64,000 bases of DNA from Acidimicrobiales bacterium (lineage in GTDB: Bacteria > Actinomycetota > Acidimicrobiia > Acidimicrobiales > Aldehydirespiratoraceae). How positions within the stretch are numbered: position 1 is the stretch's first letter; every line of letters begins with the position of its first letter. The DNA lies in contig JAJCXY010000053.1 in the NCBI GenBank assembly GCA_029263215.1, forward strand, positions 1 to 64,000, written 5' to 3'. The notes under the pieces were generated by a model. It searched no databases. It was given only the letters and a program-made list of their open reading frames with translations, and was not told the DNA's origin. Both the position numbers and the translations under genes were made by a program. Positions 1 through 64,000 of this stretch are shown here, one piece after another.

Positions 1-1254
1 CACCACCGGACCCTCGGCACCGCCCGAAGCGGCCATCCCCACCGCCATCCCGATGCTGCTCCCCATGGCCACGCAGGTGTCCATGGCGGCGAGTGGCTCG
101 AGGGAGGCGAGGGTGTAGCAGCCGATGTCGCCGGTGACCACGGCTCCGAGCCGCTTGAGGGCGAGGAAGGGCGGTGTGTGGGGACATCCGGGGCACATCA
201 AGGGGGGCCGGGCGACGGTGGGTGGCGCGGGGTTCGGAGCGGGTGGTTCGGGGAGGATGCCGGCCGATGCGAATCCTCTGCGCACGATGTCGGGATCGAG
301 TTCGCCGATCTGGCTGAAGAAGGCCTTCCCCTCGGCGGCGATACCGGCGGCCTTGATGTCGTGTTCGACGATCGGATCCAGCTCCTCCACCACGAACAGC
401 CGGTCGACCGACTCGGCGAACTCTCGGATCCGCTCCATGGGCAGGGGGTAGCTGACACCGAGTTTCAACACCCGGGCGTCGGGGAGCACCTCACGCACGT
501 ACTGGTGGGCGATTCCCGACGTGACCACGCCGAAGTCGGAGCCGGTTCCCGACTCGGTGGTGAGGTCGCTGGCATCGGCATAGGCGGCGAGCTCTCGGAG
601 GCGATCGAGCAGCACCGGTCGGCGGCCTCGGGCGTACCCGGGGATCATCACGTATTTCGAGGGGTCGGGGGTGAAGCCGGCCGACGTCGGCACGACTCGT
701 TCTCCGAGTTCCACCAGGCCTCTGTTGTGGGAGGTTCGGGTGGTGGTGCGCACCAGGACGGGGGTGTCGAATTTCTCGGAGATGGTGAAGGCCAGAAGGG
801 TGAACTCCTTGGCTTCGGCGCTGTTGCTGGGCTCGAGGAGGGGAACCCCGGCCATGCGGGCGTAGGCCCGGCTGTCCTGCTCGTTCTGGGAGCTGTGCAT
901 GCCGGGATCGTCGGCGGTGAGGATCACGAGGCCACCGCCCACTCCGGTGTAGGCCGCGGTCATGAAAGTGTCGGCGGCGACGTTGAGGCCGACGTGTTTC
1001 ATGGTGGCGAGGGTTCGCACCCCGCCGAGGGATGCGCCGAGGGCCACGTCGAGCGCGACCTTTTCGTTGGGTGACCAGCGGACGTCGATGTCGTCGCGAT
1101 TGGCGATCGATTCGAGGATCTCGGTGCTCGGCGTGCCGGGATACCCGACCGCCACCAGTGCGCCGGCTTCAACGGCGCCGCGAGCCACGGCTTCATTGCC
1201 CGACAGCAGCACTGCGGTGCTGGGCGAAATGTCGATTGTGGAGTCGATCGTCAC
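1..1254 (-). CDS. iorA: Indolepyruvate:ferredoxin oxidoreductase alpha subunit (TPP-dependent), C-terminus cut by window edge
   Basis: Not in the ORF track (runs off the left edge). Manual reverse translation from GTG at 1254 gives TIDSTIDISPSTAVLLSGNEAVARGAVEAGALVAVGYPGTPSTEI... and ...MCPGCPHTPPFLALKRLGAVVTGDIGCYTLASLEPLAAMDTCVAMGSSIGMAVG; the CPGCPH, GDIGCYTL and MGSSIG motifs are typical of IorA. GTGA overlap with the stop of the upstream gene. Confidence 0.85.
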   Translation of the reverse strand, partial: MTIDSTIDISPSTAVLLSGNEAVARGAVEAGALVAVGYPGTPSTEILESIANRDDIDVRWSPNEKVALDVALGASLGGVRTLATMKHVGLNVAADTFMTAAYTGVGGGLVILTADDPGMHSSQNEQDSRAYARMAGVPLLEPSNSAEAKEFTLLAFTISEKFDTPVLVRTTTRTSHNRGLVELGERVVPTSAGFTPDPSKYVMIPGYARGRRPVLLDRLRELAAYADASDLTTESGTGSDFGVVTSGIAHQYVREVLPDARVLKLGVSYPLPMERIREFAESVDRLFVVEELDPIVEHDIKAAGIAAEGKAFFSQIGELDPDIVRRGFASAGILPEPPAPNPAPPTVARPPLMCPGCPHTPPFLALKRLGAVVTGDIGCYTLASLEPLAAMDTCVAMGSSIGMAVGMAASGGAEGPVV

Positions 1255-2507
1255 TGGGCGGACTCGGAGCTCAGCAGGCCGTAGATCTCTTCGTCGGCGA
1301 GGATGTGGTCGGAAGCCTTGGCCGCATCGAGTATCAACTCGACGGTGGCCTCATCGGTGGGCCTGCCCCTCTTGGTGAGCCAGGCCACCGCGTTGGCTTT
1401 GCCACTCATCGGACCCACCATGATCTCCTGTTCGCGGCCGAGTTCATCGGCGGGAACCCCGCTGTAGATGCGATTGGCGAGCCAGGTGTCGCCGGTGCGA
1501 ATTGCCTTGAGCACCGCGGCAGCGTGGACTCCCGTGCCGGTCTCGAATGCGTCCTTGCCCACGCCCGGTGTGTTGTTGGCCACCGGGGTGTCGGTGGCCG
1601 AGGAGACCGCCTCGCAGTAGGCGGGCAGGCTGTGCAGGTCGACATCGAGCCAACCCAGCAGCTTCAGGTTGACGAGGAGGGTGTCCATCGGCGTGTTGCC
1701 GACCCGCTCTCCGATCCCAAGTCCGCAGGCATGCACACGGGTTGCACCGGCAGAGAGGGCGGCGAGGGAGTTGATCACCCCGAGGTTGCGGTCGCGGTGG
1801 CCGTGCCAGTCGATCTTCACGTCTTCGCCACTGTCGGCCACGACCTTGCATGCGAACGACACGAGGGCCTTGACGCCCCAGGGGGTGGCGTGGCCGACGG
1901 TGTCGGCGAGACAGATACGGCGGGCCCCGGCCTCGATCGCGGTGGTGTAGATCTTGTCGAGAACGTCGGCGGGGGCTCGGGTGGTGTCTTCGGTGACGAA
2001 CATGACCTCGACGCCCTCCTTGCGGGCGAGGGTGACGGCGTCGTGGGTGGTTCGGATGAGGAAGTCGATGTCCCAGCCCTCGACGAACTGGCGGATCGGG
2101 CTCGAACCGAGGAACAGGGCGGCTTCGATCGCTATGCCCGAGCGTTGCTGGGCCTCGACGATCGGCAGGATGTCGGACTCGTGGGAGCGGCCGGCGCAGT
2201 TGGGGGAGATGCCGAGGCCTTCGGTGCGGATCTCCTCGGCGAGGGCCACGACATGGTCGAGCACCGCGGGTCCCGCTCCGGCGTAGCCGATGTTGGCGGC
2301 GTGCATTCCGAGATCCTTCATGCGGTGGAGGATCCCGATCTTCTCATCGAGGGTGGGTTGGCGAACCGAAGGACCCTGCAGGCCGTCTCGTAGCGTTTCG
2401 TCGTCGAGTTCGACCAGCTTGGGCGGCTCGACCTCGGTCTCGCCGACCAGATTCCAGTCGTAGAGGAACTCTTGTTCCCTGGTTTGTACCGAATCCGTGT
2501 GATCCAT
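1251..2507 (-). CDS. HMGL-like / 2-isopropylmalate-homocitrate synthase family protein
   Basis: 418 aa; ELDDETLRDGLQGPSVRQPTLDEKIGILHRM... and DWHGHRDRNLGVINSLAALSAGATRVHACGLGIGERVGNTPMD motifs of the LeuA/HMGL TIM-barrel family. Confidence 0.8.
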   Translation of the reverse strand: MDHTDSVQTREQEFLYDWNLVGETEVEPPKLVELDDETLRDGLQGPSVRQPTLDEKIGILHRMKDLGMHAANIGYAGAGPAVLDHVVALAEEIRTEGLGISPNCAGRSHESDILPIVEAQQRSGIAIEAALFLGSSPIRQFVEGWDIDFLIRTTHDAVTLARKEGVEVMFVTEDTTRAPADVLDKIYTTAIEAGARRICLADTVGHATPWGVKALVSFACKVVADSGEDVKIDWHGHRDRNLGVINSLAALSAGATRVHACGLGIGERVGNTPMDTLLVNLKLLGWLDVDLHSLPAYCEAVSSATDTPVANNTPGVGKDAFETGTGVHAAAVLKAIRTGDTWLANRIYSGVPADELGREQEIMVGPMSGKANAVAWLTKRGRPTDEATVELILDAAKASDHILADEEIYGLLSSESAQ

Positions 2508-2528
2508 GTGCCCTCCCCGAGGCTCCGA

Positions 2529-2560
2529 GAAGCCAACCGTCCGGCCGGTCGGTTGGCTTC
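2529..2560. promoter_or_regulatory. 32-bp inverted repeat (TetR-type operator candidate) upstream of the HMGL/iorA operon
   Basis: GAAGCCAACCGTCCGG|CCGGTCGGTTGGCTTC, one mismatched pair; core ACCGTCCG-GC-CGGTCGGT at 2536-2553; 22 bp upstream of the start at 2507. Confidence 0.7.
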
Positions 2561-2697
2561 TTCAAAGCGTCCCAGCGGGTTCCCCGGCTGACAATGCGCC
2601 CGCTGCTTCATTTTCGTGATGCAAATGCATCACCCAAATGGAGCGCGCCGCTCATTGACGTGCTTCGACCACCACGAAACACTCGATCTAGCGACCT

Positions 2698-2715
2698 ACC
2701 GACCGGACGGACGGT
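2698..2715. promoter_or_regulatory. TetR-type operator candidate upstream of the hcr/had/oah/dch operon
   Basis: ACCGACCG-GA-CGGACGGT, one mismatched pair, same architecture as 2536-2553 and 18614-18631; about 30 bp before the TTG start at 2745. Confidence 0.65.
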
Positions 2716-2744
2716 TGCCTTTCTTGTTGAAGGAGAAGGATATT

Positions 2745-3167
2745 TTGGCTGGATCAGCGCTTGGCACGTCCTTTCGTCCCGGCGAGCTCGAGGTTCGCGA
2801 CGACGGCACGGGAAACCTGCTCGGAAGTCGTTGCCGCTCGTGCGGCGCCCACTTCTTCCCTGTGAGGGAGGCCTGCTCAGGTTGCCTGAGCGGCGACCTC
2901 GAAACGGTGAAGTTCGCCACCGAGGGCACCCTCTACACCTACTCCGTCGTGCGCCAGTCGACGCCGGACTTCGAGGTCCCCTACGTCCTGGGATACGTCG
3001 ACTTCCCTGAAAACGTCCGCATCATGGGCCAGATCGGTGGTTGTGAGATCGACGACATCAAGATCGGGATGCCGATGGTCCTGGCCCTCGAGCCGTTCGG
3101 AGAAGACGACGACGGCAACCCACTCACGGGGTACCGATTCAAGCCAATGGAGCCGAACAATGACTGA
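2745..3167 (+). CDS. DUF35-type Zn-ribbon/OB-fold protein (thiolase partner)
   Basis: CRSCGAHFFPVREACSGC zinc-ribbon followed by OB-fold residues; AGGAGAAGG Shine-Dalgarno before TTG 2745 (the ORF track start at 2616 would run through the operator). Overlaps the next thiolase ORF. Confidence 0.75.
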   Translation: MAGSALGTSFRPGELEVRDDGTGNLLGSRCRSCGAHFFPVREACSGCLSGDLETVKFATEGTLYTYSVVRQSTPDFEVPYVLGYVDFPENVRIMGQIGGCEIDDIKIGMPMVLALEPFGEDDDGNPLTGYRFKPMEPNND

Positions 3168-4302
3168 TGTACACGTTGTAGGAGTGGGCATGACCCGGTT
3201 CGGGAAGCACCCCGACCGCGACGCCACCGACCTCGGAGCCGAGGCCCTGCTGGGAGCGGTCGCCGATGCCGGCATCGACGCCCGAGTCATCGAGGCGGCC
3301 TACTGCGGTCATGTCTTCCAGGGGATGGTGATGGGCCAGCGGATTCTGGCCCAGGTGGGCCTGGCCGGACTACCGCTCTCCAACGTTGAAAACGCGTGCA
3401 GCAGCGGCGCCACCGCTATCCGTGAAGCATCGCTCGCGGTTCGGGCCGGCGAGCATGATGTTGTGGTGGCGGTCGGTGCCGAGCACCTAACCAGCCAGTT
3501 CCGCGGCGCCCTCACCCCTGATCCGAGCGATCCCGAGGCGGCCGTTGGAGCAACCATGCCAGGCGTCTACGCCATGCGGGCACGGCGATACATGGAGGAG
3601 TTCGGAATGACCCGCGAGCAGCTCGCGCTGATCCCGGTCAAGAACAAGATGAACGCCACGCTCAACCCCCTGGCGCACTTCCACAGCAGCATCACCGTCG
3701 AGGATGTTCTGGAATCGCGCGCCATCGCCGATCCTCTCCGGCTCCACGACTGCTCACCCGTCACCGATGGTGCGGCCGCGGTGATCGTGATGAGCGACTC
3801 GGCAGCCAAGAAGTACGCCAACGGGCGCGCGGTAAGGCTCGCCGCCTCGACCCTGCGTTCGGGGTCGGTCGACGTCGAGCCCACCTCGATGACGTTCGAG
3901 CCCCTCACCCGCGACACGGCCCAGGACGCCTACGAGAAGGCCGGCATCGGCCCCGAAGATGTCGACTTCTGCGAAGTCCACGACTGCTTCAGCATCGCTG
4001 AGGTGCTCAGAGTCGAGGGACTCGGCCTCTTCCCCCAGGGCGAATATCCGGGAGCGGTCGAGCGGGGCGAGGCCAATATCGGCGGTCGACTACCGGTGAA
4101 CCCCAGCGGGGGGCTGCTCGGGAAAGGCCATCCCCTCGGTGGCACCGGTGTGGCCCAGGTGGTCGAACTGGTCAGGCAGCTGAGAGGTGAATCAGGAGAC
4201 CGCCAGATCGAAGGCGCTCGGGTCGGGCTCGCCCACTGCCGCGGCGGCAAGGCCGTCGGCATCGAAGGTGCGGCGTGCACCGTCCAGGTGCTGATCCGCT
4301 GA
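3160..4302 (+). CDS. Thiolase-family protein (acetyl-CoA acetyltransferase-like)
   Basis: MTDVHVVGVGMTRFGKH..., NACSSGATAIREA (nucleophile Cys), EVHDCFSIAEVLRVEGLG, NPSGGLLGKGHPLGGTG. Confidence 0.85.
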   Translation: MTDVHVVGVGMTRFGKHPDRDATDLGAEALLGAVADAGIDARVIEAAYCGHVFQGMVMGQRILAQVGLAGLPLSNVENACSSGATAIREASLAVRAGEHDVVVAVGAEHLTSQFRGALTPDPSDPEAAVGATMPGVYAMRARRYMEEFGMTREQLALIPVKNKMNATLNPLAHFHSSITVEDVLESRAIADPLRLHDCSPVTDGAAAVIVMSDSAAKKYANGRAVRLAASTLRSGSVDVEPTSMTFEPLTRDTAQDAYEKAGIGPEDVDFCEVHDCFSIAEVLRVEGLGLFPQGEYPGAVERGEANIGGRLPVNPSGGLLGKGHPLGGTGVAQVVELVRQLRGESGDRQIEGARVGLAHCRGGKAVGIEGAACTVQVLIR

Positions 4303-4310
4303 GTGCCGCG

Positions 4311-5450
4311 ATGACCGAACAGGTCGCCCTGCCGTTCGTCCTCATGCGGGGCGGCACCTCCAAGGGGGTGTTTCTGCGCGGGAGCGCGCTGCCGCCGCCG
4401 GGAGCGGCTCGGGATTCGGTGATCCTGTCGCTGTTCGGCAGCCCCGACCCCCGCCAGATCGACGGCCTCGGCGGAGCCGACCTCCTCACCAGCAAGCTGG
4501 CCATCATCGACCCACCGAGCCGGTCCGACGCCGATCTCGACTACACCTTCGCCCAGGTGAGCATCTCCGAGCCGGTCGTCGACTACGACATCAACTGCGG
4601 CAACCTCTCGGCTGCGGTGGGCGCCTACGCCGTCGACGAGGCCATGATCACCGTCGACGCACCCTCGGTCCAGGTGAGGATCCACAACACCAACACGGGT
4701 CGGATCCTCATCGCCGATGTGCCGATCACAGATGGGAAGGCCGCGATCGAGGGCACCGAGGTCATACACGGTGTTCCCGGAACCGGGGCACCCATCGGCC
4801 TCGACTTCAGCCAGACCGGAGGAGGAATCACCGGCGCCCTACTGCCCACCGGCAACGAACTCGACATCCTCGACACGTCGATCGGGCCGGTGGAGGCGAG
4901 CATTGTCGACCTCGCCAACCTCACCGTGTTCTTCTCGGCCACAGCCGTCGGGATGAGCGGCGGCGAGGGACCAGGTGAGTTCACCGACGAACACCTTGCT
5001 CGCGTTATAGCGGTGAAGGACGCCGCGGCTAGGTTGCTGGGCATGGCGTCAGACGGCCTCACACCCGTACCGGCGGTCGTCTCGCCCCCGGCTCGCTTCA
5101 CCAGCTTCGCCACCGGCGAGCCCGTGGAGCCCCATGACGTCGATCTGCTGGCCCGGGTCATCGGCGGCCGGCCCCTTGTACTGCACAAGGCCTACCCGGG
5201 CACGCTCGCCGCCACCACCGGTGTGGCGGCGCGCATCGTGGGCACGACCGTCCACGCCGTCACCCGCGCCGATCAGCCCCAGATTCGTATCGGTCACACC
5301 AGTGGCGTCATGGCGGTGAAGGCCAGCGCGGTTCACGACCACGACGGATGGCATGCACAGCACGCCGTCTACCCGCGCACGGCTCGTCGCCTGGCCGAGG
5401 GCACCGCCTTCGTACGCCGCAGCGAGCTGCCGGCCGAGTCAAGCGACTGA
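4311..5450 (+). CDS. PrpF / 4-oxalomesaconate tautomerase family isomerase
   Basis: MTEQVALPFVLMRGGTSKGVFLRGSALPP..., DINCGNLSAAVGAYAVDE; PrpF fold signatures. Confidence 0.75.
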   Translation: MTEQVALPFVLMRGGTSKGVFLRGSALPPPGAARDSVILSLFGSPDPRQIDGLGGADLLTSKLAIIDPPSRSDADLDYTFAQVSISEPVVDYDINCGNLSAAVGAYAVDEAMITVDAPSVQVRIHNTNTGRILIADVPITDGKAAIEGTEVIHGVPGTGAPIGLDFSQTGGGITGALLPTGNELDILDTSIGPVEASIVDLANLTVFFSATAVGMSGGEGPGEFTDEHLARVIAVKDAAARLLGMASDGLTPVPAVVSPPARFTSFATGEPVEPHDVDLLARVIGGRPLVLHKAYPGTLAATTGVAARIVGTTVHAVTRADQPQIRIGHTSGVMAVKASAVHDHDGWHAQHAVYPRTARRLAEGTAFVRRSELPAESSD

Positions 5451-5923
5451 TGGCGGAACGCGTTCTGGCCCTCCGGGTGAACGGAGAGACTCATCGCGTG
5501 CTCACCAGCGACCACCGCACCCTGCTCGAAGTTCTACGGGAAGATCTCGCCCTCACCGGCACAAAGCACGGCTGCGACGTGGGCGAGTGCGGAGCCTGCA
5601 CCGTACTCCTCGACGGTCGGCCGGTACTCGCCTGTCTGGTGCTGGTGAGCCAGGTGGCCACCGGCTCGGTCACCACCATCGAGGGACTCGTCGAGGGCGG
5701 GAAACCCCACGAGCTTCAGAGCGCATTTGCCGAGCTGGGAGCAGCCCAGTGCGGCTACTGCACTCCCGGCATGATCCTGTCGGCCAGCGCCCTGCTCGAC
5801 GAGGTGGCCCAGCCCGACACCGATGAGATCAAGGCGGCCTTGACCGGCAACCTCTGCCGGTGCACCGGCTACAACAAGATCATCGAGGCGGTCGAACTGG
5901 CGGCCGATCGGGGCCAGTTGTGA
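5450..5923 (+). CDS. hcrC: 4-hydroxybenzoyl-CoA reductase gamma subunit ([2Fe-2S]2)
   Basis: KHGCDVGECGACTVLLDGRPVLAC and QCGYCTPGMI...CRCTGY ferredoxin and C-terminal [2Fe-2S] motifs; ATGA overlap with upstream gene; followed by alpha and beta subunits. Confidence 0.85.
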   Translation: MAERVLALRVNGETHRVLTSDHRTLLEVLREDLALTGTKHGCDVGECGACTVLLDGRPVLACLVLVSQVATGSVTTIEGLVEGGKPHELQSAFAELGAAQCGYCTPGMILSASALLDEVAQPDTDEIKAALTGNLCRCTGYNKIIEAVELAADRGQL

Positions 5924-8298
5924 GCGCCGGGAATCACACCGTGGTGGGCCGCCGTCTACCTCGCGTCGATGCTCTCCAGCAGACGACGGGCCAGACCCAA
6001 TTCGCCGACGACCTGAATCCGCCCGGCGCCCTGGTGGGCCGCCAACTCCGCAGCACCCACGCCCATGCCGCCATCACCTCGATCGACACTGTGGAGGCCG
6101 CCGCCTTGCCCGGCGTGAAGGCGGTGATCACCGGCGCCGATCTCCCCATCACCTACGGCATCCTGCCGGTGAGCCAGGATGAACACGCCCTGGCCCTCCA
6201 CCGGGTCCGCCACGTCGGTGAGCCGGTGGCGGCGGTGGCGGCCATCGACGCCGAGACCGCCGAACGTGCACTTGCGCTCATCCACGTGAAGTACGAGCCC
6301 CTCACCGAGGTGGTCACCCTCGACCAGGCCCTCGACCCCGACCGGCCCCTCATCCACGGCGAAGGCGACGGCCAGAACGTGCACCGCACCGCCGCCCTCG
6401 AATTCGGCGATGTGGCCGAGGGATTCGCGGCCGCCGGTCATGTGCGCGAAGACGTCTACTTCTTCGGCGGCAACACCCACGCGGCTCTCGAGACCCATGC
6501 CGCGGTGGCATCGTGCAGCCCTGAGGGGAAGGTGACCCTGTGGTCGGCCACCCAGGTGCCCCACTATGTGCATCGCGCTCTGGCGAAGGTGCTCGATATC
6601 CCCGCGGGCCGGATTCGGGTGATCGCCACTCCCAACGGGGGTGGATTCGGGGGCAAGACCGATCCGTTCTCCCACGAGTTGGTGGCCGCCAAGCTGGCCA
6701 TGATCACCGGGCGTCCGGTGAAGTTCAATCTCAGCCGCGAAGATGTGTTCTACGCCCACAGGGGCCGCCACCCGGTGCTCATGTGGGTCAAGACGGGATT
6801 CGAGAGCGATGGCCGGATAACGGCCATGCACTTTAAGTCGTTCCTCGACGGCGGTGCGTTCGGGAGCTACGGAACGGCTTCGCTCTATTACACCGGCGCA
6901 CTCCAGACGTCGACCTATCGCATCCCCAACTACTGCTTCGAAGGCATGCGGGTGTTCACCAACAAGCCGGCCTGCGGACCCAAGCGGGGCCACGGCACCC
7001 CCCAGGCGCGGTTTGCCATCGAAAGCCAACTCGACAAGGCCGCGGCTGACCTTGGAATCGACCCGGTTGCCATTCGGGTGCGAAACGCCGTTGAGCCGTT
7101 CTCCACCACCGTCAACCATCTCAGGATCACCAGCTGTGCGCTGAACGAATGCATCGACGCGGTGGTCGAGCAATCGGGGTTTCATCAGAAGCACGGCCAA
7201 CTCCCCGAGGGTCGCGGTGTCGGATTGGCCCTCGGTTGCTACATGTCCGGAGCCGGACTCCCCATCTACTTCAACAAGATGCCCCAATCCGAGGTGCAGC
7301 TGAAGGTGGACCGGGGTGGTGGCGTCACCGTCTACTCCGGCGCCACCGACATCGGCCAGGGCTCCACTTCGATGCTGGCCACCGTCGTGGCGGAATGTCT
7401 CGGTCTGGAGCCCGCCGAACTCACCATGATCACCGCCGACACCGACCTCACCCCGGTGGATCTGGGCAGCTATTCGAGTCGGGTCACGTTCATGGCGGGC
7501 AACGCCGCCCTCGAGGCGGCCACCAAGGTCCGTACCCGCCTCGTCGAAGCCGTAGCCGCCAAGCTCGAGGCCGCGGTCGAGGATCTGGAGGTGGCCAACG
7601 GTCGGGTCGGTGTGCTCGGCGATCCCGAGAGCGGGGTGTCGTGGACCGAAGCGGTGGTGCTGGCCACCGCCGCCACCGGTCCCCTGGTCGAGTCGGGCAG
7701 CTACACCGCCCCCAAGCTGGCCGGCCCCTACAAGGGTGCGGGAGTGGGGATCTCACCGGCCTACAGCTACTCGGCCTGCGTGGTGGAACTCGAAGTCGAC
7801 GCCGACACCGGCATGGTCGATGTCGACCGCGTGTGGATCGCCCACGACATCGGCAAGGCCTTGAATCCCCTGCTGTGTGAGGGCCAGGTTGAGGGCGGCG
7901 TCTACATGGGGCTCGGTGAGGTCCTGTTCGAGGAGCAGGCATTTCGCGACGGCCTGCACCGTGGCCCCTCCCTGCTGGACTACAAGATCCCCACATCGCT
8001 CGAGACCCCCACGGTGCACACCACCCTCATCGAGTCCGACGACCCCGAAGGCCCCTACGGAGCCAAGGAGGTCGGCCAGGGGCCTCTGCTTCCGGTGATT
8101 CCGGCGGTCGCCAACGCGATCCACGATGCCCTCGGCGTTCACATCGACGAGGTGCCGATAACCCCCGACAAGATTGTCGCCGCCATGAGAGACGCGGCTC
8201 GCGGCGGCTCTGGTCGAGTCGGACCCAAAGGGGTACCCGACTTCGATTTCGGTGAGCTGATCAGGGTCGAGCCCCCCGAAGGGTTCGTCGCACCATGA
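5920..8298 (+). CDS. hcrA: 4-hydroxybenzoyl-CoA reductase alpha subunit (molybdopterin)
   Basis: Xanthine-oxidase-family large subunit: NGGGFGGKTDPFSHELVAAKLA, GSYGTASLYYTGALQTSTYRIPNY, GATDIGQGSTSMLATVVAE, GPYGAKEVGQGPLLPVIPAVANAI; GTG start overlapping hcrC stop. Confidence 0.85.
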   Translation: MSAGNHTVVGRRLPRVDALQQTTGQTQFADDLNPPGALVGRQLRSTHAHAAITSIDTVEAAALPGVKAVITGADLPITYGILPVSQDEHALALHRVRHVGEPVAAVAAIDAETAERALALIHVKYEPLTEVVTLDQALDPDRPLIHGEGDGQNVHRTAALEFGDVAEGFAAAGHVREDVYFFGGNTHAALETHAAVASCSPEGKVTLWSATQVPHYVHRALAKVLDIPAGRIRVIATPNGGGFGGKTDPFSHELVAAKLAMITGRPVKFNLSREDVFYAHRGRHPVLMWVKTGFESDGRITAMHFKSFLDGGAFGSYGTASLYYTGALQTSTYRIPNYCFEGMRVFTNKPACGPKRGHGTPQARFAIESQLDKAAADLGIDPVAIRVRNAVEPFSTTVNHLRITSCALNECIDAVVEQSGFHQKHGQLPEGRGVGLALGCYMSGAGLPIYFNKMPQSEVQLKVDRGGGVTVYSGATDIGQGSTSMLATVVAECLGLEPAELTMITADTDLTPVDLGSYSSRVTFMAGNAALEAATKVRTRLVEAVAAKLEAAVEDLEVANGRVGVLGDPESGVSWTEAVVLATAATGPLVESGSYTAPKLAGPYKGAGVGISPAYSYSACVVELEVDADTGMVDVDRVWIAHDIGKALNPLLCEGQVEGGVYMGLGEVLFEEQAFRDGLHRGPSLLDYKIPTSLETPTVHTTLIESDDPEGPYGAKEVGQGPLLPVIPAVANAIHDALGVHIDEVPITPDKIVAAMRDAARGGSGRVGPKGVPDFDFGELIRVEPPEGFVAP

Positions 8299-9293
8299 CC
8301 ATGCGGCTCCCTCCCTTCGATCTCGTCACGCCCACCACGCTCCAGGAGGCGGCCGGCCTGATCTCGGACCCGACGGCCAGCATCGTGGGTGGCGGCACCG
8401 ATCTGTTCCCCAAGATGAAACGCAGGCAGACCACCCCGGTCACCCTGGTGTCCCTCGCCGAGATCGACGCACTCAAGGGCATTCGCATCGACGACGAGGG
8501 GCGTTGCGTCATCGGCGCCGGTGTAACCCTGGCCGAACTGGCGGACTCACCCCTTGTGCCGGCCGTGGTGGCATCGGCGGCGGATGCAATCGCCTCGCCG
8601 CAGATCCGCAACACCGCCACGGTGGGAGGCAACCTCTGCCTCGACACCCGCTGCAACTACATCGACATGCCCGAGCTGTGGCGCGAGGCCAGCGGGCATT
8701 GCCTCAAAGACGGAGGCGATACCTGTTGGGTTGCACCCCGCAGCGACCACTGCTGGGCGATCAGCTCAACCGACCTGGCCCCCGTCGCCATTGCGCTGGG
8801 AGGATCACTGAGGCTGGTCGCGGCCGATGGTGAACGAATCATCGACGTCGACGACTTCTTCCAAAACGACGGGATCGACTACCACACCAAATCGCCCGGT
8901 GAGATCGTCGTCGAACTCCTTCTACCGGCCTTCACGGGGCGGGCCACCTATCTCAAGCACCGCCGGCGGGGTTCGATCGATTTCCCCCTTCTCGGAGTGG
9001 CGGCCGCCGCCACCTTCGATGACGCGGCCAGGTGTACAGGTATCCGGCTGGTGGTGGGAGCGGTTGCGTCAGCCCCGTTGCGGGCCATCGCCGCCGAGGA
9101 GTTCCTGATCGGCCGAGAATTCACCGACGATGTCATTGAGGAGGCCACTCGCCTGGCCTCAAATCCGGTCCGGCCCCAGGACAACACCGACACCGGTTCG
9201 CGCTACCGGAAGTGGATGACACCAGTGTTCATAACCAGGGCCCTACAGGAGATCGCTTCCGACGACACGACCAACCAAGAAGAGGAACCGTGA
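8295..9293 (+). CDS. hcrB: 4-hydroxybenzoyl-CoA reductase beta subunit (FAD, with extra Cys-rich [4Fe-4S] insert)
   Basis: FAD motif IVGGGTDLFPKMKR and TVGGNLCLDTRCNYIDMPELWREASGHCLKDGGDTCWVAPRSDHCWAISSTDLAP: Cys-rich insert as known for HBCR beta subunits. Confidence 0.85.
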   Translation: MTMRLPPFDLVTPTTLQEAAGLISDPTASIVGGGTDLFPKMKRRQTTPVTLVSLAEIDALKGIRIDDEGRCVIGAGVTLAELADSPLVPAVVASAADAIASPQIRNTATVGGNLCLDTRCNYIDMPELWREASGHCLKDGGDTCWVAPRSDHCWAISSTDLAPVAIALGGSLRLVAADGERIIDVDDFFQNDGIDYHTKSPGEIVVELLLPAFTGRATYLKHRRRGSIDFPLLGVAAAATFDDAARCTGIRLVVGAVASAPLRAIAAEEFLIGREFTDDVIEEATRLASNPVRPQDNTDTGSRYRKWMTPVFITRALQEIASDDTTNQEEEP

Positions 9294-10357
9294 TGGAACC
9301 ACGCACCGATCGATACTCCTGGCGCATGGTGGGCCCCGACCAGCCCCTCGAGCGGGCTGAGGGCGCGGCGCGTCCCCCCGAGGATGGAGAGGTACTCGTC
9401 GAGATCGCCGGATGCGGGGTGTGTCACACCGACATCGGGTTCCTCGATGGAGATGTGAAGACCGTGGCCCCCCTGCCCCTCGTTCTCGGCCACGAGATCA
9501 GCGGCCATGTCGTCGAAGCCGGCGCCGGCGCCGAGTCCTGGATGGGCCGCGACGTACTGATTCCCGCAGTAATTCCCTGCGGCAACTGCGACCTCTGTTC
9601 GGCGGGCCGCTCGAACGTATGCCAAGAAGCACTGATGCCCGGAAACGACTTCGATGGCGGTTTCGCCAGCCATGTGACCGTTCCCGCCGCGGGCCTCTCG
9701 GTCATCGACGAACTGCCGCCCGGACTCGAACTGGCCGACCTGTGTGTAATCGCCGACGCGGTCACCACCCCCCTACAGGCGATGAAACGTGCGGAGGTGG
9801 CTGCTGGAGACTTCGTGGTGGTGGTCGGAGCGGGAGGGGTGGGCACCTACGCCGTGCAGATCGCCGCGGCCTACGGAGCGAATGTGGTGGCGATCGACAT
9901 CGACGACTCGCGCCTCGAACCTCTACTCCAGCACGGCGCAAGCGCAACCGTGAACGCCAGAGGGCTGTCGCCCCGAGAAGTGCGCGACCAGGTTCGTGCC
10001 CACGCGTCAGCGCTCGGTGCGCCGCGAACCGGTTGGAAGATCATGGAGTGTTCGGGAAGCTCGTCGGGCCAGGAGACCGCTTACGGCCTACTGGTTCCCG
10101 CCGCCATCCTCGGCGTGGTCGGCTTCACCCGCGACAAGGTGTCGATAAGGCTCTCCAACCTCATGGCCTTCGACGCCACCGCCATCGGCAACTGGGGTTG
10201 CCCGATCGAGCTCTACCCCGAAGCCGTCGAACTGGTCACCTCCGGCAAGATCGAAGTACTTCCTTTCACCCGCAAGGTCGCCATGAGCGAGATCAACACC
10301 GTGATGGCCGATGTGCACGAGGGCAACGATCCTCGGCGAACAATTCTCATCCCCTAA
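9293..10357 (+). CDS. had: 6-hydroxycyclohex-1-ene-1-carbonyl-CoA dehydrogenase
   Basis: Zn-alcohol dehydrogenase fold (GCGVCHTDIGFLDGDVKT...GHEISGHV, CGNCDLCSAGRSNVCQ, GAGGVGTYAVQIA) in operon with oah and dch. Confidence 0.85.
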   Translation: MEPRTDRYSWRMVGPDQPLERAEGAARPPEDGEVLVEIAGCGVCHTDIGFLDGDVKTVAPLPLVLGHEISGHVVEAGAGAESWMGRDVLIPAVIPCGNCDLCSAGRSNVCQEALMPGNDFDGGFASHVTVPAAGLSVIDELPPGLELADLCVIADAVTTPLQAMKRAEVAAGDFVVVVGAGGVGTYAVQIAAAYGANVVAIDIDDSRLEPLLQHGASATVNARGLSPREVRDQVRAHASALGAPRTGWKIMECSGSSSGQETAYGLLVPAAILGVVGFTRDKVSIRLSNLMAFDATAIGNWGCPIELYPEAVELVTSGKIEVLPFTRKVAMSEINTVMADVHEGNDPRRTILIP

Positions 10358-10369
10358 AGGAGCAATGCA

Positions 10370-11461
10370 ATGGAGTTTGTCAACCACGATCTCGACCCGA
10401 ACAAGGAGTTCAACGAGATCCTCTACGAGGAGCGACCGGTGTTCGATTCTGCCGGTGCGCCGGTGGAAGGTCTCCACTCGGTCTGGATCACCCTCGACAA
10501 CCCCGAACAGCTCAACTCGTACACCACCGGTGCCACCAAGGAAGTCATTTTTGCCTTCGGTAGGGCATCGGTGGATCGCGCCGCGGTGGCGGTGGTGTTC
10601 ACCGGTAGCGGCGACCGCTCCTTCTGCACCGGCGGCAATACCGAGGAGTACTCCGAGTACTACGCGGGCCGGCCCGGCGAGTACCGCCAGTACATGCGCC
10701 TGTTCAACGACATGGTGTCGGCGATCCTGGCCTGCGACAAGCCGGTGATCAACCGCGTCAACGGGATGCGGATCGGGGGTGGCCAGGAGATCGGAATGGC
10801 CTGCGACTTCACCCTGGCTGCCGACACCGCCCGGTTCGGCCAGGCCGGACCCAAGCACGGATCGGCTCCCGACGGAGGGTCCACCGACTTCCTGCATCTC
10901 TACGTTGGCTGGAGTGAGGCGATGGCCAGCTGTGTTCTCTGCGATCCGTGGAGCGCCCACGAGGCCATGCGCCTGGGTCTGGTCAACGACATCTTCCCGG
11001 TGCTGAAGGTCGATGGGGAGTTCGTGCCCAACCCCCTCGTGGTTACCGATCGTTACCTCGATGATTGGGGCAAGATCGTGCACGGCAAGTCGAAGGAGGG
11101 CGAGGCGCTGGCCGAGGGCAAGACAACGCTCAGGTCGGGAACAGTCGACTTCGAACTGCTCGACGCGGGGGTCGACGCAATGATCACCAAGATCCTCTAC
11201 ACCATGCCCGACTGCACCATCAAGACCGTCGAGTCGTTGCGCAAGAAGAAGCTCGAACACTGGGATCAGAACCGCGAAACCAACCGGGCCTGGCTCTCGC
11301 TCAACATGATGACGGAGGCCAAGGCGGGGTTCCAGGCCTTCCACCGCGGCTCTCGCGAGGTGGGAAGGGAGGTCGACTACATCGACCTTCGCCGTCGCCT
11401 CGCCAACGGAGAGGTGTGGGGCGACGACCTCATCGCGGCCGTCTCGCCCCAAGACTCGTGA
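10370..11461 (+). CDS. oah: 6-oxocyclohex-1-ene-1-carbonyl-CoA hydrolase (ring opening)
   Basis: Crotonase fold with long N-terminus; WITLDNPEQLNSYTTGATKEVIFAFGRASVDRAAVAVVFTGSGDRSFCTGGNTEEYSEYYAGRPGEYRQYMRLFNDMV; characteristic Oah/BamA residues. Confidence 0.9.
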   Translation: MEFVNHDLDPNKEFNEILYEERPVFDSAGAPVEGLHSVWITLDNPEQLNSYTTGATKEVIFAFGRASVDRAAVAVVFTGSGDRSFCTGGNTEEYSEYYAGRPGEYRQYMRLFNDMVSAILACDKPVINRVNGMRIGGGQEIGMACDFTLAADTARFGQAGPKHGSAPDGGSTDFLHLYVGWSEAMASCVLCDPWSAHEAMRLGLVNDIFPVLKVDGEFVPNPLVVTDRYLDDWGKIVHGKSKEGEALAEGKTTLRSGTVDFELLDAGVDAMITKILYTMPDCTIKTVESLRKKKLEHWDQNRETNRAWLSLNMMTEAKAGFQAFHRGSREVGREVDYIDLRRRLANGEVWGDDLIAAVSPQDS

Positions 11462-12219
11462 GCGGCGATCTGGTCGGTCACGACGTCTCCGACGACGGAT
11501 CGGTCCACACGATCACGCTCACCAGTCCCCCCGGCAATGTGATCGACATTGCCATGTGTGAGCGACTCGCGCCGGCCATCGCCAGTGCTGCGGAATCGAC
11601 CGACGCCAAGGTTCTGGTGTTGCGCGCCGAAGGCAAGCACTTCTCCTTCGGCGCCAGCGTGGAGGAGCATCTGCCCGACAAGGCGCCTGCGATGCTCGCC
11701 GCCCTCGGTGGGGTGATACGGCAGCTGATCGGCTTTCCCTACCCCACCATTGCCGTGGTGCAGGGCAGCTGCTTGGGTGGTGGACTCGAACTGGTCCTCG
11801 CCTGCGGCATTGTGATCGCCCACGAGGAAGCCACCCTGGCCAGCCCCGAGATCCAACTCGGGGTGATTGCCCCTGCAGCCACGGCCCTGATGGTGGGTCG
11901 GGCGGCGGAGGACCTGCTCCTTACCGGCAGGAGCGTCGGGGCCTCAGAGGCCCAGTTGATGGGGATCGTCAACATTGTGGTCGGCGACGACCTCGATGAA
12001 GCGATCGACACCTTCGTCGGTCGCCACTTCGTGAAGCGATCGCCTTTCTCGCTCAGGATGGCCACCAAGGCGGTGAGGGCCGGTCGTGTCGCCGAGGTCG
12101 AAGCCCGACTCGATGCGGCCGAGCGTCTCTATCTCGAGCAGCTCCTTCCCAGCCACGACGGAGTCGAAGGGATCAGAGCCTTCATCGACAAGCGTCCTGC
12201 CGAGTGGACCAACAGCTGA
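11458..12219 (+). CDS. dch: Cyclohexa-1,5-diene-1-carbonyl-CoA hydratase
   Basis: Crotonase family with FSFGASVEEHLPDKAPAML and CLGGGLELVLACGIVIAHEEATLASPEIQLGVIAP; GTG start overlapping oah stop. Confidence 0.85.
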   Translation: MSGDLVGHDVSDDGSVHTITLTSPPGNVIDIAMCERLAPAIASAAESTDAKVLVLRAEGKHFSFGASVEEHLPDKAPAMLAALGGVIRQLIGFPYPTIAVVQGSCLGGGLELVLACGIVIAHEEATLASPEIQLGVIAPAATALMVGRAAEDLLLTGRSVGASEAQLMGIVNIVVGDDLDEAIDTFVGRHFVKRSPFSLRMATKAVRAGRVAEVEARLDAAERLYLEQLLPSHDGVEGIRAFIDKRPAEWTNS

Positions 12220-12229
12220 GACCCGCGGC

Positions 12230-13525
12230 TCACTCAACGAAGAAGCGGCGGGCCTTCAGCTCGAACCGGGGGAGAGCTGAGCGCGGTACCCGAGTGACGG
12301 TGGGACGTAGGCCGAGAGCGGAGGCGAAGGCCTCGGCAACCTCGCGCTCGGCATCGGCCCCGTCGGTGCCGTCGCGACATTCGATCTCGATGAGCACCTC
12401 GCCCATCTCGCTACGGCTGGTGATCGTCACCCTGAACTCGTCGATGAACTGGTGGCGGCGCAGAAGGTTCTCCACCGCGGCGGGAAAGAGGTTGACCCCT
12501 CGAACCACCACCATGTCGTCGGCTCTGGCGATGATGCCCCCGGCGAATCGGGTGAACGTGCGGCCACAGGGGCACGGTGAATCGTCGATGCGCACGATGT
12601 CGCCGGTGCGGTAGCGAACCACCGGAAACCCGATGCGGCCCAGATTGGTGAGCACGAGCTCTCCCTGGCGCCCGGCATCCACCGGTCGACCAGAGTCGGG
12701 ATCGATCACCTCGACGATGAACTCACTGTCGATGGCGTGGGTGGCTCCGGTGCGCGCCTGGCAACCGAAGCTGTGAGCTCCGACCTCCGACGCGCCCGCA
12801 TGGTCGTAGCAGTGGGCCTGCCAGCCGGTCTCCAGTCGATCCCTGGTGGCGGGAATGCTCGCTCCGGTTTCGCCCGCGTGCACCATGGTGGCGATCGGAA
12901 TGCTCGACAGGTCGAACCCCTCTTCGCGGGCGATTTCGATGAGGCGCAGGGCATAGGTGGGGGTGCAGCACATAGCCGTGACGCCGAGGTCGGCCATCAA
13001 CTCGAGACGCTGGGTGGAGGTGCGACCTCCTCCAGGGATCATCATTGCTCCGACCCGTCGGGCACCGCCCAAGGCCGCCCAGAACCCGATGAAGGGTCCG
13101 AACGAGAAAGGAACGAACAGTCGATCCTTGGCGGTGACACCGGCTCCCGCCAGCACGAACCCCCAGCAGTGCCCCCACCAGTCCCAGCTTTCCACCGTGT
13201 CGAACACTCTGAGGGGCTCGCCGGTGGTGCCCGAGGTCTGGTGGATACGTGCGTAGGCATCTTCTTCGAAGGTGCAGTTGGCGCTCGAGACCCCGTCGGA
13301 CTGGGCCGCGAGCAGGTCGGCCTTGGTGGTGAACGGCAACTCGGCCAGATCATCGAAGGTGCGCACATCATCGGGGGTGGCCCCCGCGAGTTGGAGCTTC
13401 TGAGTGACGATCGGGTTCGCGCCGAAGGTCTTGGTCAACAGGGTGGCGAGCTTGGCTTCCTGGAGATCGCGCAGTCGCTCACGGGGCAGGGTCTCAATTC
13501 CCTGGTCGAAGAAGTTCGTTTCCAT
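12230..13525 (-). CDS. PaaK-type (phenylacetate-CoA ligase family) aryl-CoA ligase
   Basis: HQTSGTTGEPLRVFDTVESW, CYDHAGASEVGAHSFGC, YRTGDIVRIDDSPCPCGRTFTRFAGGIIARADDMVVVRGVNLFP; METNFFDQG... start at 13525. Confidence 0.85.
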   Translation of the reverse strand: METNFFDQGIETLPRERLRDLQEAKLATLLTKTFGANPIVTQKLQLAGATPDDVRTFDDLAELPFTTKADLLAAQSDGVSSANCTFEEDAYARIHQTSGTTGEPLRVFDTVESWDWWGHCWGFVLAGAGVTAKDRLFVPFSFGPFIGFWAALGGARRVGAMMIPGGGRTSTQRLELMADLGVTAMCCTPTYALRLIEIAREEGFDLSSIPIATMVHAGETGASIPATRDRLETGWQAHCYDHAGASEVGAHSFGCQARTGATHAIDSEFIVEVIDPDSGRPVDAGRQGELVLTNLGRIGFPVVRYRTGDIVRIDDSPCPCGRTFTRFAGGIIARADDMVVVRGVNLFPAAVENLLRRHQFIDEFRVTITSRSEMGEVLIEIECRDGTDGADAEREVAEAFASALGLRPTVTRVPRSALPRFELKARRFFVE

Positions 13526-13553
13526 CCTTCGTGTCCCGTGGGTCGGTGTTTGG

Positions 13554-13826
13554 TCAGCCCTGCTCGGCCTTGCGGGTGAACAGGGCCAGATAGGTGGAGC
13601 AGGCAGTCTCGGCGCAGCTGGTGCAGGCATCGCTGAAGCTCGCGGGATCGAGGCCGGTGGTGGTGGTCTCGAAGCCCATCGTGGAATAGAGCTCCTCCAG
13701 TTCGCCGATCCGTGATTCGTCGGAGACAGTTCGCTGTTCCCAGCCCTCGTCGGTGAGGGCGCGCGATTTCAGGACGACGATTCCCTCAGAGCAGTAGACC
13801 GGCTCGGAACCGTCCGGTTCACTCAC
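13554..13826 (-). CDS. Small (about 90 aa) Cys-containing protein of the bcr operon, function unknown
   Basis: GTG start overlaps the bcrD stop (GTGA); ...VYCSEGIVVLKSRAL...FSDACTSCAETACSTYLALFTRKAEQG. Confidence 0.65.
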   Translation of the reverse strand: MSEPDGSEPVYCSEGIVVLKSRALTDEGWEQRTVSDESRIGELEELYSTMGFETTTTGLDPASFSDACTSCAETACSTYLALFTRKAEQG

Positions 13827-14644
13827 GCGTCGGTGCCAACCAGTTCTTCGGTGCGGAGCTTCTCGAGGCGTCGGTGAGCGAGGATCGCGCAGCCGAGGGC
13901 CGATACGAACTGCACCATCTCTCCTTCGGGCACGTTGACTTCGGCATCGAGGAGCTTGCTGACCGAGGTGCCCATGGTCTCGAAGCGCAGAATCCCACCG
14001 ATGAGGGTGTATTCGGGTTCGGCCCGAACCCTTTTCATGAGCTGAACTGAGCGGCCGGTGAGCGATTCGATCGCCCCCTGCATGATGTCGGCCGGCGGGG
14101 TGCCCAACGACAGGTGGTTGATCACCTCAGATTCGGCGAACACGGCGCATACCCCCGAGATCGGCACCGGCTCCTTCGAGGTGGTCATCAGGGCACTGAT
14201 CTCCTCGGTGCCGAATCCCATGTAGCGAGCGGTTTTCTCGAGGAAGGCTCCGGTGCCGGCGGCGCACTTGTCGTTGAGCCGGAACGACACCACCTTCGCG
14301 ACCTCATCGACGCGACTGGCCTTCATGGTCTGGCCGCCCACGTCGAGAATCGTGCGGGTGCCGGGAAACAGGTGGCAGGCGCCGCGGGCGCTGGCGGTGA
14401 GATCGGTGACGTGCAGGTCCTTGAAGTCGACCTGGTGGCGACCCGAGCCGGTGGCGATCACGTAGGCGATGTCGGCCCGATCGACACCTGCGTCGTCAAG
14501 AGCTCGTTGGTATACGTCGTGGGCTACCTCTCGGAGCTTGAACCCGGTGGGAGACAGGGCCTTTCCGACGATCTGCTGGTCGTCGGTGAGGATCACCGCC
14601 TTGGCATAGGTGGAGCCGATGTCGAGCCCGGCTGTGATGGTCAT
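13823..14644 (-). CDS. bcrD: Class I benzoyl-CoA reductase subunit D (ASKHA ATPase)
   Basis: [22 protein letters not shown]..., [45 protein letters not shown] overlap with bcrA. Confidence 0.9.
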
Positions 14645-15456
14645 GAGTTGGCTCCGGTTTCTGCGGGCGTACGAGCCGCCAGGATGTTGTCGAGGGCAAA
14701 CATGGCGGCACCGAGTGCGCCCATGTAATGGCAGTCCTCGCTGATGTTGAGCTTCTTCTCCAGGCGATCCTCGAGGGCCTTGACCATGCCCTGGTTGCGC
14801 GAAACCCCTCCGGTGAACGTGATCTCGTCCTCGATCCCCACCCTGCGCATCAGGCCGGCCGAGCGAGAAGCGATCGACTTGTGCACCCCCCACAGGATGT
14901 CTTCGATCTTCTTGCCCTTACCGATCCAGGCGAGTACTTCTGATTCGGCGAAGACGGTGCAGGTGGTGCTGATCTTGATCGGCTTGGTGCTCTGGAGGGA
15001 GACGGGGCCGAGGTCGTCGAGGGGAATGTCGAGGGCGGCCGAGGCCGCTCCCAGGAAGCGCCCGGTACCCGCCGCACACTTGTCGTTCATGCAGAAGTCG
15101 GTAATCTCGCCGTCGGCGGTGACCGAGATCGCTTTCGTGTCCTGGCCCCCCATGTCGACCACGGTGCGGGTGTTGGGAAACAGGTGCACCGCGCCACGGC
15201 CGTGGCAGCTGATCTCGGTGACCTGGCTGTCGCCGAAGGTGACCCGGTAGCGGCCGTAGCCGGTACCGATGACGTACTTGACGTCGTCGCGGTTGATGTC
15301 GCCCTCCGTGAGCGCCTCGGCGAAGGCATCCTCGGCGGCCTGGATGACGTTGGCGCCGGTGTCGAGGAGCGCTCGACCCACGATCTTGGCGTCTTCGTCG
15401 ATGATGATTGCCTTGGTCTGGGTCGAACCGACGTCGACGCCTGCTGCGTATGCCAT
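14641..15456 (-). CDS. bcrA: Class I benzoyl-CoA reductase subunit A (ASKHA ATPase)
   Basis: [22 protein letters not shown]..., [48 protein letters not shown]. Confidence 0.9.
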
Positions 15457-15461
15457 GAGCT

Positions 15462-16766
15462 TCAGTCCTTCGGGCCGGCTTGGGCCATTTGTCGACGGGA
15501 TGCCAATCCTTCGAAGAAGGCATCGATTCGGTTCTTCATCTGGGCTTCGGAGACGACACGTCGGTCCATCATGTCGGACTCGATGAACAGGCTCGGTGTG
15601 CCGGTCTTCTCGGTGAGGCTGCGGCGGCCGTCGGCGAGGCCGGTGGACACGGTGCGACAGCTCTTGATGGGGTGGTAGATGACTCCGTCGGCGTGATGAT
15701 CGGCGATCATCTGCTCGAGCACGGTGTCTTGGTGGAACATCGAATCCATGGCGTCACGCACGGAGACGAGCATCCCTTCGGCGAGGCTGGCCAGCGGATC
15801 GTTGAGGTCGTACTCGAACCCCCGGTTGGTGCCTCCCGATGCGAACCACAGGTAGGTGGAGTTCACGAAGGTGCCGCCCCATTCGCTGAACAGTTCGTTG
15901 AATCGGCGGAAGATCGGGTAGCAGGGAACGCCCACGAACAGGAGGCGGTATTGCTCGTCCATGTCCTGGCCGAGCCCATTGGCCACCTTGTATTCCATTT
16001 CCTCGACGAGGCGCTCGAAGTAGCGAGCACCCTCTTCGGTGCCCCGGAATCCGTTGGCGACTCCGAGGTAGATCGTGCCGTCGGTGAGGGCGTTGAACAC
16101 CGAGGGCCGTGCCGAGTTGAGCTCGAGCATCCGGCTCCAGCAGCGGGTCATGGTGTTGGCGTGGCCGAGGATGTCGCGGAACTTGTCGATGTCGAAGCTC
16201 TTGCCGGTGACCTGCTCACAAACGGTGATCAGCTCTCGGAGCTGGACCTCGACGTACTTCCGGTCGGCTTCGAAGTCGGCGTTGCCGGCCCAGGTCTGGC
16301 CGCCGGCCTGGCGGGTGCCGGGAACGTCGATGGTGTACATGGGAGTGCCGTACATGCGCTCCCAGATCTCGGCCCATTTGATGTAGGTGTTGCAGGCGTT
16401 GGTGAGTACCGAGATGGTGGGCTTGGGGAGTCGGCCCATGGGGTGATCGCCGCCCCGGAGCTGCACTGCGACGTCGGCCTTGACGTAGCCGCAGATATCG
16501 GGCGAGTAGCCGTAGTCCTCGGCTTCTTCGAGAAGCTCGTGGGCGACGTGGCGTACCGCGGTTTGTAGCGAGGTGATCTCGGGAAACACCACCGGTAGGT
16601 CGAATGTCTTCAAGATCTCGTTACAGCTGCCCATGACGAATACGTAGGCGGCCTCGCCGCCGGTCTTCGCGGTTTCGCCGAGTTCGGCGAACCAGTCGCG
16701 AAACAGGGCGGCGCCTTCGATATTTCCTCGCCCCACCAGTTCGTGGGTGTCTTCAAGAGTGCTCAT
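15462..16766 (-). CDS. bcrB: Class I benzoyl-CoA reductase subunit B
   Basis: HgdB/BcrB family: [74 protein letters not shown]. Confidence 0.9.
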
Positions 16767-16794
16767 AGTCCCCTCCTCGAGGTTGGGATCGTGC

Positions 16795-17970
16795 TCATGC
16801 GAACAGCAGATTCTCGACGAAGGTCTCGACCTGCATCTCGAGCTGGCTGAACGACGTCATGTTCTCTTCGAATTCGCTCACGAAGTAGGCGATGCCTTCA
16901 TCGTCGAGAGCGTGGGTGTAGGTGACCTGCTCCTCGAGCCCGGGTTCGCACATCTTGGCGGCCGCGAGGATGGCGGCATCGGCTCGGGCCTCGTTGATGC
17001 GGGCGATGAGCATCTTCTCCTTGGGTTTGCGGTCGTCGTGTTGCACCGGGCTGTAGGACGACTGCTCGATGTAGGCCTCGGCCAGGTTGCGCAGGGGGTC
17101 GCCTTGGGTGTCGACGTCGCTAGTGATCCAGCGCATTCCGATGTGGAAGTCGTCGTCGACCACATAGCAGGTGCGCCCGAGCATGCGGATGAGATCGAAG
17201 GGGGGTTGCTCGCAGAATCCGCCCTCGAACACCACCCGAATCCGGTCTTCCTGCTTGGTGGAGCGCTCCCGGATTTGGGGGAGAAGGGTGGCGAGGAGCT
17301 CATTGTGCTCTTCGCGGGGGATCATCCCGGCCAACGACACCAGGGCATAGGCGTCCTCGGCGGCGATCAGCCAGGGTTGCTCGCGTTTGATGTCGTAGAG
17401 CTCACGCATCAGGCGTCGGTTTTCGTTGAAGACGGCGACGGAATGGGCGAGATCGTCGTCGCTGATCTCGCGGCCGGCTACCTCCTCGACGACACGGCGG
17501 ATTCGGTCGTACTCGTGGCGCAGGTAATCGACGCTCCCCGCCGAATTGGGGTTTTGGGGGAGGTAGAGAATCTGGCACGGGTAGTCGAAGTTGCGGCCCC
17601 AGATCGCAGCCAGGTTGCGGGCGGCATCGCAGATGGGATGGGAGACGAACATGTCGAACTGCACCCGGTCGCTGAGCGCCAACTCGAGGGAGGTCTTCAG
17701 GATCGAGCAGAGGTAGGAACCGAAGTGGGAGTCGGCGAGGTCGGGCTCGGTGGGAGCTCCGCGCACCTTGAAGGGGAGCATGCCGGCGGCGTGGATGATC
17801 TCTTCGGGGAACGACACCTGGAAGTGGCCGGCCACCTTGCCGCCTGCATCGCGCCAGCGGTTCACGGTCTCGAAATCGGGGGACTCGACCTGGTCGCGGC
17901 ATTCGAGAAGGGCATCGTCGAGTGATTTGCCGCGCCATTCGGGGAAGGTGACAGTGGTGGTGGGGGTCAT
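16795..17970 (-). CDS. bcrC: Class I benzoyl-CoA reductase subunit C
   Basis: HgdB/BcrC family: GHFQVSFPEEIIHAAGMLPFKVRGAPTEPDLADSHFGSYLCSILKTSLELAL, VSHPICDAARNLAAIW; followed by bcrB, bcrA and bcrD. Confidence 0.9.
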   Translation of the reverse strand: MTPTTTVTFPEWRGKSLDDALLECRDQVESPDFETVNRWRDAGGKVAGHFQVSFPEEIIHAAGMLPFKVRGAPTEPDLADSHFGSYLCSILKTSLELALSDRVQFDMFVSHPICDAARNLAAIWGRNFDYPCQILYLPQNPNSAGSVDYLRHEYDRIRRVVEEVAGREISDDDLAHSVAVFNENRRLMRELYDIKREQPWLIAAEDAYALVSLAGMIPREEHNELLATLLPQIRERSTKQEDRIRVVFEGGFCEQPPFDLIRMLGRTCYVVDDDFHIGMRWITSDVDTQGDPLRNLAEAYIEQSSYSPVQHDDRKPKEKMLIARINEARADAAILAAAKMCEPGLEEQVTYTHALDDEGIAYFVSEFEENMTSFSQLEMQVETFVENLLFA

Positions 17971-18590
17971 CGCGATTCTCCGTTTGTGTCGGCCGCGGCT
18001 CCGTGGAAGAAGAGTCCGAGGACATGGTCGAGGGAGGCGTCGGTGTTGCCGAACACGTTCCCGGCGTAGTCGCTGATCGATACCTCTACGAGGGCGACGA
18101 AGGACCAGGCGAGGACCCTGGCATCGCCTGGCGCCAGTTCGCCCTCTCGGATGCCGTCTTCGACGATGGTCTGGACCTGGTCGGGAAGGGCTCTTTGGTA
18201 GGCGATGACCAGAAGGCTGCGTTCTTCGCCGGCGAACGTGTTGATGTCTCGCCTGACGAGGCGGGTGAGTTCACGCTCCTCGTCGGGGAGTTCGAGGAAG
18301 GCCCGGGTGAGCTTCGCGAGCCGGTATTCGCACGAACCGGAGGCGGCGACGGCTTCGGCGAACAGGAGGCGCTTTCGCTCGAGGTCGGCGAGCATCATGG
18401 TGACGTAGAGCTTTTCCTTGCTCGCGAAGTGGTGGTAGAGGCCACCCTTGGTGACCTCCGCGGCCTGGGCGATCATGTCGGTGGTGACATCCGCGTAGTT
18501 CTTGGCGAGGAACAGGCGTTGGGCGGCGGCGACGATTCGCGCCGCCGTGGCCTCGGACTTGGTGGGTGGACTCTTGACTTGCAGTGTCAT
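17967..18590 (-). CDS. TetR-family regulator, first gene of the bcr operon
   Basis: MTLQVKSPPTKSEATAARIVAAAQRLFLAKNYADVTTDMIAQAAEVTKGGLYHHFASKEKLY HTH; ATG at 18590 chosen because the operator-like palindrome lies upstream; stop overlaps bcrC start (ATGA). Confidence 0.85.
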   Translation of the reverse strand: MTLQVKSPPTKSEATAARIVAAAQRLFLAKNYADVTTDMIAQAAEVTKGGLYHHFASKEKLYVTMMLADLERKRLLFAEAVAASGSCEYRLAKLTRAFLELPDEERELTRLVRRDINTFAGEERSLLVIAYQRALPDQVQTIVEDGIREGELAPGDARVLAWSFVALVEVSISDYAGNVFGNTDASLDHVLGLFFHGAAADTNGESR

Positions 18591-18613
18591 CTCGTCATTG
18601 ACCTCTGATACCG

Positions 18614-18631
18614 ACCGACTGACCGGTCGGT
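18614..18631. promoter_or_regulatory. TetR-type operator candidate between tetR-bcr operon and hemerythrin gene
   Basis: ACCGACTG-AC-CGGTCGGT, one mismatched pair (an additional ACCGACCG half-site begins at 18610); same architecture as 2536-2553 and 2698-2715. Confidence 0.75.
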
Positions 18632-18692
18632 AGTCACCATAAGGCGCGTTCCCGAATGTGTCAATGATGTTCAGGCCGAGTATTTTCACCCC

Positions 18693-19259
18693 ATGACAGA
18701 CGCCCAGGCGACCCCCACCGCGCTACTCCGACAGGAGCACGAGCTGATCCTCGAGATTGCCGGTGCGCTCGCGGCGGTGCTCGACGAGCCTGGCGATGTC
18801 GACTACGACGAGATCGAACGCTGTGTCACCTTCTTTCGACTCTTCGCCGATGCCTGCCACCACGGCAAGGAAGAAGACCTGCTTTTCCCGGCCCTCGAAG
18901 CGAACGGGATGCCTCAAGAGGGGGGTCCTGTTGCCGTGATGCTCTTCGAGCACGATGAAGGCCGTGAGCTGGTGCGAGAAATGAGCGATTCGCTGACGCC
19001 GGCCCGAGCAGGAGACGAGGGGGCCGCAGAAAACCTCAGAACTGCCGCGTTCGGATTCGTGGAGTTGATCACCGCCCACATCTCCAAGGAAAACAACATC
19101 TTGTTCGAGATGGCAGACCGGCTCATCGAGGGTGCCGACAAGGTCGAGTTGCTCTCTGCCTACGGTGCCACCGCCGATTCTCGCTACGAGGGCCACTCCA
19201 AACCAGAGCTCGAACAGATCGCCGCCGGAATCCTCCAGCGCCGGTCGCCTAGAGGCTGA
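18693..19259 (+). CDS. Hemerythrin (HHE domain) protein
   Basis: RQEHELILEIAGAL, ADACHHGKEEDLLFPALE, LFEHDEGRELVREM, ITAHISKENNILFEMAD. Confidence 0.85.
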   Translation: MTDAQATPTALLRQEHELILEIAGALAAVLDEPGDVDYDEIERCVTFFRLFADACHHGKEEDLLFPALEANGMPQEGGPVAVMLFEHDEGRELVREMSDSLTPARAGDEGAAENLRTAAFGFVELITAHISKENNILFEMADRLIEGADKVELLSAYGATADSRYEGHSKPELEQIAAGILQRRSPRG

Positions 19260-19815
19260 CCCACCCGTCGGGCGGTGGGCCCTTCCCGGGGTGTACCTCA
19301 GCGCAGTCGGGGCAGGTGCGCGCCTCGATGTCGTCGTGGAACGAGTCGTAGACCACCGGCAACACCTTCACGATGTTGGCCGGCTCGCCCAAGGGAAGCT
19401 CAACGCGGTGAACCATCGTGCCGCAGTTGAAGCAGTACCACTGGAAGGCTTCCTTCATGCCGTACATGCGTGGCGACTCGACCACAATCCCAACCGATCC
19501 CTCCTGAGGCCTCTGGGGAGCGTGGACGGTGTGGGCTTCCATCATGAACACTTCGCCCTCGCGGATGGGGACGTCGTAGATTTCTCCGTCCTCCGCGATC
19601 TTCAGCATCATGTCGCCCTTGACCTGAAAGAACCACTCCTCGACGGGGTCGTCGTGGAAATCCACGCGGGTGTTGGGCCCGCCGACCACCATCACGATCA
19701 TCCCCGAGTCGTGGTGCAGCAACTGATTGTTGACCGGAGGCTTCAGCCGATCCTGGTTGTCTTCGACCCACTTCTGGAAGTTGAAGGGAGTGAGGGTTGG
19801 ATGGAGTTTGCCCAT
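19249..19815 (-). CDS. nbaC: 3-hydroxyanthranilate 3,4-dioxygenase
   Basis: FNFQKWVEDNQDRLKPPVNNQLL, VVGGPNTRVDFHDDPVEEWFFQVKGDMMLKI, C-terminal rubredoxin-like YCFNCGT...CPDC. Confidence 0.85.
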   Translation of the reverse strand: MGKLHPTLTPFNFQKWVEDNQDRLKPPVNNQLLHHDSGMIVMVVGGPNTRVDFHDDPVEEWFFQVKGDMMLKIAEDGEIYDVPIREGEVFMMEAHTVHAPQRPQEGSVGIVVESPRMYGMKEAFQWYCFNCGTMVHRVELPLGEPANIVKVLPVVYDSFHDDIEARTCPDCAEVHPGKGPPPDGWVSL

Positions 19816-19964
19816 GGCGATGTGCCCTCTCTTGTCTCGGTGAACGGATGAATTGTTGCCGCACCGACCGCTGAGCGCAATGCGTCCGACCGCTGACGTT
19901 CACACTGTTCCTGCTTGGTAGGGTCGGCGCCAGTGTCTCCTACCTTCCGCGCCGGGCCCTGTCG

Positions 19965-20912
19965 ATGAGCGATACCACACTCACGGTTGTCGCGATCGGT
20001 GGCAATTCGCTGCTCGACCCCGACCTCGAGCCGACGGTGGCCAACCAGTTCGCGGTCACCGCCGAGGCCATGGAGCCGGTCGCCGACCTTCTCGAGCGGG
20101 GCGAGCATCTGGTGCTCACCCACGGAAACGGGCCCCAGGTCGGGTTCCTCCAGCTTCGTTCGGAATTGGCTCGCGACTCCGTACATGAGGTGCCTCTCGA
20201 TTCTCTGGTTGCCGATACCCAGGGGGCGATGGGCTACATGATCGAGCGTGCCCTGCGCACCGCACTTCGGGAGCGGGGTCTCGACCTGCCGGTGGTCACG
20301 ATCGTCACCGAGGTGGAGGTCGACTCCGCCGACCCTGGCTTCGCCCAGCCCGACAAGCCGATCGGGCGTTTCTACGAAAAGGCCGAGGCCGAGGCTCTCG
20401 CCGCCGATCACGGCTGGACTCTGATGGAAGATCCCCGGCGCGGTCATCGCCGGGTTGTGGCGTCGCCCTCACCAAAACGAATAATGCAGTTGTCCACCAT
20501 CGAGCAGCTGGTCGACATGGGTGTCACCGTCATCTGCTGCGGCGGCGGCGGAGTGCCGGTGGCTCGCGGCGTCGACGGCACCCTCCGGGGGGCTGAGGCA
20601 GTCATCGACAAGGACCGGGTCAGCGCCATGCTCGCGTCCCAACTCGGCGCCGATCGACTGGTGATAACCACCGGCGTCGAATACGTCTTCGAGGACTACT
20701 ACTCCGACGACCCGATCCCCCGCCCCTTGCTGTCGATCGACGAGGCCCAAGAGATGGCGACGGCCGGCCAATTCGCGGCGGGCAGCATGGCCCCCAAGAT
20801 GGAGGCAGCCGTCAGCTATCTCGAGGCGGTCGATGGTGTGGCCCTGGTGTGTCTTCCCCGCGATCTCGTGTCTGCCATCGACGGGCAGACCGGCACTCGA
20901 ATTCATCGATGA
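19965..20912 (+). CDS. arcC: Carbamate kinase
   Basis: VVAIGGNSLL, VLTHGNGPQVGFL, ICCGGGGVPVAR, GAEAVIDKDRVSAMLASQLGAD, GSMAPKMEAA. Confidence 0.9.
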   Translation: MSDTTLTVVAIGGNSLLDPDLEPTVANQFAVTAEAMEPVADLLERGEHLVLTHGNGPQVGFLQLRSELARDSVHEVPLDSLVADTQGAMGYMIERALRTALRERGLDLPVVTIVTEVEVDSADPGFAQPDKPIGRFYEKAEAEALAADHGWTLMEDPRRGHRRVVASPSPKRIMQLSTIEQLVDMGVTVICCGGGGVPVARGVDGTLRGAEAVIDKDRVSAMLASQLGADRLVITTGVEYVFEDYYSDDPIPRPLLSIDEAQEMATAGQFAAGSMAPKMEAAVSYLEAVDGVALVCLPRDLVSAIDGQTGTRIHR

Positions 20913-20923
20913 TAGGAGAGTAA

Positions 20924-22072
20924 GTGAACCCCATGAGCCTTCTGGAGGCGCTCGATCAGAGCGATCTCGACGCGGTCTACAAGCGCAGCCTTCTCACCAC
21001 CCAGGGGTGGTCCGACGCCGATCTGGCGTCGATCCGATCGCTGGCCCGCACTCTTGCCGGCTTCGATCGCGCTGGTCTGTCGACGAGCCTGTGCCCGTCG
21101 GAATTGGCGTGGGCCGTTTTCTTCGACCAGTCGACTCGCACGAAGAGCGCGTGGGCCGGGGCTGCTTCGCGTCTCGGCATGCAGCCCGTGATCGTCGACG
21201 GCTCGTCCACCCAGGTCTCCCACGGTGAAACCGCGGTGGAGACCGGCGCGATGCTGGGGATGAATGCCCACGCGATGGGGATCAGGCACGACCTGATCCT
21301 CGGCGAGGGCAACACCTTCATCCGCGACATCACCCAAGGGATCGACGACTACCTCGCGGCCACCGACGACCCTCGGGCCGTGCCGGTGGTCAACCTCCAG
21401 TGCGATGTCGATCACCCCACCCAGTCCATGGCCGACTTGATGTGGCTCGAAGAGAAGTTCGGTGATCTCGCCGGAAAGAAGATCGCGGTGAGTTGGGCCT
21501 ACTCGCCGTCGTACGCCAAGCCCTTGTCGGTGCCCCAGGGTCTAGCCACCCTGCTCACCCGTTTCGGGGCCGATGTGACCCTGGCCCATCCCCCCGGCTA
21601 TCAGCTCATCGACGAGTGTATGGATGCTGCCCACGCCAATGCGGCCAACGGTGGATCGTTCCGGGTGGTCGACGACATGGACGAAGCCTTTGCCGATGCC
21701 GACATCGTCTACCCCAAGAGTTGGGGGGCCTACGACCTGATGCTCGAACGGGTCGACGCCAACGCCACCGGCGACACAGAGGGGTTGGCCGCAGTCGAAC
21801 AGAAGGCGCTGGCCCGCAATGCCGAGCACACCGACTGGATCTGCGATGAACGGCGGATGGGCCTCACTGCGGCGGGCGAGGCCCTCTACATGCACTGCCT
21901 GCCCGCCGACATCGGTGCGGAGGTGAGCCCGGGAGTGATGGACAAGTACAAGGTCGATGTGGCCCGGGAGGCCAACTACAAGGTTTATGTGGTGATGGCC
22001 CTGCTGGCCGCGGCCAAGGTGCCCGACATCGCCGCCCGACTGACAGAAATAGCCGAGGAGGCTTCCCAGTGA
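20924..22072 (+). CDS. ygeW: YgeW-like knotted carbamoyltransferase
   Basis: FFDQSTRTKSAWAGAASRLGM, LQCDVDHPTQSMADLMWLEEKFG, HCLPADIGAEVSPGVMDKYKVDVAREANYKVYV. Confidence 0.8.
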   Translation: MNPMSLLEALDQSDLDAVYKRSLLTTQGWSDADLASIRSLARTLAGFDRAGLSTSLCPSELAWAVFFDQSTRTKSAWAGAASRLGMQPVIVDGSSTQVSHGETAVETGAMLGMNAHAMGIRHDLILGEGNTFIRDITQGIDDYLAATDDPRAVPVVNLQCDVDHPTQSMADLMWLEEKFGDLAGKKIAVSWAYSPSYAKPLSVPQGLATLLTRFGADVTLAHPPGYQLIDECMDAAHANAANGGSFRVVDDMDEAFADADIVYPKSWGAYDLMLERVDANATGDTEGLAAVEQKALARNAEHTDWICDERRMGLTAAGEALYMHCLPADIGAEVSPGVMDKYKVDVAREANYKVYVVMALLAAAKVPDIAARLTEIAEEASQ

Positions 22073-23607
22073 CCAGTCTTGATACCCGCGTTGCCGAGCT
22101 CAGTGCCCAGTACCTGCCGCTGGCCGCCGAGATCCTGAAGGAGTGCATCCGCATCCCCGCCGACTATGTCGACCGCCCGGTCGATGAGGGAGGCGACCCC
22201 GACTGTGGCCTCAGCAATCATGAGGGACCCCGGCTTGAGTATCTGCACGACAAGATCATCGAGATCGGCGCGGTGCGTTCGCCTGCCGATGTGGGATTCG
22301 ACCCCTACGGCAACCTGGTCTGGTCGGTCGAGGATCCCGACGACGGCATCCCCCGCAGCGAGAAGCGTGTCGTCTACTTCGACGGCCACTCCGACACCGT
22401 CAAGGCGTTGAGGAGTACCTGGGCCGACAAGCTCGGAGGGATCGACGCCTACGACGGCATGGTCGACCCTTCCGCGATCGATCGCGACTATCTGCGCAGC
22501 GAGCTCGGTCATCTTCCTCCCGACGACGAATGGGATCAGCTGATCTTCGGGCGGGGATCCGCCGACCAGTTGGGTGGAGTGGTGTCGGAGGTGCTGGCCA
22601 CCAAGATCGCGTTGGAATTGGCCGATGAGGGTGCCCTGCGCGGCGTGATCGTGAGGGCCTACGCCACCGCCTGCGAAGAGGACAACGACGGCGGCGGCCC
22701 CATGTATCTCATGCGTGAGGTCCTGCCGGGCGCCGGGCCCGAACTCGTCCCCGACGTGGTGATCCTCACCGAAGGCACCGGCGATGCCCACAAGGGCGCG
22801 CTCGGTATCTATCGAGGCCAGCGCGGGCGCATGCAGATCGAGGTCACGGTCACGGGCCGTTCGTGTCATGGTTCGATGCCGTGGGAGGGTCTCAACCCAC
22901 TTGAGCATGGTGGCGCGATGGTGGCGGAGGCGGCTCGCCGCTACGGAGAGGGTGAAGGTTTCCTCGATGATCCGTTCCTGGGGGCGGGAAGTCGCACCGC
23001 TTCGTGGGCCACCTTGGAGTCGCCGAGCGATTGCGCGGTGCCCGATCGGTTCACCTTCCGCTTCGACCGGCGCCTGACGGTGGGCGAGACGCCCGAGCAG
23101 GCTCTGGCCGACATCGAGGCCCTAGATGCGGTTCGAGTGGCTCGGGAGGCCGGGCTCACCGTCGACATCGCCGTTCCGGTCTACGACCAGGCCACGTGGA
23201 AGGGCTACACGCTCGGGAATCCTCAGGTCTACATGGGCTGGGCTACTCCGGAAGACCATTCCTCGCTTCGGGTTGCGGCGTCGGTCTACGAGGATGTCGT
23301 TTCGCCCAACCTCACGCCGAGCCCGGTCGATGATGGGGGGTTGAGGTCCGAGGCCCGCGTCGATCGATGGATTTTCTCCACCGACGGTGTGGGTTTCCCG
23401 GTCCCGTCCGACGACACATCGATCGATGTCCCTTCTTCGAAGGCGTGGGTGGATGCCGGCAAGTATCGCCACCCCGCGATGTTCGGGTTCGGTCCCGGCA
23501 TCGAGCACAACACCCACAAGATCGGTGAGTGCGTCGACCAGCGTGAGCTCAGGCTCGTAATCGCGTTCCTGGCCCGATATCCGAGCGCCTATGCGGAAGG
23601 TGTTTGA
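22069..23607 (+). CDS. ygeY: YgeY-like M20-family deacetylase/peptidase
   Basis: LSNHEGPRLEYL, RVVYFDGHSDTVKALRSTWADK, FGRGSADQLGGVVSEVLATKIALELADEGALRGVIVRAYATACEEDNDGG; ATGA/GTGA-type overlap with ygeW stop. Confidence 0.75.
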   Translation: MTSLDTRVAELSAQYLPLAAEILKECIRIPADYVDRPVDEGGDPDCGLSNHEGPRLEYLHDKIIEIGAVRSPADVGFDPYGNLVWSVEDPDDGIPRSEKRVVYFDGHSDTVKALRSTWADKLGGIDAYDGMVDPSAIDRDYLRSELGHLPPDDEWDQLIFGRGSADQLGGVVSEVLATKIALELADEGALRGVIVRAYATACEEDNDGGGPMYLMREVLPGAGPELVPDVVILTEGTGDAHKGALGIYRGQRGRMQIEVTVTGRSCHGSMPWEGLNPLEHGGAMVAEAARRYGEGEGFLDDPFLGAGSRTASWATLESPSDCAVPDRFTFRFDRRLTVGETPEQALADIEALDAVRVAREAGLTVDIAVPVYDQATWKGYTLGNPQVYMGWATPEDHSSLRVAASVYEDVVSPNLTPSPVDDGGLRSEARVDRWIFSTDGVGFPVPSDDTSIDVPSSKAWVDAGKYRHPAMFGFGPGIEHNTHKIGECVDQRELRLVIAFLARYPSAYAEGV

Positions 23608-23609
23608 GT

Positions 23610-23625
23610 CTTGCTCTAGAGTAAG
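23610..23625. promoter_or_regulatory. 16-bp palindrome just upstream of the TetR-thioesterase fusion gene
   Basis: CTTGCTCTAGAGTAAG (one mismatched pair), 5 bp from the ATG at 23631. Confidence 0.5.
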
Positions 23626-23630
23626 CCTCT

Positions 23631-24677
23631 ATGGAGAGCACCAGGGACAGAATTCTCAACCGCGCACTGGAGATACTGAGCGGCGCCGAGTCGGCGTCGT
23701 TCACTATGCAGGCTCTGGCCGAGGATCTGGATCTGTCGAGTGGCAGCGTCTTTCACGCCTTCCCCACCCGGAGATCCCTGGTGGCGTCAGCCTTCGCGGC
23801 GGGAATCGCCCGCTACCACGAGGCGGTCATCGAAGCGATCGGGGGCTCCGACGACCCCCGTGACTCCGTGCGTTCGTTCGTGGCCGCCCATCTCGATTGG
23901 GTGGAGGCCAACGCCGGCCTGGCCCGTTTCCTGTTCACATCGCAGCCCGACGACGTGGCGGGTGAGGCATCGGAGCTGGCCGGCGCCAGCAACGACAGGT
24001 TCGCCTTGGTACAGGCCGAACTGTTCGGTGTCCTCGCCCACGGTGGAGCCATGGCCGACATCGATCCGCGTCTGGCTCACTCGCTCGCAATCGGTCCCAG
24101 CCAGGAGTACTGCCGCAAGTGGCTTCGAGGCACAGCTTCGATCCCTCCGAGCCAGGTCGCCTCCACCCTGCAGGTCGGTGCGCTGGCGGCGTTGGCAGCG
24201 ACACTCGCCGCCGGCCCCGAAGCCTCGGCCGAGCCGGCGTTCACTCCACCCACGAAAGCTCCCGGGCCCGGTGAGTTGACGTATCAGGGGGCGGTCTATC
24301 CGTGGCATCTCGACCACATGGGCCACATGAACGTCATGTGGTACGACTCGAAGTTCGATGAGGCGACGTGGCATTTCTTCGCTGCCCTCGGCCTCACCCC
24401 GCCCCGGCTACGAGACGAGCACCGCGGGATGGCCGCCATCGAACAGCACATCAAGTACCTCTCCGAACTCCACGCCGGCGACCTGGTGGAGATCAGGACC
24501 CGAATGCTCGAACAACACGACAAGGTGCTGATCTTCGAGCACGAGATGATCGACACGGTCACCCGAGAGGTCGCGGCCACTAGCAAGCTGACCGGGATCC
24601 ATCTCGACACTGAGGCGCGCCGCTCTCAGTCGCTCCCAGAGGATGTGAAGCAAGCGGCCTCGGACCTGATCGGCTAG
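23631..24677 (+). CDS. Fusion protein: TetR-type HTH regulator (about aa 1-195) + hotdog-fold (4HBT-like) acyl-CoA thioesterase (about aa 215-348)
   Basis: N-terminus TRDRILNRALEILSGAESASFTMQALAEDLDLSSGSVFHAFPTRRSLV (TetR HTH); C-terminus YPWHLDHMGHMNVMWYDSKFDEATWHFFAALGL...EQHIKYLSELHAGDLVEIRTRML (hotdog thioesterase); single uninterrupted 348-aa ORF. Confidence 0.8.
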   Translation: MESTRDRILNRALEILSGAESASFTMQALAEDLDLSSGSVFHAFPTRRSLVASAFAAGIARYHEAVIEAIGGSDDPRDSVRSFVAAHLDWVEANAGLARFLFTSQPDDVAGEASELAGASNDRFALVQAELFGVLAHGGAMADIDPRLAHSLAIGPSQEYCRKWLRGTASIPPSQVASTLQVGALAALAATLAAGPEASAEPAFTPPTKAPGPGELTYQGAVYPWHLDHMGHMNVMWYDSKFDEATWHFFAALGLTPPRLRDEHRGMAAIEQHIKYLSELHAGDLVEIRTRMLEQHDKVLIFEHEMIDTVTREVAATSKLTGIHLDTEARRSQSLPEDVKQAASDLIG

Positions 24678-24690
24678 TCACTGTGCCTTT

Positions 24691-24734
24691 GGGCCGGATG
24701 TCGTGAAAGTATGACCGTCGGGTCGATCCGGCCC
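24691..24734. repeat. Inverted repeat, 9-bp perfect arms, 26-nt loop
   Basis: GGGCCGGAT (24691-24699) and ATCCGGCCC (24726-24734) between the fusion gene and the ligase. Confidence 0.5.
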
Positions 24735-24757
24735 GACTCCCGCACCGAGGACCCGAG

Positions 24758-26281
24758 ATGCACGATCAGTTCAATGCGAGCGAATGGATGCTCGACCGCC
24801 ACGTCGCTGCCGGCGATGGCCAGCGGGTGGCAGTTCGTTGCGAGGGTGAGAGCCTCACCTATGAGGAGCTTCAGGGTCTGGTGAGCCGCACGGCCGGGGC
24901 TCTTCGGGCCATCGGGGTGAGGTCGGAGGAGAGGGTCGCGATGGCGATGCTCGACTCCGTCGAGTTCATCTCCGTCTTCCTCGGAGCAATGCGTATCGGT
25001 GCGGTGCCGGTGCCGATGAATCCCCTGCTCCCGGGGCGTGATCTCGGCGTAATTGTGGCCGACTCGCGGGCTCGGGTCGTGGTGGTCTCCGATGAGAAGA
25101 GCGCAGCCATAGGTGAGCTGAAGTCTGGAGCGCCGGAGCTCGAGCATGTCGTCACTACCGGCAACCGCGGTGACAGCGGGGCGACCATGTCGTGGGCGGC
25201 GTTCCAGGAAGGGGAAGGCGACCAGTCGCTCTATCCCACATCCGCGGAGTCGCCCGGGTTCTGGCTGTGCACGTCGGGCTCGACGGGCCACCCCAAGCTG
25301 GCGATGCATCGGCACGGAGATCTGCGAGTCACCTACGACACCTACGCGCGAAATGTTCTCGAAGTGAATAGCGACGACCGCTTCTTCTCGGTCGGGCCGA
25401 TGTTTCACGCCTATGGCCTCGGCAACTCGATCAGTTTCCCGTTCGCGGTCGGCGCCACGTCGATCATCGAATCCACCCGTCCGCCCACGCCCCAGCTCGT
25501 GGCCGACATCGTCACCACGGAGAAACCCACCCTGTTCTTCTGCATCCCCACCTTCTATGCCGCCCTCAACGCCGCATCGCTTCCCGCCGACACTTTCGCC
25601 TCGGTCCGGTGGGGGGCCTCCGCTGCCGAGCAGCTTCCGGCGGAGACCTTCCTGCGCTTCGAGGAGAACTACGGGGTCACCATCCTCGACGGAATCGGCT
25701 CCACCGAGATGCTTCACATCTATATGTCGAACTCAGCCGAGCACCGTTTGCCCGGCACCAGCGGCGTGCCGGTGCCCGGGTACGAGGTGAGAGTGGCCGA
25801 CGAGGCCGGCAGCGACGTGGCTGCGGGTGAGCCGGGCCAGTTGCTCGTACGCGGCGACTCGACCGCCACCGGTTACTGGTGCCGCAGCGAAACCTCCCGC
25901 TCCACCTTCGTGGGCGAATGGCTACATACCGGCGACCTCTACACCCGTACCGACGACGGCTTCCACACCTATCTCGGCCGTATCGACGACATGCTCCGCG
26001 TCGGTGGTGAATGGGTGTCGCCGGCGGAGGTGGAGGGGGTCCTCATCTCTCATCCAGGGGTGCTCGAAGCGGCGGTCGTCGGCGAACGCGACGAGTCCGA
26101 CATTCTCAGGCCCATCGCCTACCTGATTCCTGCCGGCGAGAGCCAACTCGATCCCGAGGAGCTCACCCAGTTCTGCCGTGAGCGTCTGGCCGGATACAAA
26201 CGCCCAAAGCGCTTCGAGATAGTTGCCGAGTTGCCCAAGACGGCCACGGGCAAGATCCAGCGCTACAAGCTGCGCGCCTGA
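24758..26281 (+). CDS. Benzoate/4-hydroxybenzoate-CoA ligase-like AMP-dependent ligase
   Basis: FWLCTSGSTGHPKLAMHRHGDL, FFSVGPMFHAYGLGNSISFPFAVGAT, LDGIGSTEMLHIYMSN, LHTGDLYTRTDDGFHTYLGRIDDMLRVGGEWVSPAEVEGVL, LPKTATGKIQRYKLR; typical of the benzoate-CoA ligase family. Confidence 0.8.
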   Translation: MHDQFNASEWMLDRHVAAGDGQRVAVRCEGESLTYEELQGLVSRTAGALRAIGVRSEERVAMAMLDSVEFISVFLGAMRIGAVPVPMNPLLPGRDLGVIVADSRARVVVVSDEKSAAIGELKSGAPELEHVVTTGNRGDSGATMSWAAFQEGEGDQSLYPTSAESPGFWLCTSGSTGHPKLAMHRHGDLRVTYDTYARNVLEVNSDDRFFSVGPMFHAYGLGNSISFPFAVGATSIIESTRPPTPQLVADIVTTEKPTLFFCIPTFYAALNAASLPADTFASVRWGASAAEQLPAETFLRFEENYGVTILDGIGSTEMLHIYMSNSAEHRLPGTSGVPVPGYEVRVADEAGSDVAAGEPGQLLVRGDSTATGYWCRSETSRSTFVGEWLHTGDLYTRTDDGFHTYLGRIDDMLRVGGEWVSPAEVEGVLISHPGVLEAAVVGERDESDILRPIAYLIPAGESQLDPEELTQFCRERLAGYKRPKRFEIVAELPKTATGKIQRYKLRA

Positions 26282-26290
26282 GCAGCGGGG

Positions 26291-26890
26291 TCAGGCCCGA
26301 GGCAGGAGCCCGAGGCCGACGACGTCGTTGAGGATGTCGAGCCACGACTCGAGCTGGCCGGTGTCGGTGGCGGTGAGGCCGCTGCGGACGATGGCCCAAC
26401 CGATTTCGAACAACACAGCCGCAGTGGGTGCGGGGTCGATGTCGGCTCGCACACTGCCCTCCGACTTGCCGACGGTGAGCATGTCCTCGAGTACCGCGCG
26501 GATTCGCTGCCGCTGACGTTCGGCGGCCATGCGGGCCACGTCGCCCCCGACGAGGTCGGTCTCGCCGAAGAGGGAGGAATGGAGCAACTCGTCGTGGCCA
26601 TAGTGGTCGGCGGTGAGCTCAACCAGGGCGCGGAGGCGCTCCGGTGCGGTGCCCGGCCTGGCGACAACCTGCTCGGCACTGTCGATGAACCGATCGAGTG
26701 ACCGCTCGACGACGGCCATGTAGACGTCTTGCTTGGACTCGAAGTGGAGGTAGACGCTGCCCTTGCCGGTGCTTGCCTCGGTGGCGATGTCTTCGATGGT
26801 GGTGCGCTTGTAGCCGAAGCGTCGGAAGCGGGTCTCGGCCGCGGCGAGGAGCCGGCCCCGTGGGTTTTCTTCGATCATCGTGGACGTCAC
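26291..26890 (-). CDS. TetR-family transcriptional regulator
   Basis: RGRLLAAAETRFRRFGYKRTTIEDIATEASTGKGSVYLHFESKQDVY HTH. Confidence 0.85.
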   Translation of the reverse strand: MTSTMIEENPRGRLLAAAETRFRRFGYKRTTIEDIATEASTGKGSVYLHFESKQDVYMAVVERSLDRFIDSAEQVVARPGTAPERLRALVELTADHYGHDELLHSSLFGETDLVGGDVARMAAERQRQRIRAVLEDMLTVGKSEGSVRADIDPAPTAAVLFEIGWAIVRSGLTATDTGQLESWLDILNDVVGLGLLPRA

Positions 26891-26917
26891 GGGAAGATCC
26901 TAGCGCGGTTGACGTTG

Positions 26918-26944
26918 ACTGACCAGATTACTAGTTTGGTCAGT
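26918..26944. promoter_or_regulatory. Operator-like inverted repeat between tetR and acyl-CoA dehydrogenase
   Basis: ACTGACCA-N11-TGGTCAGT, perfect 8-bp arms in the divergent intergenic region. Confidence 0.65.
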
Positions 26945-26967
26945 TGATACCGAAGTGTGAGGTTCAA

Positions 26968-28167
26968 ATGGGGTACCCCCGCCAACCGTCGATCTTTCTC
27001 TCCGAGGAACACGACGCGTTCCGAACCACGGTGGCGTCCTTCGTGCAACGTGAGATCCGGCCCCACGCCGACGAGTGGGAGGCAGCAGGCGAATGCTCTC
27101 GCGAGCTCTACCGCAAGGCGGGCGCCGCAGGGTTGCTGGGGTTGCGCTACTCCGAGGAGTTGGGCGGTAGCGGCCTCGACTTCATGGCCACCGCGGTCCT
27201 CGCCGAGGAGTTGGCCAAGAGCGACTCGATCGGCACCGCGGTTTCGCTCATGGCCCAGTCCGAATTTGCCCTCGCCATCCTGGCCGACGAAGCCAGCGAC
27301 GAGATCAAAGCTCGGTGGATGGCTCCCGCCATCGCCGGAGAACTGATCGGCGCGATCGGCGTATCGGAACCGGGCGCAGGGTCCGATGTGGCCGCCATCA
27401 CCACGCGGGCCGTTCGCGACGGAGGCGACTACGTCATCTCCGGACAGAAGACCTTCATCTCCAACGGCACCCGGGCCGACTTCATCACCCTCGCGGTACG
27501 CACCGGCGAGCCCGGCCCAAAGGGCATCTCGCTGGTGGTGTTCCCCACCGATACCCCCGGCTTCGAAGTGGGTCGACGACTCGACAAGCTCGGCGCCCGA
27601 GCATCAGACACGGGTGAGCTCTACTTCGACGAGTGCCGGGTGCCGGTAGCGAATCTCGTCGGCGAAGAAGGCCAGGGATTGCGCTACATCCTCTCCCACT
27701 TCGGTGGAGAACGGCTGGTGATCGCCTCGTTCGCGGTCGGCATCATGGAGCGCCTCATCGAACTCGGCCTCGACTATGCAGCCGAACGCCAGACGTTCGG
27801 CTCACCGATCCTCGGGTTCCAGACCTGGCGCCACCGGTTCGCGGAGATGGCCACGAGCTGCGAAGCCACCCGCCTGCTCGCCTACCAGGCCGCCCGCTTG
27901 CTCAGCGACCGGGATCCCGCCGGCGACCTCGCTGTCTCGATGGCCAAGCTGCGCGCGGCAGAGGCCGTCCAGTCGGTTGCCGCCGAGGTTCTCCAACTCC
28001 ATGGAGGCTTCGGTCAGATGGAGGAGTCGCCGATTCCCCGCTACTACCGCGACGTGGCCGGCTTCTCGATCGGAGCCGGCACATCGGAGATCATGCGCGA
28101 ACTCATCTCGCGCTCGCTCATATCAACCATCAACACCAACCCGACCAACAAGGAGACCGCCCGATGA
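26968..28167 (+). CDS. Acyl-CoA dehydrogenase
   Basis: AIGVSEPGAGSDVAAITTRAVRDGGDYVISGQKTFISNG, RQTFGSPILGFQTWRHRFAEM, QLHGGFGQMEESPIPRYYRDVAGFSIGAGTSEIMRELI. Confidence 0.9.
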   Translation: MGYPRQPSIFLSEEHDAFRTTVASFVQREIRPHADEWEAAGECSRELYRKAGAAGLLGLRYSEELGGSGLDFMATAVLAEELAKSDSIGTAVSLMAQSEFALAILADEASDEIKARWMAPAIAGELIGAIGVSEPGAGSDVAAITTRAVRDGGDYVISGQKTFISNGTRADFITLAVRTGEPGPKGISLVVFPTDTPGFEVGRRLDKLGARASDTGELYFDECRVPVANLVGEEGQGLRYILSHFGGERLVIASFAVGIMERLIELGLDYAAERQTFGSPILGFQTWRHRFAEMATSCEATRLLAYQAARLLSDRDPAGDLAVSMAKLRAAEAVQSVAAEVLQLHGGFGQMEESPIPRYYRDVAGFSIGAGTSEIMRELISRSLISTINTNPTNKETAR

Positions 28168-29021
28168 CTGCAGAACGGGTGGGCGCAATCGATGCCTGGA
28201 TGTCGATCATGTCGCCCGAGACCGCCGAACGATGGCCCGACTCGTTCTGGCACATCTTCAACAAGTACGGAGTGGCCGATCGTTTCCGCAAGGGATTCAC
28301 CCTCGATGAGATCATCGCCGAGATGGACGAGGGGGGAGTCGACATCGGAGTCGCGTCGTCGTTCAAGTTTCTCGACACCTGGGTGGTGAGCAACGACGAG
28401 AACGCGGCCTATGTGCGCCAAGCTCCCGATCGTTTCATCGGCGCCTTCACCGTCGACATCCGCGACCCCATGCCGGCCATCCGCGAGTTCCGCCGCTGTG
28501 TGGAAGAGCTCGACTACAAGGCCTTCCGGCTCGAACCCTTCCAATGCGGCGACGGCCGCACCACGGCACCTCCGCCCACCCACCGCATGTACTGGCCCTT
28601 CTACGTGGCCTGCTGCGAGTACGACATCCCCCTCTGCATCCAGGTGGGTCACACCGGTCCTCTGCTCCCCTCGGAATGCGGTCGGCCGATCTATCTCGAC
28701 GAGGTGGCGCTCACCTTCCCAGAGCTCAAGATCCTCGGCACCCATGTGGGCGATCCCTGGCAGGACGAGATGATCACGCTCGCGTGGAAGCACCCCAACG
28801 TGTATGTGGAGGCATCGGCCCGCCCGGCCCGCTACTGGTCCGACGAGGTCAAGAAGTTCTCGGGAGGGCGAGGCAAGGACAAGATGATCTGGGCCACCGA
28901 CTACCCCCTGTTGCCGTTCAAACAGACCGTCGACGATGTGTACGACTGCGGGTTCTCCGACGAGGCCAACCGCATGATCCTGCGCGACAACGCGGCCCGG
29001 GTGTTCAAGATCGATGTCTGA
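28164..29021 (+). CDS. Amidohydrolase_2 family protein (ACMSD-like TIM barrel)
   Basis: AIDAWMSIMSPETAERWP..., CIQVGHTGPLLPSECGRPIYLDEVALTFPELKILGTHVGDPWQDEMITLAWKHPNVYVEAS, MIWATDYPLLPFKQTV. Confidence 0.8.
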   Translation: MTAERVGAIDAWMSIMSPETAERWPDSFWHIFNKYGVADRFRKGFTLDEIIAEMDEGGVDIGVASSFKFLDTWVVSNDENAAYVRQAPDRFIGAFTVDIRDPMPAIREFRRCVEELDYKAFRLEPFQCGDGRTTAPPPTHRMYWPFYVACCEYDIPLCIQVGHTGPLLPSECGRPIYLDEVALTFPELKILGTHVGDPWQDEMITLAWKHPNVYVEASARPARYWSDEVKKFSGGRGKDKMIWATDYPLLPFKQTVDDVYDCGFSDEANRMILRDNAARVFKIDV

Positions 29022-29805
29022 GCTGCTCTCCCTCGAACGCGATGAGCGAGGCATCTACACCCTCACGTTTCGCCGTCCCGATGTGCGTAACGCCCTCAAC
29101 GACCAGTCGTTCACCCAGCTCATCGAAGCGTGCGCCGAAGTAGCTGCCGACCCTGCGGCTCGGGCCCTGGTGGTTACCGGAGAAGGGCTGGCCTTCTCCG
29201 CCGGCGGCGATTTCGACGCGTTGCAGGCCCTGCTCGACGGCGACCGGGAATTCGTCGAGGCCGGGCTCCGGAACGCCAACGCCGGTGTCATGGCGCTGGC
29301 AAGGCTCGAGATCCCCACTGTGGCCGCAGTCAACGGCGACGCGTTCGGCGGCGGTGCATCGGTGGCCCTCAGCACCGATTTCCGCATCATGAGCGACGGG
29401 GCCAGACTCGGATTCGTCTTCGCCAGGCTCGGACTCGCCGGAGCCGACACGGGCGCCACCTGGTGGCTCACCCGACTCCTCGGGCCGGTTCGGGCCATGG
29501 AGATCGTCACCCTCGGGGCTGTCTTCGGTGCCGAAGAAGCTCTCGCGGAGGGGCTGGTCATCGAGGTGGCCGCGGCGGATGAATTCGAGCGGGCGGTCGC
29601 TGCCTTCACCGGTCGCCTGGCTGCCCTCGCGCCGCTGGCTGCCCGGGGAAACAAGCGAGCCTTCCTCGGCATCGAGGATCGCACGATGGCTGAACAACTC
29701 GACCACGAGGCGGTGCTGCAGGCCAGCGCCATCGGGTCGACCGACTTCCGAGAGGGCCTGGCCGCCACCATGGAGAAGCGTGAACCGAAGTTCAAGGGGA
29801 ACTGA
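29014..29805 (+). CDS. Enoyl-CoA hydratase/isomerase family
   Basis: RPDVRNALNDQSFTQLIEA, VVTGEGLAFSAGGDFDALQ, AAVNGDAFGGGASVALSTDFRIMSDGARLGFVFARLGLAGADTGATWWLTRLLG. Confidence 0.85.
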   Translation: MSELLSLERDERGIYTLTFRRPDVRNALNDQSFTQLIEACAEVAADPAARALVVTGEGLAFSAGGDFDALQALLDGDREFVEAGLRNANAGVMALARLEIPTVAAVNGDAFGGGASVALSTDFRIMSDGARLGFVFARLGLAGADTGATWWLTRLLGPVRAMEIVTLGAVFGAEEALAEGLVIEVAAADEFERAVAAFTGRLAALAPLAARGNKRAFLGIEDRTMAEQLDHEAVLQASAIGSTDFREGLAATMEKREPKFKGN

Positions 29806-30956
29806 TGGACGTCTACCTGTCACCAGACCAACTCGCGATGCGGGCTGAGGTGAGGGCCTTTCTCGACGAGCACTACCCGCCGGAACGGATCCTCCAGATC
29901 GAGCGAGACGAGGAGTATCCCGACGACTTCTACCGGGAGTGCGCCGACCGGGGCTGGACCGGGTTGCCGGTGCCGGTCGAATACGGCGGCTCCGACGGCT
30001 CGGTGCTCGACCTGTGCGTGTTTGTGGAAGAGGTGGGCAAGACCTCGATCTCCATGGCCACTCTCTACATCACGGGCACCATTTTCGGCTCCCACGCCTT
30101 GCACATCTGCGGATCGAAGGCCCAGACCGACCGCTATCTCCCGGCCATCGTCTCAGGGGAGAAACGGTTCGCGCTCGCCATGTCCGAGCCGGGGGCAGGC
30201 TCCGACTTCGCGGCGATGACTACCACCGCCGAGAAGGTCGAGGGCGGGTGGCGGATCAGGGGCGCCAAGGGGCCGATATCGGGCGCTGAACGGGCCGAGG
30301 TCGTCATCACCGCGGCCCGCACCGCCACCTATCCGGGAGAGTCCCGGCAGAAGGGCATCTCCTTGTTCCTGGTCGACAACCCCACTCCGGGAGTGAGCTT
30401 CGAGCGTCGCGATTATCTGGCCATGAAGGCACTCATGGTCAACGACATCACCTACGACGACGTGTTCGTGGGTGACGACGCGGTGCTCGGCGAGATCGAC
30501 GACGGCTGGTTGAACCTGGCCCGACTCATGGACCCGGAGCGGTTGGCCAACGCCGCCCAGGCGATCGGCGTGGCCCAGGCTGCCATCGACGACGCCGTGG
30601 TGTACGCCCGCAACCGGGAGCAGTACGGCAAACCCATCGCCCGCTTCCAGGCGGTGTCGCATCCATTGGCCGAAGCCCAGGCCGAGGTCGCCGCCGCCCG
30701 CCTGCTGATCTACGCCGCGGCCCACAAGCGTGATGTAGAAGGGCCTTGCCCGATGGAGGCATCGATGGCGAAGATGCTGGCCAACAATGTGGCCGGCCGG
30801 GCCACGAGCGCCGCCATGCAGGTGGCCGGAGCGCGGGGCTGGGAGGCCGAGTCGCACTTCCTGCGGCGCAACCTCGAGGTGCGCGGTTGTGAACTCGGCG
30901 GCGGCACCAGCCAGATCCAACGCAACATCATCGCCCGACATATGGGGCTCCGATGA
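29805..30956 (+). CDS. Acyl-CoA dehydrogenase
   Basis: ALAMSEPGAGSDFAAMTTTAEKVEGGWRIRGAKGPISGAERAEVVITAART, REQYGKPIARFQAVSHPLAEA. Confidence 0.88.
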   Translation: MDVYLSPDQLAMRAEVRAFLDEHYPPERILQIERDEEYPDDFYRECADRGWTGLPVPVEYGGSDGSVLDLCVFVEEVGKTSISMATLYITGTIFGSHALHICGSKAQTDRYLPAIVSGEKRFALAMSEPGAGSDFAAMTTTAEKVEGGWRIRGAKGPISGAERAEVVITAARTATYPGESRQKGISLFLVDNPTPGVSFERRDYLAMKALMVNDITYDDVFVGDDAVLGEIDDGWLNLARLMDPERLANAAQAIGVAQAAIDDAVVYARNREQYGKPIARFQAVSHPLAEAQAEVAAARLLIYAAAHKRDVEGPCPMEASMAKMLANNVAGRATSAAMQVAGARGWEAESHFLRRNLEVRGCELGGGTSQIQRNIIARHMGLR

Positions 30957-31981
30957 AGGCCCTCGTCTACCAGGGACCCGGTGAGATCGAGCTCGCCGAC
31001 ATCGACGAGCCGATCCTGGCCGACGACGAGGTGCTCCTGCGGGTCGACGCAGCCGGGGTCTGTGGCACCGACCGCCACATCGTGGCCGGCGAACTCGGCG
31101 TGGCTCCGGGGGTCGTGCCCGGTCATGAGATAGCCGGCACCATCACCGAGGTCGGCTCAGCGGTGGAGGGCTGGAGTCCCGGCGACAAGGTGGCATCGTT
31201 CGGGCAGGTCTCGTGCGGGCTGTGTGCGCCGTGTCGGACCGGTCGACCCAACCGCTGCCGTCAGCCCGCGGTGCTGGGAATGGCTCGCCAGGGAGGCTTC
31301 GCCGAGCGGGTGGCCCTGCCCACGTCGTGCCTGATTTCTCTACCCGAGTCGATCTCCGATGCCGTCGGTGCGATCGCCTCCGATGCCATCGCGACCCCCT
31401 TCCATGCCCTCACCACCGTCGGACGTCTTCAGGTGGGAGAGACAGTGGTGGTGATCGGGGCCGGTGGCCTGGGGCTCCACGCCGTGCAGCTCGCGAAACT
31501 CAGCGGCGCGGCCAGTGTCGTCGCCGTCGACCCTGCTCCCGAGGCACGCGACGCCGCGCTCGCCGCAGGAGCCGATGCCGTGCTCGACCCAAGCGGGGAA
31601 CAGGAGCCCGATCGGGCCCTCCGCCGCCTCGCCCGTGGCGCCACCCTCGTGCTCGAATGTGTGGGGCGGGCCGAGACCGTAGAGCTCGGCCTGTCGGCCC
31701 TTGCTGCCGGCGGACGCCTGGTGGTGGTGGGCGTAGGCGGGGGACGCCCGAGACTGCCACCCCTCGCCATGTTCATAGGGTCGGAGCTGTCGGTGCTCGG
31801 ATCGTTCGGGTCGACCCCGGCCGAGATCGAAACCGTGTTGGGCCTCATCGCCGCGGGGCGCATCGACGTTTCGGCGTCGGTCCAACGCGAAGTCGAACTC
31901 AGCAGATCGGCTGCCATCTTCTCCGAACCGTTCGGCGCGGCCCGAACCGTCATCGTTCCCGACTCCAAGGACACCCCATGA
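30953..31981 (+). CDS. Zn-dependent alcohol dehydrogenase family
   Basis: GVCGTDRHIVAGELGVAPGVVPGHEIAGTI, CGLCAPCRTGRPNRCRQ, VIGAGGLGLHAVQLAKLSGAASVVAVDP. Confidence 0.85.
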   Translation: MKALVYQGPGEIELADIDEPILADDEVLLRVDAAGVCGTDRHIVAGELGVAPGVVPGHEIAGTITEVGSAVEGWSPGDKVASFGQVSCGLCAPCRTGRPNRCRQPAVLGMARQGGFAERVALPTSCLISLPESISDAVGAIASDAIATPFHALTTVGRLQVGETVVVIGAGGLGLHAVQLAKLSGAASVVAVDPAPEARDAALAAGADAVLDPSGEQEPDRALRRLARGATLVLECVGRAETVELGLSALAAGGRLVVVGVGGGRPRLPPLAMFIGSELSVLGSFGSTPAEIETVLGLIAAGRIDVSASVQREVELSRSAAIFSEPFGAARTVIVPDSKDTP

Positions 31982-32766
31982 CCGCCCCCAGTGACGACAT
32001 CCTCACCGACATCTCCGATGGGATCGGCACGGTGACGCTCAACCGACCCGACCGGCTCAACACCCTCACCAACGTCAACGTCGGCGAGCTCACCGATGCG
32101 CTCGACATGATGGGCGAATCCTCGGAAGTGAGGGTCGTGGTACTGGCGGGCAACGGGAAGACCTTCTGTGCCGGTGCGGATCAGGGCGAGATGATCGAGC
32201 GACCACCCCAGGAGTGGGAACCGATCGTGCGCAGCTATCTCGACCCGGTCCGGGCCATCGTCGGTATGGACAAGCCGGTCGTGGCCGCCCTACACGGAAA
32301 CACCGTCGGTGGCGGGTTTGGGCTCGCCCTGGCATCCGACTTTCGGATCGCGGCGGAAGGGATCCGTCTGGGAGCGCCGTTCACCAAGATCGGTCTGGCC
32401 GGCTGCGACATGTCGGCCGGTTGGTTCCTGCCCCGGATGGTCGGGCTCGGCACGGCCCAAGACCTCATGTTCTCGGGCCGGCTGGTGAAGGCCGACGAGG
32501 CGCTCAAGATCGGATTGGTGCACCGGGTGGTGGCCGCCGAAGATCACCCTGCGGAGGTGGCGGCCTTCGCGGCCAAGCTCGCAGCCGGCCCTCCGATCGC
32601 CCACGCCTGGACCAAGCGGGCCATCCACCGCTCGCTCGGAGTCGACATGAACGCCGAGTTCGAGTTCGAAATATTCGCCCAGGTGCAATGCATCCAGACC
32701 GACGACCACCGTGAAGGCGTGAAGGCCTTCCAGGAGAAGCGGCCGCCGGAGTTCCGAGGTGTCTGA
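31978..32766 (+). CDS. Enoyl-CoA hydratase/isomerase family
   Basis: LNRPDRLNTLTNVNVGELTDAL, AGNGKTFCAGADQGEMIER, AALHGNTVGGGFGLALASDFRIAAEGIRLGAPFTKIGLAG. Confidence 0.85.
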   Translation: MTAPSDDILTDISDGIGTVTLNRPDRLNTLTNVNVGELTDALDMMGESSEVRVVVLAGNGKTFCAGADQGEMIERPPQEWEPIVRSYLDPVRAIVGMDKPVVAALHGNTVGGGFGLALASDFRIAAEGIRLGAPFTKIGLAGCDMSAGWFLPRMVGLGTAQDLMFSGRLVKADEALKIGLVHRVVAAEDHPAEVAAFAAKLAAGPPIAHAWTKRAIHRSLGVDMNAEFEFEIFAQVQCIQTDDHREGVKAFQEKRPPEFRGV

Positions 32767-33916
32767 GCTGTCGGCCACCCAGGAAGAGTTCCGAGCTCAG
32801 GTGGCTCGGTTCGTGGAAGCCGAAATCTCGCCCCACGCCACGGCGTGGGACCGCGATGAATCCCAACACACCTATCCGATGCACCTGTTCAAGACGCTCG
32901 GCGATCTCGGCTGGCTCGGAGTCGGGTTCAGCGAATCGCTCGGCGGATCGGGTGGGGGACCGGTGGAGCGCTGTGTGATGTTCGAGGAACTCGCCCGAGG
33001 CTCGGCGGGCGCGGCCCTCGGAATCTATGTCCACACATCTCTGGCCGCGGCCGGGCTGGCCCGTGTCGCCGATCCTGAGCTGATCGAGCGATTCGTGCCC
33101 GGCCTTCTCGCCGGCGACATCACGGGTGCGTGGGCCTACGCCGAACCCGACTCCGGTGCCGATGTCACCCAGGTGAGGCTCGCTGCGAAACGCGACGGCG
33201 ACAACTTCGTGCTCAACGGTTCGAAGATGTACATCACCAACGCCACCTTCGCCGACCTGATCCTGGTGGTTGCCCGCACCTCCGAAGAGCCCGGCAAGCT
33301 GAGGGGCCTCTCGGTCTTCGCGATCGACGGCGACAGTGAGGGTCTCACCCGCACCAAGATGGCGAAGCTGGGTATGCGCCCGTCGGAGCTGGCCGAGCTC
33401 CACTTCGACGACTGCGTTGTCGGTGCCGACCGCCTCGTCGGCGAACTCGATGGCGGATTTCGCCAATGCCTCGCCGTTCTCTCCGAAGGCCGTGTGTTCG
33501 CCGGCGCACTGGCCCTCGGACTGGGGCGAGCTGCGCTCGACGCGGCCGTCGCCCATGTCGGCACGCGCGAGCAGTTCGGTGCTCCGCTGGCGGCGAAGCA
33601 GGCGGTGAGACTCACGATCGGCGAAATGACCGCCCGGCTGCGGGCGGTGCGCCACCTCGTGTACTCCGCGGCCGACAAACTCGATCGGGGCGAGGCCTAC
33701 GACACCGACGCGTCGATCGCCAAACTCGTCTCCTCGGAGACCGCCACCTGGGTGAGCGAGCGCTGCCTGCACCTCCACGGGGCCAACGGGTACATGCTTG
33801 ACAGTCCGGCCCAGCGCTTCTACCGCGACTGCAAGATCAACGAATGGGGAGAAGGGGCCAACGAGTTGCAGCGGGAAATGATCTTCGAGGCTGTCGCCCG
33901 GGGCTATCAGCCGTGA
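32759..33916 (+). CDS. Acyl-CoA dehydrogenase
   Basis: AWAYAEPDSGADVTQVRLAAKRDGDNFVLNGSKMYITNATFADLILVVART, HLHGANGYMLDSPAQRFYRDCKINEWGEGANELQREMI. Confidence 0.85.
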   Translation: MSELSATQEEFRAQVARFVEAEISPHATAWDRDESQHTYPMHLFKTLGDLGWLGVGFSESLGGSGGGPVERCVMFEELARGSAGAALGIYVHTSLAAAGLARVADPELIERFVPGLLAGDITGAWAYAEPDSGADVTQVRLAAKRDGDNFVLNGSKMYITNATFADLILVVARTSEEPGKLRGLSVFAIDGDSEGLTRTKMAKLGMRPSELAELHFDDCVVGADRLVGELDGGFRQCLAVLSEGRVFAGALALGLGRAALDAAVAHVGTREQFGAPLAAKQAVRLTIGEMTARLRAVRHLVYSAADKLDRGEAYDTDASIAKLVSSETATWVSERCLHLHGANGYMLDSPAQRFYRDCKINEWGEGANELQREMIFEAVARGYQP

Positions 33917-33932
33917 GCAACAGGAGATTCCA

Positions 33933-34334
33933 GTGAGTTCAACCGACCAGCCGAGCCCGGCGGAAATCGTCACCGCGTTCATCGCGGCGATCGAACGTAA
34001 GGACATCAGAGCGGCCACCGCCATGGTCACCGCCGACGTGTCCTACGAGAACATGCCTTTCGACGCCATCGTTGGCCCTGAGGCGATGGCCCACACGTTG
34101 GCGGGCTTCTTGGCCCCCGCCAGCGAGGTCGATTGGCGGATCCTCCGCCAGTTCGAGCAGGGCAACGTCGTGTTCAACGAGCGCCTCGATCGGTTCAAGA
34201 TCGGTGATGGCTGGCTCGAGTTGCCCCTCGCCGGCGTGTTCGAGATCACCGACGGCAAGATCAGTTTGTGGCGCGACTACTTCGACATGGCCACCTACAT
34301 GACCCAGATGAAGGAACTCACGGCCACCGACTAG
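33933..34334 (+). CDS. SnoaL/limonene-1,2-epoxide hydrolase-like (NTF2 fold) protein
   Basis: EIVTAFIAAIERKDIRAATAMVTADVSYENMPFDAIVGPEAM... LPLAGVFEITDGKISLWRDYFDMATY. Confidence 0.7.
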   Translation: MSSTDQPSPAEIVTAFIAAIERKDIRAATAMVTADVSYENMPFDAIVGPEAMAHTLAGFLAPASEVDWRILRQFEQGNVVFNERLDRFKIGDGWLELPLAGVFEITDGKISLWRDYFDMATYMTQMKELTATD

Positions 34335-34364
34335 TTTTCGCAGTGGCGACCCACCGGAGGTTTC

Positions 34365-34766
34365 ATGACTACCCGACAGCCGATCATCCCCGAAGGTGAG
34401 GAGGTGGCGTACGAGCGCTTCCATTTCGCCCCGGCGTTTCGAGTCGACAACACCGTCTATGTGTCGGGCATCATCGGCCGAGGCGACGACGGCCGGATCC
34501 CCGACACCGCAGCTGAAGAGTTCGCGGCCGCCTTTGCCCAGTTGGCAGCAACGCTGGAGGCCGCCGGGGCCACGGTCGCCGACATCGTCGAACTCACCTC
34601 GTTCCATGTCGACATGGCCGAGATCGTCGACTTCATCGCGGCCAAGGACGCGGTGATCACCGAGCCCTACCCCGCGTGGACCGCGGTGGGAACCACGGCC
34701 CTCGTCGAGAGAAGAGCGCGGGCCGAGGTGAAGGCCACGGCGGTCATCGGGAGCGATGATGCCTGA
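34365..34766 (+). CDS. RidA/YjgF family protein
   Basis: FRVDNTVYVSGIIGRGDDGRIPDTAAEEFAAAFAQLAATLEAAGATVADIVELTSFHVDM...YPAWTAVGTTALVERRARAEVKATA. Confidence 0.8.
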   Translation: MTTRQPIIPEGEEVAYERFHFAPAFRVDNTVYVSGIIGRGDDGRIPDTAAEEFAAAFAQLAATLEAAGATVADIVELTSFHVDMAEIVDFIAAKDAVITEPYPAWTAVGTTALVERRARAEVKATAVIGSDDA

Positions 34767-35082
34767 CGACGGGTCCTATGTCTGGTTCGACGACATTGCC
34801 GGAAGCATCGAGATCCCTGAGGAAGGAACCCTGTCGAAGGTCCTGTTCAGAGACGACCAATGCCGGGTGGTCCTCTTTGCGTTCGATCGTGACCAGGTGC
34901 TCACCGAACACACCGCTTCGGTGCCCGCGGTGGTCCAGGTGATCTCGGGGCGCATGGAGATCGGTCTCGACGGCGACACGCTCGAGGCGGGGCCGGGATC
35001 GTGGCTGCACATGCCCCCTCACATGCCTCATTCCGTCACCGCGCTCGAGCCCAGTGTGATGATCCTCTCCATGCTGCGCTGA
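34759..35082 (+). CDS. Cupin-domain protein
   Basis: LTEHTASVPAVVQVISGRMEIGLDGDTLEAGPGSWLHMPPHMPHSVTALEPSVMI. Confidence 0.75.
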   Translation: MPDDGSYVWFDDIAGSIEIPEEGTLSKVLFRDDQCRVVLFAFDRDQVLTEHTASVPAVVQVISGRMEIGLDGDTLEAGPGSWLHMPPHMPHSVTALEPSVMILSMLR

Positions 35083-35141
35083 CCCGCCGACCTCGAATCC
35101 CCGCTCCTGGGAGGGGTACGGTCGAGGGGCCGGAGGATCAC

Positions 35142-36557
35142 ATGTCCGAGATCGAATACGCCGATTGGATGAGCGAGACCGACGCGCTCATGTGGCACAT
35201 GGAGCGAGATCCGATCCTGCGATCAACGATCACCACGGTGTGGGTCCTCGACAAGATGCCCGACGAGGAACGCCTGAATGCCTCGCTCGACAAGGCGGTG
35301 GCCACGATTCCCCGCCTCAACCAGAGGGTGGTGGCCGACCCGGCCGGAATAGCACCTCCGAGATGGGAGGCCGACCCTCTCTTCGATCCCGACTACCACA
35401 TCCGGCGGGGACGACTGGGTGGTTCAGGCGACCTCAGGGATCTCTTCGATCACACAGCGCCGATCGCGGCCCAGGCTTTCGACAAGGATCGCCCCCTGTG
35501 GGAGTTTCACGTCCTCGATGCCATGGCCGAGGGCCGGGTCGGTGTGGTCATGAAGCTGCACCACGCGATCGGCGATGGGGTGGGGCTGGTCAACATGGCC
35601 GGCGCGCTTATGGATCTCGATCGTGAGCCCTCCGGCGATCCTGCTGATCACGACGCAGGCTCGACGCGGGAGGCGTCACCAGGCCGGCGATCCTCCGACG
35701 GCAGCCACATTAGCAAGGCGATCCAGCACCAGGCCGAGGCCGGGATCCGTCGCACCATCGGAGGTGCCGCCGCGCTCGGTCGTGGAGTGGTCGACTACGC
35801 CCGCGATCCGATCGGAACCTCCAAGGCGATGGCCGACACCGCCAGTTCCATCGCCCGGGCTCTTCGGCCGGTGAGCACCCCGATGAGTCCAATCATGGGT
35901 GAGCGCTCGATGTCGGCCCACTTCGACGCGTTCACCACCGAAATCGACCGACTCAAGGCGGCGGCGAAGGTCGCCGACGGCACGCTCAACGACGCCTATG
36001 TGGCCGCCATGTTGGGCGGGTTGGCCCGCTACCACCGCCACCACGACGCCATGGTCGACGAGTTGAGGATGACGATGCCGATCAATGTGCGGGCCGCGGG
36101 CGATCTCGGCGACGCAGCGGGCAACAGTTTCGCTCCCGCGCGGTTCCCGGTGCCCCTGGGAATCGACGACCCGGTGGTGAGGATGCGGGCTGTCGGAGTG
36201 CTGGTCAAAGAGCAGAGGGCCGAGCCCGCCTACGCCCGGGTCGGTCAGATCTCGACTGCCTTGTTCAGCCTCGGCCCCGCGGTGTTCACCCCTCTCACCG
36301 GTGCCATGCTCAAGGCCATCGACTTCGTCACGTCGAATGTGCCCGGGCCCCCGTGCCCGGTGTTTGTTTCGGGCGCCAGGATCGAGCGCCTCATCGGATT
36401 CGGCCCGCTCAGTGGTTCGGGCATGAACGCAACTCTCTACGGTTACGACGGCATTGCCGAGATCGGTATCGCCACAGACGCGGCAGCGGTGCCCGACCCC
36501 GATGTGTTGCTCGATTGTGTGCAGGCAGGACTCGAAGAGGTTTTGGCGGTTGCCTAG
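35142..36557 (+). CDS. WS/DGAT-type wax ester synthase/acyl-CoA:diacylglycerol acyltransferase family
   Basis: LMWHMERDPILRSTITTVWVLD, KLHHAIGDGVGLVNMAGALMDLD (HHxxxDG), TSNVPGPPCPVFVSGARIERLIGFGPLSG. Confidence 0.85.
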   Translation: MSEIEYADWMSETDALMWHMERDPILRSTITTVWVLDKMPDEERLNASLDKAVATIPRLNQRVVADPAGIAPPRWEADPLFDPDYHIRRGRLGGSGDLRDLFDHTAPIAAQAFDKDRPLWEFHVLDAMAEGRVGVVMKLHHAIGDGVGLVNMAGALMDLDREPSGDPADHDAGSTREASPGRRSSDGSHISKAIQHQAEAGIRRTIGGAAALGRGVVDYARDPIGTSKAMADTASSIARALRPVSTPMSPIMGERSMSAHFDAFTTEIDRLKAAAKVADGTLNDAYVAAMLGGLARYHRHHDAMVDELRMTMPINVRAAGDLGDAAGNSFAPARFPVPLGIDDPVVRMRAVGVLVKEQRAEPAYARVGQISTALFSLGPAVFTPLTGAMLKAIDFVTSNVPGPPCPVFVSGARIERLIGFGPLSGSGMNATLYGYDGIAEIGIATDAAAVPDPDVLLDCVQAGLEEVLAVA

Positions 36558-36643
36558 ACCGCCTCGAGGACTGGTCGCAGATTCGTGGCGACACGCCGCT
36601 GAGGCTTAACATCCCTGGCGCGACGCCGAAAGGGAACGCTGTG

Positions 36644-38101
36644 ATGCTTCAGCCCGACGCGACCGAGTTGGCCGAGATGGTGCGACGCGGCGACGCGTCT
36701 CCCCTCGAACTGGTCGAGGAGGCGATCAGCCGCGTAGAGGCTGTGAACCCTCAGCTCAACGCAGTCATCCATTCCCGGTTCGATGCGGCGCGTGCTGAGG
36801 CAACGGACGGACCGGCCGACGGCCCGTTCAGCGGTGTGCCGTTCCTGGTGAAAGACCTGGGGTGCACGATTTCCGGTGAGCCCCATCATCAGGGATGTGT
36901 GGCCCTCAGAGACGCGGGCTACACCTCGCCCCACGACTCCTATCTGTATCAACGATTCAAGGCGCTCGGACTCGTCGCCCTCGGCCGCACCAACACCCCT
37001 GAGTTCGGATCGACGATCACCACCGAATCGATCGCCTACGGCCCTGCCCGCAATCCCTGGAACCTCAACCATTCCACGGGTGGCTCGAGCGGCGGTTCGG
37101 CCGCCGCGGTGGCTGCGGGCCTCGTGCCCATAGCGCACGCAAACGACGGCGGCGGTTCGATACGAATCCCAGCCAGCGAATGTGGCCTCGTCGGCCTGAA
37201 ACCCACGAGGGGCCGTGTTTCGCAGGGCCCTGATCTGGGTGAGGGCTGGGCCGGAGCCACCATCGACGGTGTGGTCACCCGTTCGGTTCGCGATACCGCC
37301 ACCGCTCTCGATGGCATCAGTGGCCCCGAGCCAGGCGACCCCTACTACGCGCCGCCACCGGTGCGTCCCTACGCGAGCGAGGTCGGCGCCGCCCCCGGCC
37401 ATCTCCGTATCGGGCTGGCCCCCACCGTTCCCGATGGTGTGTCCCACGCCGACTGCGTCGCCGCGGTTGAGTCTGCAGGCCGCCTTCTCGAAGGGCTCGG
37501 CCACCATGTCGAACTCGCCCAACCGGCTGCGATACGAGACCCCGGCTTTCCCGATCACTTCGTACAGATCCTCGCCGCGTCGACCGCGGCAGACTTTGAG
37601 ATCCTGGCCGAGGCACTGGAGCGGCCCGTCACCAGCGACGACGTCGAGCCCGACAATTGGCTCTTCTACGAGATCGGCATGGCCTTGTCGGCCCAGGACT
37701 ATCTCGGCGGTGTCGCCTGGACCCATGCATGGCAGCGTCGGATGGCGAGTTGGTGGGCCGACGACGGATTCGACATCCTTGTCACCCCCACCCTCGCGGT
37801 ACCTCCGCCCGAGATCGGCTGGCTGAGTGATCCGCAGCTGGGAGGTCACCGGGTGACCGAGATCATGCTTTTCACGGCCCAGTTCAACATCACTGGTCAG
37901 CCCGCGATTTCTCTTCCCCTCCACGAGTCGGGTGAGGGCTTGCCGGTCGGCGTGCAGTTCGTGGGACCCTACGCGGGCGAGGACATCCTGATTCGGCTCG
38001 CATCGCAGATCGAGTCGGCGGCACCGTGGGCGGATCGAATCCCGTCGGTGTGGGCGGGTAAGCAGATCGCCGACTCCGCCGCGAGCAGCGTCAGCCCCTG
38101 A
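36644..38101 (+). CDS. Amidase signature family hydrolase
   Basis: GVPFLVKDLGCTISGEPHHQG, NPWNLNHSTGGSSGGSAAAVAAGLVPIAHANDGGGSIRIPASECGLVGLKPTRGRVS. Confidence 0.9.
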   Translation: MLQPDATELAEMVRRGDASPLELVEEAISRVEAVNPQLNAVIHSRFDAARAEATDGPADGPFSGVPFLVKDLGCTISGEPHHQGCVALRDAGYTSPHDSYLYQRFKALGLVALGRTNTPEFGSTITTESIAYGPARNPWNLNHSTGGSSGGSAAAVAAGLVPIAHANDGGGSIRIPASECGLVGLKPTRGRVSQGPDLGEGWAGATIDGVVTRSVRDTATALDGISGPEPGDPYYAPPPVRPYASEVGAAPGHLRIGLAPTVPDGVSHADCVAAVESAGRLLEGLGHHVELAQPAAIRDPGFPDHFVQILAASTAADFEILAEALERPVTSDDVEPDNWLFYEIGMALSAQDYLGGVAWTHAWQRRMASWWADDGFDILVTPTLAVPPPEIGWLSDPQLGGHRVTEIMLFTAQFNITGQPAISLPLHESGEGLPVGVQFVGPYAGEDILIRLASQIESAAPWADRIPSVWAGKQIADSAASSVSP

Positions 38102-38112
38102 ATCCGGCGAAA

Positions 38113-38742
38113 TCAGCCAGTAGCCAGCGGAGGACAGCATTCGTCGGATCCAGCCGTCGGCACGGGCTGGTGGTCGATGATCGCGCCCCGACGATCGAGT
38201 TCGACCCGACAGCATCTGGTGAGTTCGGCACGAAGTCGGTGACGACCTCGTTGCACCCTTGATTTCATACCCGAAACCGACACCCCTTCCGCGCTAGCCG
38301 CCTCAACCTGGCTGAGCTCGCCCAGGTCGGTCAGCTCGAGAGCCGTTCGTTGGTCCCCTGGCAGAGCCGACAGCATCGGGCGGATGCAGGCGGCGAGCTC
38401 GCGCCGTGATGCCGTCTCGTCCTCGATGCTCGACTCAGACGCGGCACCGGAGGGACCTGGCGCCTGATCGTCCGCGGTAGCAAAAGGAGTCTCGTGCTTC
38501 GAGCGAGGCGAGCGCCCGTGGTCGATGAGTACATTGCGGGCGATCCGGTACAGCCAGGCATCGATCTGGTCGACCTCGTCGAGTCGATCGGCGGCCTGAT
38601 ACATCTTGATGAAGGTTTCTTGGAGGAGATCGTCGACGTCGGCCGAAACCGGCGCGAGGCGGGCCAGGAACGCTCGGAGCTGGGCCTGGGTCTGGCCCCA
38701 CACCTCGCTCACCTGGTCGTCAGCAGCTGGATCCACAGCCAC
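38113..38742 (-). CDS. ECF-type RNA polymerase sigma factor (SigZ-like) with Cys-pair C-terminal tail
   Basis: DVDDLLQETFIKMYQAADRLDEVDQIDAWLYRIARNVLIDHGRS, LGELSQVEAASAEGVSVSGMKSRVQRGRHRLRAELTRCC...DECCPPL; GTG start at 38742 overlaps upstream gene. Confidence 0.8.
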   Translation of the reverse strand: MAVDPAADDQVSEVWGQTQAQLRAFLARLAPVSADVDDLLQETFIKMYQAADRLDEVDQIDAWLYRIARNVLIDHGRSPRSKHETPFATADDQAPGPSGAASESSIEDETASRRELAACIRPMLSALPGDQRTALELTDLGELSQVEAASAEGVSVSGMKSRVQRGRHRLRAELTRCCRVELDRRGAIIDHQPVPTAGSDECCPPLATG

Positions 38743-39265
38743 AGTCTGGCTCGCTTGCCGCGTTCGATGCTCCTCCGTCGAAGAACCGCTCGAGGTTCTC
38801 GGGGAGACCCGGATAGGGCTCGGTCTCCGCCGTGATGCCGGCGGCGGCGGTCGGAATCGCCTCGACGATGAGTCCGGTCGGGGCCGCGGAGAATTCCTCT
38901 CCGTGATAGGTCCATACTCGGCACTGGGTGTTGTCGCCACAAGCACTCAGCGCGCCACAGTCAGAACATGTGCTCTCGACGAGTTCGCCGGCAATGTCGG
39001 CATCACCGATCCGGATGGTGGGTGAGCTGAGCAGTCGATGTTCGACAGCCTGGGTCGAACTCTCTATGAGCCGTTGGGTAAGCGTGATCCCGATACCGGC
39101 GGTGGCGAGTGCAGGGCGGGTCAGTTCGATCGCCTCGTGGAGGTTGACATCTGTGCCTCCGCAGCGACGGCAGGTATCGAGATCGATGTACAGGAAGTCG
39201 ATCTCCAGTGTCGTGGTCGACGAATCAGCCGCTTCGACTCCGGTTCTCGCGTCGGTCATGGTCAT
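38720..39265 (-). CDS. DUF2703-like thioredoxin-fold protein with CGCGSSC tail
   Basis: TLEIDFLYIDLDTCRRCGGTDVNLHEAIELTRPALATAGIGITLTQRLI..., VESTCSDCGALSACGDNTQCRVW, ...EPDCGCGSSC. Confidence 0.65.
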   Translation of the reverse strand: MTMTDARTGVEAADSSTTTLEIDFLYIDLDTCRRCGGTDVNLHEAIELTRPALATAGIGITLTQRLIESSTQAVEHRLLSSPTIRIGDADIAGELVESTCSDCGALSACGDNTQCRVWTYHGEEFSAAPTGLIVEAIPTAAAGITAETEPYPGLPENLERFFDGGASNAASEPDCGCGSSC

Positions 39266-39360
39266 TGTTCTGGTCCTCTCATGTGGTCGTCACCCCTATG
39301 ACGGAGCCCGATGCGAATGGACGCAGGTTTCTTAACCGGCACCGGGGCTAATGTGCTCAC

Positions 39361-40356
39361 TTGGCTGACTCGCTACCTGTCATCGACGTCTCGCCCCTCC
39401 TTGCCGGAGCCACGGGCGCGGCAGCCGTTGCGGAGCAGATCGACCGGGAGTGCCGCGACACTGGGTTCTTCCGCATTGCCGGCCATGGATTGGATCTCAG
39501 CCTGCTCGACGCCATGCAACGCCACGCCGGCGACTTCTTCAGCCGTCCGGCCGAGGAGAAGGCCCTGGTTGCGATGGCCAGCGGTGGTTCGGCCTGGCGG
39601 GGCTGGTTCCCTTTGGGCGGCGAACTCACTTCAGGCCGACCCGACGGCAAGGAAGGCCTCTACGTCGGACTCGAACACGGTGTCGATCATTCTCAGGTCG
39701 TGGCCGGTACGCCTCTTCACGGCGCGAACCGCTTCCCTGACGATCCCGCAGAACTCGGCCCCGTCATCTTGGCCTGGCTCGACCCGCTCGCTCATGCCCT
39801 GATGCGGGCGATCGCCGTGGGGCTCGGTCTGACACCTGGCTGGTTCGAGGAGCACATCACCGCCGATCCCACCATCCTGTTTCGGATATTCCGCTATCCG
39901 CCCACCGAACCCGATTCCAACTCGTGGGGAGTAGGTGAGCACACCGACTACGGCCTACTCACCCTTCTCGCCCAGGACGACAACCCTGGCTTGCAGGTGA
40001 GATCGGGCGACCGCTGGATCGACGTTCCGGCCGACCCCGGCGTGATCGTCTGCAACATCGGCGACATGATCGATCGTCTCACCGAGGGCCGCTACCGCTC
40101 CACGGCTCATCGGGTTCGCAACACAGCGAGCACGGGCCGACTTTCTTTCCCCTTCTTCTTCGATCCGTCGTGGGATGCGGTGGTCACGCCGATGCCCCTC
40201 GAAGGCTCGCCCCAGTCCGACGATGCGGCCATGCGGTGGGACGGCGCCAGCGTGCACGCCTGGGATGGCCGTTACGGCGATTATCTCACCGCCAAGGTGG
40301 CGAAGGTGTTCCCCGAACTCTTCGCCGCGGTCGATCGTTCGGCGCCGGCCAACTGA
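39361..40356 (+). CDS. 2-oxoglutarate/Fe(II)-dependent (isopenicillin-N-synthase-like) oxygenase
   Basis: LPVIDVSPLL..., DTGFFRIAGHGLD, GEHTDYGLLTLLAQDDNPGLQVRSGDRWIDVPADPGVIVCNIGDMIDRLTEGRYRSTAHRV; TTG start. Confidence 0.8.
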   Translation: MADSLPVIDVSPLLAGATGAAAVAEQIDRECRDTGFFRIAGHGLDLSLLDAMQRHAGDFFSRPAEEKALVAMASGGSAWRGWFPLGGELTSGRPDGKEGLYVGLEHGVDHSQVVAGTPLHGANRFPDDPAELGPVILAWLDPLAHALMRAIAVGLGLTPGWFEEHITADPTILFRIFRYPPTEPDSNSWGVGEHTDYGLLTLLAQDDNPGLQVRSGDRWIDVPADPGVIVCNIGDMIDRLTEGRYRSTAHRVRNTASTGRLSFPFFFDPSWDAVVTPMPLEGSPQSDDAAMRWDGASVHAWDGRYGDYLTAKVAKVFPELFAAVDRSAPAN

Positions 40357-40392
40357 ATACACTCGCGAGGCGACCAGCCCGAGGTGACGATC

Positions 40393-41838
40393 ATGACCAA
40401 AGCGGAGAAGTACGTACCGAGCGCCCGCGAGCAGGCCTTCCTCGACACCGTCGAGAACCCCAAGTACGACCGCCAGATCATCAAGGGTCTCAACGTCTTC
40501 ACCGAGGGCCGGGAACCCGACTACATCAAGGGCTTCTATTCGCCGACCGAACTCGAGGCCTTCGTTGCGATCGAGGGAACCGAACGCGACGTCGAGTCGC
40601 GCATGCCGGTGAAGATCACCCGTCACTACGGTGAGCTGGCCAAGACGAGCGCTCCGCTCCAACGCCTGGTGAAAGCCAGCCCCGACGAGACCGTCGACCT
40701 CGCCGGATCGGAGGATCCCGGCCACCAGATGGACTTCAGCCCGGTGGAGGGCCTACTCCACAAGTACGAGATGGGCCTCATGTACGTCGTGTCCACCTGC
40801 TCCTCGCACTGCCGCTTCTGCTACCGCGAGGAACTCATCGCTCGCAAGGACATCGAACGCGCCGATGGCACCGTTGCCCCGAAAGGCCTCGCCCAGATCG
40901 GTGAAGTCACCCACTATGTGACGACCCACAATCGTGAGGTCAGCGACAACGGTGGCCGTCACCCCGAGTCGGGGCGAGAAAAGCTGCGCGAGATCCTGCT
41001 GTCGGGCGGCGATCCGATGGTGTTGCCCAACACCAAGATAGCGGCCTGGTTCGCGGCCCTCGCCGAGGCCGGTATCGAGTCCATCCGCGTCGGCACCAAA
41101 GAGATGGCGTTTCACCCCGACCGTTTCGACGCCGCGTTCTTGTCGATGCTCGACCGATTCCACGAGACCTACCCCCACGTGGGATTGAGGATCCTCGTGC
41201 ACTTCAATCACCCCGACGAGTTCCTCGAGCGCGCCACCGACGGGTCCTACACCGAGAACCCCAATGGTTCGATGAAGTGGATCGAAGCCACCAGGCTCGC
41301 GATGGACGGTCTCGTCTCCCGCGGCTGGATCAGCGTCGAGAACCAGGCCCCGATCATCAAGGGCATCAACGACGACCCCGGCGCCCTGCGCATCATGCAG
41401 AGGGCGCTCAAGCGGGTGGGTGTGGAAAACCACTACTTCTTCTGTGGTCGCGACATTGTCGCCCACAAGGCGTTCAACGTGCCGATCGAGACCGCTTGGC
41501 ACATCCTCAACGAGTCTCAGAAGGGGCTCTCCGGGGTGGAGGCTCACGCGCGGTTGTCGATCACCCACTACAAGGGCAAGACCGAGGTCGCCGCGGTCAC
41601 CAGCGAACCCATCCCGGGGGTCGCCGGCACCGAGAACGGCGTGTTGATCTTCAAGATCCTGCGCAACTTCCACGGAGCGCCGGATCGGGGCAAGGTATGC
41701 ATCGTGGGCCGCAACCCCGATGCAATCTGGTTCGACGACTACGCCGACCGGGTCATCTACGACGAGGCCGGTCTCTTCGAGTACGACCGCACTGTCGAAA
41801 CGGCCGATCCCGTCCTGTCGGTTGCCGGCGGGGCCTGA
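40393..41838 (+). CDS. kamA: KamA-family radical SAM aminomutase (lysine 2,3-aminomutase-like)
   Basis: VVSTCSSHCRFCYREEL (CX3CX2C), REILLSGGDPMVLPNTKIAAWFAALAEAGIESIRVGTKEMAFHPDR, LVSRGWISVENQAPIIKGINDD. Confidence 0.8.
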   Translation: MTKAEKYVPSAREQAFLDTVENPKYDRQIIKGLNVFTEGREPDYIKGFYSPTELEAFVAIEGTERDVESRMPVKITRHYGELAKTSAPLQRLVKASPDETVDLAGSEDPGHQMDFSPVEGLLHKYEMGLMYVVSTCSSHCRFCYREELIARKDIERADGTVAPKGLAQIGEVTHYVTTHNREVSDNGGRHPESGREKLREILLSGGDPMVLPNTKIAAWFAALAEAGIESIRVGTKEMAFHPDRFDAAFLSMLDRFHETYPHVGLRILVHFNHPDEFLERATDGSYTENPNGSMKWIEATRLAMDGLVSRGWISVENQAPIIKGINDDPGALRIMQRALKRVGVENHYFFCGRDIVAHKAFNVPIETAWHILNESQKGLSGVEAHARLSITHYKGKTEVAAVTSEPIPGVAGTENGVLIFKILRNFHGAPDRGKVCIVGRNPDAIWFDDYADRVIYDEAGLFEYDRTVETADPVLSVAGGA

Positions 41839-41862
41839 ACCCATCAGTCTCGCCGCCCGATC

Positions 41863-42573
41863 ATGATCGACAAGCAGGTCCCGACACCGGCCGAGGCCGT
41901 CGCCGATATCGGCGACGGAGCGGCCGTGATGATCGGTGGGTTCGGAGAGGCGGGGAGCCCGATCGAATTGATCCATGCCCTCATCGACCAGGGCGCGTCG
42001 GGCCTCACAGTGGTCAACAACAACGCCGGCAGCGGCGAAGTGGGCCTGGCGGCCTTGTTGAAGTCCGGCCAGGTCTCGAAGCTCATCTGCTCGTTCCCCA
42101 AGAGCGCCGGGTCGAGTGTGTTCCCTGAGCTCTACCGCGACGGTCGCATCGAGCTGGAGCTGGTTCCGCAGGGAACCCTGGCCGAACGCATCCGGGCCGG
42201 CGGCGCGGGAATCCCAGCCTTCTTCACGCCCACCACCGTCGGCACCTCTCTCGAGGAAGGGAAGGAGCGCCGCACATTCGATGGTCGCGACTATGTGATG
42301 GAACTCGGCCTCACCGCCGACTTCGCTCTCATCAGGTGCAGCCACGCCGATTGCCACGGCAACCTCGTCTACAACAAGACCGCCCGCAACTTCGGCCCGA
42401 TAATGGCCACCGCAGCTTCCACCACGGTGGCCCAGGCGGCCAATATCGTTGTGGTCGGGGAGTTGGATCCCGAGGTGGTGGTGACGCCGGGAATCTTCGT
42501 CGACCGTGTCGTGCAGGTCGAGAACCCGGCCCACGAATCGGATCTGGTGGCCCGAGGAGAGGTCTACCCATGA
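41863..42573 (+). CDS. 3-oxoacid (3-oxoadipate-like) CoA-transferase subunit A
   Basis: MIGGFGEAGSPIELIHALIDQGASGLTVVNNNAGSGEVGLAALLKSGQVSKLICSFPKS, LELVPQGTLAERIRAGGAGIPAFFTPT; PcaI-like. Confidence 0.85.
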   Translation: MIDKQVPTPAEAVADIGDGAAVMIGGFGEAGSPIELIHALIDQGASGLTVVNNNAGSGEVGLAALLKSGQVSKLICSFPKSAGSSVFPELYRDGRIELELVPQGTLAERIRAGGAGIPAFFTPTTVGTSLEEGKERRTFDGRDYVMELGLTADFALIRCSHADCHGNLVYNKTARNFGPIMATAASTTVAQAANIVVVGELDPEVVVTPGIFVDRVVQVENPAHESDLVARGEVYP

Positions 42574-43241
42574 CCAGCCCGGAGGAGTCGGTCGGATGGA
42601 GCCGCGAGGAGATGGCCCAACGCGCCGCACGCGATATCGAAAACGGCTCCTACGTCAATCTCGGTATCGGCATCCCCGAGCGGGTGGCGAAGTACGTGCC
42701 CGAGGGGCGAGAGGTGATCTACCACACCGAAAATGGCCTGCTCGGAATGGGGCCCGCCCCAGAGTCAGATGAGGGCGACCCCGAACTCATCAACGCCGGG
42801 AAGCGTCGGGTCACCGCAGTGCCCGGGGCGTCGTATTTCCATCACGCCGACAGCTTCGTAATGATCAGAGGGGGTCACATCGATGTCTGTGTTCTAGGGG
42901 CCATGCAGGTGTCGGAGTCGGGCGACTTGGCCAACTGGTCCACCGGTGAACCCGATGCGGTGCCCGCAGTGGGTGGAGCGATGGACCTCGTGGCCGGCGT
43001 CGGCTCGGTGCGGGTGATCACCCAGCACTGCACGAAGAACGGCGACCCGAAGCTGGTGGAGGCATGTTCGTTCCCGCTCACCGGCCCGGCTGTGGTCAAC
43101 CGGATCTACACCGACCTGGCGGTGATCGACATCGGCCCCGAAGGGTTCCAGCTGGTCGAACTCGCGCCCGGAGTCGACTTCGAGTACGTCCGTGAGCGCA
43201 CCGGCGCTTCACTGGCGATCATCGACGGGCACTGGCGATGA
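42570..43241 (+). CDS. 3-oxoacid (3-oxoadipate-like) CoA-transferase subunit B
   Basis: YVNLGIGIPERVAKYVPEGREVIYHTENGLLGMGPAP, FVMIRGGHIDVCVLGAMQVSESGDLANW; the ENG(L/I)LG motif carries the catalytic Glu. Confidence 0.85.
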   Translation: MTSPEESVGWSREEMAQRAARDIENGSYVNLGIGIPERVAKYVPEGREVIYHTENGLLGMGPAPESDEGDPELINAGKRRVTAVPGASYFHHADSFVMIRGGHIDVCVLGAMQVSESGDLANWSTGEPDAVPAVGGAMDLVAGVGSVRVITQHCTKNGDPKLVEACSFPLTGPAVVNRIYTDLAVIDIGPEGFQLVELAPGVDFEYVRERTGASLAIIDGHWR

Positions 43242-44563
43242 ATCCACAGGAAGTGCCGGCGTCGAAGAGTGAGGCACTCTACGAGAGAGCCAAGAGGGTG
43301 CTGCCGGGCGGTGTCAGCCGCAACACGATCCTGAGAAAGCCCCACCCCGCCTATGTGGAGAGCGCGGCCGGTTGTCGCATCACCGACATCGAGGGGGTCA
43401 CCCGGATCGACTTCGCCAACAACATGGCATCGCTCATCCACGGCCACGCCCATCCCGCGATCGTGGAAGCGGTCGCCGATCAGGTCGGGAAGGGCACTGC
43501 CTTCACGCTCGCCACCGAAGCCGAAGTCGCCTTCGCCGAGCACATATGCAGCCGCAACGACACCTTCGAGCTCATCCGCTTCGTCAACTCCGGCACCGAA
43601 GCGGTGATGGGTTGTCTGAAGGCAGCGAGAGCGTTCACCGGGAAGGCGAAGATCGCCAAGGCCGAGGGTGCCTACCACGGGGCCTACGACTATGCGGAGG
43701 TCAGCCAGACGTCCACTCCCGACACCTGGGGTGACCATGACAGCCCGTCGAGTGTGCCCGTGGCTCACGGCACCCCCGCCAAGGCGCTCGAAGATGTGGT
43801 GGTGCTGCCCTTCAACGACCCGGCCACCTCACTTGCCATCCTGGATCGCCACGCCGCCGATCTGGCCTGTGTGCTGCTGGATCCGATGCCTCACCGCGTA
43901 GGCCTCGTTCCCGCCACCACCGAATTCGTGGAAGCCCTTCGCGACTGGACCGCGCGCCACGGAGTGCTGCTCGTGTTCGACGAGGTGATCTCCCTACGGT
44001 CGAGCTACGGCGGTGCCCAGGAGTGGTACGACATCTCGCCCGATCTCACCGCCATGGGCAAGATCATCGGCGGCGGGTTCCCGGTCGGAGCGCTCGCCGG
44101 GCGTCGCGAAGTGATGAGCGTGATGGATCCTCTGGCCGACAGCGTGCGCTTCCCTCACTCGGGCACGTTCTCGGCCAACCCGGTCACGATGCGAGCCGGC
44201 CTGACGGCCATGGAACTTTTCGATCACGACGCGGCGCGCCACGTCAACCGGCTCGGTGCCCGGGCCCGGGCTGGCGTCGAGGAGGTGATAGGGGCGGTAG
44301 GAATTCCAGCCTGTGTCACCGGGGGCGGCTCGATGCTGAGAGTTCACCTCAAGGCGACGGCTCCCCACGACTACCGATCGGCCTTCTCCACGGCCCAGGA
44401 GTCTCAGGCGCTGACGGTGCTACTGGACCACCTTTTCGACGAGGGGTTCATCATGATCAACACCTGTTCAGCGGCGATGTCCACGGCGATGGGGGATTCC
44501 GAGATCGATGCCCTTGTCGCTGCCCTCGCGGATGGTCTCAATCTGGTGAAAGAGCGGCTCTAG
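43238..44563 (+). CDS. Class III aminotransferase / glutamate-1-semialdehyde aminomutase-like
   Basis: YERAKRVLPGGVSRNTILRKPHPAYVESAAGCRITDIEG, RFVNSGTEAVMGCLKAARAFTGKAKIAKAEGAYHGAYDY, VFDEVISLR, TAMGKIIGGGFPVGALAGRREVM. Confidence 0.85.
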   Translation: MNPQEVPASKSEALYERAKRVLPGGVSRNTILRKPHPAYVESAAGCRITDIEGVTRIDFANNMASLIHGHAHPAIVEAVADQVGKGTAFTLATEAEVAFAEHICSRNDTFELIRFVNSGTEAVMGCLKAARAFTGKAKIAKAEGAYHGAYDYAEVSQTSTPDTWGDHDSPSSVPVAHGTPAKALEDVVVLPFNDPATSLAILDRHAADLACVLLDPMPHRVGLVPATTEFVEALRDWTARHGVLLVFDEVISLRSSYGGAQEWYDISPDLTAMGKIIGGGFPVGALAGRREVMSVMDPLADSVRFPHSGTFSANPVTMRAGLTAMELFDHDAARHVNRLGARARAGVEEVIGAVGIPACVTGGGSMLRVHLKATAPHDYRSAFSTAQESQALTVLLDHLFDEGFIMINTCSAAMSTAMGDSEIDALVAALADGLNLVKERL

Positions 44564-44586
44564 CCGGTTCGGTTCGACGAAAGGTC

Positions 44587-46092
44587 ATGTTCATGTCACA
44601 CGCCACGGTTCTCGATGCGGTGGGCCTCGGCCCATCTGAGTTGGGTGAAGGCACCCTCTCGGTCACGACCCCGATCGACGGGAGCGAGATCGCCCTCCTG
44701 GGTGAGCACAGTGCAGACGACGTAGAGGAGATCATCACGAGGGCGGCGACCGCCTTCGAGGCTTGGCGTCAGGTGCCGGGCCCCCGCCGGGGTGAGCTGG
44801 TGCGCCTGATTGGCGAAGAACTCAGAACCCACAAGGAAGCACTGGGTGCGCTCGTGGCCCTGGAGTGCGGCAAGATCCTGCAGGAGGGGCTCGGTGAGGT
44901 TCAGGAGATGATCGACATCTGCGACTTCGCGGTCGGCGTGTCGCGTCAGCTCTACGGCCTCACCATCGCATCGGAGCGGCCCGGCCACGCCATGCGCGAG
45001 ACCTGGCACCCGCTTGGTGCGTGCGCGATCATCACCGCGTTCAACTTCCCGGTGGCGCCGTGGTGTTGGAACGCTGCGCTGGCCTTGGTGTGTGGTGATC
45101 CGGTGGTCTGGAAGCCTTCGGAGAAGACCCCTCTCACCGCCCTCGCCACCCAGAAGATCGTGGAGCGGGCCATGGCCCGGTTCGGCGATGCGCCCGAGGG
45201 CCTGTCCCAGGTGGTAATCGGCGGCGTCGAAGCGGGTAAGGCACTCACGGCGAGCCCGGATGTCGCCATCGTGTCGGCCACCGGGTCGGTGCGGATGGGG
45301 CGCGCCGTCGGACCGGTCGTGGCGGCCCGCTTTGGCCGTTGCATTCTCGAGCTCGGTGGCAACAACGCCATGGTGGTGGCGCCGTCGGCAGATCTCGAGC
45401 TGGCCGTGCGGGCCATCGTGTTCTCCGCGGTCGGCACCGCCGGGCAACGTTGTACCTCCCTGCGGCGCCTGATCGTGCACGAAGACATCTACGACGAGCT
45501 CGTGCCCCGACTTCGCTCGGTCTATGCAGGGCTTCCCATCGGCGACCCGCTAGCCGACGAAATACTCGTGGGCCCCTTGATCGATGCTCAAGCTCACCAC
45601 AACATGCAGGATGCGCTCGACCGGGCCCGAGCCGACGGCGGAATAGTGCATGGAGGCGAACGGATTCTGGCCTCCGAGCATCCCGACGCCTTCTACGTCA
45701 ACCCGGCGATCGTGGAGATGCCCTCACAAACCGAGATCGTCCGAGAGGAAACCTTCGCCCCGATCCTCTATGTGATGCGCTACCGCGAACTCGACGAGGC
45801 GATCGCCCAACACAACGACGTTCCTCAGGGCTTGTCGTCGTGCATCTTCTCCACCGACGTGCGCGAGACCGAGCAGTTCCTATCCGCGGTGGGCTCCGAC
45901 TGTGGCATAGCGAATGTCAACATCGGCCCCTCGGGTGCCGAGATCGGTGGTGCGTTTGGAGGCGAGAAGGACACCGGCGGCGGCCGCGAGTCGGGCTCTG
46001 ATGCGTGGAGGGGCTACATGCGCCGCCAGACCAATACCGTCAACTATTCCCGCGAGCTTCCCCTGGCTCAGGGCATCACTTTCGAGATTTGA
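44587..46092 (+). CDS. Aldehyde dehydrogenase, ALDH7/alpha-aminoadipate-semialdehyde-dehydrogenase-like
   Basis: ALECGKILQEGLGEVQEMIDICDFAVGVSRQLYGLTIASERPGHAMRETWHPLGACAIITAFNFPVAPWCWNAALALVCGDPVVWKPSEKTPL, LELGGNNAMVV, GTAGQRCTSLRR. Confidence 0.88.
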   Translation: MFMSHATVLDAVGLGPSELGEGTLSVTTPIDGSEIALLGEHSADDVEEIITRAATAFEAWRQVPGPRRGELVRLIGEELRTHKEALGALVALECGKILQEGLGEVQEMIDICDFAVGVSRQLYGLTIASERPGHAMRETWHPLGACAIITAFNFPVAPWCWNAALALVCGDPVVWKPSEKTPLTALATQKIVERAMARFGDAPEGLSQVVIGGVEAGKALTASPDVAIVSATGSVRMGRAVGPVVAARFGRCILELGGNNAMVVAPSADLELAVRAIVFSAVGTAGQRCTSLRRLIVHEDIYDELVPRLRSVYAGLPIGDPLADEILVGPLIDAQAHHNMQDALDRARADGGIVHGGERILASEHPDAFYVNPAIVEMPSQTEIVREETFAPILYVMRYRELDEAIAQHNDVPQGLSSCIFSTDVRETEQFLSAVGSDCGIANVNIGPSGAEIGGAFGGEKDTGGGRESGSDAWRGYMRRQTNTVNYSRELPLAQGITFEI

Positions 46093-46104
46093 GCGAGGCG
46101 AGCG

Positions 46105-47193
46105 ATGAGCAAGGCTGACGAGTCCATGATCGAAAGCGTCGCCGTGCTCGGCCTCGGAAAGGTGGGGATGCTCGCCGCCGAGCTCTTGAAGAGCGCCGGC
46201 TTCGCGGTCATCGGGCACGACCAGAGGACGGTGAGAGCGGCGCCCGGCATCGATGTGAGAGCCACCGACGTGTCCGATGCCGCAGCCCTGCGTTCGGAGT
46301 TGAAGTCGGTCGACGCGGTGCTGTCGTGTCTGCCGTATCACCTCAATGTGGGGGTCGCCGAAGTTGCGAGCGAGCTGGGCATCCACTATTTCGATCTCAC
46401 AGAAGACGTGCCCACCACCCAGCGGATACGCGAACTGGCCGCCGATTCACGAGGACTCATGGCCCCTCAGTGTGGGCTTGCGCCGGGGTTCGTGGGCATC
46501 GTCGCGGCATCGCAGATCGAGATGTTCGACCACTGCCGGTCGCTTCGAATGCGGGTGGGTGCCCTTCCCCAGCACCCCACCGGCCTCATGGGCTACGCCT
46601 TCAACTGGTCGCCCGAGGGCGTGGTCAACGAGTACCTCAACGACTGCGAGGTGATCGAGGAAGGCGTGCGCAAGTGGGTGTCGCCGATGGAGTGGCGCGA
46701 AACGATCTATGTCGACGGGATACAGCTGGAAGCGTTCACCACCTCGGGCGGGCTGGGCACGATGTGTGAGACCTATCTCGGCCGGGTCGACAACATCGAC
46801 TACAAGACCATGCGCTACCCGGGCCACATGCGCCTCATGAACTTCTTCTTCCATGAGCTGTTGATGAGAGAGCGACGCGAGTTGGCCGGTGAGATCCTCA
46901 CCAACGCCAAGCCACCGGTCGACGACGATGTCGTCTACATCCATGTGGCGGCCGAGGGCCGTATCGACGGTCAGCTCACCCGCCACGAGTACGTGCGGGC
47001 CTTCACTTCCCGGGTGATCGCGGGGGAGAGCCGCACCGCCATTGCCTGGACCACGGCGGGATCTGTGGCCGCGATCATCGAGATGGTGAATCACGGCCGA
47101 CTTCCCCGTCAGGGCTTCCTGAAGCAGGAAGATGTTCCCTTCGATGCCTTCCTGGCCACTACCACCGGAAAGCTCTTCGAAGCCACGGCCTGA
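46105..47193 (+). CDS. Saccharopine dehydrogenase family protein
   Basis: SVAVLGLGKVGMLAAELLKSAGFAVIGHDQRT, GLMAPQCGLAPGFVGIVAASQIEMFD, FNWSPEGVVNEYLNDCEVIEEG. Confidence 0.85.
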   Translation: MSKADESMIESVAVLGLGKVGMLAAELLKSAGFAVIGHDQRTVRAAPGIDVRATDVSDAAALRSELKSVDAVLSCLPYHLNVGVAEVASELGIHYFDLTEDVPTTQRIRELAADSRGLMAPQCGLAPGFVGIVAASQIEMFDHCRSLRMRVGALPQHPTGLMGYAFNWSPEGVVNEYLNDCEVIEEGVRKWVSPMEWRETIYVDGIQLEAFTTSGGLGTMCETYLGRVDNIDYKTMRYPGHMRLMNFFFHELLMRERRELAGEILTNAKPPVDDDVVYIHVAAEGRIDGQLTRHEYVRAFTSRVIAGESRTAIAWTTAGSVAAIIEMVNHGRLPRQGFLKQEDVPFDAFLATTTGKLFEATA

Positions 47194-47201
47194 TCGCCGG
47201 A

Positions 47202-48041
47202 TCAGCCGAGGAGATCGGGGCAAGCCTTCTGAAGGCCGGCCCAGACGCCGGCGGGTGCCAGCCACTCAGGGTCGGACCGATAGATTTCGGCGATGGCCTC
47301 GGCATGGTCGAGTTGCTCAGCCGCCCGCACCAGCACGCTGGTAGAGATGGGCGCGGTCACTCCGCCCGATCGAGCATGTCGGAGATTCTCGGGATCGAGA
47401 ATCTGGTGGCTGAGACTGGATTCGATCTGGCGACTGCAGCGGCACGGATTGGTCTCGCTGACCAGGCCGCACCGACCGGAGATGATCTGACGCATGGTCT
47501 TGCGGGCCCGGGCCAGCCGCTGACGAAAAGCGGCGGGGCTGATATCGAGGATCTCGGCCCCTTCACGGTCGGGCATCCCCAGAAGGTCGCCGAGGAGGTA
47601 TGCGATCCGCAGATCACGCGAGAGGCACAGCAGCATCCCGTAAGTACACGAAATCCGGACGTCGCCGCACAGCAGCTTGTATTCCGCCTCGCCGGAGGCG
47701 TCGTAGTCGTGGGTGGCGAGGTTGCGGTCGAGCCATCCCCCGAATGCCTCGCTTCCCTGCACCGACGACTCGATGGCGCGACGCCGCGACCGCACCAGGT
47801 GGCGCGATGCAATGGTGTACACCCAGGTGGTGAGCTTGGAGCGGCCTTCGAATGAGCCGAGATTGGTGACCACCTTCACCAGGATCTCCTGGGTGGCGTC
47901 TTCGGCATCTTCAGGCGTCGAAAAGAAGCGCAGAGCCAGGCGGTAGACCATGTGCTGGAGCTCGCGGCAGAGCGACTCCAGGGCGTCGCGATCGCCCCGG
48001 GTCGCCTGCTCGGCCAGCTGTTCGAGTGTCGGCTCAGCCAA
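47202..48041 (-). CDS. ECF-type sigma factor with Cys-rich C-terminal extension
   Basis: TPEDAEDATQEILVKVVTNLGSFEGRSKLTTWVYTIASRHLVRSRR, GAEILDISPAAFRQRLARARKTMRQIISGRCGLVSETNPCRCSRQIESS. Confidence 0.85.
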   Translation of the reverse strand: MAEPTLEQLAEQATRGDRDALESLCRELQHMVYRLALRFFSTPEDAEDATQEILVKVVTNLGSFEGRSKLTTWVYTIASRHLVRSRRRAIESSVQGSEAFGGWLDRNLATHDYDASGEAEYKLLCGDVRISCTYGMLLCLSRDLRIAYLLGDLLGMPDREGAEILDISPAAFRQRLARARKTMRQIISGRCGLVSETNPCRCSRQIESSLSHQILDPENLRHARSGGVTAPISTSVLVRAAEQLDHAEAIAEIYRSDPEWLAPAGVWAGLQKACPDLLG

Positions 48042-48339
48042 CGGGCACTACCCGGTCGGCCACTTCACCGTGGTCCATCCCGATCACTTCCTCGATCAAG
48101 CCGAACATCTTCTGGCAGCCGGGATGCTCGGGCACGATGGTGAGAGCCCGGTCGGCGTCTTCTCGCGTTTCCCACTCGACCACATCGAGCCAGGTCTTCT
48201 CGTCGAGTCGCAGGAGCCAGAGCTGGATGAACCCGGGGCAGTGTTCCTTCAGTTCCGCGGCCATGGCGGGACGGGCGGCCAACAGTTCGTCGGTGCGGGT
48301 CGGATCGACGGTGAAGCGGGCAAGTTCGAATGTGGTCAT
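48034..48339 (-). CDS. Antibiotic-biosynthesis-monooxygenase-fold (ABM) small protein
   Basis: TTFELARFTVDPTRTDELLAARPAMAAELKEHCPGFIQLWLLRLDEKTWLDVVEWETREDADRAL; stop overlaps sigma factor start. Confidence 0.65.
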   Translation of the reverse strand: MTTFELARFTVDPTRTDELLAARPAMAAELKEHCPGFIQLWLLRLDEKTWLDVVEWETREDADRALTIVPEHPGCQKMFGLIEEVIGMDHGEVADRVVPVG

Positions 48340-48507
48340 GATTCTCCTCTACAGACCGGATTGTTCCGGCTGATAGATGAGAGGCACTTCACCCATCGAG
48401 TGTGACACGAAGATGCCAGATTTCTTCGGGGTAGGGGGGCTAACCCCACCACAGATTGACGGGACTGCTCCATTTCGTCGACACCGACGCTGCTCAACGA
48501 TTGGGGT

Positions 48508-49263
48508 ATGACGACCGAAACTCTGATCCCTCCGACAAACCCACTCGTAATCCCTGGAGCACCGACCGCTGCGTTCGCTCCCGAGGTGATGCTGGAAGCA
48601 CGCGATCTCACCCGGGTCTGGGGAAAGGGTGATGCGGCCCAGACCGCCGTCGACGGGGTCGACCTGGCCCTCGGCCGGGGCGAAGTGGTCGCCCTGGTGG
48701 GCCCTTCGGGCTCGGGGAAGTCAACCCTCGGCGGACTCCTCGCCGGAATCGATCGGCCCACCGCGGGCTCGATCGTGGCCGCCGGCACTCGCATCGATCA
48801 GCTCGACGATGATGAGCTCGCCCACTGGAGAGGTCGTCATGTGGGAATCGTGTTTCAGGACTATCACCTCCTGCCCACCCTCACGGCATCTGAAAACGTC
48901 GAGCTGGCGCTGAAGCTCAACGGTCAGCGGCGCGGTCGCCGAGCCGCCGCCAAGGCCGCCCTGTACGAGGTGGGTCTGGCCGAGAAGACCCATCGGCTCC
49001 CGAGCCAGCTCTCGGGCGGAGAGCAACAGAGGGTTGCCATTGCCCGAGCCGTTGCGGTGCAGCCCGACCTGTTGGTGGCCGACGAGCCCACCGGCAGCCT
49101 CGACCGAGCCACCGGTGAGGCCGTATTCGGCCAGCTACTCGAGCTGAGGGCGACCGGCACCACAATCGTGTTCATCACCCATGATGACGAGCTGGCCAGA
49201 GTGGCCGACCGTGTCGTGCGAATGGTCGATGGACGGATCCTCCCCGAGGCGGTGGCGTCGTGA
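48508..49263 (+). CDS. ABC transporter ATP-binding protein (LolD/MacB class)
   Basis: Walker A GPSGSGKST, LSGGEQQRVAIARA, Walker B LLVADEPTGSLD. Confidence 0.92.
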   Translation: MTTETLIPPTNPLVIPGAPTAAFAPEVMLEARDLTRVWGKGDAAQTAVDGVDLALGRGEVVALVGPSGSGKSTLGGLLAGIDRPTAGSIVAAGTRIDQLDDDELAHWRGRHVGIVFQDYHLLPTLTASENVELALKLNGQRRGRRAAAKAALYEVGLAEKTHRLPSQLSGGEQQRVAIARAVAVQPDLLVADEPTGSLDRATGEAVFGQLLELRATGTTIVFITHDDELARVADRVVRMVDGRILPEAVAS

Positions 49264-51455
49264 CATGGCTCACCCGCTCGTTGCGCCGAGCGCCGGCACG
49301 GATAGTCGCCAGCGTCTTGGCAATCGCCCTCGCTGTCGGGGCGATCGGCGTGTTCGCGGTGCCAGGGGTCGCCGCCGGCACCCTGAGAGATCTGGCGGCT
49401 GAGGACCACCTCGCCCATGTGGCAGCCGACGTCACCCTCATCGATGACATCGAAGCGATCGTGATCCCCGGGGCCGAGCTGATCGAAGGACGGATCTCCA
49501 GGACCGTTGCCACCGATGATGGAAGCATCCGCATGATCGGCGTCGACTTCGCCGATCAGAGCATCAACATCGTCGAGCCCGATCTGGGCCGACTCCCTGG
49601 TTCCGGGGAGGTGCTGGTGAGCGAGGGTGTGGCCGAGATCGGCGAAAGCCTGACCCTTGGCGACGCATCGTTGGAAGTCGTGGGTATCGGTACCACCACC
49701 TGGTGGACGGCGGACGACGTCGCCTACACCGAACTCTCGACGGCCCGGTCGATCTCCGGGTTCGACGGAGCAAACCGGATCCTGGTCCGTATGACAGACT
49801 CCGGCGCCGACAATCTCGACCTCGCGGTGAAAGACCTTCGCTCCTCGCTGAACGATCAGGACGCGAACTATCTCTCGTTCCCAACCACCGTTCCCGACGG
49901 CCGGCATCCGATCGAGGGGGATCTTGTCCAGATCTCAACCATGATCGGTCTGCTCGGTGTGGTGGCCGGCGTGGTGGCCTTGACCCTTCTCGCATCCACG
50001 ACGAACACCCTGATCACCGAACGCACCCGTGAGGTGGCGGTGATGCGGGCCCTCGGCGGTGCCCGACGTCCGCTGCGACGCCGGCTACGCCGGATGGCGC
50101 TCGGCATTGCCGCAGTCGGGGCGCTGATCGGTATCCCCCTGGGGATCGTGGTCGCCAATGTCGTGGCCCGCATGATCCTCACCCAGTTCGTGGGGATCAC
50201 GCCCGGCGTCGCGGTGAGCGGCACGGTGATTGCAGCCAGCTTGGCCTTCGCCATGGTCGGCGCTCGTCTGGTGGCGGGAAGAGCAGCCCGTCGGGTCACC
50301 AAGCTCCCCCTCGCCGATGCCCTTCGGGATCGGGAAGGGTCTCCCTTTGGGGGCCGTTGGACCAATCGCCTTCTCGCCCGAATCCCCACCGGTGGTCTGT
50401 TCGAGCGGATGGCTCTACGGGCCGGCGCTCACCGTCGAGCCCGCACCACCGCGGTGGTGGTGCAGCTCGCGTCCGGTGTGGCCGCGGTGGTAGCGGTCGC
50501 CAGTCTGGGCTCTTCGATTGCGGTCTTCAACACGGCCCAACTAGATCCGTGGACATGGCAGAGCGGTGCCCAGGCGGTTGATGCAGGATTGCCCTTCGAT
50601 GCCTCGCTCGCTGATGGTGACGCCACCATCGAACCGGTGATCGTCGAGTTCGGTGACGTCGGCGACTGGGAGGTGTCGATCTATGGACTCGCGGCCGACA
50701 CGGTCATGATCGATCGTGCCGTCAGAGATGGAGAGTGGTTGGACGGGAGTCGAGGCGCGGTCGTGTCGGCCGGCTTTGCCGCCGCCGAGGGCATTGAGGT
50801 CGGCAGCACCCTGGAGGTGGTGCTGGCTTCCGGGGTGAGCGAATACGAGGTACAGGGCCTGCATCCGAGCCGGGGCCGCGACGTCTACATTCCGACCGAT
50901 GTTCTGGCGGCTGACCTTGGCGCAGAGGGCCGGGCCAACGCTTTCTGGTCGACCGGCACCGCAGACCAGCTCGATCTGGCCTTGCCCGTGACAGTCGATG
51001 TGTTCACGCTCGACGGTCTGTTCGCTGAGGACGCCGCCGCCCGTGATCTCATCGCTCAGGTGTTCTGGGTGATCGGCCTGATCGTGGTGAGTGTGGCCGT
51101 CCTCGGTGTGAGTTCGGCCATGGCTGTCAACCTCTATGAACGACGCCATGAACTCGCTACCTTCCAGGCCATCGGTGGACAGAAGCATCAACTGCGACGG
51201 ATTCTGATCACAGAGTTGGTGCCTCTGGCCCTTGTCGCCTCCGCGTTGGGTGTGGTTGCGGGCTGGTACGGAGCGGTCGGGATAATCGGCTTCTTCGAGT
51301 CGGTGAATGCGGTGGAGATCGGAACGGTCTTCGCGACCGGCAGCGTGCCGCTGGCAGTGGCGGGAGCCGTCGCGGCGGTGAGCCTCATCGGAGTGGCCGC
51401 GGCCCGCCAGGCCTCCAGGCGACCGGTGGGCCTTACGTTGAGGGGTGCAGCATGA
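49260..51455 (+). CDS. ABC transporter permease (FtsX-like)
   Basis: Repeated FtsX modules (TLLASTTNTLITERTREVAVMRALGGARRPLRRRL; MAVNLYERRHELATFQAIGGQKHQLRRILI). Confidence 0.88.
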   Translation: MTWLTRSLRRAPARIVASVLAIALAVGAIGVFAVPGVAAGTLRDLAAEDHLAHVAADVTLIDDIEAIVIPGAELIEGRISRTVATDDGSIRMIGVDFADQSINIVEPDLGRLPGSGEVLVSEGVAEIGESLTLGDASLEVVGIGTTTWWTADDVAYTELSTARSISGFDGANRILVRMTDSGADNLDLAVKDLRSSLNDQDANYLSFPTTVPDGRHPIEGDLVQISTMIGLLGVVAGVVALTLLASTTNTLITERTREVAVMRALGGARRPLRRRLRRMALGIAAVGALIGIPLGIVVANVVARMILTQFVGITPGVAVSGTVIAASLAFAMVGARLVAGRAARRVTKLPLADALRDREGSPFGGRWTNRLLARIPTGGLFERMALRAGAHRRARTTAVVVQLASGVAAVVAVASLGSSIAVFNTAQLDPWTWQSGAQAVDAGLPFDASLADGDATIEPVIVEFGDVGDWEVSIYGLAADTVMIDRAVRDGEWLDGSRGAVVSAGFAAAEGIEVGSTLEVVLASGVSEYEVQGLHPSRGRDVYIPTDVLAADLGAEGRANAFWSTGTADQLDLALPVTVDVFTLDGLFAEDAAARDLIAQVFWVIGLIVVSVAVLGVSSAMAVNLYERRHELATFQAIGGQKHQLRRILITELVPLALVASALGVVAGWYGAVGIIGFFESVNAVEIGTVFATGSVPLAVAGAVAAVSLIGVAAARQASRRPVGLTLRGAA

Positions 51456-52750
51456 CGATCACAGCCCCGGTAGGCGAGACTGTCGAGGTGACCGTGTCGC
51501 CCGCCCTACCGCCTGCTTCGACGCAGCCCGATTGGGGCGACTGGCGATCGGTGGTCGGCTGGTGGTTCGGCCCACTGGTACGCCCGGCCACCTGGGCTGC
51601 CGCTGGCTATCTGACGGCCGGTTTCTTCGCCTCGATGTTGTGGCTTGCCGTTGTGATCGTCTTGCTGGCGATATCGATCCCACTCGTGATCGTGCTGATC
51701 GGTCTGCCTCTGAGTTGGTTGGCGTTCGCGGCGATTGATGCCATCGCCAGGGTCGAGAGGCGCCGGGCGCGTTGGCTCAGTGTGGAAATCGGCCCCCGCC
51801 GCAGACTGGTCGCCGAGGGTAGGTGGCCGAGGTTGACGGTGAGGCTTCGTGATCCGGCCCGGTGGCGTCAGGCCGGCTTCCTCTTCTCGGGGTTCTTCGT
51901 TGCCATGATCTTCTTCAGTCTCGCCCTGGCGGCCTGGGTCCTCTCGGTCGCGGTGATCGGGGCGTACTTCGCGGGCGTAGGGGTCAGCACTCTCGGGCTG
52001 CAAGTCATCCTCAGTGTGATCATGCTCGGCGTGGCGCCCCGCCTCACCGTGGGGCTCGCCCACGGCTACGCCCGCGTCACCGCCTGGTTCCTCGGTCCCG
52101 ATCAGATGATGGTGATGCGACAGCGGGTCGACACCCTGGCGGGCCATCGCCAGGAGATCCTCGATGCGGTGGCCGATGAGCGGCGTCGGATCGAGCGCAA
52201 CCTCCACGACGGCGTGCAGCAGCGGTTGGTGGCTCTGGGAATCGATCTGGGCCTGGCCTCGTCGAAGCTCCCCGAAGACGCTGCCGCGGCAAAGGTGCTG
52301 GTCGACGCGGCGCGTGAGAAGGCCCGCACGTCGATCGGTGAGCTGAGGGTCATCGGCCGAGGCCTGCACCCGGCGATCCTCGAAGATCGTGGTCTCGATG
52401 CCGCTCTGTCTGCGGTGGTTTCCGACTCCGTGGTGCCGATAGCTCTCAACATTCCGGCTGGCCTACGCGTGCCGGTGGATGTGGAGGAGACGGCGTACTT
52501 CGTGGCGTCGGAGGCCATCAGCAACATCATGAAGCACAGCCGGGCCCGGGCGGCATCGATCCTGGTGAGCGACGATGGCCACAGTCTCATCATGTCGATC
52601 CACGACGACGGCACGGGTGGAGCCGATATGGCGCACGGCTCCGGACTGGTCGGCCTGGCGGCGCGGGTGCATGGCATCGACGGACGATTCGACGTGGTCT
52701 CGCCCTCCGGCGGACCCACCACGATCAGTGTGGAGCTTCCCTATGGCTGA
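51452..52750 (+). CDS. Sensor histidine kinase (NarL-type partner, HisKA_3)
   Basis: Several TM helices, then DERRRIERNLHDGVQQRLVALGIDLGLA, ETAYFVASEAISNIMKHSRA, GSGLVGLAARVHGIDGRF. Confidence 0.9.
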   Translation: MTITAPVGETVEVTVSPALPPASTQPDWGDWRSVVGWWFGPLVRPATWAAAGYLTAGFFASMLWLAVVIVLLAISIPLVIVLIGLPLSWLAFAAIDAIARVERRRARWLSVEIGPRRRLVAEGRWPRLTVRLRDPARWRQAGFLFSGFFVAMIFFSLALAAWVLSVAVIGAYFAGVGVSTLGLQVILSVIMLGVAPRLTVGLAHGYARVTAWFLGPDQMMVMRQRVDTLAGHRQEILDAVADERRRIERNLHDGVQQRLVALGIDLGLASSKLPEDAAAAKVLVDAAREKARTSIGELRVIGRGLHPAILEDRGLDAALSAVVSDSVVPIALNIPAGLRVPVDVEETAYFVASEAISNIMKHSRARAASILVSDDGHSLIMSIHDDGTGGADMAHGSGLVGLAARVHGIDGRFDVVSPSGGPTTISVELPYG

Positions 52751-53408
52751 CCGCCCTCTGAGCGTGGTGATCGCCGATGATTCGGTGCTGCTGCGCGATG
52801 GCTTGGTTCGCCTGGTCGAGGACGCAGGTATCGAGGTGCTGGCTGCAGTCGGCGATGCCGAGAAGCTGCTTGCGGCGTTGGACGAGCAGCTGCCCGATCT
52901 CGTTGTGGTCGACGTCAGAATGCCCCCGACCCACACCGACGAAGGTTTGAGGGCGGCCCTGCAGATCCGCCGAAATCACCCTGGCGTGGCCGTGCTGGTG
53001 CTGAGCCAGTACGTCGAGGAGCGCTACGCATCCGAGCTCTTGGCCGGGGATGCGGGCGGTGTCGGGTACCTCCTGAAGGACCGAGTGGTCGATGTGGAGG
53101 ACTTCGTCGCATCGCTGTATCGGCTAGCGGCCGGTGGCAGCGCAGTCGATGCCGAGGTTGTACGCCAGATGTTGGCCCGGAGTCAGCGCAAGGCGGAGCT
53201 CGAGCGGCTCACGCTCCGAGAAAGGGAGGTTCTCGAGGCGATGGCCGAGGGCCTGTCCAACGCCGGGATCGGCAAGAAACTGGTGATCAGCGGGGGAGCG
53301 GTCGAGAAACACATCAGCAATGTGTTCCAGAAGTTGGATCTTGAACCGACGGATGCTGCTCACCGCCGGGTGCTGGCCGTCCTCGCCCATCTCGGACGCG
53401 TCGACTGA
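52743..53408 (+). CDS. LuxR/NarL-family response regulator
   Basis: VVIADDSVLLRDGLVRL, VVDVRMPPTHTDEGL, LTLREREVLEAMAEGLSNAGIGKKLVISGGAVEKHISNVFQKL. Confidence 0.92.
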   Translation: MADRPLSVVIADDSVLLRDGLVRLVEDAGIEVLAAVGDAEKLLAALDEQLPDLVVVDVRMPPTHTDEGLRAALQIRRNHPGVAVLVLSQYVEERYASELLAGDAGGVGYLLKDRVVDVEDFVASLYRLAAGGSAVDAEVVRQMLARSQRKAELERLTLREREVLEAMAEGLSNAGIGKKLVISGGAVEKHISNVFQKLDLEPTDAAHRRVLAVLAHLGRVD

Positions 53409-53423
53409 ACGGCGACGCCGTGA

Positions 53424-54065
53424 TCAGAGCGCGATGTCGGTGATCACTATGGCCCGCTCGGGATTGACCCGTCCCGCCGGGATGCTGTGATCGCCGGCCA
53501 CCAGCCTTCGCAGCATGTCGCGCTTGTGTTCACCGCTGACGACCCACACGATTTCCGCGGCCTTATCGAGGGTGGTGTAGGTGAGCGTCATCCGCACTCG
53601 ACCGAGGTAGGCGTCGGTGAGCGAGACCGAGCAGTCGTGTTCTTCGAGGACAGGGTCGTCGGGGGCCAGCGAAGCAGTGTGTCCGTCGTCGCCGAGCCCG
53701 AGGTGAACGAGGTCGAGAACCTCGGGCAGTTGATCGCCATAGCGGTAGGCGCCGGCCCAGATGTCGTCGTCGTCGACCGGCATCGGGTGAAGCTCGGCCG
53801 GCACTCGAGAAGTGAGTGCCTCGTGGAGGTGGGTGAGGTTGCGGTCGGTGTGGCCTCGGGGGGCCACCCGCTCGTCGACCTGGAAGATGTCGACGCGGTC
53901 CCAGGCGAGATCGGCCCGGGACAGCTCCTCGAATACGGCCCACGGCGTGCGGCCACCACTCAGGGCCATCGAGAAGCGGCGGCCGTCGGTCGTGCCCCGC
54001 CTCACCCGGTCGATGAGGAACTCGGCTGCCGCGCCGCCCACATCGGAGACGGTTCTGACCTTCAT
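53424..54065 (-). CDS. pgl: 6-phosphogluconolactonase
   Basis: SMALSGGRTPWAVFEELSRADLAWDRVDIFQVDERVAPRGHTDRNLTHLHEAL, LGLGDDGHTASLAPDD. Confidence 0.88.
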   Translation of the reverse strand: MKVRTVSDVGGAAAEFLIDRVRRGTTDGRRFSMALSGGRTPWAVFEELSRADLAWDRVDIFQVDERVAPRGHTDRNLTHLHEALTSRVPAELHPMPVDDDDIWAGAYRYGDQLPEVLDLVHLGLGDDGHTASLAPDDPVLEEHDCSVSLTDAYLGRVRMTLTYTTLDKAAEIVWVVSGEHKRDMLRRLVAGDHSIPAGRVNPERAIVITDIAL

Positions 54066-55456
54066 CAGGCGAGCGCCCCGATGTCGTGCCACCCTCCCGG
54101 GGGATCGACGAGTCCGTCGGCGGACGGGCCCCATTCATCCCGCCGGTGGATCTCGACGGGTGGTCGATCCTCGAGCACGGGATCGACGATGCGCCAGGCC
54201 GACTCGACCCCGTCTTGGCGAGCGAACAGGCGCTGGTCGCCTTCGAGAGCGTCTTCGAGCAGCCTCTCGTAGGGATCGGCACTGGCTGCGTCGCTGTCGT
54301 CGGCCACGACCTTCAAGGGCACCGATCGGCTGAGCAGGGCGTCGCCGGGCCGCTTGGCCTGCATCACCATCGTGATGCAGTCGTCGGGCTTCATCCGCAT
54401 GCGGAGATGGTTGGGGTGCGGCGCGCACTCGGGGTCGGCGAACAAGAGTTGGGGTGGCCGCTTGAACTCGATGATCGCCTCGGTGACCGTGCCGGGCATC
54501 GACTTTCCGGCGCGGATGTACCAGGGCACACCGGACCAGCGCCACGAGTCGATCTCGGTGCGCAGCGCCACGTAGGTCTCGGTGTCGCTGTCGGCGGCCA
54601 CGCCCTCCTCGTCGCGATAACCGTCGTATTGGCCGCGCACCATGGCCTCCGGGCTGAACGGCCGCATGGCGGTGAGCACCTTCGCCCGCTCGTCGCGCAG
54701 GGCATCGGCGCCCTCAGAAACCGGTGGCTCCATGGCGAGCAGGGCCACCATCTGAAGTAGGTGATTCTGCACTACGTCCTTCAGAGCACCGACGCGGTCA
54801 TAGAACGACCCCCGGCCCTCGACCCCGAACGATTCGGCCATGGTGATCTGCACGTTGTCGATGTAGTGCCGGTTCCAGATGGGTTCGAGGATGCTGTTGG
54901 CGAAGCGATACACCATCAGGTTCTGAACCGGATCCTTACCGAGGAAGTGGTCGATGCGGAAGATCGCCGACTCGGGAAAGTGTCGGAGAAGGGTTCGGTT
55001 GAGTTCCTGGGCGCTGGCCAGATCACGTCCGAACGGCTTCTCCAGCACCACTCGGCCGTTGCGGTTGAGCCCGGAAGCGGCCAGCCCCTCCACCACATCG
55101 CCGAACAGCGAAGGAGGAATGGCGAGATAGGAAACCGGCAGAGAGGCCGCGCCGACATCGACCGCCAGGCGACTGAAGGTGTCGGGGTCGCGATAGTCGC
55201 CGGCCACATAGCGAAGCGACTTCGAGAGCTTGTCGAATGCAACCGGGTCGATGTCGACCCCGCGCCCGACGAGGGTGGAGCGAATGTGGTCGCCCAGCGC
55301 GTCAATCTCCCAGAGCGTGGACGCGACACCCACCACCACCGGTGGCAGCAGATCACGGGCCGCCAGGTTGTAGAGCGACGTGTAGAGCTTCTTGGTGGCG
55401 AGGTCGCCGGTGATTCCGAACAGCACCAGAGCATCGCCGTGTCCGCCTGGCATCAC
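54065..55456 (-). CDS. zwf: Glucose-6-phosphate 1-dehydrogenase
   Basis: [70 protein letters not shown]. Confidence 0.93.
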
Positions 55457-56466
55457 GAGTGCTTCTCGTCGTGGCCACCGAACTGCTTTCGCATCGCCGA
55501 CAGGACACGGTCGGCGTAGTCGGATTCACCTCGCGAACTGAACCTCTCGTAGAGGGCGGCGGTGAGCACATGGGCGGGTACACCGGTGTCGACCGCGGCC
55601 TGAATGGTCCACCGCCCCTCTCCTGAATCGGAAACCCGACCCTCGAAGCCATCGAGATGGGGATCCTCGTTGAGTGCGGCAGCCGTGAGATCGAGAAGCC
55701 ACGATGCAACGACGCTCCCGCGCCGCCACACTTCGGTGACCTCCGGAATGTCGATGTCGTACTGATAGTGAGCGGGGTTGCGCAAGGGTGTGGTCTCCGC
55801 ATCGTGCTTGCGTGACTCCGAGCCGATCCCAGCGTGGCGCAGGATGTTGAGCCCCTCCGCGTACGCGGCCATTGCCCCGTATTCGATGCCGTTGTGCACC
55901 ATCTTCACCATGTGCCCGGCACCGGCGGGTCCGCAGTGCAGATAGCCGTTCTCGGAAGGCGTGGGAGCGCCCTCGCGGCCGGGAGTACGTTCGGCGGCCG
56001 CTACACCGGGGGCCAAGGCCAAGAAGATCGGATCGAGATGGGCAACGACGGGATCCTCCCCGCCGATCATCAGACAGAAACCCCTCTCGAGTCCGAAGAC
56101 CCCTCCGCTCGTGCCCACGTCGACATGATGGATGCCCACCTCGCTGAGATTCGCGGCCCGCTCGATGTCGTCGTGGTAGTGACTGTTGCCGCCGTCGATC
56201 ACGATGTCGTCGGGTTGCAGAACATCCACCACATCGGTGATGACCCGGCCCGTGAGCCCGGCCGGAACCATGATCCACACCGCTCTGGGCGCATCCAGCT
56301 TGTCGGCAAGATCCTGCAGCGAGGTGGCACCGACCGCTCCTTCGGCCGCGAGTTCTTCCACTGCCTCGGAGTGGATGTCGTACACGACACACTCGTGTCC
56401 GGCGGCCATCAGCCGACGTACCAGGTTCGCTCCCATCCTTCCCAGGCCGACCATTCCCAGTTGCAT
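55453..56466 (-). CDS. gnd: 6-phosphogluconate dehydrogenase, decarboxylating
   Basis: [72 protein letters not shown]. Confidence 0.92.
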
Positions 56467-56479
56467 TGTTCGAGACCTC

Positions 56480-57316
56480 TCAGAGAGCGTTCTTGCGACG
56501 ATTGTTTAGCGCCCAGAAGGGCAGGGCGACCAGGAAGAAGGCGCCGAGGATGTTGCCGACAGCGGCGGGGGCGATACTCCAACCGATTGCTGCGCCCCAT
56601 CCCGGGCCGAGCCCGTCGGGTTGGGCGAGCGAGAAGAAGGCCATGTTGGCGGGGCTGTGGAGAAAGCCGGCGGCGACGAATGCCGACACCATCAACAGCA
56701 CCGGGATGTACTTGCCGATGATGGTGCGACCCATGACCGAAAGGAAGGCGGCCATGCCGACGAGCCAGTTGCCCAGCACCCCGGACAGAACCGCTTGACT
56801 CCAGCCCTTGGTGCCACCCACCTCGCGGTAACGCATCTTGGCATCGGCAATCTCGCCGAGGAGATGGCGGAACTCGTCGGAGTAGTCCTGGGAGGCATTC
56901 ACAGCGATCCCCACGAGGATTGCCCCGATGAAATTGCCGATCGCGGCGAGCACCCAGAGTCGGGCCACGCGTGACGCGATCGTGCGGGCACCGCCCGACA
57001 GCAGGGTGGCGGGCATTTCCACGTTGACCTCGGTGAACAGCAGGGTGCCACTCAGGACAACCGCGAAGAAGCCGGCCGAGAAGCCGAATCCTTCGAGGAG
57101 GCGCTGCACGCCTTCGTTGCCGGTGCCGGTGGCGATGAGGGTGCTGAACAGGGCGCCGATGGTGATGAACCCTCCGGCGAGAACACTGAGGACCACGACT
57201 TCGCCGGGGCTGCGGTTGACCGCCCGGCGGGCTCCGACCTCGGCCATCTCGGTGATGACGAGCTCGGGGGCGAGGAACTGATTGGATGGCAGCTCGTCGC
57301 CGAGGGCGTCGTTCAT
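56480..57316 (-). CDS. Formate/nitrite transporter (FNT) family channel
   Basis: AGGFITIGALFSTLIATGTG..., SGTLLFTEVNVEMPATLLSG, GNFIGAILVGIAVNAS, VLGNWLVGMAAFLSVMGRTIIGKYIPVLLMVSAFVAAGFLHSPANMAFFSLA. Confidence 0.8.
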   Translation of the reverse strand: MNDALGDELPSNQFLAPELVITEMAEVGARRAVNRSPGEVVVLSVLAGGFITIGALFSTLIATGTGNEGVQRLLEGFGFSAGFFAVVLSGTLLFTEVNVEMPATLLSGGARTIASRVARLWVLAAIGNFIGAILVGIAVNASQDYSDEFRHLLGEIADAKMRYREVGGTKGWSQAVLSGVLGNWLVGMAAFLSVMGRTIIGKYIPVLLMVSAFVAAGFLHSPANMAFFSLAQPDGLGPGWGAAIGWSIAPAAVGNILGAFFLVALPFWALNNRRKNAL

Positions 57317-58995
57317 GGCGTTTCGGACTCGTCTCGCAGGCTGACCGGCGCGTACTCGGGGCGCCACCAGCGGGCGTCGACCCGGCGGTCGACTTCGGCG
57401 TCGTCCATCGGCTCTGCAACACCCTCATCGACAGCGGCGCGGCCTACCGCCTTGGCGATACGTCGACTCACCGCATGAATGGTCTCCAACGGAGGGAGGA
57501 TCCCCCCGGTGGAGCTGGGCCGTTGTTTGTCGTCGGCAACCGCCCATGCCGCAGCGAGCAGCATCGCGTCGGTGACCGAGGTGGCCCCGACGGCTATCGT
57601 GCCCAGCCCGAGCCCGGGGAAGACGTAGACGTTGTTGGCCTGGGAGATGCGGTGAACAGTGCCGTCGTGAACAACGTCGTCGAAGGGGCTGCCCGTGGCG
57701 ATGAGTGCCCTTCCATCGGTCCAGGCGATGAGATCCTGCGGTGTTGCCTCGGTGTGGTCGGTGGGGTTCGACAGCGGCATGATGATCGGCCGATCGTGGG
57801 CGGCCGCCATCGACCGAATGATCGGTTCGGTGAAGATCCCGGCCTGGCCCGATACGCCGACGAGGATGCTTGGTCTGGCGTGTTCCACCACGGTGGCCAG
57901 AGATGTCGGACCATCCGGATCGGCCCATCCGCCGACGTGTTCCCACGGCTGAGCGAACGGGACCTTGTAGTCGGCCAGGTCGTCGCGACCGTCGTGCACG
58001 AGTCCCTTGGTATCGGTGAGATAGAGGTTTGCTGTCGGGTCGGGGATTCCTTCCGCGGCGAGGGCATCTCGCAACAACCCTGCGATCCCGCTTCCCGCTG
58101 AGCCTGCCCCGACGATGCAGATGCACTCGTCGCTGAGGGTGGATCCCTTGGCGACGATGGCGGCATGAATGGCCGCCAGAGCCACCGCGGCGGTGCCCTG
58201 GATATCGTCGTTGAAGCTGAGAATCCGATCCCGGTACTTATTCAGAAGCCGGGTGGCGTGATGGCTGGCAAAGTCCTCCCATTGCAACAAGACCCCCGGG
58301 AAGCGATTGCCGAGCTCTTCGACGAACGTGGCGACGAACTGGCTGTACTGGTAATCGGTGATGCGTTCGTGGCGCCAGCCGAGGTAGAGCGGGTCGGCCC
58401 GCAGCTCCTCGTTGTTGGTGCCGACATCGAGGAAGATCGGTAGACACCGGCGGGGATCGATCCCGCCGGCGGCGGTGTAGAGCGACAGTTTGCCTATCGG
58501 GATTCCCATCCCACCGACGCCGAGATCGCCCAGTCCGAGGATCCGTTCGCCGTCGGTGACGACCACCACGTGGACGTCGCCTTCGACCTCGGCAAGCTGC
58601 TCGGCGATGCGGTGGCGATCCGGATAGCTGAGGAACAGGCCGTGGGGCCGGCGGTAGATGTGGCTGAACTCCTGGCAGGCGAGACCGACCGTCGGCGTGT
58701 AGAGCACCGGCAGCATCTCGGGCAGGTAGTCCTCCACCAGGGCGTAGAACAACACGGTGTTGGTGTCGTGCAGCGCACGAAGGAAGATGTGGCGCTCCAG
58801 ATCGTCGTGGAGCCGGTCGAATTTGTCGCGGTCGCGTACGCACTGTTCGACGATGGTTTCGACGCGGGAGGGCAAGAGACCGTCGATGCCGAGAAGGCGT
58901 CTTTCGTCGATGGTGAAGGCGGTGCCTTTGTTGAGGCCCGGCTCGTTGAGCAGGGCACGTCCTCGCGGGGGTTTCGAGTTCGATGATGTGGTCAT
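57313..58995 (-). CDS. NAD-dependent malic enzyme
   Basis: LYTPTVGLACQEFSHIYRRPHGLFLSYPDR, VVTDGERILGLGDLGVGGMGIPIGKLSLYTAAGGIDP, VLLQWEDFASHHATRLLNKYRDRILSFNDDIQGTAAVALAAI. Confidence 0.93.
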   Translation of the reverse strand: MTTSSNSKPPRGRALLNEPGLNKGTAFTIDERRLLGIDGLLPSRVETIVEQCVRDRDKFDRLHDDLERHIFLRALHDTNTVLFYALVEDYLPEMLPVLYTPTVGLACQEFSHIYRRPHGLFLSYPDRHRIAEQLAEVEGDVHVVVVTDGERILGLGDLGVGGMGIPIGKLSLYTAAGGIDPRRCLPIFLDVGTNNEELRADPLYLGWRHERITDYQYSQFVATFVEELGNRFPGVLLQWEDFASHHATRLLNKYRDRILSFNDDIQGTAAVALAAIHAAIVAKGSTLSDECICIVGAGSAGSGIAGLLRDALAAEGIPDPTANLYLTDTKGLVHDGRDDLADYKVPFAQPWEHVGGWADPDGPTSLATVVEHARPSILVGVSGQAGIFTEPIIRSMAAAHDRPIIMPLSNPTDHTEATPQDLIAWTDGRALIATGSPFDDVVHDGTVHRISQANNVYVFPGLGLGTIAVGATSVTDAMLLAAAWAVADDKQRPSSTGGILPPLETIHAVSRRIAKAVGRAAVDEGVAEPMDDAEVDRRVDARWWRPEYAPVSLRDESETP

Positions 58996-59078
58996 GGCGG
59001 TGCTTGCTTAACCCCTTTCGGTGTTGGCGTCTTCCCTCGATCATCGCGCATGGGTGTCGGGGTTCATGCAGTGCGCAG

Positions 59079-61400
59079 TCAGATGCCGCGCTCTCGAACC
59101 TTTGCGGCCAAATCGAGACGGAAGAGGCTTCGTAGTCCTGGCATCTGAGCCATCACCGCGGCGACCACGATCAGGGCGACGCTCAGCAGCAGCGACATCG
59201 TGGTGATGCCGGGATCGAAGCGGAACTGGGCGGTGGAGAACTGGGCCAGAAACGCCGCCCCCAGTATCCGTCCGATGATCAGGCCGGGGATGATTCCACC
59301 GAACGCGGTGACCAGATTCTCGAGAGTGATCGTGCGCCGAATCCAGGACCTTCCGACACCGTTGGCCTGAAGATTCGCCACCTCGCTCTCGCGCTCGCCG
59401 ATGGTGACCGTCATGGCGTTGAAGATGAGGGCGACGGCCATGACCATTGCGAAGGCGAGCATCAGGCCCACGAAGAATCGACTTGCGGCCAGCAGCGATT
59501 CGGCCTGGTTGGCGATGGCGACGTGATCCTCCAGCGCGACCACAGCCGGATGTTCCACCAATAGGGTTCGGACCGAGCTGTGGTCGTCGTCGCTGTCGAG
59601 GGTGAGCACTACCATCGGAGGGGGCGCACCAGTCAGTTCGGCCCAGGTCTGCACCGGGAGATAGCTGAATCCCGAGATCGGCTCATCAACGAAACCGGCC
59701 ACCACGACCGCTGTCTCCACCGCAAATCCCGGAAGGGCCATCTCGACGACGTCGCCAACCTCGACCGCGAGATCATCGCGGGCCGCGGTGCCGAGAACGA
59801 TCCCATCGGTGGTGATCGTCGACGCGAACTCGTGGGCCTGCGAACCCTGTTCGTAGACCTGAAGTTGCTGGGCCGCGAAGCCGGCCTCGCTCTGGAACAA
59901 CACCGGAGCCTGCATGTAACCCTCGGCCGCGGCCACTCCGTCGACGAGAGCAAGGGCGCCAAGAGTGTCTTCATCGGCGTTGCCGTCGAGGGCCACCACG
60001 AGGTCGCGCTGGTCGACCTCGTGGAACTGGCGGGTGAACACCTCGTTGATCGAGTCGTTCATCACGAACGCGGAGACGATCAAGATGAGGGCAAGCACCA
60101 CCCCGAACATCGTGGCGGCCGAGCGGCGGCGCTGACGACCGATGTTGCGTACCGCCACGAGGGCCCAGCTGGGAGTCCGGCGCGGGAGAAGTTTCTCGAG
60201 CCAGCTGTGGCGGCCGATGGCAATATCGCCGAGAGGCCGCATCGCGGTGGCGGGAGCGATGCGAGCCGCCGCTCGAGCCGGGAGGTAGCCGGCGACCAGG
60301 CCCATGAGTGCGCTCACTGCGAGCGCGATGATCCATGTGGATGGGTTGAGGTCGCGGCTGGTGAAAGGAATCGAGAGGAAGGAGGTGTAGGCGCCGGTGG
60401 CATACCAGCCGCCCACCGCACCGAGCGCCACCGCAGGAATACCACCGATCATCGCGGTGACGAGGCCATACGCGGCGAAGTGGCGGACTATCTCGCGCTG
60501 GCCGAACCCGAATGCCCGCAGCATGCCGATCTCGGCTCGCTGGCTCTGGATCAGGCGGCTGAGCAGCACCGAAGTTGCCAGCGCGGCGACTCCGAGGAAG
60601 AGAACCGGGAACAGCACCGCCATCTGGCGAAAGCCCTCCACGTCGCTCTGCAGGGCTTGATCGCTCGGATGATGGGCCCGGTCGTAGGCGTCGGTGGCGC
60701 CGAACCCGAAGGCCGCGGCCGTGACCTCGGCTGCGGCATCGGCATCGTGGTCGGTCACGGTGGCCAGTACCTGATTCGACCCGGGCGGAGCCAACGGTTC
60801 GGCCAGTTCGTGTGAGGTGAACACCACACCGAATCCCAGTGGGTCGGCCAGCAGTTCTTCTGAGCTGGGCGCCATCCACAGCCACTCCGGCGAGGCGACG
60901 ATCCCGACGACCTCGCCTTCGATCCAACCCGATGGTCCGAACAACTCGACGTGTGAGCCCACGGTGAGATCGAAGTTGTCGGCGGTGTTCGACTCCATCA
61001 GGATGCCGTTGTCGATTGCCGGGTCGAGGTAGCTGCCTTCGACGATGACGAGCTGGTTGAGTTCGGGCTGCCCTCCCGCGGGCACGCTCTGGAGTCTTCC
61101 GATGATGGCACCCTGGCCGAGATCCATCGAGATGTCGGTGCTCACCCTCTGCTCGATGGTGTCGACGGACGCGAGAGAAGCGATCGCCGACGCGACGGAG
61201 TCGTCGCCGTGGGCCCAGACGTCGGCGAAGGCGGTCTGCTCGTAGGTCTCGTCGTAGGACCGCTGAAGGTTGCGGTACATGTCCCAAGAGACCACGAATA
61301 GGCCAACGCCGATGAGAACAGTGGCGGCGACGGCGATCACCTGACGCCGCTTCTGGCGGAGATCGCGTCTGAGCTTGGGACGGAGTACCGATGTGCTCAT
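59079..61400 (-). CDS. ABC transporter permease (FtsX-like)
   Basis: LRRDLRQKRRQVIAVAATVLIGVGLFVVSWDMYRNLQ..., SRLIQSQRAEIGMLRAFGFGQREIVRHFAAYGL, TVTIGERESEVANLQANGVGRSWIRRTITLENLV. Confidence 0.88.
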   Translation of the reverse strand: MSTSVLRPKLRRDLRQKRRQVIAVAATVLIGVGLFVVSWDMYRNLQRSYDETYEQTAFADVWAHGDDSVASAIASLASVDTIEQRVSTDISMDLGQGAIIGRLQSVPAGGQPELNQLVIVEGSYLDPAIDNGILMESNTADNFDLTVGSHVELFGPSGWIEGEVVGIVASPEWLWMAPSSEELLADPLGFGVVFTSHELAEPLAPPGSNQVLATVTDHDADAAAEVTAAAFGFGATDAYDRAHHPSDQALQSDVEGFRQMAVLFPVLFLGVAALATSVLLSRLIQSQRAEIGMLRAFGFGQREIVRHFAAYGLVTAMIGGIPAVALGAVGGWYATGAYTSFLSIPFTSRDLNPSTWIIALAVSALMGLVAGYLPARAAARIAPATAMRPLGDIAIGRHSWLEKLLPRRTPSWALVAVRNIGRQRRRSAATMFGVVLALILIVSAFVMNDSINEVFTRQFHEVDQRDLVVALDGNADEDTLGALALVDGVAAAEGYMQAPVLFQSEAGFAAQQLQVYEQGSQAHEFASTITTDGIVLGTAARDDLAVEVGDVVEMALPGFAVETAVVVAGFVDEPISGFSYLPVQTWAELTGAPPPMVVLTLDSDDDHSSVRTLLVEHPAVVALEDHVAIANQAESLLAASRFFVGLMLAFAMVMAVALIFNAMTVTIGERESEVANLQANGVGRSWIRRTITLENLVTAFGGIIPGLIIGRILGAAFLAQFSTAQFRFDPGITTMSLLLSVALIVVAAVMAQMPGLRSLFRLDLAAKVRERGI

Positions 61401-62083
61401 CGGTTCGTGTCCGAGACGATGCGGCCATCGACCATCCGGATGACGCGGCTCGCGTGTTCGGTGATCGATTCGTCGTGGGTGACGAGCACAACCGTGCGCA
61501 TCTCGCCGTTGAGCTCGTCGAGGAGGTCGAGTACGTGCTTGCCTGCAGCCTGGTCGAGCGCACCGGTCGGTTCATCACACAAGAGCAGGGGGCTGTTTTT
61601 GGCCAGGGCCCTGGCCACGGCCACTCGCTGCTGCTGGCCACCCGACAGAGCCGACGGGAATCGATCGAGATGGTCGGCGAGACCGACCGAACCGAGGGTG
61701 CGCTCGGCATCGCTGCGATCTCCTCCGTTGAGGGCGGCGATCAGCTCCACGTTTTCGACCGCGGTGAGGGTGGGGACCAGGTTGTAGAACTGGAAGATGA
61801 AAGCGACGTGGTCGCGGCGAAAGGCAGTGAGAGCTCGGTCGTCGAGCCCGGCCAGCGACTGGTCGTCCACCACAACCTCGCCCGACGTAGCGGCATCGAT
61901 GCCTCCGATCACGTTGAGGAGGGTGGTCTTGCCCGAGCCCGACGGCCCGAGGAGCACCACGAACTCGCCGCGGTCGATCGTCAGGGCGAGACCATCGAGC
62001 GCTCGGACCTCCGTTTCCCCTTCGCCGTAGGTGCGGGTGACGTTGTCGAGTGCGACGAGTGGTGGATCGACGGTTGCCGGCAT
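61397..62083 (-). CDS. ABC transporter ATP-binding protein
   Basis: LLGPSGSGKTTLLNVIGGID, LSGGQQQRVAVARALAKNSPLLLCDEPTGALD; ATG at 62083 overlaps tetR stop. Confidence 0.92.
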   Translation of the reverse strand: MPATVDPPLVALDNVTRTYGEGETEVRALDGLALTIDRGEFVVLLGPSGSGKTTLLNVIGGIDAATSGEVVVDDQSLAGLDDRALTAFRRDHVAFIFQFYNLVPTLTAVENVELIAALNGGDRSDAERTLGSVGLADHLDRFPSALSGGQQQRVAVARALAKNSPLLLCDEPTGALDQAAGKHVLDLLDELNGEMRTVVLVTHDESITEHASRVIRMVDGRIVSDTNR

Positions 62084-62688
62084 CAGGGTGTCTCTTCTGT
62101 GGGGGGAGGGGTGAACAGTCCGGAGCCGAGCACATCCATGCCGGTACGAGCCCATCGTCGGAGTCCCTCGGGACTCATGAGGTCGATGCCGAGATGTCGT
62201 TGGGCGTGTCCGCGTAGGAGCATCGCGCCGAGATCCGCCGCCAACAGGTAGATCGCCAACATGGGACTGTCGTCGATATCGGATCGAACGAGACCACTGG
62301 CCTGCATGTCGTCCATTTCGGAGAGGGTGAGCTCGAAGAGACGGTCGAACAGGGATTCACCGGCCGTGCCGCCCTCGACGATCGATCGCGACATGTAATC
62401 GATCATCGCCGGCTGTTCGGCGAACCGGGTGAACAGGGCGACACTGTCGTCGCCTGCCCCGTGCTCGGCAAACCCGTCGAGCACCGTGGCAACGAACTCC
62501 ACCACGAAGTCGTCGACTGCTTCCCGAAGCCCGTCCTTGGAGCCGAAGTGGTGGACGATCAGGGCAGGGGACACGTCGGCATCGGCTGCGATTGCCCGTA
62601 GCGACGAGCCGGCCACGCCTTGGGAGGCAAATCGTTCGAGGGCCGCGTGGCGGATTTTGGCTTGCGCAGTCAGATCGATTGAACGCAT
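62083..62688 (-). CDS. TetR-family regulator of the adjacent ABC transporter operon
   Basis: QAKIRHAALERFASQGVAGSSLRAIAADADVSPALIVHHFGSKDGLREAV HTH. Confidence 0.88.
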   Translation of the reverse strand: MRSIDLTAQAKIRHAALERFASQGVAGSSLRAIAADADVSPALIVHHFGSKDGLREAVDDFVVEFVATVLDGFAEHGAGDDSVALFTRFAEQPAMIDYMSRSIVEGGTAGESLFDRLFELTLSEMDDMQASGLVRSDIDDSPMLAIYLLAADLGAMLLRGHAQRHLGIDLMSPEGLRRWARTGMDVLGSGLFTPPPTEETP

Positions 62689-62690
62689 GT

Positions 62691-62702
62691 TTAGTATACT
62701 AA
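62691..62702. promoter_or_regulatory. Perfect 12-bp palindrome at the tetR start (operator/promoter candidate)
   Basis: TTAGTATACTAA beginning 2 bp upstream of the tetR ATG (62688). Confidence 0.6.
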
Positions 62703-62721
62703 CCAGACGTTCAGCCTCTTG

Positions 62722-63726
62722 CTACGCGGAGAAATCGGAATAATGACGTCGAGCGACGTCGGGGTGTGATCGCAGCCTGATCTTCAGGTTGTTCTCTCCG
62801 AAGAGGGTGTGAACGGGATCGTCGGGGTTTGTGTTGTCGCCACCGCGTGCCTGCTCGCGGAGCAGAGGGGGAAGCTCCACTGATCCGAATCGCGCTTCGA
62901 ACCGTGGGTTGAAGAAGAAGGCCACAGAGATCCGATCGTCGACGCCACTCGGGCTCACCACCCGATGGGGAGTGGCTCTCAGGTAGCCATCGGTCGCCCG
63001 TTGCAGCATCTCGCCGAGGTTCATGATGTAAGCCCCGTCGATAGCCGGAACATCGACGAACTCGCCGTCGATCTCGACCTGTAGACCACCGACCGCGTCT
63101 TGGAGGATGAAGGTGAGCAAGCCCGAATCGTGATGGCGACCCACCCCCTGGCTTGGCCGGCCCGGAGCGCGAGCGGGGTACCGGATGATCTTCAGGTGTA
63201 CGTCCGACTCGGGCAGGAAGCCGGCGTCGAAATGGTCGATCGCCTGTCCGAGCCCCAAGGCGAGGGCCCGCAGCGCATCGAGGCCCAGCGATTCAAGACC
63301 CGCCATCCAATCGAGCACGGTGGGCTGCATGGTGGGAAGGCTCGCCGGCCACTGGTTGGGTCCCCTCAGGCGCCGCCAAAGCGGTAGCGAGTCGGCCGCT
63401 GGCGCCGCTTGCTCGGGCCCCACGTCGAGCTGGTCACGCCAATCGGCCGCGCCGGCCGTTCGCTCGTCGCCGAGCACGGTGTAGCCACGAAAGGCGGCGC
63501 TGTTCACGATGGCCAGCAATTCGCGCTCTTCGGCGGGGAGAGCAAAGAACGACCGGGCTGCGGCGAGAAGCTCCAGATCCCGCGACCGATCGACCCCGTG
63601 GCCGGTGATATAGGCGAAGCCGGGCCCGTGGCAGGCCTCGCGTAGATCGTTGGCGAAGGCACGACCCTCAGCGCTGGTCGGGTCGGCCCTGAACGCGCTG
63701 ATGTCGAGGACGGGGATTCTGGTCAT
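62722..63726 (-). CDS. 2-oxoglutarate/Fe(II)-dependent (isopenicillin-N-synthase-like) oxygenase
   Basis: MTRIPVLDISAFRAD..., GFAYITGHGVD, GRHHDSGLLTFILQDAVGGLQVEIDGEFVDVPAIDGAYIMNLGEMLQRATDGYLRATPHRV. Confidence 0.8.
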   Translation of the reverse strand: MTRIPVLDISAFRADPTSAEGRAFANDLREACHGPGFAYITGHGVDRSRDLELLAAARSFFALPAEERELLAIVNSAAFRGYTVLGDERTAGAADWRDQLDVGPEQAAPAADSLPLWRRLRGPNQWPASLPTMQPTVLDWMAGLESLGLDALRALALGLGQAIDHFDAGFLPESDVHLKIIRYPARAPGRPSQGVGRHHDSGLLTFILQDAVGGLQVEIDGEFVDVPAIDGAYIMNLGEMLQRATDGYLRATPHRVVSPSGVDDRISVAFFFNPRFEARFGSVELPPLLREQARGGDNTNPDDPVHTLFGENNLKIRLRSHPDVARRHYSDFSA

Positions 63727-64000
63727 CGGCGGGCCTCCAGAATGTCGGCCCAATGACCGCGGTCCGTCTGGCGCAGGCGTTGGAGATAGGCAGCGAGATG
63801 GCCCCGCACGTGATAGGGCCCGCCTTCGTCGAGCACCACCTCGATCGGGTCGCGCTGATCGCCGAGAGCCCGACTCAGCTGGTTGCTGGTCCATTCCTGC
63901 AGCATCGTGGCCGCCTGGGTGGTGAGGTCGGCGTTCACCGCGGCCAGATCGTTCAGCTCGTGGGGGTCATCGACCACATCGAACAGCATCTCGTCGGCCC
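63723..64000 (-). CDS. C-terminus of a sulfatase-like protein, runs off window edge
   Basis: ADEMLFDVVDDPHELNDLAAVNADLTTQAATMLQEW: typical C-terminal 'DPxExxNLA' sulfatase stretch; stop overlaps downstream oxygenase start. Confidence 0.5.
   Translation of the reverse strand, partial: ADEMLFDVVDDPHELNDLAAVNADLTTQAATMLQEWTSNQLSRALGDQRDPIEVVLDEGGPYHVRGHLAAYLQRLRQTDRGHWADILEARR

Follow-up and report, generated by a model that had tools for sequence, protein, structure and literature searches.

Gene organization of the locus

Seven open reading frames were read on the minus strand at positions 12230-18590 of the window (the whole stretch of 64,000 nucleotides analysed), in the order tetR-bcrC-bcrB-bcrA-bcrD-small ORF-PaaK-like ligase. 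The spacing between neighbours, from tetR to the ligase, was -4, 28, 5, -4, -4 and ∼28 bp, so the gene order, strand and tight packing described in the first-pass annotation were all recovered, as was the tetR start (ATG 18590). The first gene (17967..18590) specifies a TetR-family regulator, probably the operon repressor, with TetR matches in NCBIfam and the PDB. It is followed by bcrC (mbdN-like, 16795..17970; MbdN match), predicted to encode the non-catalytic subunit of the substrate-binding dimer, and bcrB (mbdO-like, 15462..16766; MbdO match), predicted to encode the catalytic one. Next come bcrA (mbdQ-like, 14641..15456; MbdQ match) and bcrD (mbdP-like, 13823..14644; MbdP match), both for putative ASKHA ATPase electron activators bearing Cys127 and Cys166. 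The small ORF (13554..13826), an obligate neighbour of bcrD, encodes a 90-aa CxxCx4C protein. The last gene (12230..13525) encodes a PaaK-like adenylate-forming aryl-CoA ligase scoring 261 bits with NF041878 and 216 bits with TIGR02155, below the equivalog cut-off of both; its presence agreed with the first-pass annotation, and its start was corrected, most likely to ATG 13525 (minus strand). Among relatives this ligase is specific to the window locus, being shared within loci L010-L089 by L055 only.

On the opposite strand, and facing the operon, lie a thiolase pair, a PrpF gene, hcrCAB, had, oah and dch (2619-12219, plus strand). The GC content of the operon was close to that of the contig, and plasmid records gave only remote relatives (21-28% identity). 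A gene for a hemerythrin-domain protein (18693..19259, plus strand; PF01814) diverges from the operon; such a gene was found close to the reductase in 12 of 80 loci.

Assignment of the four subunits to the MBR type

Two HGD-D-fold subunits and two different ASKHA ATPase subunits are encoded together, as in class I reductases. Scores against the curated equivalog models for the Bcr type (TIGR02259-02263) were 216, 208, 151 and 253 bits, the cut-offs being 578, 487, 313 and 421 bits, respectively, and those for the Bzd type were likewise under the cut-offs of TIGR03190-03192. Identification as Bcr or Bzd by curated models was dropped, four of the four subunits lying under the NCBIfam cut-offs, and because of this a further search was made, which identified the MBR (3-methylbenzoyl-CoA reductase) type. 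BcrB matched MbdO (9g87_A) at 6.8e-160, HadB at 1e-35 and BzdO at 3e-25; BcrC matched MbdN (9g87_B) at 4e-156, HadC at 4e-38 and BzdN at 3e-28. The best solved homologues of BcrA and BcrD were MbdQ (9gai_D, 6.8e-126) and MbdP (9gai_C, 9.9e-91). Such E-values against solved MBR subunits (1e-90 to 1e-160) far exceed chance. In the BcrB tree, the window gene and MbdO formed one clade (support 99), sister to the Bcr type, with HadB and BzdO outside. These scores and the tree bear out the class I reductase proposed earlier, refine it to the MBR rather than the Bcr, Bzd or Bad type, and place BcrB among class I reductases, outside the 2-hydroxyacyl-CoA dehydratase clades, as had been expected. Judged by sequence, the four subunits together make up an MBR-type class I aryl-CoA reductase.

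Active-site and cluster residues

In the alignment of homologues, BcrB residues Glu63, Cys92, Cys125 and Cys370, those of a catalytic [4Fe-4S]-OH2 site, were invariant; the cysteines map onto Cys95/128/380 of BzdO (PMC11971306), while Glu63 probably corresponds to Glu65, the BzdO match starting at residue 75. Pocket position 128 was Tyr in 112/112 sampled sequences, whereas MbdO and Bcr have Phe there and Bzd has His; the contig pattern scan was biased, since its patterns came from the window gene and one lies directly beside Tyr128, but a class-wide search by score, free of that bias, again returned Tyr only. This Tyr at the catalytic pocket is a new observation for the enzyme group. Similarly, position 47 is Ser in the window and in all sampled relatives, and Asn in MbdO and Bcr. 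The window enzyme thus has neither of the MbdO pocket residues; as pocket residues are no established mark of type, Tyr128 and Ser47 were kept as a variant within MBR.

BcrC Cys88, Cys114, Cys253 and Cys341 were invariant; Cys253 was present in 109/109 MBR-type and 9/9 Bcr-type sequences and not in HadC. A double-cubane cluster like that of BzdN was ruled out for BcrC, three of the ligands being missing and the set of six double-cubane cysteines that marks the Bzd type therefore incomplete. As noted earlier from their ASKHA motifs and two Cys motifs, BcrA and BcrD both carry NDKCAAGTG and C-x-VFAESEV; the Cys127-Cys166 pair, expected of a bridging cluster, was invariant in 107/107 homologues of each.

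The small CxxCx4C protein

The small protein has the motif GW-x2-R ... ELY-x2-GFE ... CxxCx4C ... TRK. No match was found in Pfam, NCBIfam or the PDB, and comparing its AlphaFold model (mean pLDDT 71) with PDB structures brought up no similar fold at E ≤ 0.001. The gene occurred in 14/14 close-clade reductase carriers, in 0/40 non-carriers and in 0/8 Bcr genomes. It represents an undescribed family found only with this reductase.

Promoter and operator

A sigma-70-like promoter of the tetR-bcr operon is predicted at 18637..18664 (minus strand), with a -35 box TTGACA (18664-18659), a -10 box TATGGT (18642-18637) and a 16-bp spacer. Just downstream of the -10 box lies a predicted palindromic TetR operator, ACCGACCG-gtcagt-CGGTCGGT (18610..18631), which was conserved upstream of 18 tetR homologues (the one in the window and those of 17 other loci, Gemmatimonadota, Planctomycetota and Elusimicrobiota among them); a TTGACA box stood upstream of it in most aligned homologous loci. 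At up to three mismatches the operator was unique in the window (0.01 expected). The operon thus starts at a predicted, conserved palindromic TetR operator, a feature new to this analysis. A second copy may lie at 2536-2553 or 2698-2715, although the former sits within a longer hairpin, itself a possible terminator.

Pathway genes around the reductase

The dch/oah/had set announced by the first-pass annotation was found on the plus strand at 9302-12219. Both had (9302..10357; TIGR03201, 450 bits, cut-off 339) and oah (10370..11461; TIGR03200, 545 bits, cut-off 464) scored above their equivalog cut-offs, while dch (11458..12219) had TIGR03189 as its best family yet fell below the cut-off (227 against 293 bits; next best family 123). 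Upstream on the same strand, hcrC (5447..5923; best match TIGR03193, 180 bits, cut-off 258), hcrA (5914..8298; TIGR03194, 867 bits, cut-off 995, next 541) and hcrB (8295..9293; 1rm6_B, 1e-49) are predicted to encode the gamma ([2Fe-2S]), alpha (Mo) and beta subunits, respectively, of a 4-hydroxybenzoyl-CoA reductase. HcrA matched Thauera HcrA (1rm6_A) with 628 bits, the next match giving 307, and HcrB Cys120/136/144/153 aligned with Thauera Cys122/138/146/155, the four-Cys [4Fe-4S] loop of the HcrB type. The remaining plus-strand genes encode an OB-fold/zinc-ribbon thiolase partner (2619..3167; PF01796, PF12172; ChsH2/BbsA-like), a BbsB-like family thiolase (3160..4302; family match) and a PrpF-family isomerase/tautomerase (4311..5450; PF04303), whose gene keeps the same place in related loci (L012, L014, L016, L022). 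Further away, a benzoate-CoA ligase family protein (24758..26281, plus strand; TIGR02262, 536 bits, cut-off 375) is the probable entry enzyme.

Proposed function and alternatives

In its host, an acidimicrobial actinobacterium that is probably a facultative anaerobe, the locus probably serves to degrade benzoate and 4-hydroxybenzoate anaerobically by way of benzoyl-CoA; we give this reading a probability of about 0.8. What the analysis shows directly is homology, motifs, gene order, conservation of the operator and co-occurrence; from these we infer what the enzyme does and on which substrate, where its electrons come from, how the operon is regulated and what the small protein is for. The TetR repressor bound to ACCGACCGGTCAGTCGGTCGGT would probably keep the operon silent until an aryl-CoA ester is present. 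Aryl-CoA ligases would form the thioester and HcrABC would take off the para-hydroxyl group. The BcrA/BcrD dimer would accept electrons, presumably from reduced ferredoxin, and ATP hydrolysis would push them via its bridging [4Fe-4S] cluster into BcrC/BcrB. The ring would be reduced by BcrB at the [4Fe-4S] cluster on Cys92, 125 and 370, Glu63 donating the proton. Dch would then hydrate, Had oxidise and Oah open the ring, beta-oxidation following. The CxxCx4C protein might be an accessory dedicated to this enzyme, with cluster assembly, protection or delivery of electrons as conceivable roles.

Benzoyl-CoA is proposed as substrate because the neighbours are Hcr, Dch, Had and Oah, while the best characterised relative uses 3-methylbenzoyl-CoA. 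An enzyme of the same class might prefer a substituted aryl-CoA such as 3- or 4-methylbenzoyl-CoA or halobenzoyl-CoA. This is unlikely, though worth keeping in mind: the closest characterised homologue is a 3-methylbenzoyl-CoA reductase, MbrCBAD of Magnetospirillum pMbN1 is named a 4-methylbenzoyl-CoA reductase (PMC4268860), and the substrate may differ too since Tyr128 and Ser47 are unlike MbdO and Bcr, but the adjoining HcrABC would yield unsubstituted benzoyl-CoA, Oah and Had score above the cut-offs of equivalog models made for the unsubstituted pathway, and several Acidimicrobiia have these neighbours too. It is highly improbable that the genes encode a 2-hydroxyacyl-CoA dehydratase and its activator for amino-acid fermentation; the superfamily is common to both (BcrB against HadB, 1e-35) and BcrC, like HadC, is without three of the six BzdN double-cubane cysteines, but neither a single homodimeric activator nor HadBC as closest relative was found, two different activator genes being present and MBR scores being ∼400 bits higher, and the BcrB tree, Cys253 of BcrC and the adjoining, co-occurring oah, had and dch also argue against it.

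The source genome, a MAG of 131 contigs with 3.67% contamination, was placed in the class Acidimicrobiia, not among the proteobacteria, in agreement with the actinobacterial host suggested earlier. That the contig was misbinned is barely credible: contamination and the absence of the gene from all 36 other family members searched would allow it, but another window gene has an ortholog in genome G016 of the same family (70%) and a further one within the order (47%), the operon is close to its contig in GC, and the BcrB clade of the window gene is almost wholly acidimicrobial, including UBA5794 on a 253-kb contig.

Family-by-family searches of this genome found haem-copper oxidases, NarG and homologues of 2-oxoacid:ferredoxin oxidoreductase. 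True Oah was present in 12/14 close-clade Acidimicrobiia (it was not found in G097 and G208) and in 0/40 genomes without the reductase, and NarG in 8/14 and 3/40, respectively, counts over genomes related by descent, for which Fisher values overstate independence.

Significance and comparison with known systems

Class I ring reductases are usually regarded as peculiar to a small number of facultatively anaerobic proteobacteria. Here, an enzyme of the MBR type, a version that has been little studied, was found together with the undescribed companion gene across uncultured bacteria of ∼12 phyla, which is new. The range extension claimed in the first-pass annotation holds as regards a full set in an actinobacterium; in part it had been anticipated, by a report of bcrBC from Acidimicrobiia of UBA5794 (PMC12008989) and by reports of class I genes from Chloroflexi, Aminicenantes, TA06 and archaea (PMC6472368, PMC5736913). 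Tentatively, these enzymes may form a 'Tyr-type' class I subclass, in which Tyr replaces Phe/His next to the cluster-bound water and the CxxCx4C protein is an obligate fifth component, common in uncultured bacteria of many phyla and having a different or broader aryl-CoA range than the studied proteobacterial enzymes. Given a close and coherent group of class I enzymes across Acidimicrobiia, Planctomycetota, Gemmatimonadota, Acidobacteriota, Chloroflexota and further lineages, many uncultured bacteria would be able to break aromatic rings anoxically. Both the active-site change and the partner gene are open to direct test. The markers of the enzyme group have the specificity needed for surveys of metagenomes, where the present tendency is to label it generic bcr or bzd.

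HcrABC of Thauera aromatica (PDB 1rm6) is alike in its three subunits and in the identical spacing of the four beta-loop Cys, the window proteins scoring 61-87% of the equivalog cut-offs. The Bzd type (BzdNO, PDB 8s02) shares the reaction class and the three catalytic Cys, but BcrB is only 29% identical, has Tyr128 in place of His131, and BcrC is without the double-cubane ligands Cys36, 263 and 293. The Bcr type shares the subunit set, downstream dch-had-oah and Cys253 of BcrC; it differs in BcrB identity (∼30-33%), in scores (37-60% of equivalog cut-offs), in the length of BcrA (271 aa, against 432 positions in TIGR02259) and in the small ORF, missing from the sampled Bcr genomes. With the mbd system, in which the TetR regulator MbdR binds a palindromic operator over the promoter (PMC4424350), that arrangement appears to be common; the window TetR is only weakly similar to MbdR (4uds, 1.6e-5). 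MbdONQP of Aromatoleum sp. CIB (PDB 9g87, 9gai) is alike in all four subunits and in the catalytic Cys and Glu (identity 56% for BcrB and 59% for BcrC); the window enzyme differs from it in Tyr128 for Phe and Ser47 for Asn, in its small CxxCx4C companion (no such protein seen in the PDB), in the link of its operon to hcr and in its actinobacterial host.

Reductase type and phylogeny

Among solved structures, the best matches of the four reductase subunits were those of 3-methylbenzoyl-CoA reductase (MBR): MbdO for BcrB (6.8e-160), MbdN for BcrC (4e-156), MbdQ for BcrA (6.8e-126) and MbdP for BcrD (9.9e-91). Window BcrB and BcrC share 56% and 59% identity with MbdO and MbdN, respectively. Because of these matches the enzyme was assigned to the MBR type, class I enzymes comprising the BCR, MBR and BZD types (Fuchs et al., PMC11971306). 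Against other solved folds, BcrB gave ∼1e-35 (HadB, a 2-hydroxyacyl-CoA dehydratase) and ∼1e-25 (BzdO, Bzd type). NCBIfam class I subunit models were among the top matches for all four subunits, yet the scores lay far under the cut-offs (bits/cut-off: A, 216/578; B, 208/487; C, 253/421; D, 151/313).

In a 91-row BcrB tree, the window sequence fell within an Acidimicrobiia clade (support 99; 13 rows, one labelled Gemmatimonadetes) nested in a 71-row multi-phylum clade (support 96). The latter, MbdO and some deeper Acidimicrobiia rows form the MBR clade (support 99), in which MbdO is a long branch whose exact position is not fixed by the tree; the sister group consists of Bcr-type sequences scoring above the TIGR02260 cut-off. 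HadB and BzdO lay outside, and the window gene grouped with class I MBR sequences, upholding the class I reading of the first-pass annotation over a 2-hydroxyacyl-CoA dehydratase.

Organisation and regulation of the locus

All seven ORFs proposed for the operon (tetR-bcrC-bcrB-bcrA-bcrD-small ORF-PaaK-like ligase; 12230-18590, minus strand) were confirmed; neighbouring genes overlap or are separated by no more than ∼28 bp. The ligase start was revised to the ATG at 13525 as the most likely one, and that of tetR is the ATG at 18590; a longer tetR ORF reaching 18689 was rejected, since it would engulf the gene's own promoter and operator. Ahead of tetR lies a predicted promoter (TTGACA-N16-TATGGT) followed by a 22-bp palindrome, which is also conserved ahead of tetR in 17 other loci from multiple phyla. 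The palindrome of Acidimicrobiia locus L024, ATAC-N10-GTAT, equals the reported operator form of MbdR (PMC4424350), although the window TetR protein is only weakly similar to MbdR. Near copies of the operator, with one mismatch, occur at 2536-2553 (inside a longer hairpin) and 2698-2715, close to the start of the hcr-had-oah-dch run.

The plus strand carries, at 2619-12219, genes for an OB-fold/thiolase pair, PrpF, HcrC, HcrA, HcrB, Had, Oah and Dch, a convergent arrangement also seen in L012, L014 and L016; 24758-26281 is occupied by a gene of the benzoate-CoA ligase family. HcrA matched Thauera HcrA with 628 bits (next structure, 307), and in HcrB all four Cys of the additional loop are conserved; in the Thauera enzyme these bind the [4Fe-4S] cluster. 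The gene set is complete from 4-hydroxybenzoate or benzoate to 3-hydroxypimelyl-CoA.

A hemerythrin-domain gene (18693-19259), found near the reductase in 12/80 loci from several phyla (cluster 8), possibly serves oxygen sensing or scavenging beside an oxygen-sensitive enzyme. Near this anaerobic operon there is also a 3-hydroxyanthranilate 3,4-dioxygenase gene (19249-19815), specifying an oxygen-dependent aromatic enzyme, and consecutive genes for carbamate kinase, a YgeW-like knotted carbamoyltransferase and a YgeY-like hydrolase (19965-23607).

Host and distribution

The genome's placement in Acidimicrobiia was borne out by bcrB relatives from genomes of the same class: L024 (Acidimicrobiia bacterium UBA5794) and L023 (Acidimicrobiaceae), which identical contig coordinates equate with genomes G160 and G290, respectively. 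The contig is native to the genome, as a different gene of the window has an ortholog of 70% identity within the genome's family. A bcrB match occurred in 36/395 genomes of the class (∼20 in the close clade, nearest the window gene) and in 0/36 other members of the family, a patchy distribution that suggests transfer or loss. The window genome has three haem-copper oxidase matches, two partial NarG genes and homologues of 2-oxoacid:ferredoxin oxidoreductases, and so conforms to the rule by which facultative anaerobes are the bearers of class I enzymes (PMC11971306).

A pattern scan of genome contigs yielded 246 encoded relatives of window bcrB. The best 80 of these (≥70% identity) are labelled Actinomycetota, Planctomycetota, Gemmatimonadota, Acidobacteriota, Chloroflexota, Pseudomonadota, Zixibacteriota, Eisenbacteria, Calditrichota, KSB1, Elusimicrobiota and Bdellovibrionota, single labels possibly reflecting misbinning; they include chromosome-level records CP070639, CP070812 and CP070815. 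One marine gammaproteobacterial genome (G444, Acidiferrobacteraceae) has two MBR-type bcrB copies (L159, L160) and two small ORF family copies. In Planctomycetota loci L028, L029, L031, L033, L037-L039, L061 and L084, a second and different member of the HGD-D family (PF06050), grouping with neither Bcr nor MBR types, is encoded ∼10 kb upstream of bcrB, in the vicinity of genes for a 3-hydroxyacyl-CoA dehydrogenase/crotonase fusion, a thiolase and an AMP ligase.

Genes co-occurring with the reductase

Close-clade carriers of the reductase were compared with non-carriers, the Fisher P-values being overstated since the genomes are related: true Oah (above cut-off) was found in 12/14 versus 0/40 (P = 3e-10), NarG in 8/14 versus 3/40 (P = 3e-4) and the small ORF family in 14/14 versus 0/40 (P = 3e-13). 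The latter also occurred in 7/7 tested carriers of other phyla and in 0/8 Bcr-type genomes. The small ORF protein (invariant G-W, R, E, Y, G, Cys68, Cys71, Cys76 and Arg85 in a 13-sequence alignment) had no match in Pfam, NCBIfam or PDB sequences, and its AlphaFold model, of moderate confidence, gave no fold match; that its gene is strictly linked to bcrD points to a dedicated accessory role.

Among 50 carriers of other phyla, 19 had true Oah and most of the remainder a divergent Oah-like protein (110-215 bits). This crotonase family (genomes G432-G480; ∼350-430 aa, ≤215 bits to TIGR03200) stands in for true Oah in many of them. In the deeper Acidimicrobiia MBR-type clade (L113-L118, 47-53% identity), Oah and the small ORF are both mostly missing, and its function may therefore differ.

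Comparison with known systems

Outside Proteobacteria, class I genes have been reported in Chloroflexi DscP3/Dsc4 (PMC5736913) and in Dehalococcoidia, Anaerolineae, Aminicenantes, TA06, Thermoplasmata and Bathyarchaeota (PMC6472368). Some UBA5794 Acidimicrobiia from marine sediment have been reported to carry bcrBC, assigned there to toluene degradation (PMC12008989), and part of the pathway has been described from MAGs of Actinobacteriota and Zixibacteria (PMC12869995). A search of an open-access library turned up neither an MBR assignment for these bacteria nor any account of the Tyr signature described below, the small ORF or the operator.

BzdO Cys95, Cys128 and Cys380 align with window BcrB Cys92, Cys125 and Cys370; Glu63 is the putative counterpart of Glu65. 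All four residues are invariant in the sampled MBR rows. Of the BzdN double-cubane ligands, window BcrC retains Cys88, Cys114 and Cys341 but not the remaining three. Its Cys253, invariant in MBR and Bcr types, has no counterpart in HadC. BzdO His131 aligns with window BcrB Tyr128, a position occupied by Tyr in 112/112 uncultured MBR sequences, part of this sample having been gathered with patterns adjoining Tyr128 and thus possibly biased for Tyr; the residue was likewise Tyr in an unbiased class-wide set, down to ∼47-50% identity. In contrast, MbdO and Bcr-type sequences (10/10) have Phe here, and HadB has Val. Similarly, position 47 is Ser in 111/111 uncultured MBR sequences, whereas it is Asn in MbdO and the Bcr type (9/9).

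Follow-up and report, generated by a model that had tools for sequence, protein, structure and literature searches.

A probable natural fusion of a TetR-type regulator and a hotdog thioesterase beside a benzoate-CoA ligase gene in an Acidimicrobiales bacterium

Regulators that combine a DNA-binding domain with a domain of enzyme fold have been described in CoA-thioester biology. In FapR of Bacillus and its relatives, a DeoR-like helix-turn-helix (HTH) is followed on the same chain by a hotdog domain acting as a non-catalytic sensor (PMC516016). The benzoyl-CoA pathway regulators BzdR/BoxR associate an HTH-XRE domain with an enzyme-derived, shikimate-kinase-like domain; BzdR senses benzoyl-CoA, the natural form is devoid of enzyme activity, and Q1, an engineered chimera, reportedly acted both as regulator and as enzyme (PMC3602430). 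Catalysis has thus been lost in both natural enzyme-fold regulators cited here. Since 70 kinds of companion domains have already been counted on TetR regulators in 761 genomes (PMC5882156), an unusual TetR partner alone is not unheard of. In carnitine 3-dehydrogenase-thioesterase fusions, one of which is encoded in the source genome of this study, a C-terminal thioesterase of 4HBT_2 type is carried by another protein. No characterised TetR-thioesterase fusion was found in the open-licence literature searched.

The locus analyzed here lies in a 64,000-nucleotide stretch of an Acidimicrobiales genome (the window) and encodes a predicted TetR regulator followed by a hotdog thioesterase (Table 1). 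It joins the enzyme-containing regulators in principle, while being a member of neither the FapR nor the BzdR family, its halves being an ordinary TetR and an ordinary 4HBT_2 protein. Unlike FapR, it has a TetR-type HTH in place of the DeoR-like one, a ligand domain belonging to the TetR half and a hotdog domain with an intact catalytic motif; Pfam and fold results revealed neither the HTH-XRE nor the shikimate-kinase-like domain of BzdR/BoxR. It also differs from the carnitine 3-dehydrogenase fusions, whose thioesterase is from another branch (~25-30% identity) and is attached to an enzyme. Our preferred reading, to which we give somewhat less than an even chance, is that of a self-repressing benzoate-activation switch whose functional thioesterase acts on aryl-/acyl-CoA, either hydrolysing the signal or recycling CoA.

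Table 1. Coordinates of the features described at the fusion locus (positions in the window).
Feature	Position	Strand	Description
TetR-thioesterase fusion gene	23631-24677	+	One ORF, 348 aa, ATG start, TAG stop
TetR-type regulator half	23631-24230, residues 1-200	+	HTH ~8-53, helical ligand/dimer domain to ~199
Ala/Pro/Glu/Thr-rich linker	24225-24275, residues 199-215	+	From sequence; pLDDT is low where the TetR model ends and where the thioesterase model starts
Hotdog 4HBT_2 thioesterase half	24276-24674, residues 216-348	+	Pfam, AlphaFold2, free homologs
Active-site motif HLDHMGHMNVMWY	24306-24344, residues 226-238	+	D228, G231, H232, N234, Y238
Predicted tandem operator	23603-23632	.	Two overlapping 17-bp palindromes at a 13-bp spacing, extending into the ATG
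9-bp perfect inverted repeat GGGCCGGAT ... ATCCGGCCC	24691-24734	.	Between fusion and ligase genes; no T-run
Benzoate-CoA ligase	24758-26281	+	TIGR02262, 536 bits vs cut-off 375; 80 bp downstream of the fusion gene

The initial annotation had described a single ORF joining the two domains through a Pro-rich linker, and both points were confirmed. According to codon statistics, coding-frame scores were positive across both halves in frame 0 only, both folds were modelled with confidence, and the Pro/Ala-rich stretch covers approximately the residues given in Table 1. Within the linker, frame 0 was again the best by a small margin (+1.1, the other frames scoring -16.6 and -2.9); this evidence for a single frame is modest, yet consistent, and it speaks against a frame change within the linker. 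The sole nearby candidate for an internal start of the thioesterase half is a TTG at 24276-24278. An assembly or sequencing error fusing two adjacent genes would be in line with the origin of the sequence from a single genome assembled in 131 contigs, with the separate nature of every relative and with a TGA of the neighbouring frame located right at the thioesterase start (24277-24279). However, the coding frame is 0 on either side of the joint and best in the linker, homopolymers at the joint do not exceed 3 bases, and the linker composition is fusion-like. Such an error is therefore highly improbable, and the one-frame fusion is well supported, on the sequence evidence, as a real gene.

A second ORF spanning both halves was then sought in overlapping genome samples of the order (199 + 398), family (51), class (396) and phylum (398), amounting to ~1,000 distinct genomes, in 72,556 plasmid records and in one scan of genome contigs, and none was found. 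This single occurrence among the genomes and plasmids searched was counted against the preferred reading. All close relatives of either half in the genomes searched are separate proteins. The closest free thioesterases (45-48% identity, ~140-150 aa) begin with METYRG, IETYRG or MTYRG exactly at the GELTYQG of the fusion, so that the fusion point coincides with their start, and the closest TetR relative is a free 198-aa protein, 37-40% identical, from a genome of the same family (L070 in G229). Long frames at three thioesterase matches (L047, L049, L052) were discarded as spurious upstream extensions without TetR, and the other long thioesterase-bearing frames turned out to be carnitine dehydrogenase fusions. 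Separate genes in all relatives had been named in the initial annotation as a sign of an artificial joint; this is literally what was observed, yet the clean reading frame argues against an error. Together, the separate relatives and the clean frame favour a recent lineage-specific fusion. Most simply, it would represent the lineage-specific joining of two ordinary genes, probably a TetR gene and a neighbouring free thioesterase gene.

Because the C-terminal parts of the TetR proteins were misplaced when the two halves were aligned jointly, each half was aligned and folded on its own, and no claim is made on how they are arranged relative to each other. The Pfam TetR_N match at residues 8-53 reached 20.4 bits, under the cut-off of 24, which was counted against the preferred reading; the free relative L070 clears this cut-off with 32.7 bits. 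Despite this sub-threshold score, the assignment of residues 1-200 to the TetR-type regulators is secure in view of a phmmer match of residues 3-173 to the solved TetR-type regulator 2GEN (63.9 bits, E 1.4e-16) and of the modelled fold, which bears out the HTH and helical domain initially annotated. Indeed, the AlphaFold2 model (pLDDT 95.7) is all-helical with a C-terminal ligand/dimer domain, and its top fold match is again 2GEN (TM 0.78-0.83). PfmR, FadR, FasR, AibR and KstR2 were the other best fold matches. Structure-entry titles report AibR with isovaleryl-CoA and FadR with stearoyl- or lauroyl-CoA, and KstR2 and FasR are also CoA-ester sensors. These CoA-ester-sensing TetRs (FadR of Bacillus/Thermus, AibR, KstR2 and FasR) share the fold of the N-terminal 200 residues of the fusion, but the matched chains are all without an enzyme domain.

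The C-terminal half matched Pfam 4HBT_2 well above the cut-off (74.7 bits, cut-off 25.5, residues 224-342), and its AlphaFold2 model (pLDDT 92.6) adopts a hotdog fold. Fold matches included SAV2348 (TM 0.85), YbgC, 2HLJ and the gentisyl-CoA thioesterase BH1999, an aryl-CoA enzyme that was also among the sequence matches. The half thus resembles the YbgC/FadM/4HBT_2 thioesterases in fold and active-site motif, whereas SAV2348, 2HLJ and BH1999 are free enzymes, untethered to a regulator. The catalytic D-x-x-G-H-x-N-x-x-x-Y motif is present, and a comparison with 20 free or related enzymes gave H232, N234, Y238 and E279 as invariant and D228 and G231 as conserved in at least 90%. The full 4HBT-like thioesterase with its active-site residues proposed in the initial annotation was thereby recovered, and this half apparently represents a putative enzyme on CoA thioesters with an intact catalytic motif. 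The nearest characterised thioesterases act on varied substrates at an identity below 30%, which was counted against the preferred reading, and a resemblance to the betainyl-CoA-type domains forming the tail of carnitine dehydrogenase was also observed. By analogy with FapR, whose hotdog domain was turned into a CoA-ester sensor (PMC516016), the hotdog half could be a non-enzymatic, ligand-binding domain of the regulator. Such a role is very unlikely, given that the residues of the catalytic motif are all kept at the positions conserved in free enzymes and that a full ligand domain is already provided by the TetR half.

Upstream of the gene, the palindrome noted in the initial annotation 5 bp ahead of the start codon (CTTGCTCTAGAGTAAG, 23610-23625) was found at its place, but as part of the larger double site of Table 1, which consists of TTTGAGTCTTGCTCTAG (23603-23619) and CTAGAGTAAGCCTCTAT (23616-23632) and follows the consensus CTAGARTnnnAYTCTAR with a 13-bp period. 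Taken alone, this palindrome is weak evidence: palindromes as good occur at 57 of the 63,985 window positions, and a 16-bp palindrome of this quality is found within 60 bp of 3 of the 63 window genes. Inside a double operator shared with other genes, it goes well beyond chance. The same motif, often doubled with the 13-bp period, directly precedes the start of many separate TetR relatives (L070, L072, L073, L074, L106, L057/L123, L122 and L125), as illustrated by the sites upstream of L070 (CTAGAGGCAGGCTCTAGAGTCATACTCTAATG), L072 (CTAGAACAGGATTCTAGAATCGTGTTCTAATG), L057/L123 (CTAGAATATGATTCTAGAATAATGTTCTAGTAATG) and the fusion gene in the window (TTTGAGTCTTGCTCTAGAGTAAGCCTCTATG). The motif was defined from L070, L072, L073 and, in its first version, the window. 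Among loci inspected only after this definition, scores out of 14 were 14 for L057/L123, 14 for L122, 13 for L125 and 11 for L126; L106 and L074, which had been seen in the same listing as the motif sources and were unused in defining the motif, scored 12 and 11. A score of 11 was reached by 4 of 385 background genes, all of them divergent neighbours sharing the intergenic region of a TetR relative. The motif is not carried by the TetR relatives L071, L075, L076, L124, L127 and L128 and hence marks part of a wider family; its absence from L071, L075, L076 and L124 was counted against the preferred reading.

Within the window, the site at 23616-23632 scored 12 out of 14, the top value among 127,968 17-mers. 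Over the whole genome (4.05 Mb), a search allowing up to 2 mismatches returned only the fusion gene's own site and one non-CTAG site. A wide regulon was rejected, the 16-bp palindrome and the 17-bp operator occurring essentially at the fusion gene alone genome-wide. The predicted operator is well supported as a site shared by a TetR subfamily, and the conservation of the double palindrome at the fusion gene and at its relatives favours the dimeric binding of a palindromic operator typical of TetR regulators. Because a tandem operator of this subfamily type covers the start of its own gene, self-control by the TetR half is very probable, and autorepression with local control would be the simplest conclusion from the operator. 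The TAGAGT at 23617-23622, within the operator, could be a candidate -10 element of a leaderless transcript; a sigma-70 promoter scan of the region gave no match. The motif offers a way into a TetR subfamily, so far uncharacterised, with links to thioester metabolism; in this subfamily, tandem CTAGARTnnnAYTCTAG sites with a 13-bp period were observed at L122:5989-6018, L123:1226-1255, L125:2069-2098 and in L072. At L125, the tandem operator precedes an SDR gene, which itself precedes the TetR gene. Besides, another inverted repeat of 13 bp (ACTGACCAGATTA / TAGTTTGGTCAGT, 26918-26944) lies in the window between a second TetR gene (26291-26890, minus strand) and an acyl-CoA dehydrogenase gene starting at 26968, and is a candidate operator of this second TetR.

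Downstream of the fusion, the gene initially annotated as an aryl-CoA ligase was indeed assigned to the benzoate-CoA ligase family (Table 1), and it likely belongs to the same transcription unit as the fusion gene. No terminator was called between the two genes, where the 9-bp inverted repeat possibly represents a candidate RNA hairpin. Control of the ligase presumes co-transcription across the 80 bp holding this repeat, and the operator is located only at the fusion's own gene, which was counted against the preferred reading. Ligase orthologs in the order are 61-71% identical and often occur in aerobic box clusters, beside boxB, boxC and a PaaX-type regulator, with BoxB and BoxC neighbours exceeding their cut-offs (TIGR03225, TIGR03222). 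In the source genome, PaaX, boxC and boxB are found on contig C81 without an adjoining ligase, and the fusion adjoins the ligase at the place where relatives often have the PaaX regulator. The window also contains matches to 4-hydroxybenzoyl-CoA reductase, to benzoyl-CoA reductase subunits and to the Dch, Had and Oah steps; the cut-offs are exceeded for Had and Oah, and the remaining benzoyl-CoA pathway matches are under the equivalog cut-offs. A TetR-like regulator co-transcribed with catabolic genes is reported for the Gram-positive bad-ali clusters (PMC9795900).

The region upstream of the fusion was also inspected. Genes for breaking down benzoyl-CoA anaerobically (HcrABC-like, Had, Oah, Dch, BcrABCD-like) span 5450-17970, the same genome having the aerobic boxBC on contig C81, and a 3-hydroxyanthranilate 3,4-dioxygenase gene (19249-19815; NF009763, 235 bits, cut-off 220) lies beside the benzoyl-CoA reductase genes. 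It is followed at 19965-23607 by genes for a carbamate kinase, a YgeW-like carbamoyltransferase and a YgeY-like M20 hydrolase, with a 23-bp gap to the fusion gene. The fusion could thus be unrelated to benzoate, either as part of this carbamate kinase/YgeW/YgeY-like run, whose last gene is on the same strand and ends at 23607, only 23 bp away, or through action on another acyl-CoA, in line with the betainyl-CoA-type resemblance of its thioesterase half. To our knowledge, no CoA ester is expected from the YgeW/YgeY gene set. The adjoining benzoate-CoA ligase gene and an operator at the fusion's own start, which points to a separate promoter, make this explanation improbable.

For the benzoate-activation switch, we infer how the ligand, catalysis and feedback of the fusion protein could be connected. 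Direct sequence support exists for a predicted single polypeptide carrying the TetR regulator and the hotdog thioesterase with its intact motif, for the putative operator of the TetR half over its own gene start, and for the predicted benzoate-CoA ligase as the next co-directional gene in a benzoyl-CoA degradation region. The TetR pocket would bind an aryl-/acyl-CoA, with benzoyl-CoA or a close derivative as the most likely ligand, and the operator would then be released, allowing expression of the fusion gene and of the downstream ligase. Hydrolysis of this CoA ester or a related one by the thioesterase would free CoA and lower the inducer, so that the switch would reset. The single frame, the conserved catalytic residues, the CoA-ester-sensing fold neighbours, the shared operator and the thioesterase pairings described below were counted in favour of this reading, as were the identity of the ligase, the aromatic context, the PaaX-like placement and the BH1999 match. 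A more specific form, in which the fused thioesterase destroys the very inducer sensed by the TetR half and a thioesterase tetramer possibly bridges two TetR dimers on the operator, is rather unlikely. If the self-resetting reading were true, sensing, response and reset would be located on one chain. The initial annotation, which had proposed a self-resetting CoA-thioester sensor, is partly supported; its alternative, a thioesterase whose location would be set by DNA binding, is neither favoured nor disfavoured by the observations. If the fusion keeps both a complete TetR sensor and an apparently live enzyme, nature would offer an instance of the bifunctional intermediate that was engineered for BzdR, and it would become possible to ask directly if a regulator removes the inducer to which it responds.

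TetR relatives of the fusion were also found beside genes of thioester metabolism. In Nocardia farcinica (L124:2992-4034), the TetR gene and a hotdog thioesterase gene share 4 bp (ATGA), and in G458 (L074:5630-6693) the two genes are divergent; the thioesterases of these pairs are 52% identical and the TetRs 41% identical. Enoyl-CoA hydratase genes adjoin TetR relatives in L070, L076 and L120. The paired thioesterases are of the 4HBT/PaaI type, a hotdog subfamily different from the 4HBT_2 of the fusion, which was counted against the preferred reading and indicates that the TetR-thioesterase association is functional, not ancestral. The main rival to the preferred reading, and nearly as likely, is a fusion of convenience with independent halves: the TetR half would control its transcription unit in response to a ligand of its own, and the thioesterase would simply accompany it at a fixed ratio, recycling CoA for the benzoate pathway. 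This possibility is consistent with the flexible linker, with the resemblance of each half to a complete independent protein and with the N. farcinica arrangement, where separate TetR and thioesterase genes share one operon. Against it, TetR relatives controlling thioester genes suggest, though not directly, that the ligand may be a substrate.

Two further arrangements were observed around free thioesterases. At L069:5383-6438, a TetR gene is followed on its own strand, after 69 bp, by the gene for a free homolog of the fusion's thioesterase; this TetR belongs to a different subfamily (16.5 bits to the TetR half of the fusion), and the locus was rejected as an instance of the same pair. At L111:4375-6350 (G000 contig C3), a free betainyl-CoA-type thioesterase gene adjoins a carnitine dehydrogenase-thioesterase fusion gene.
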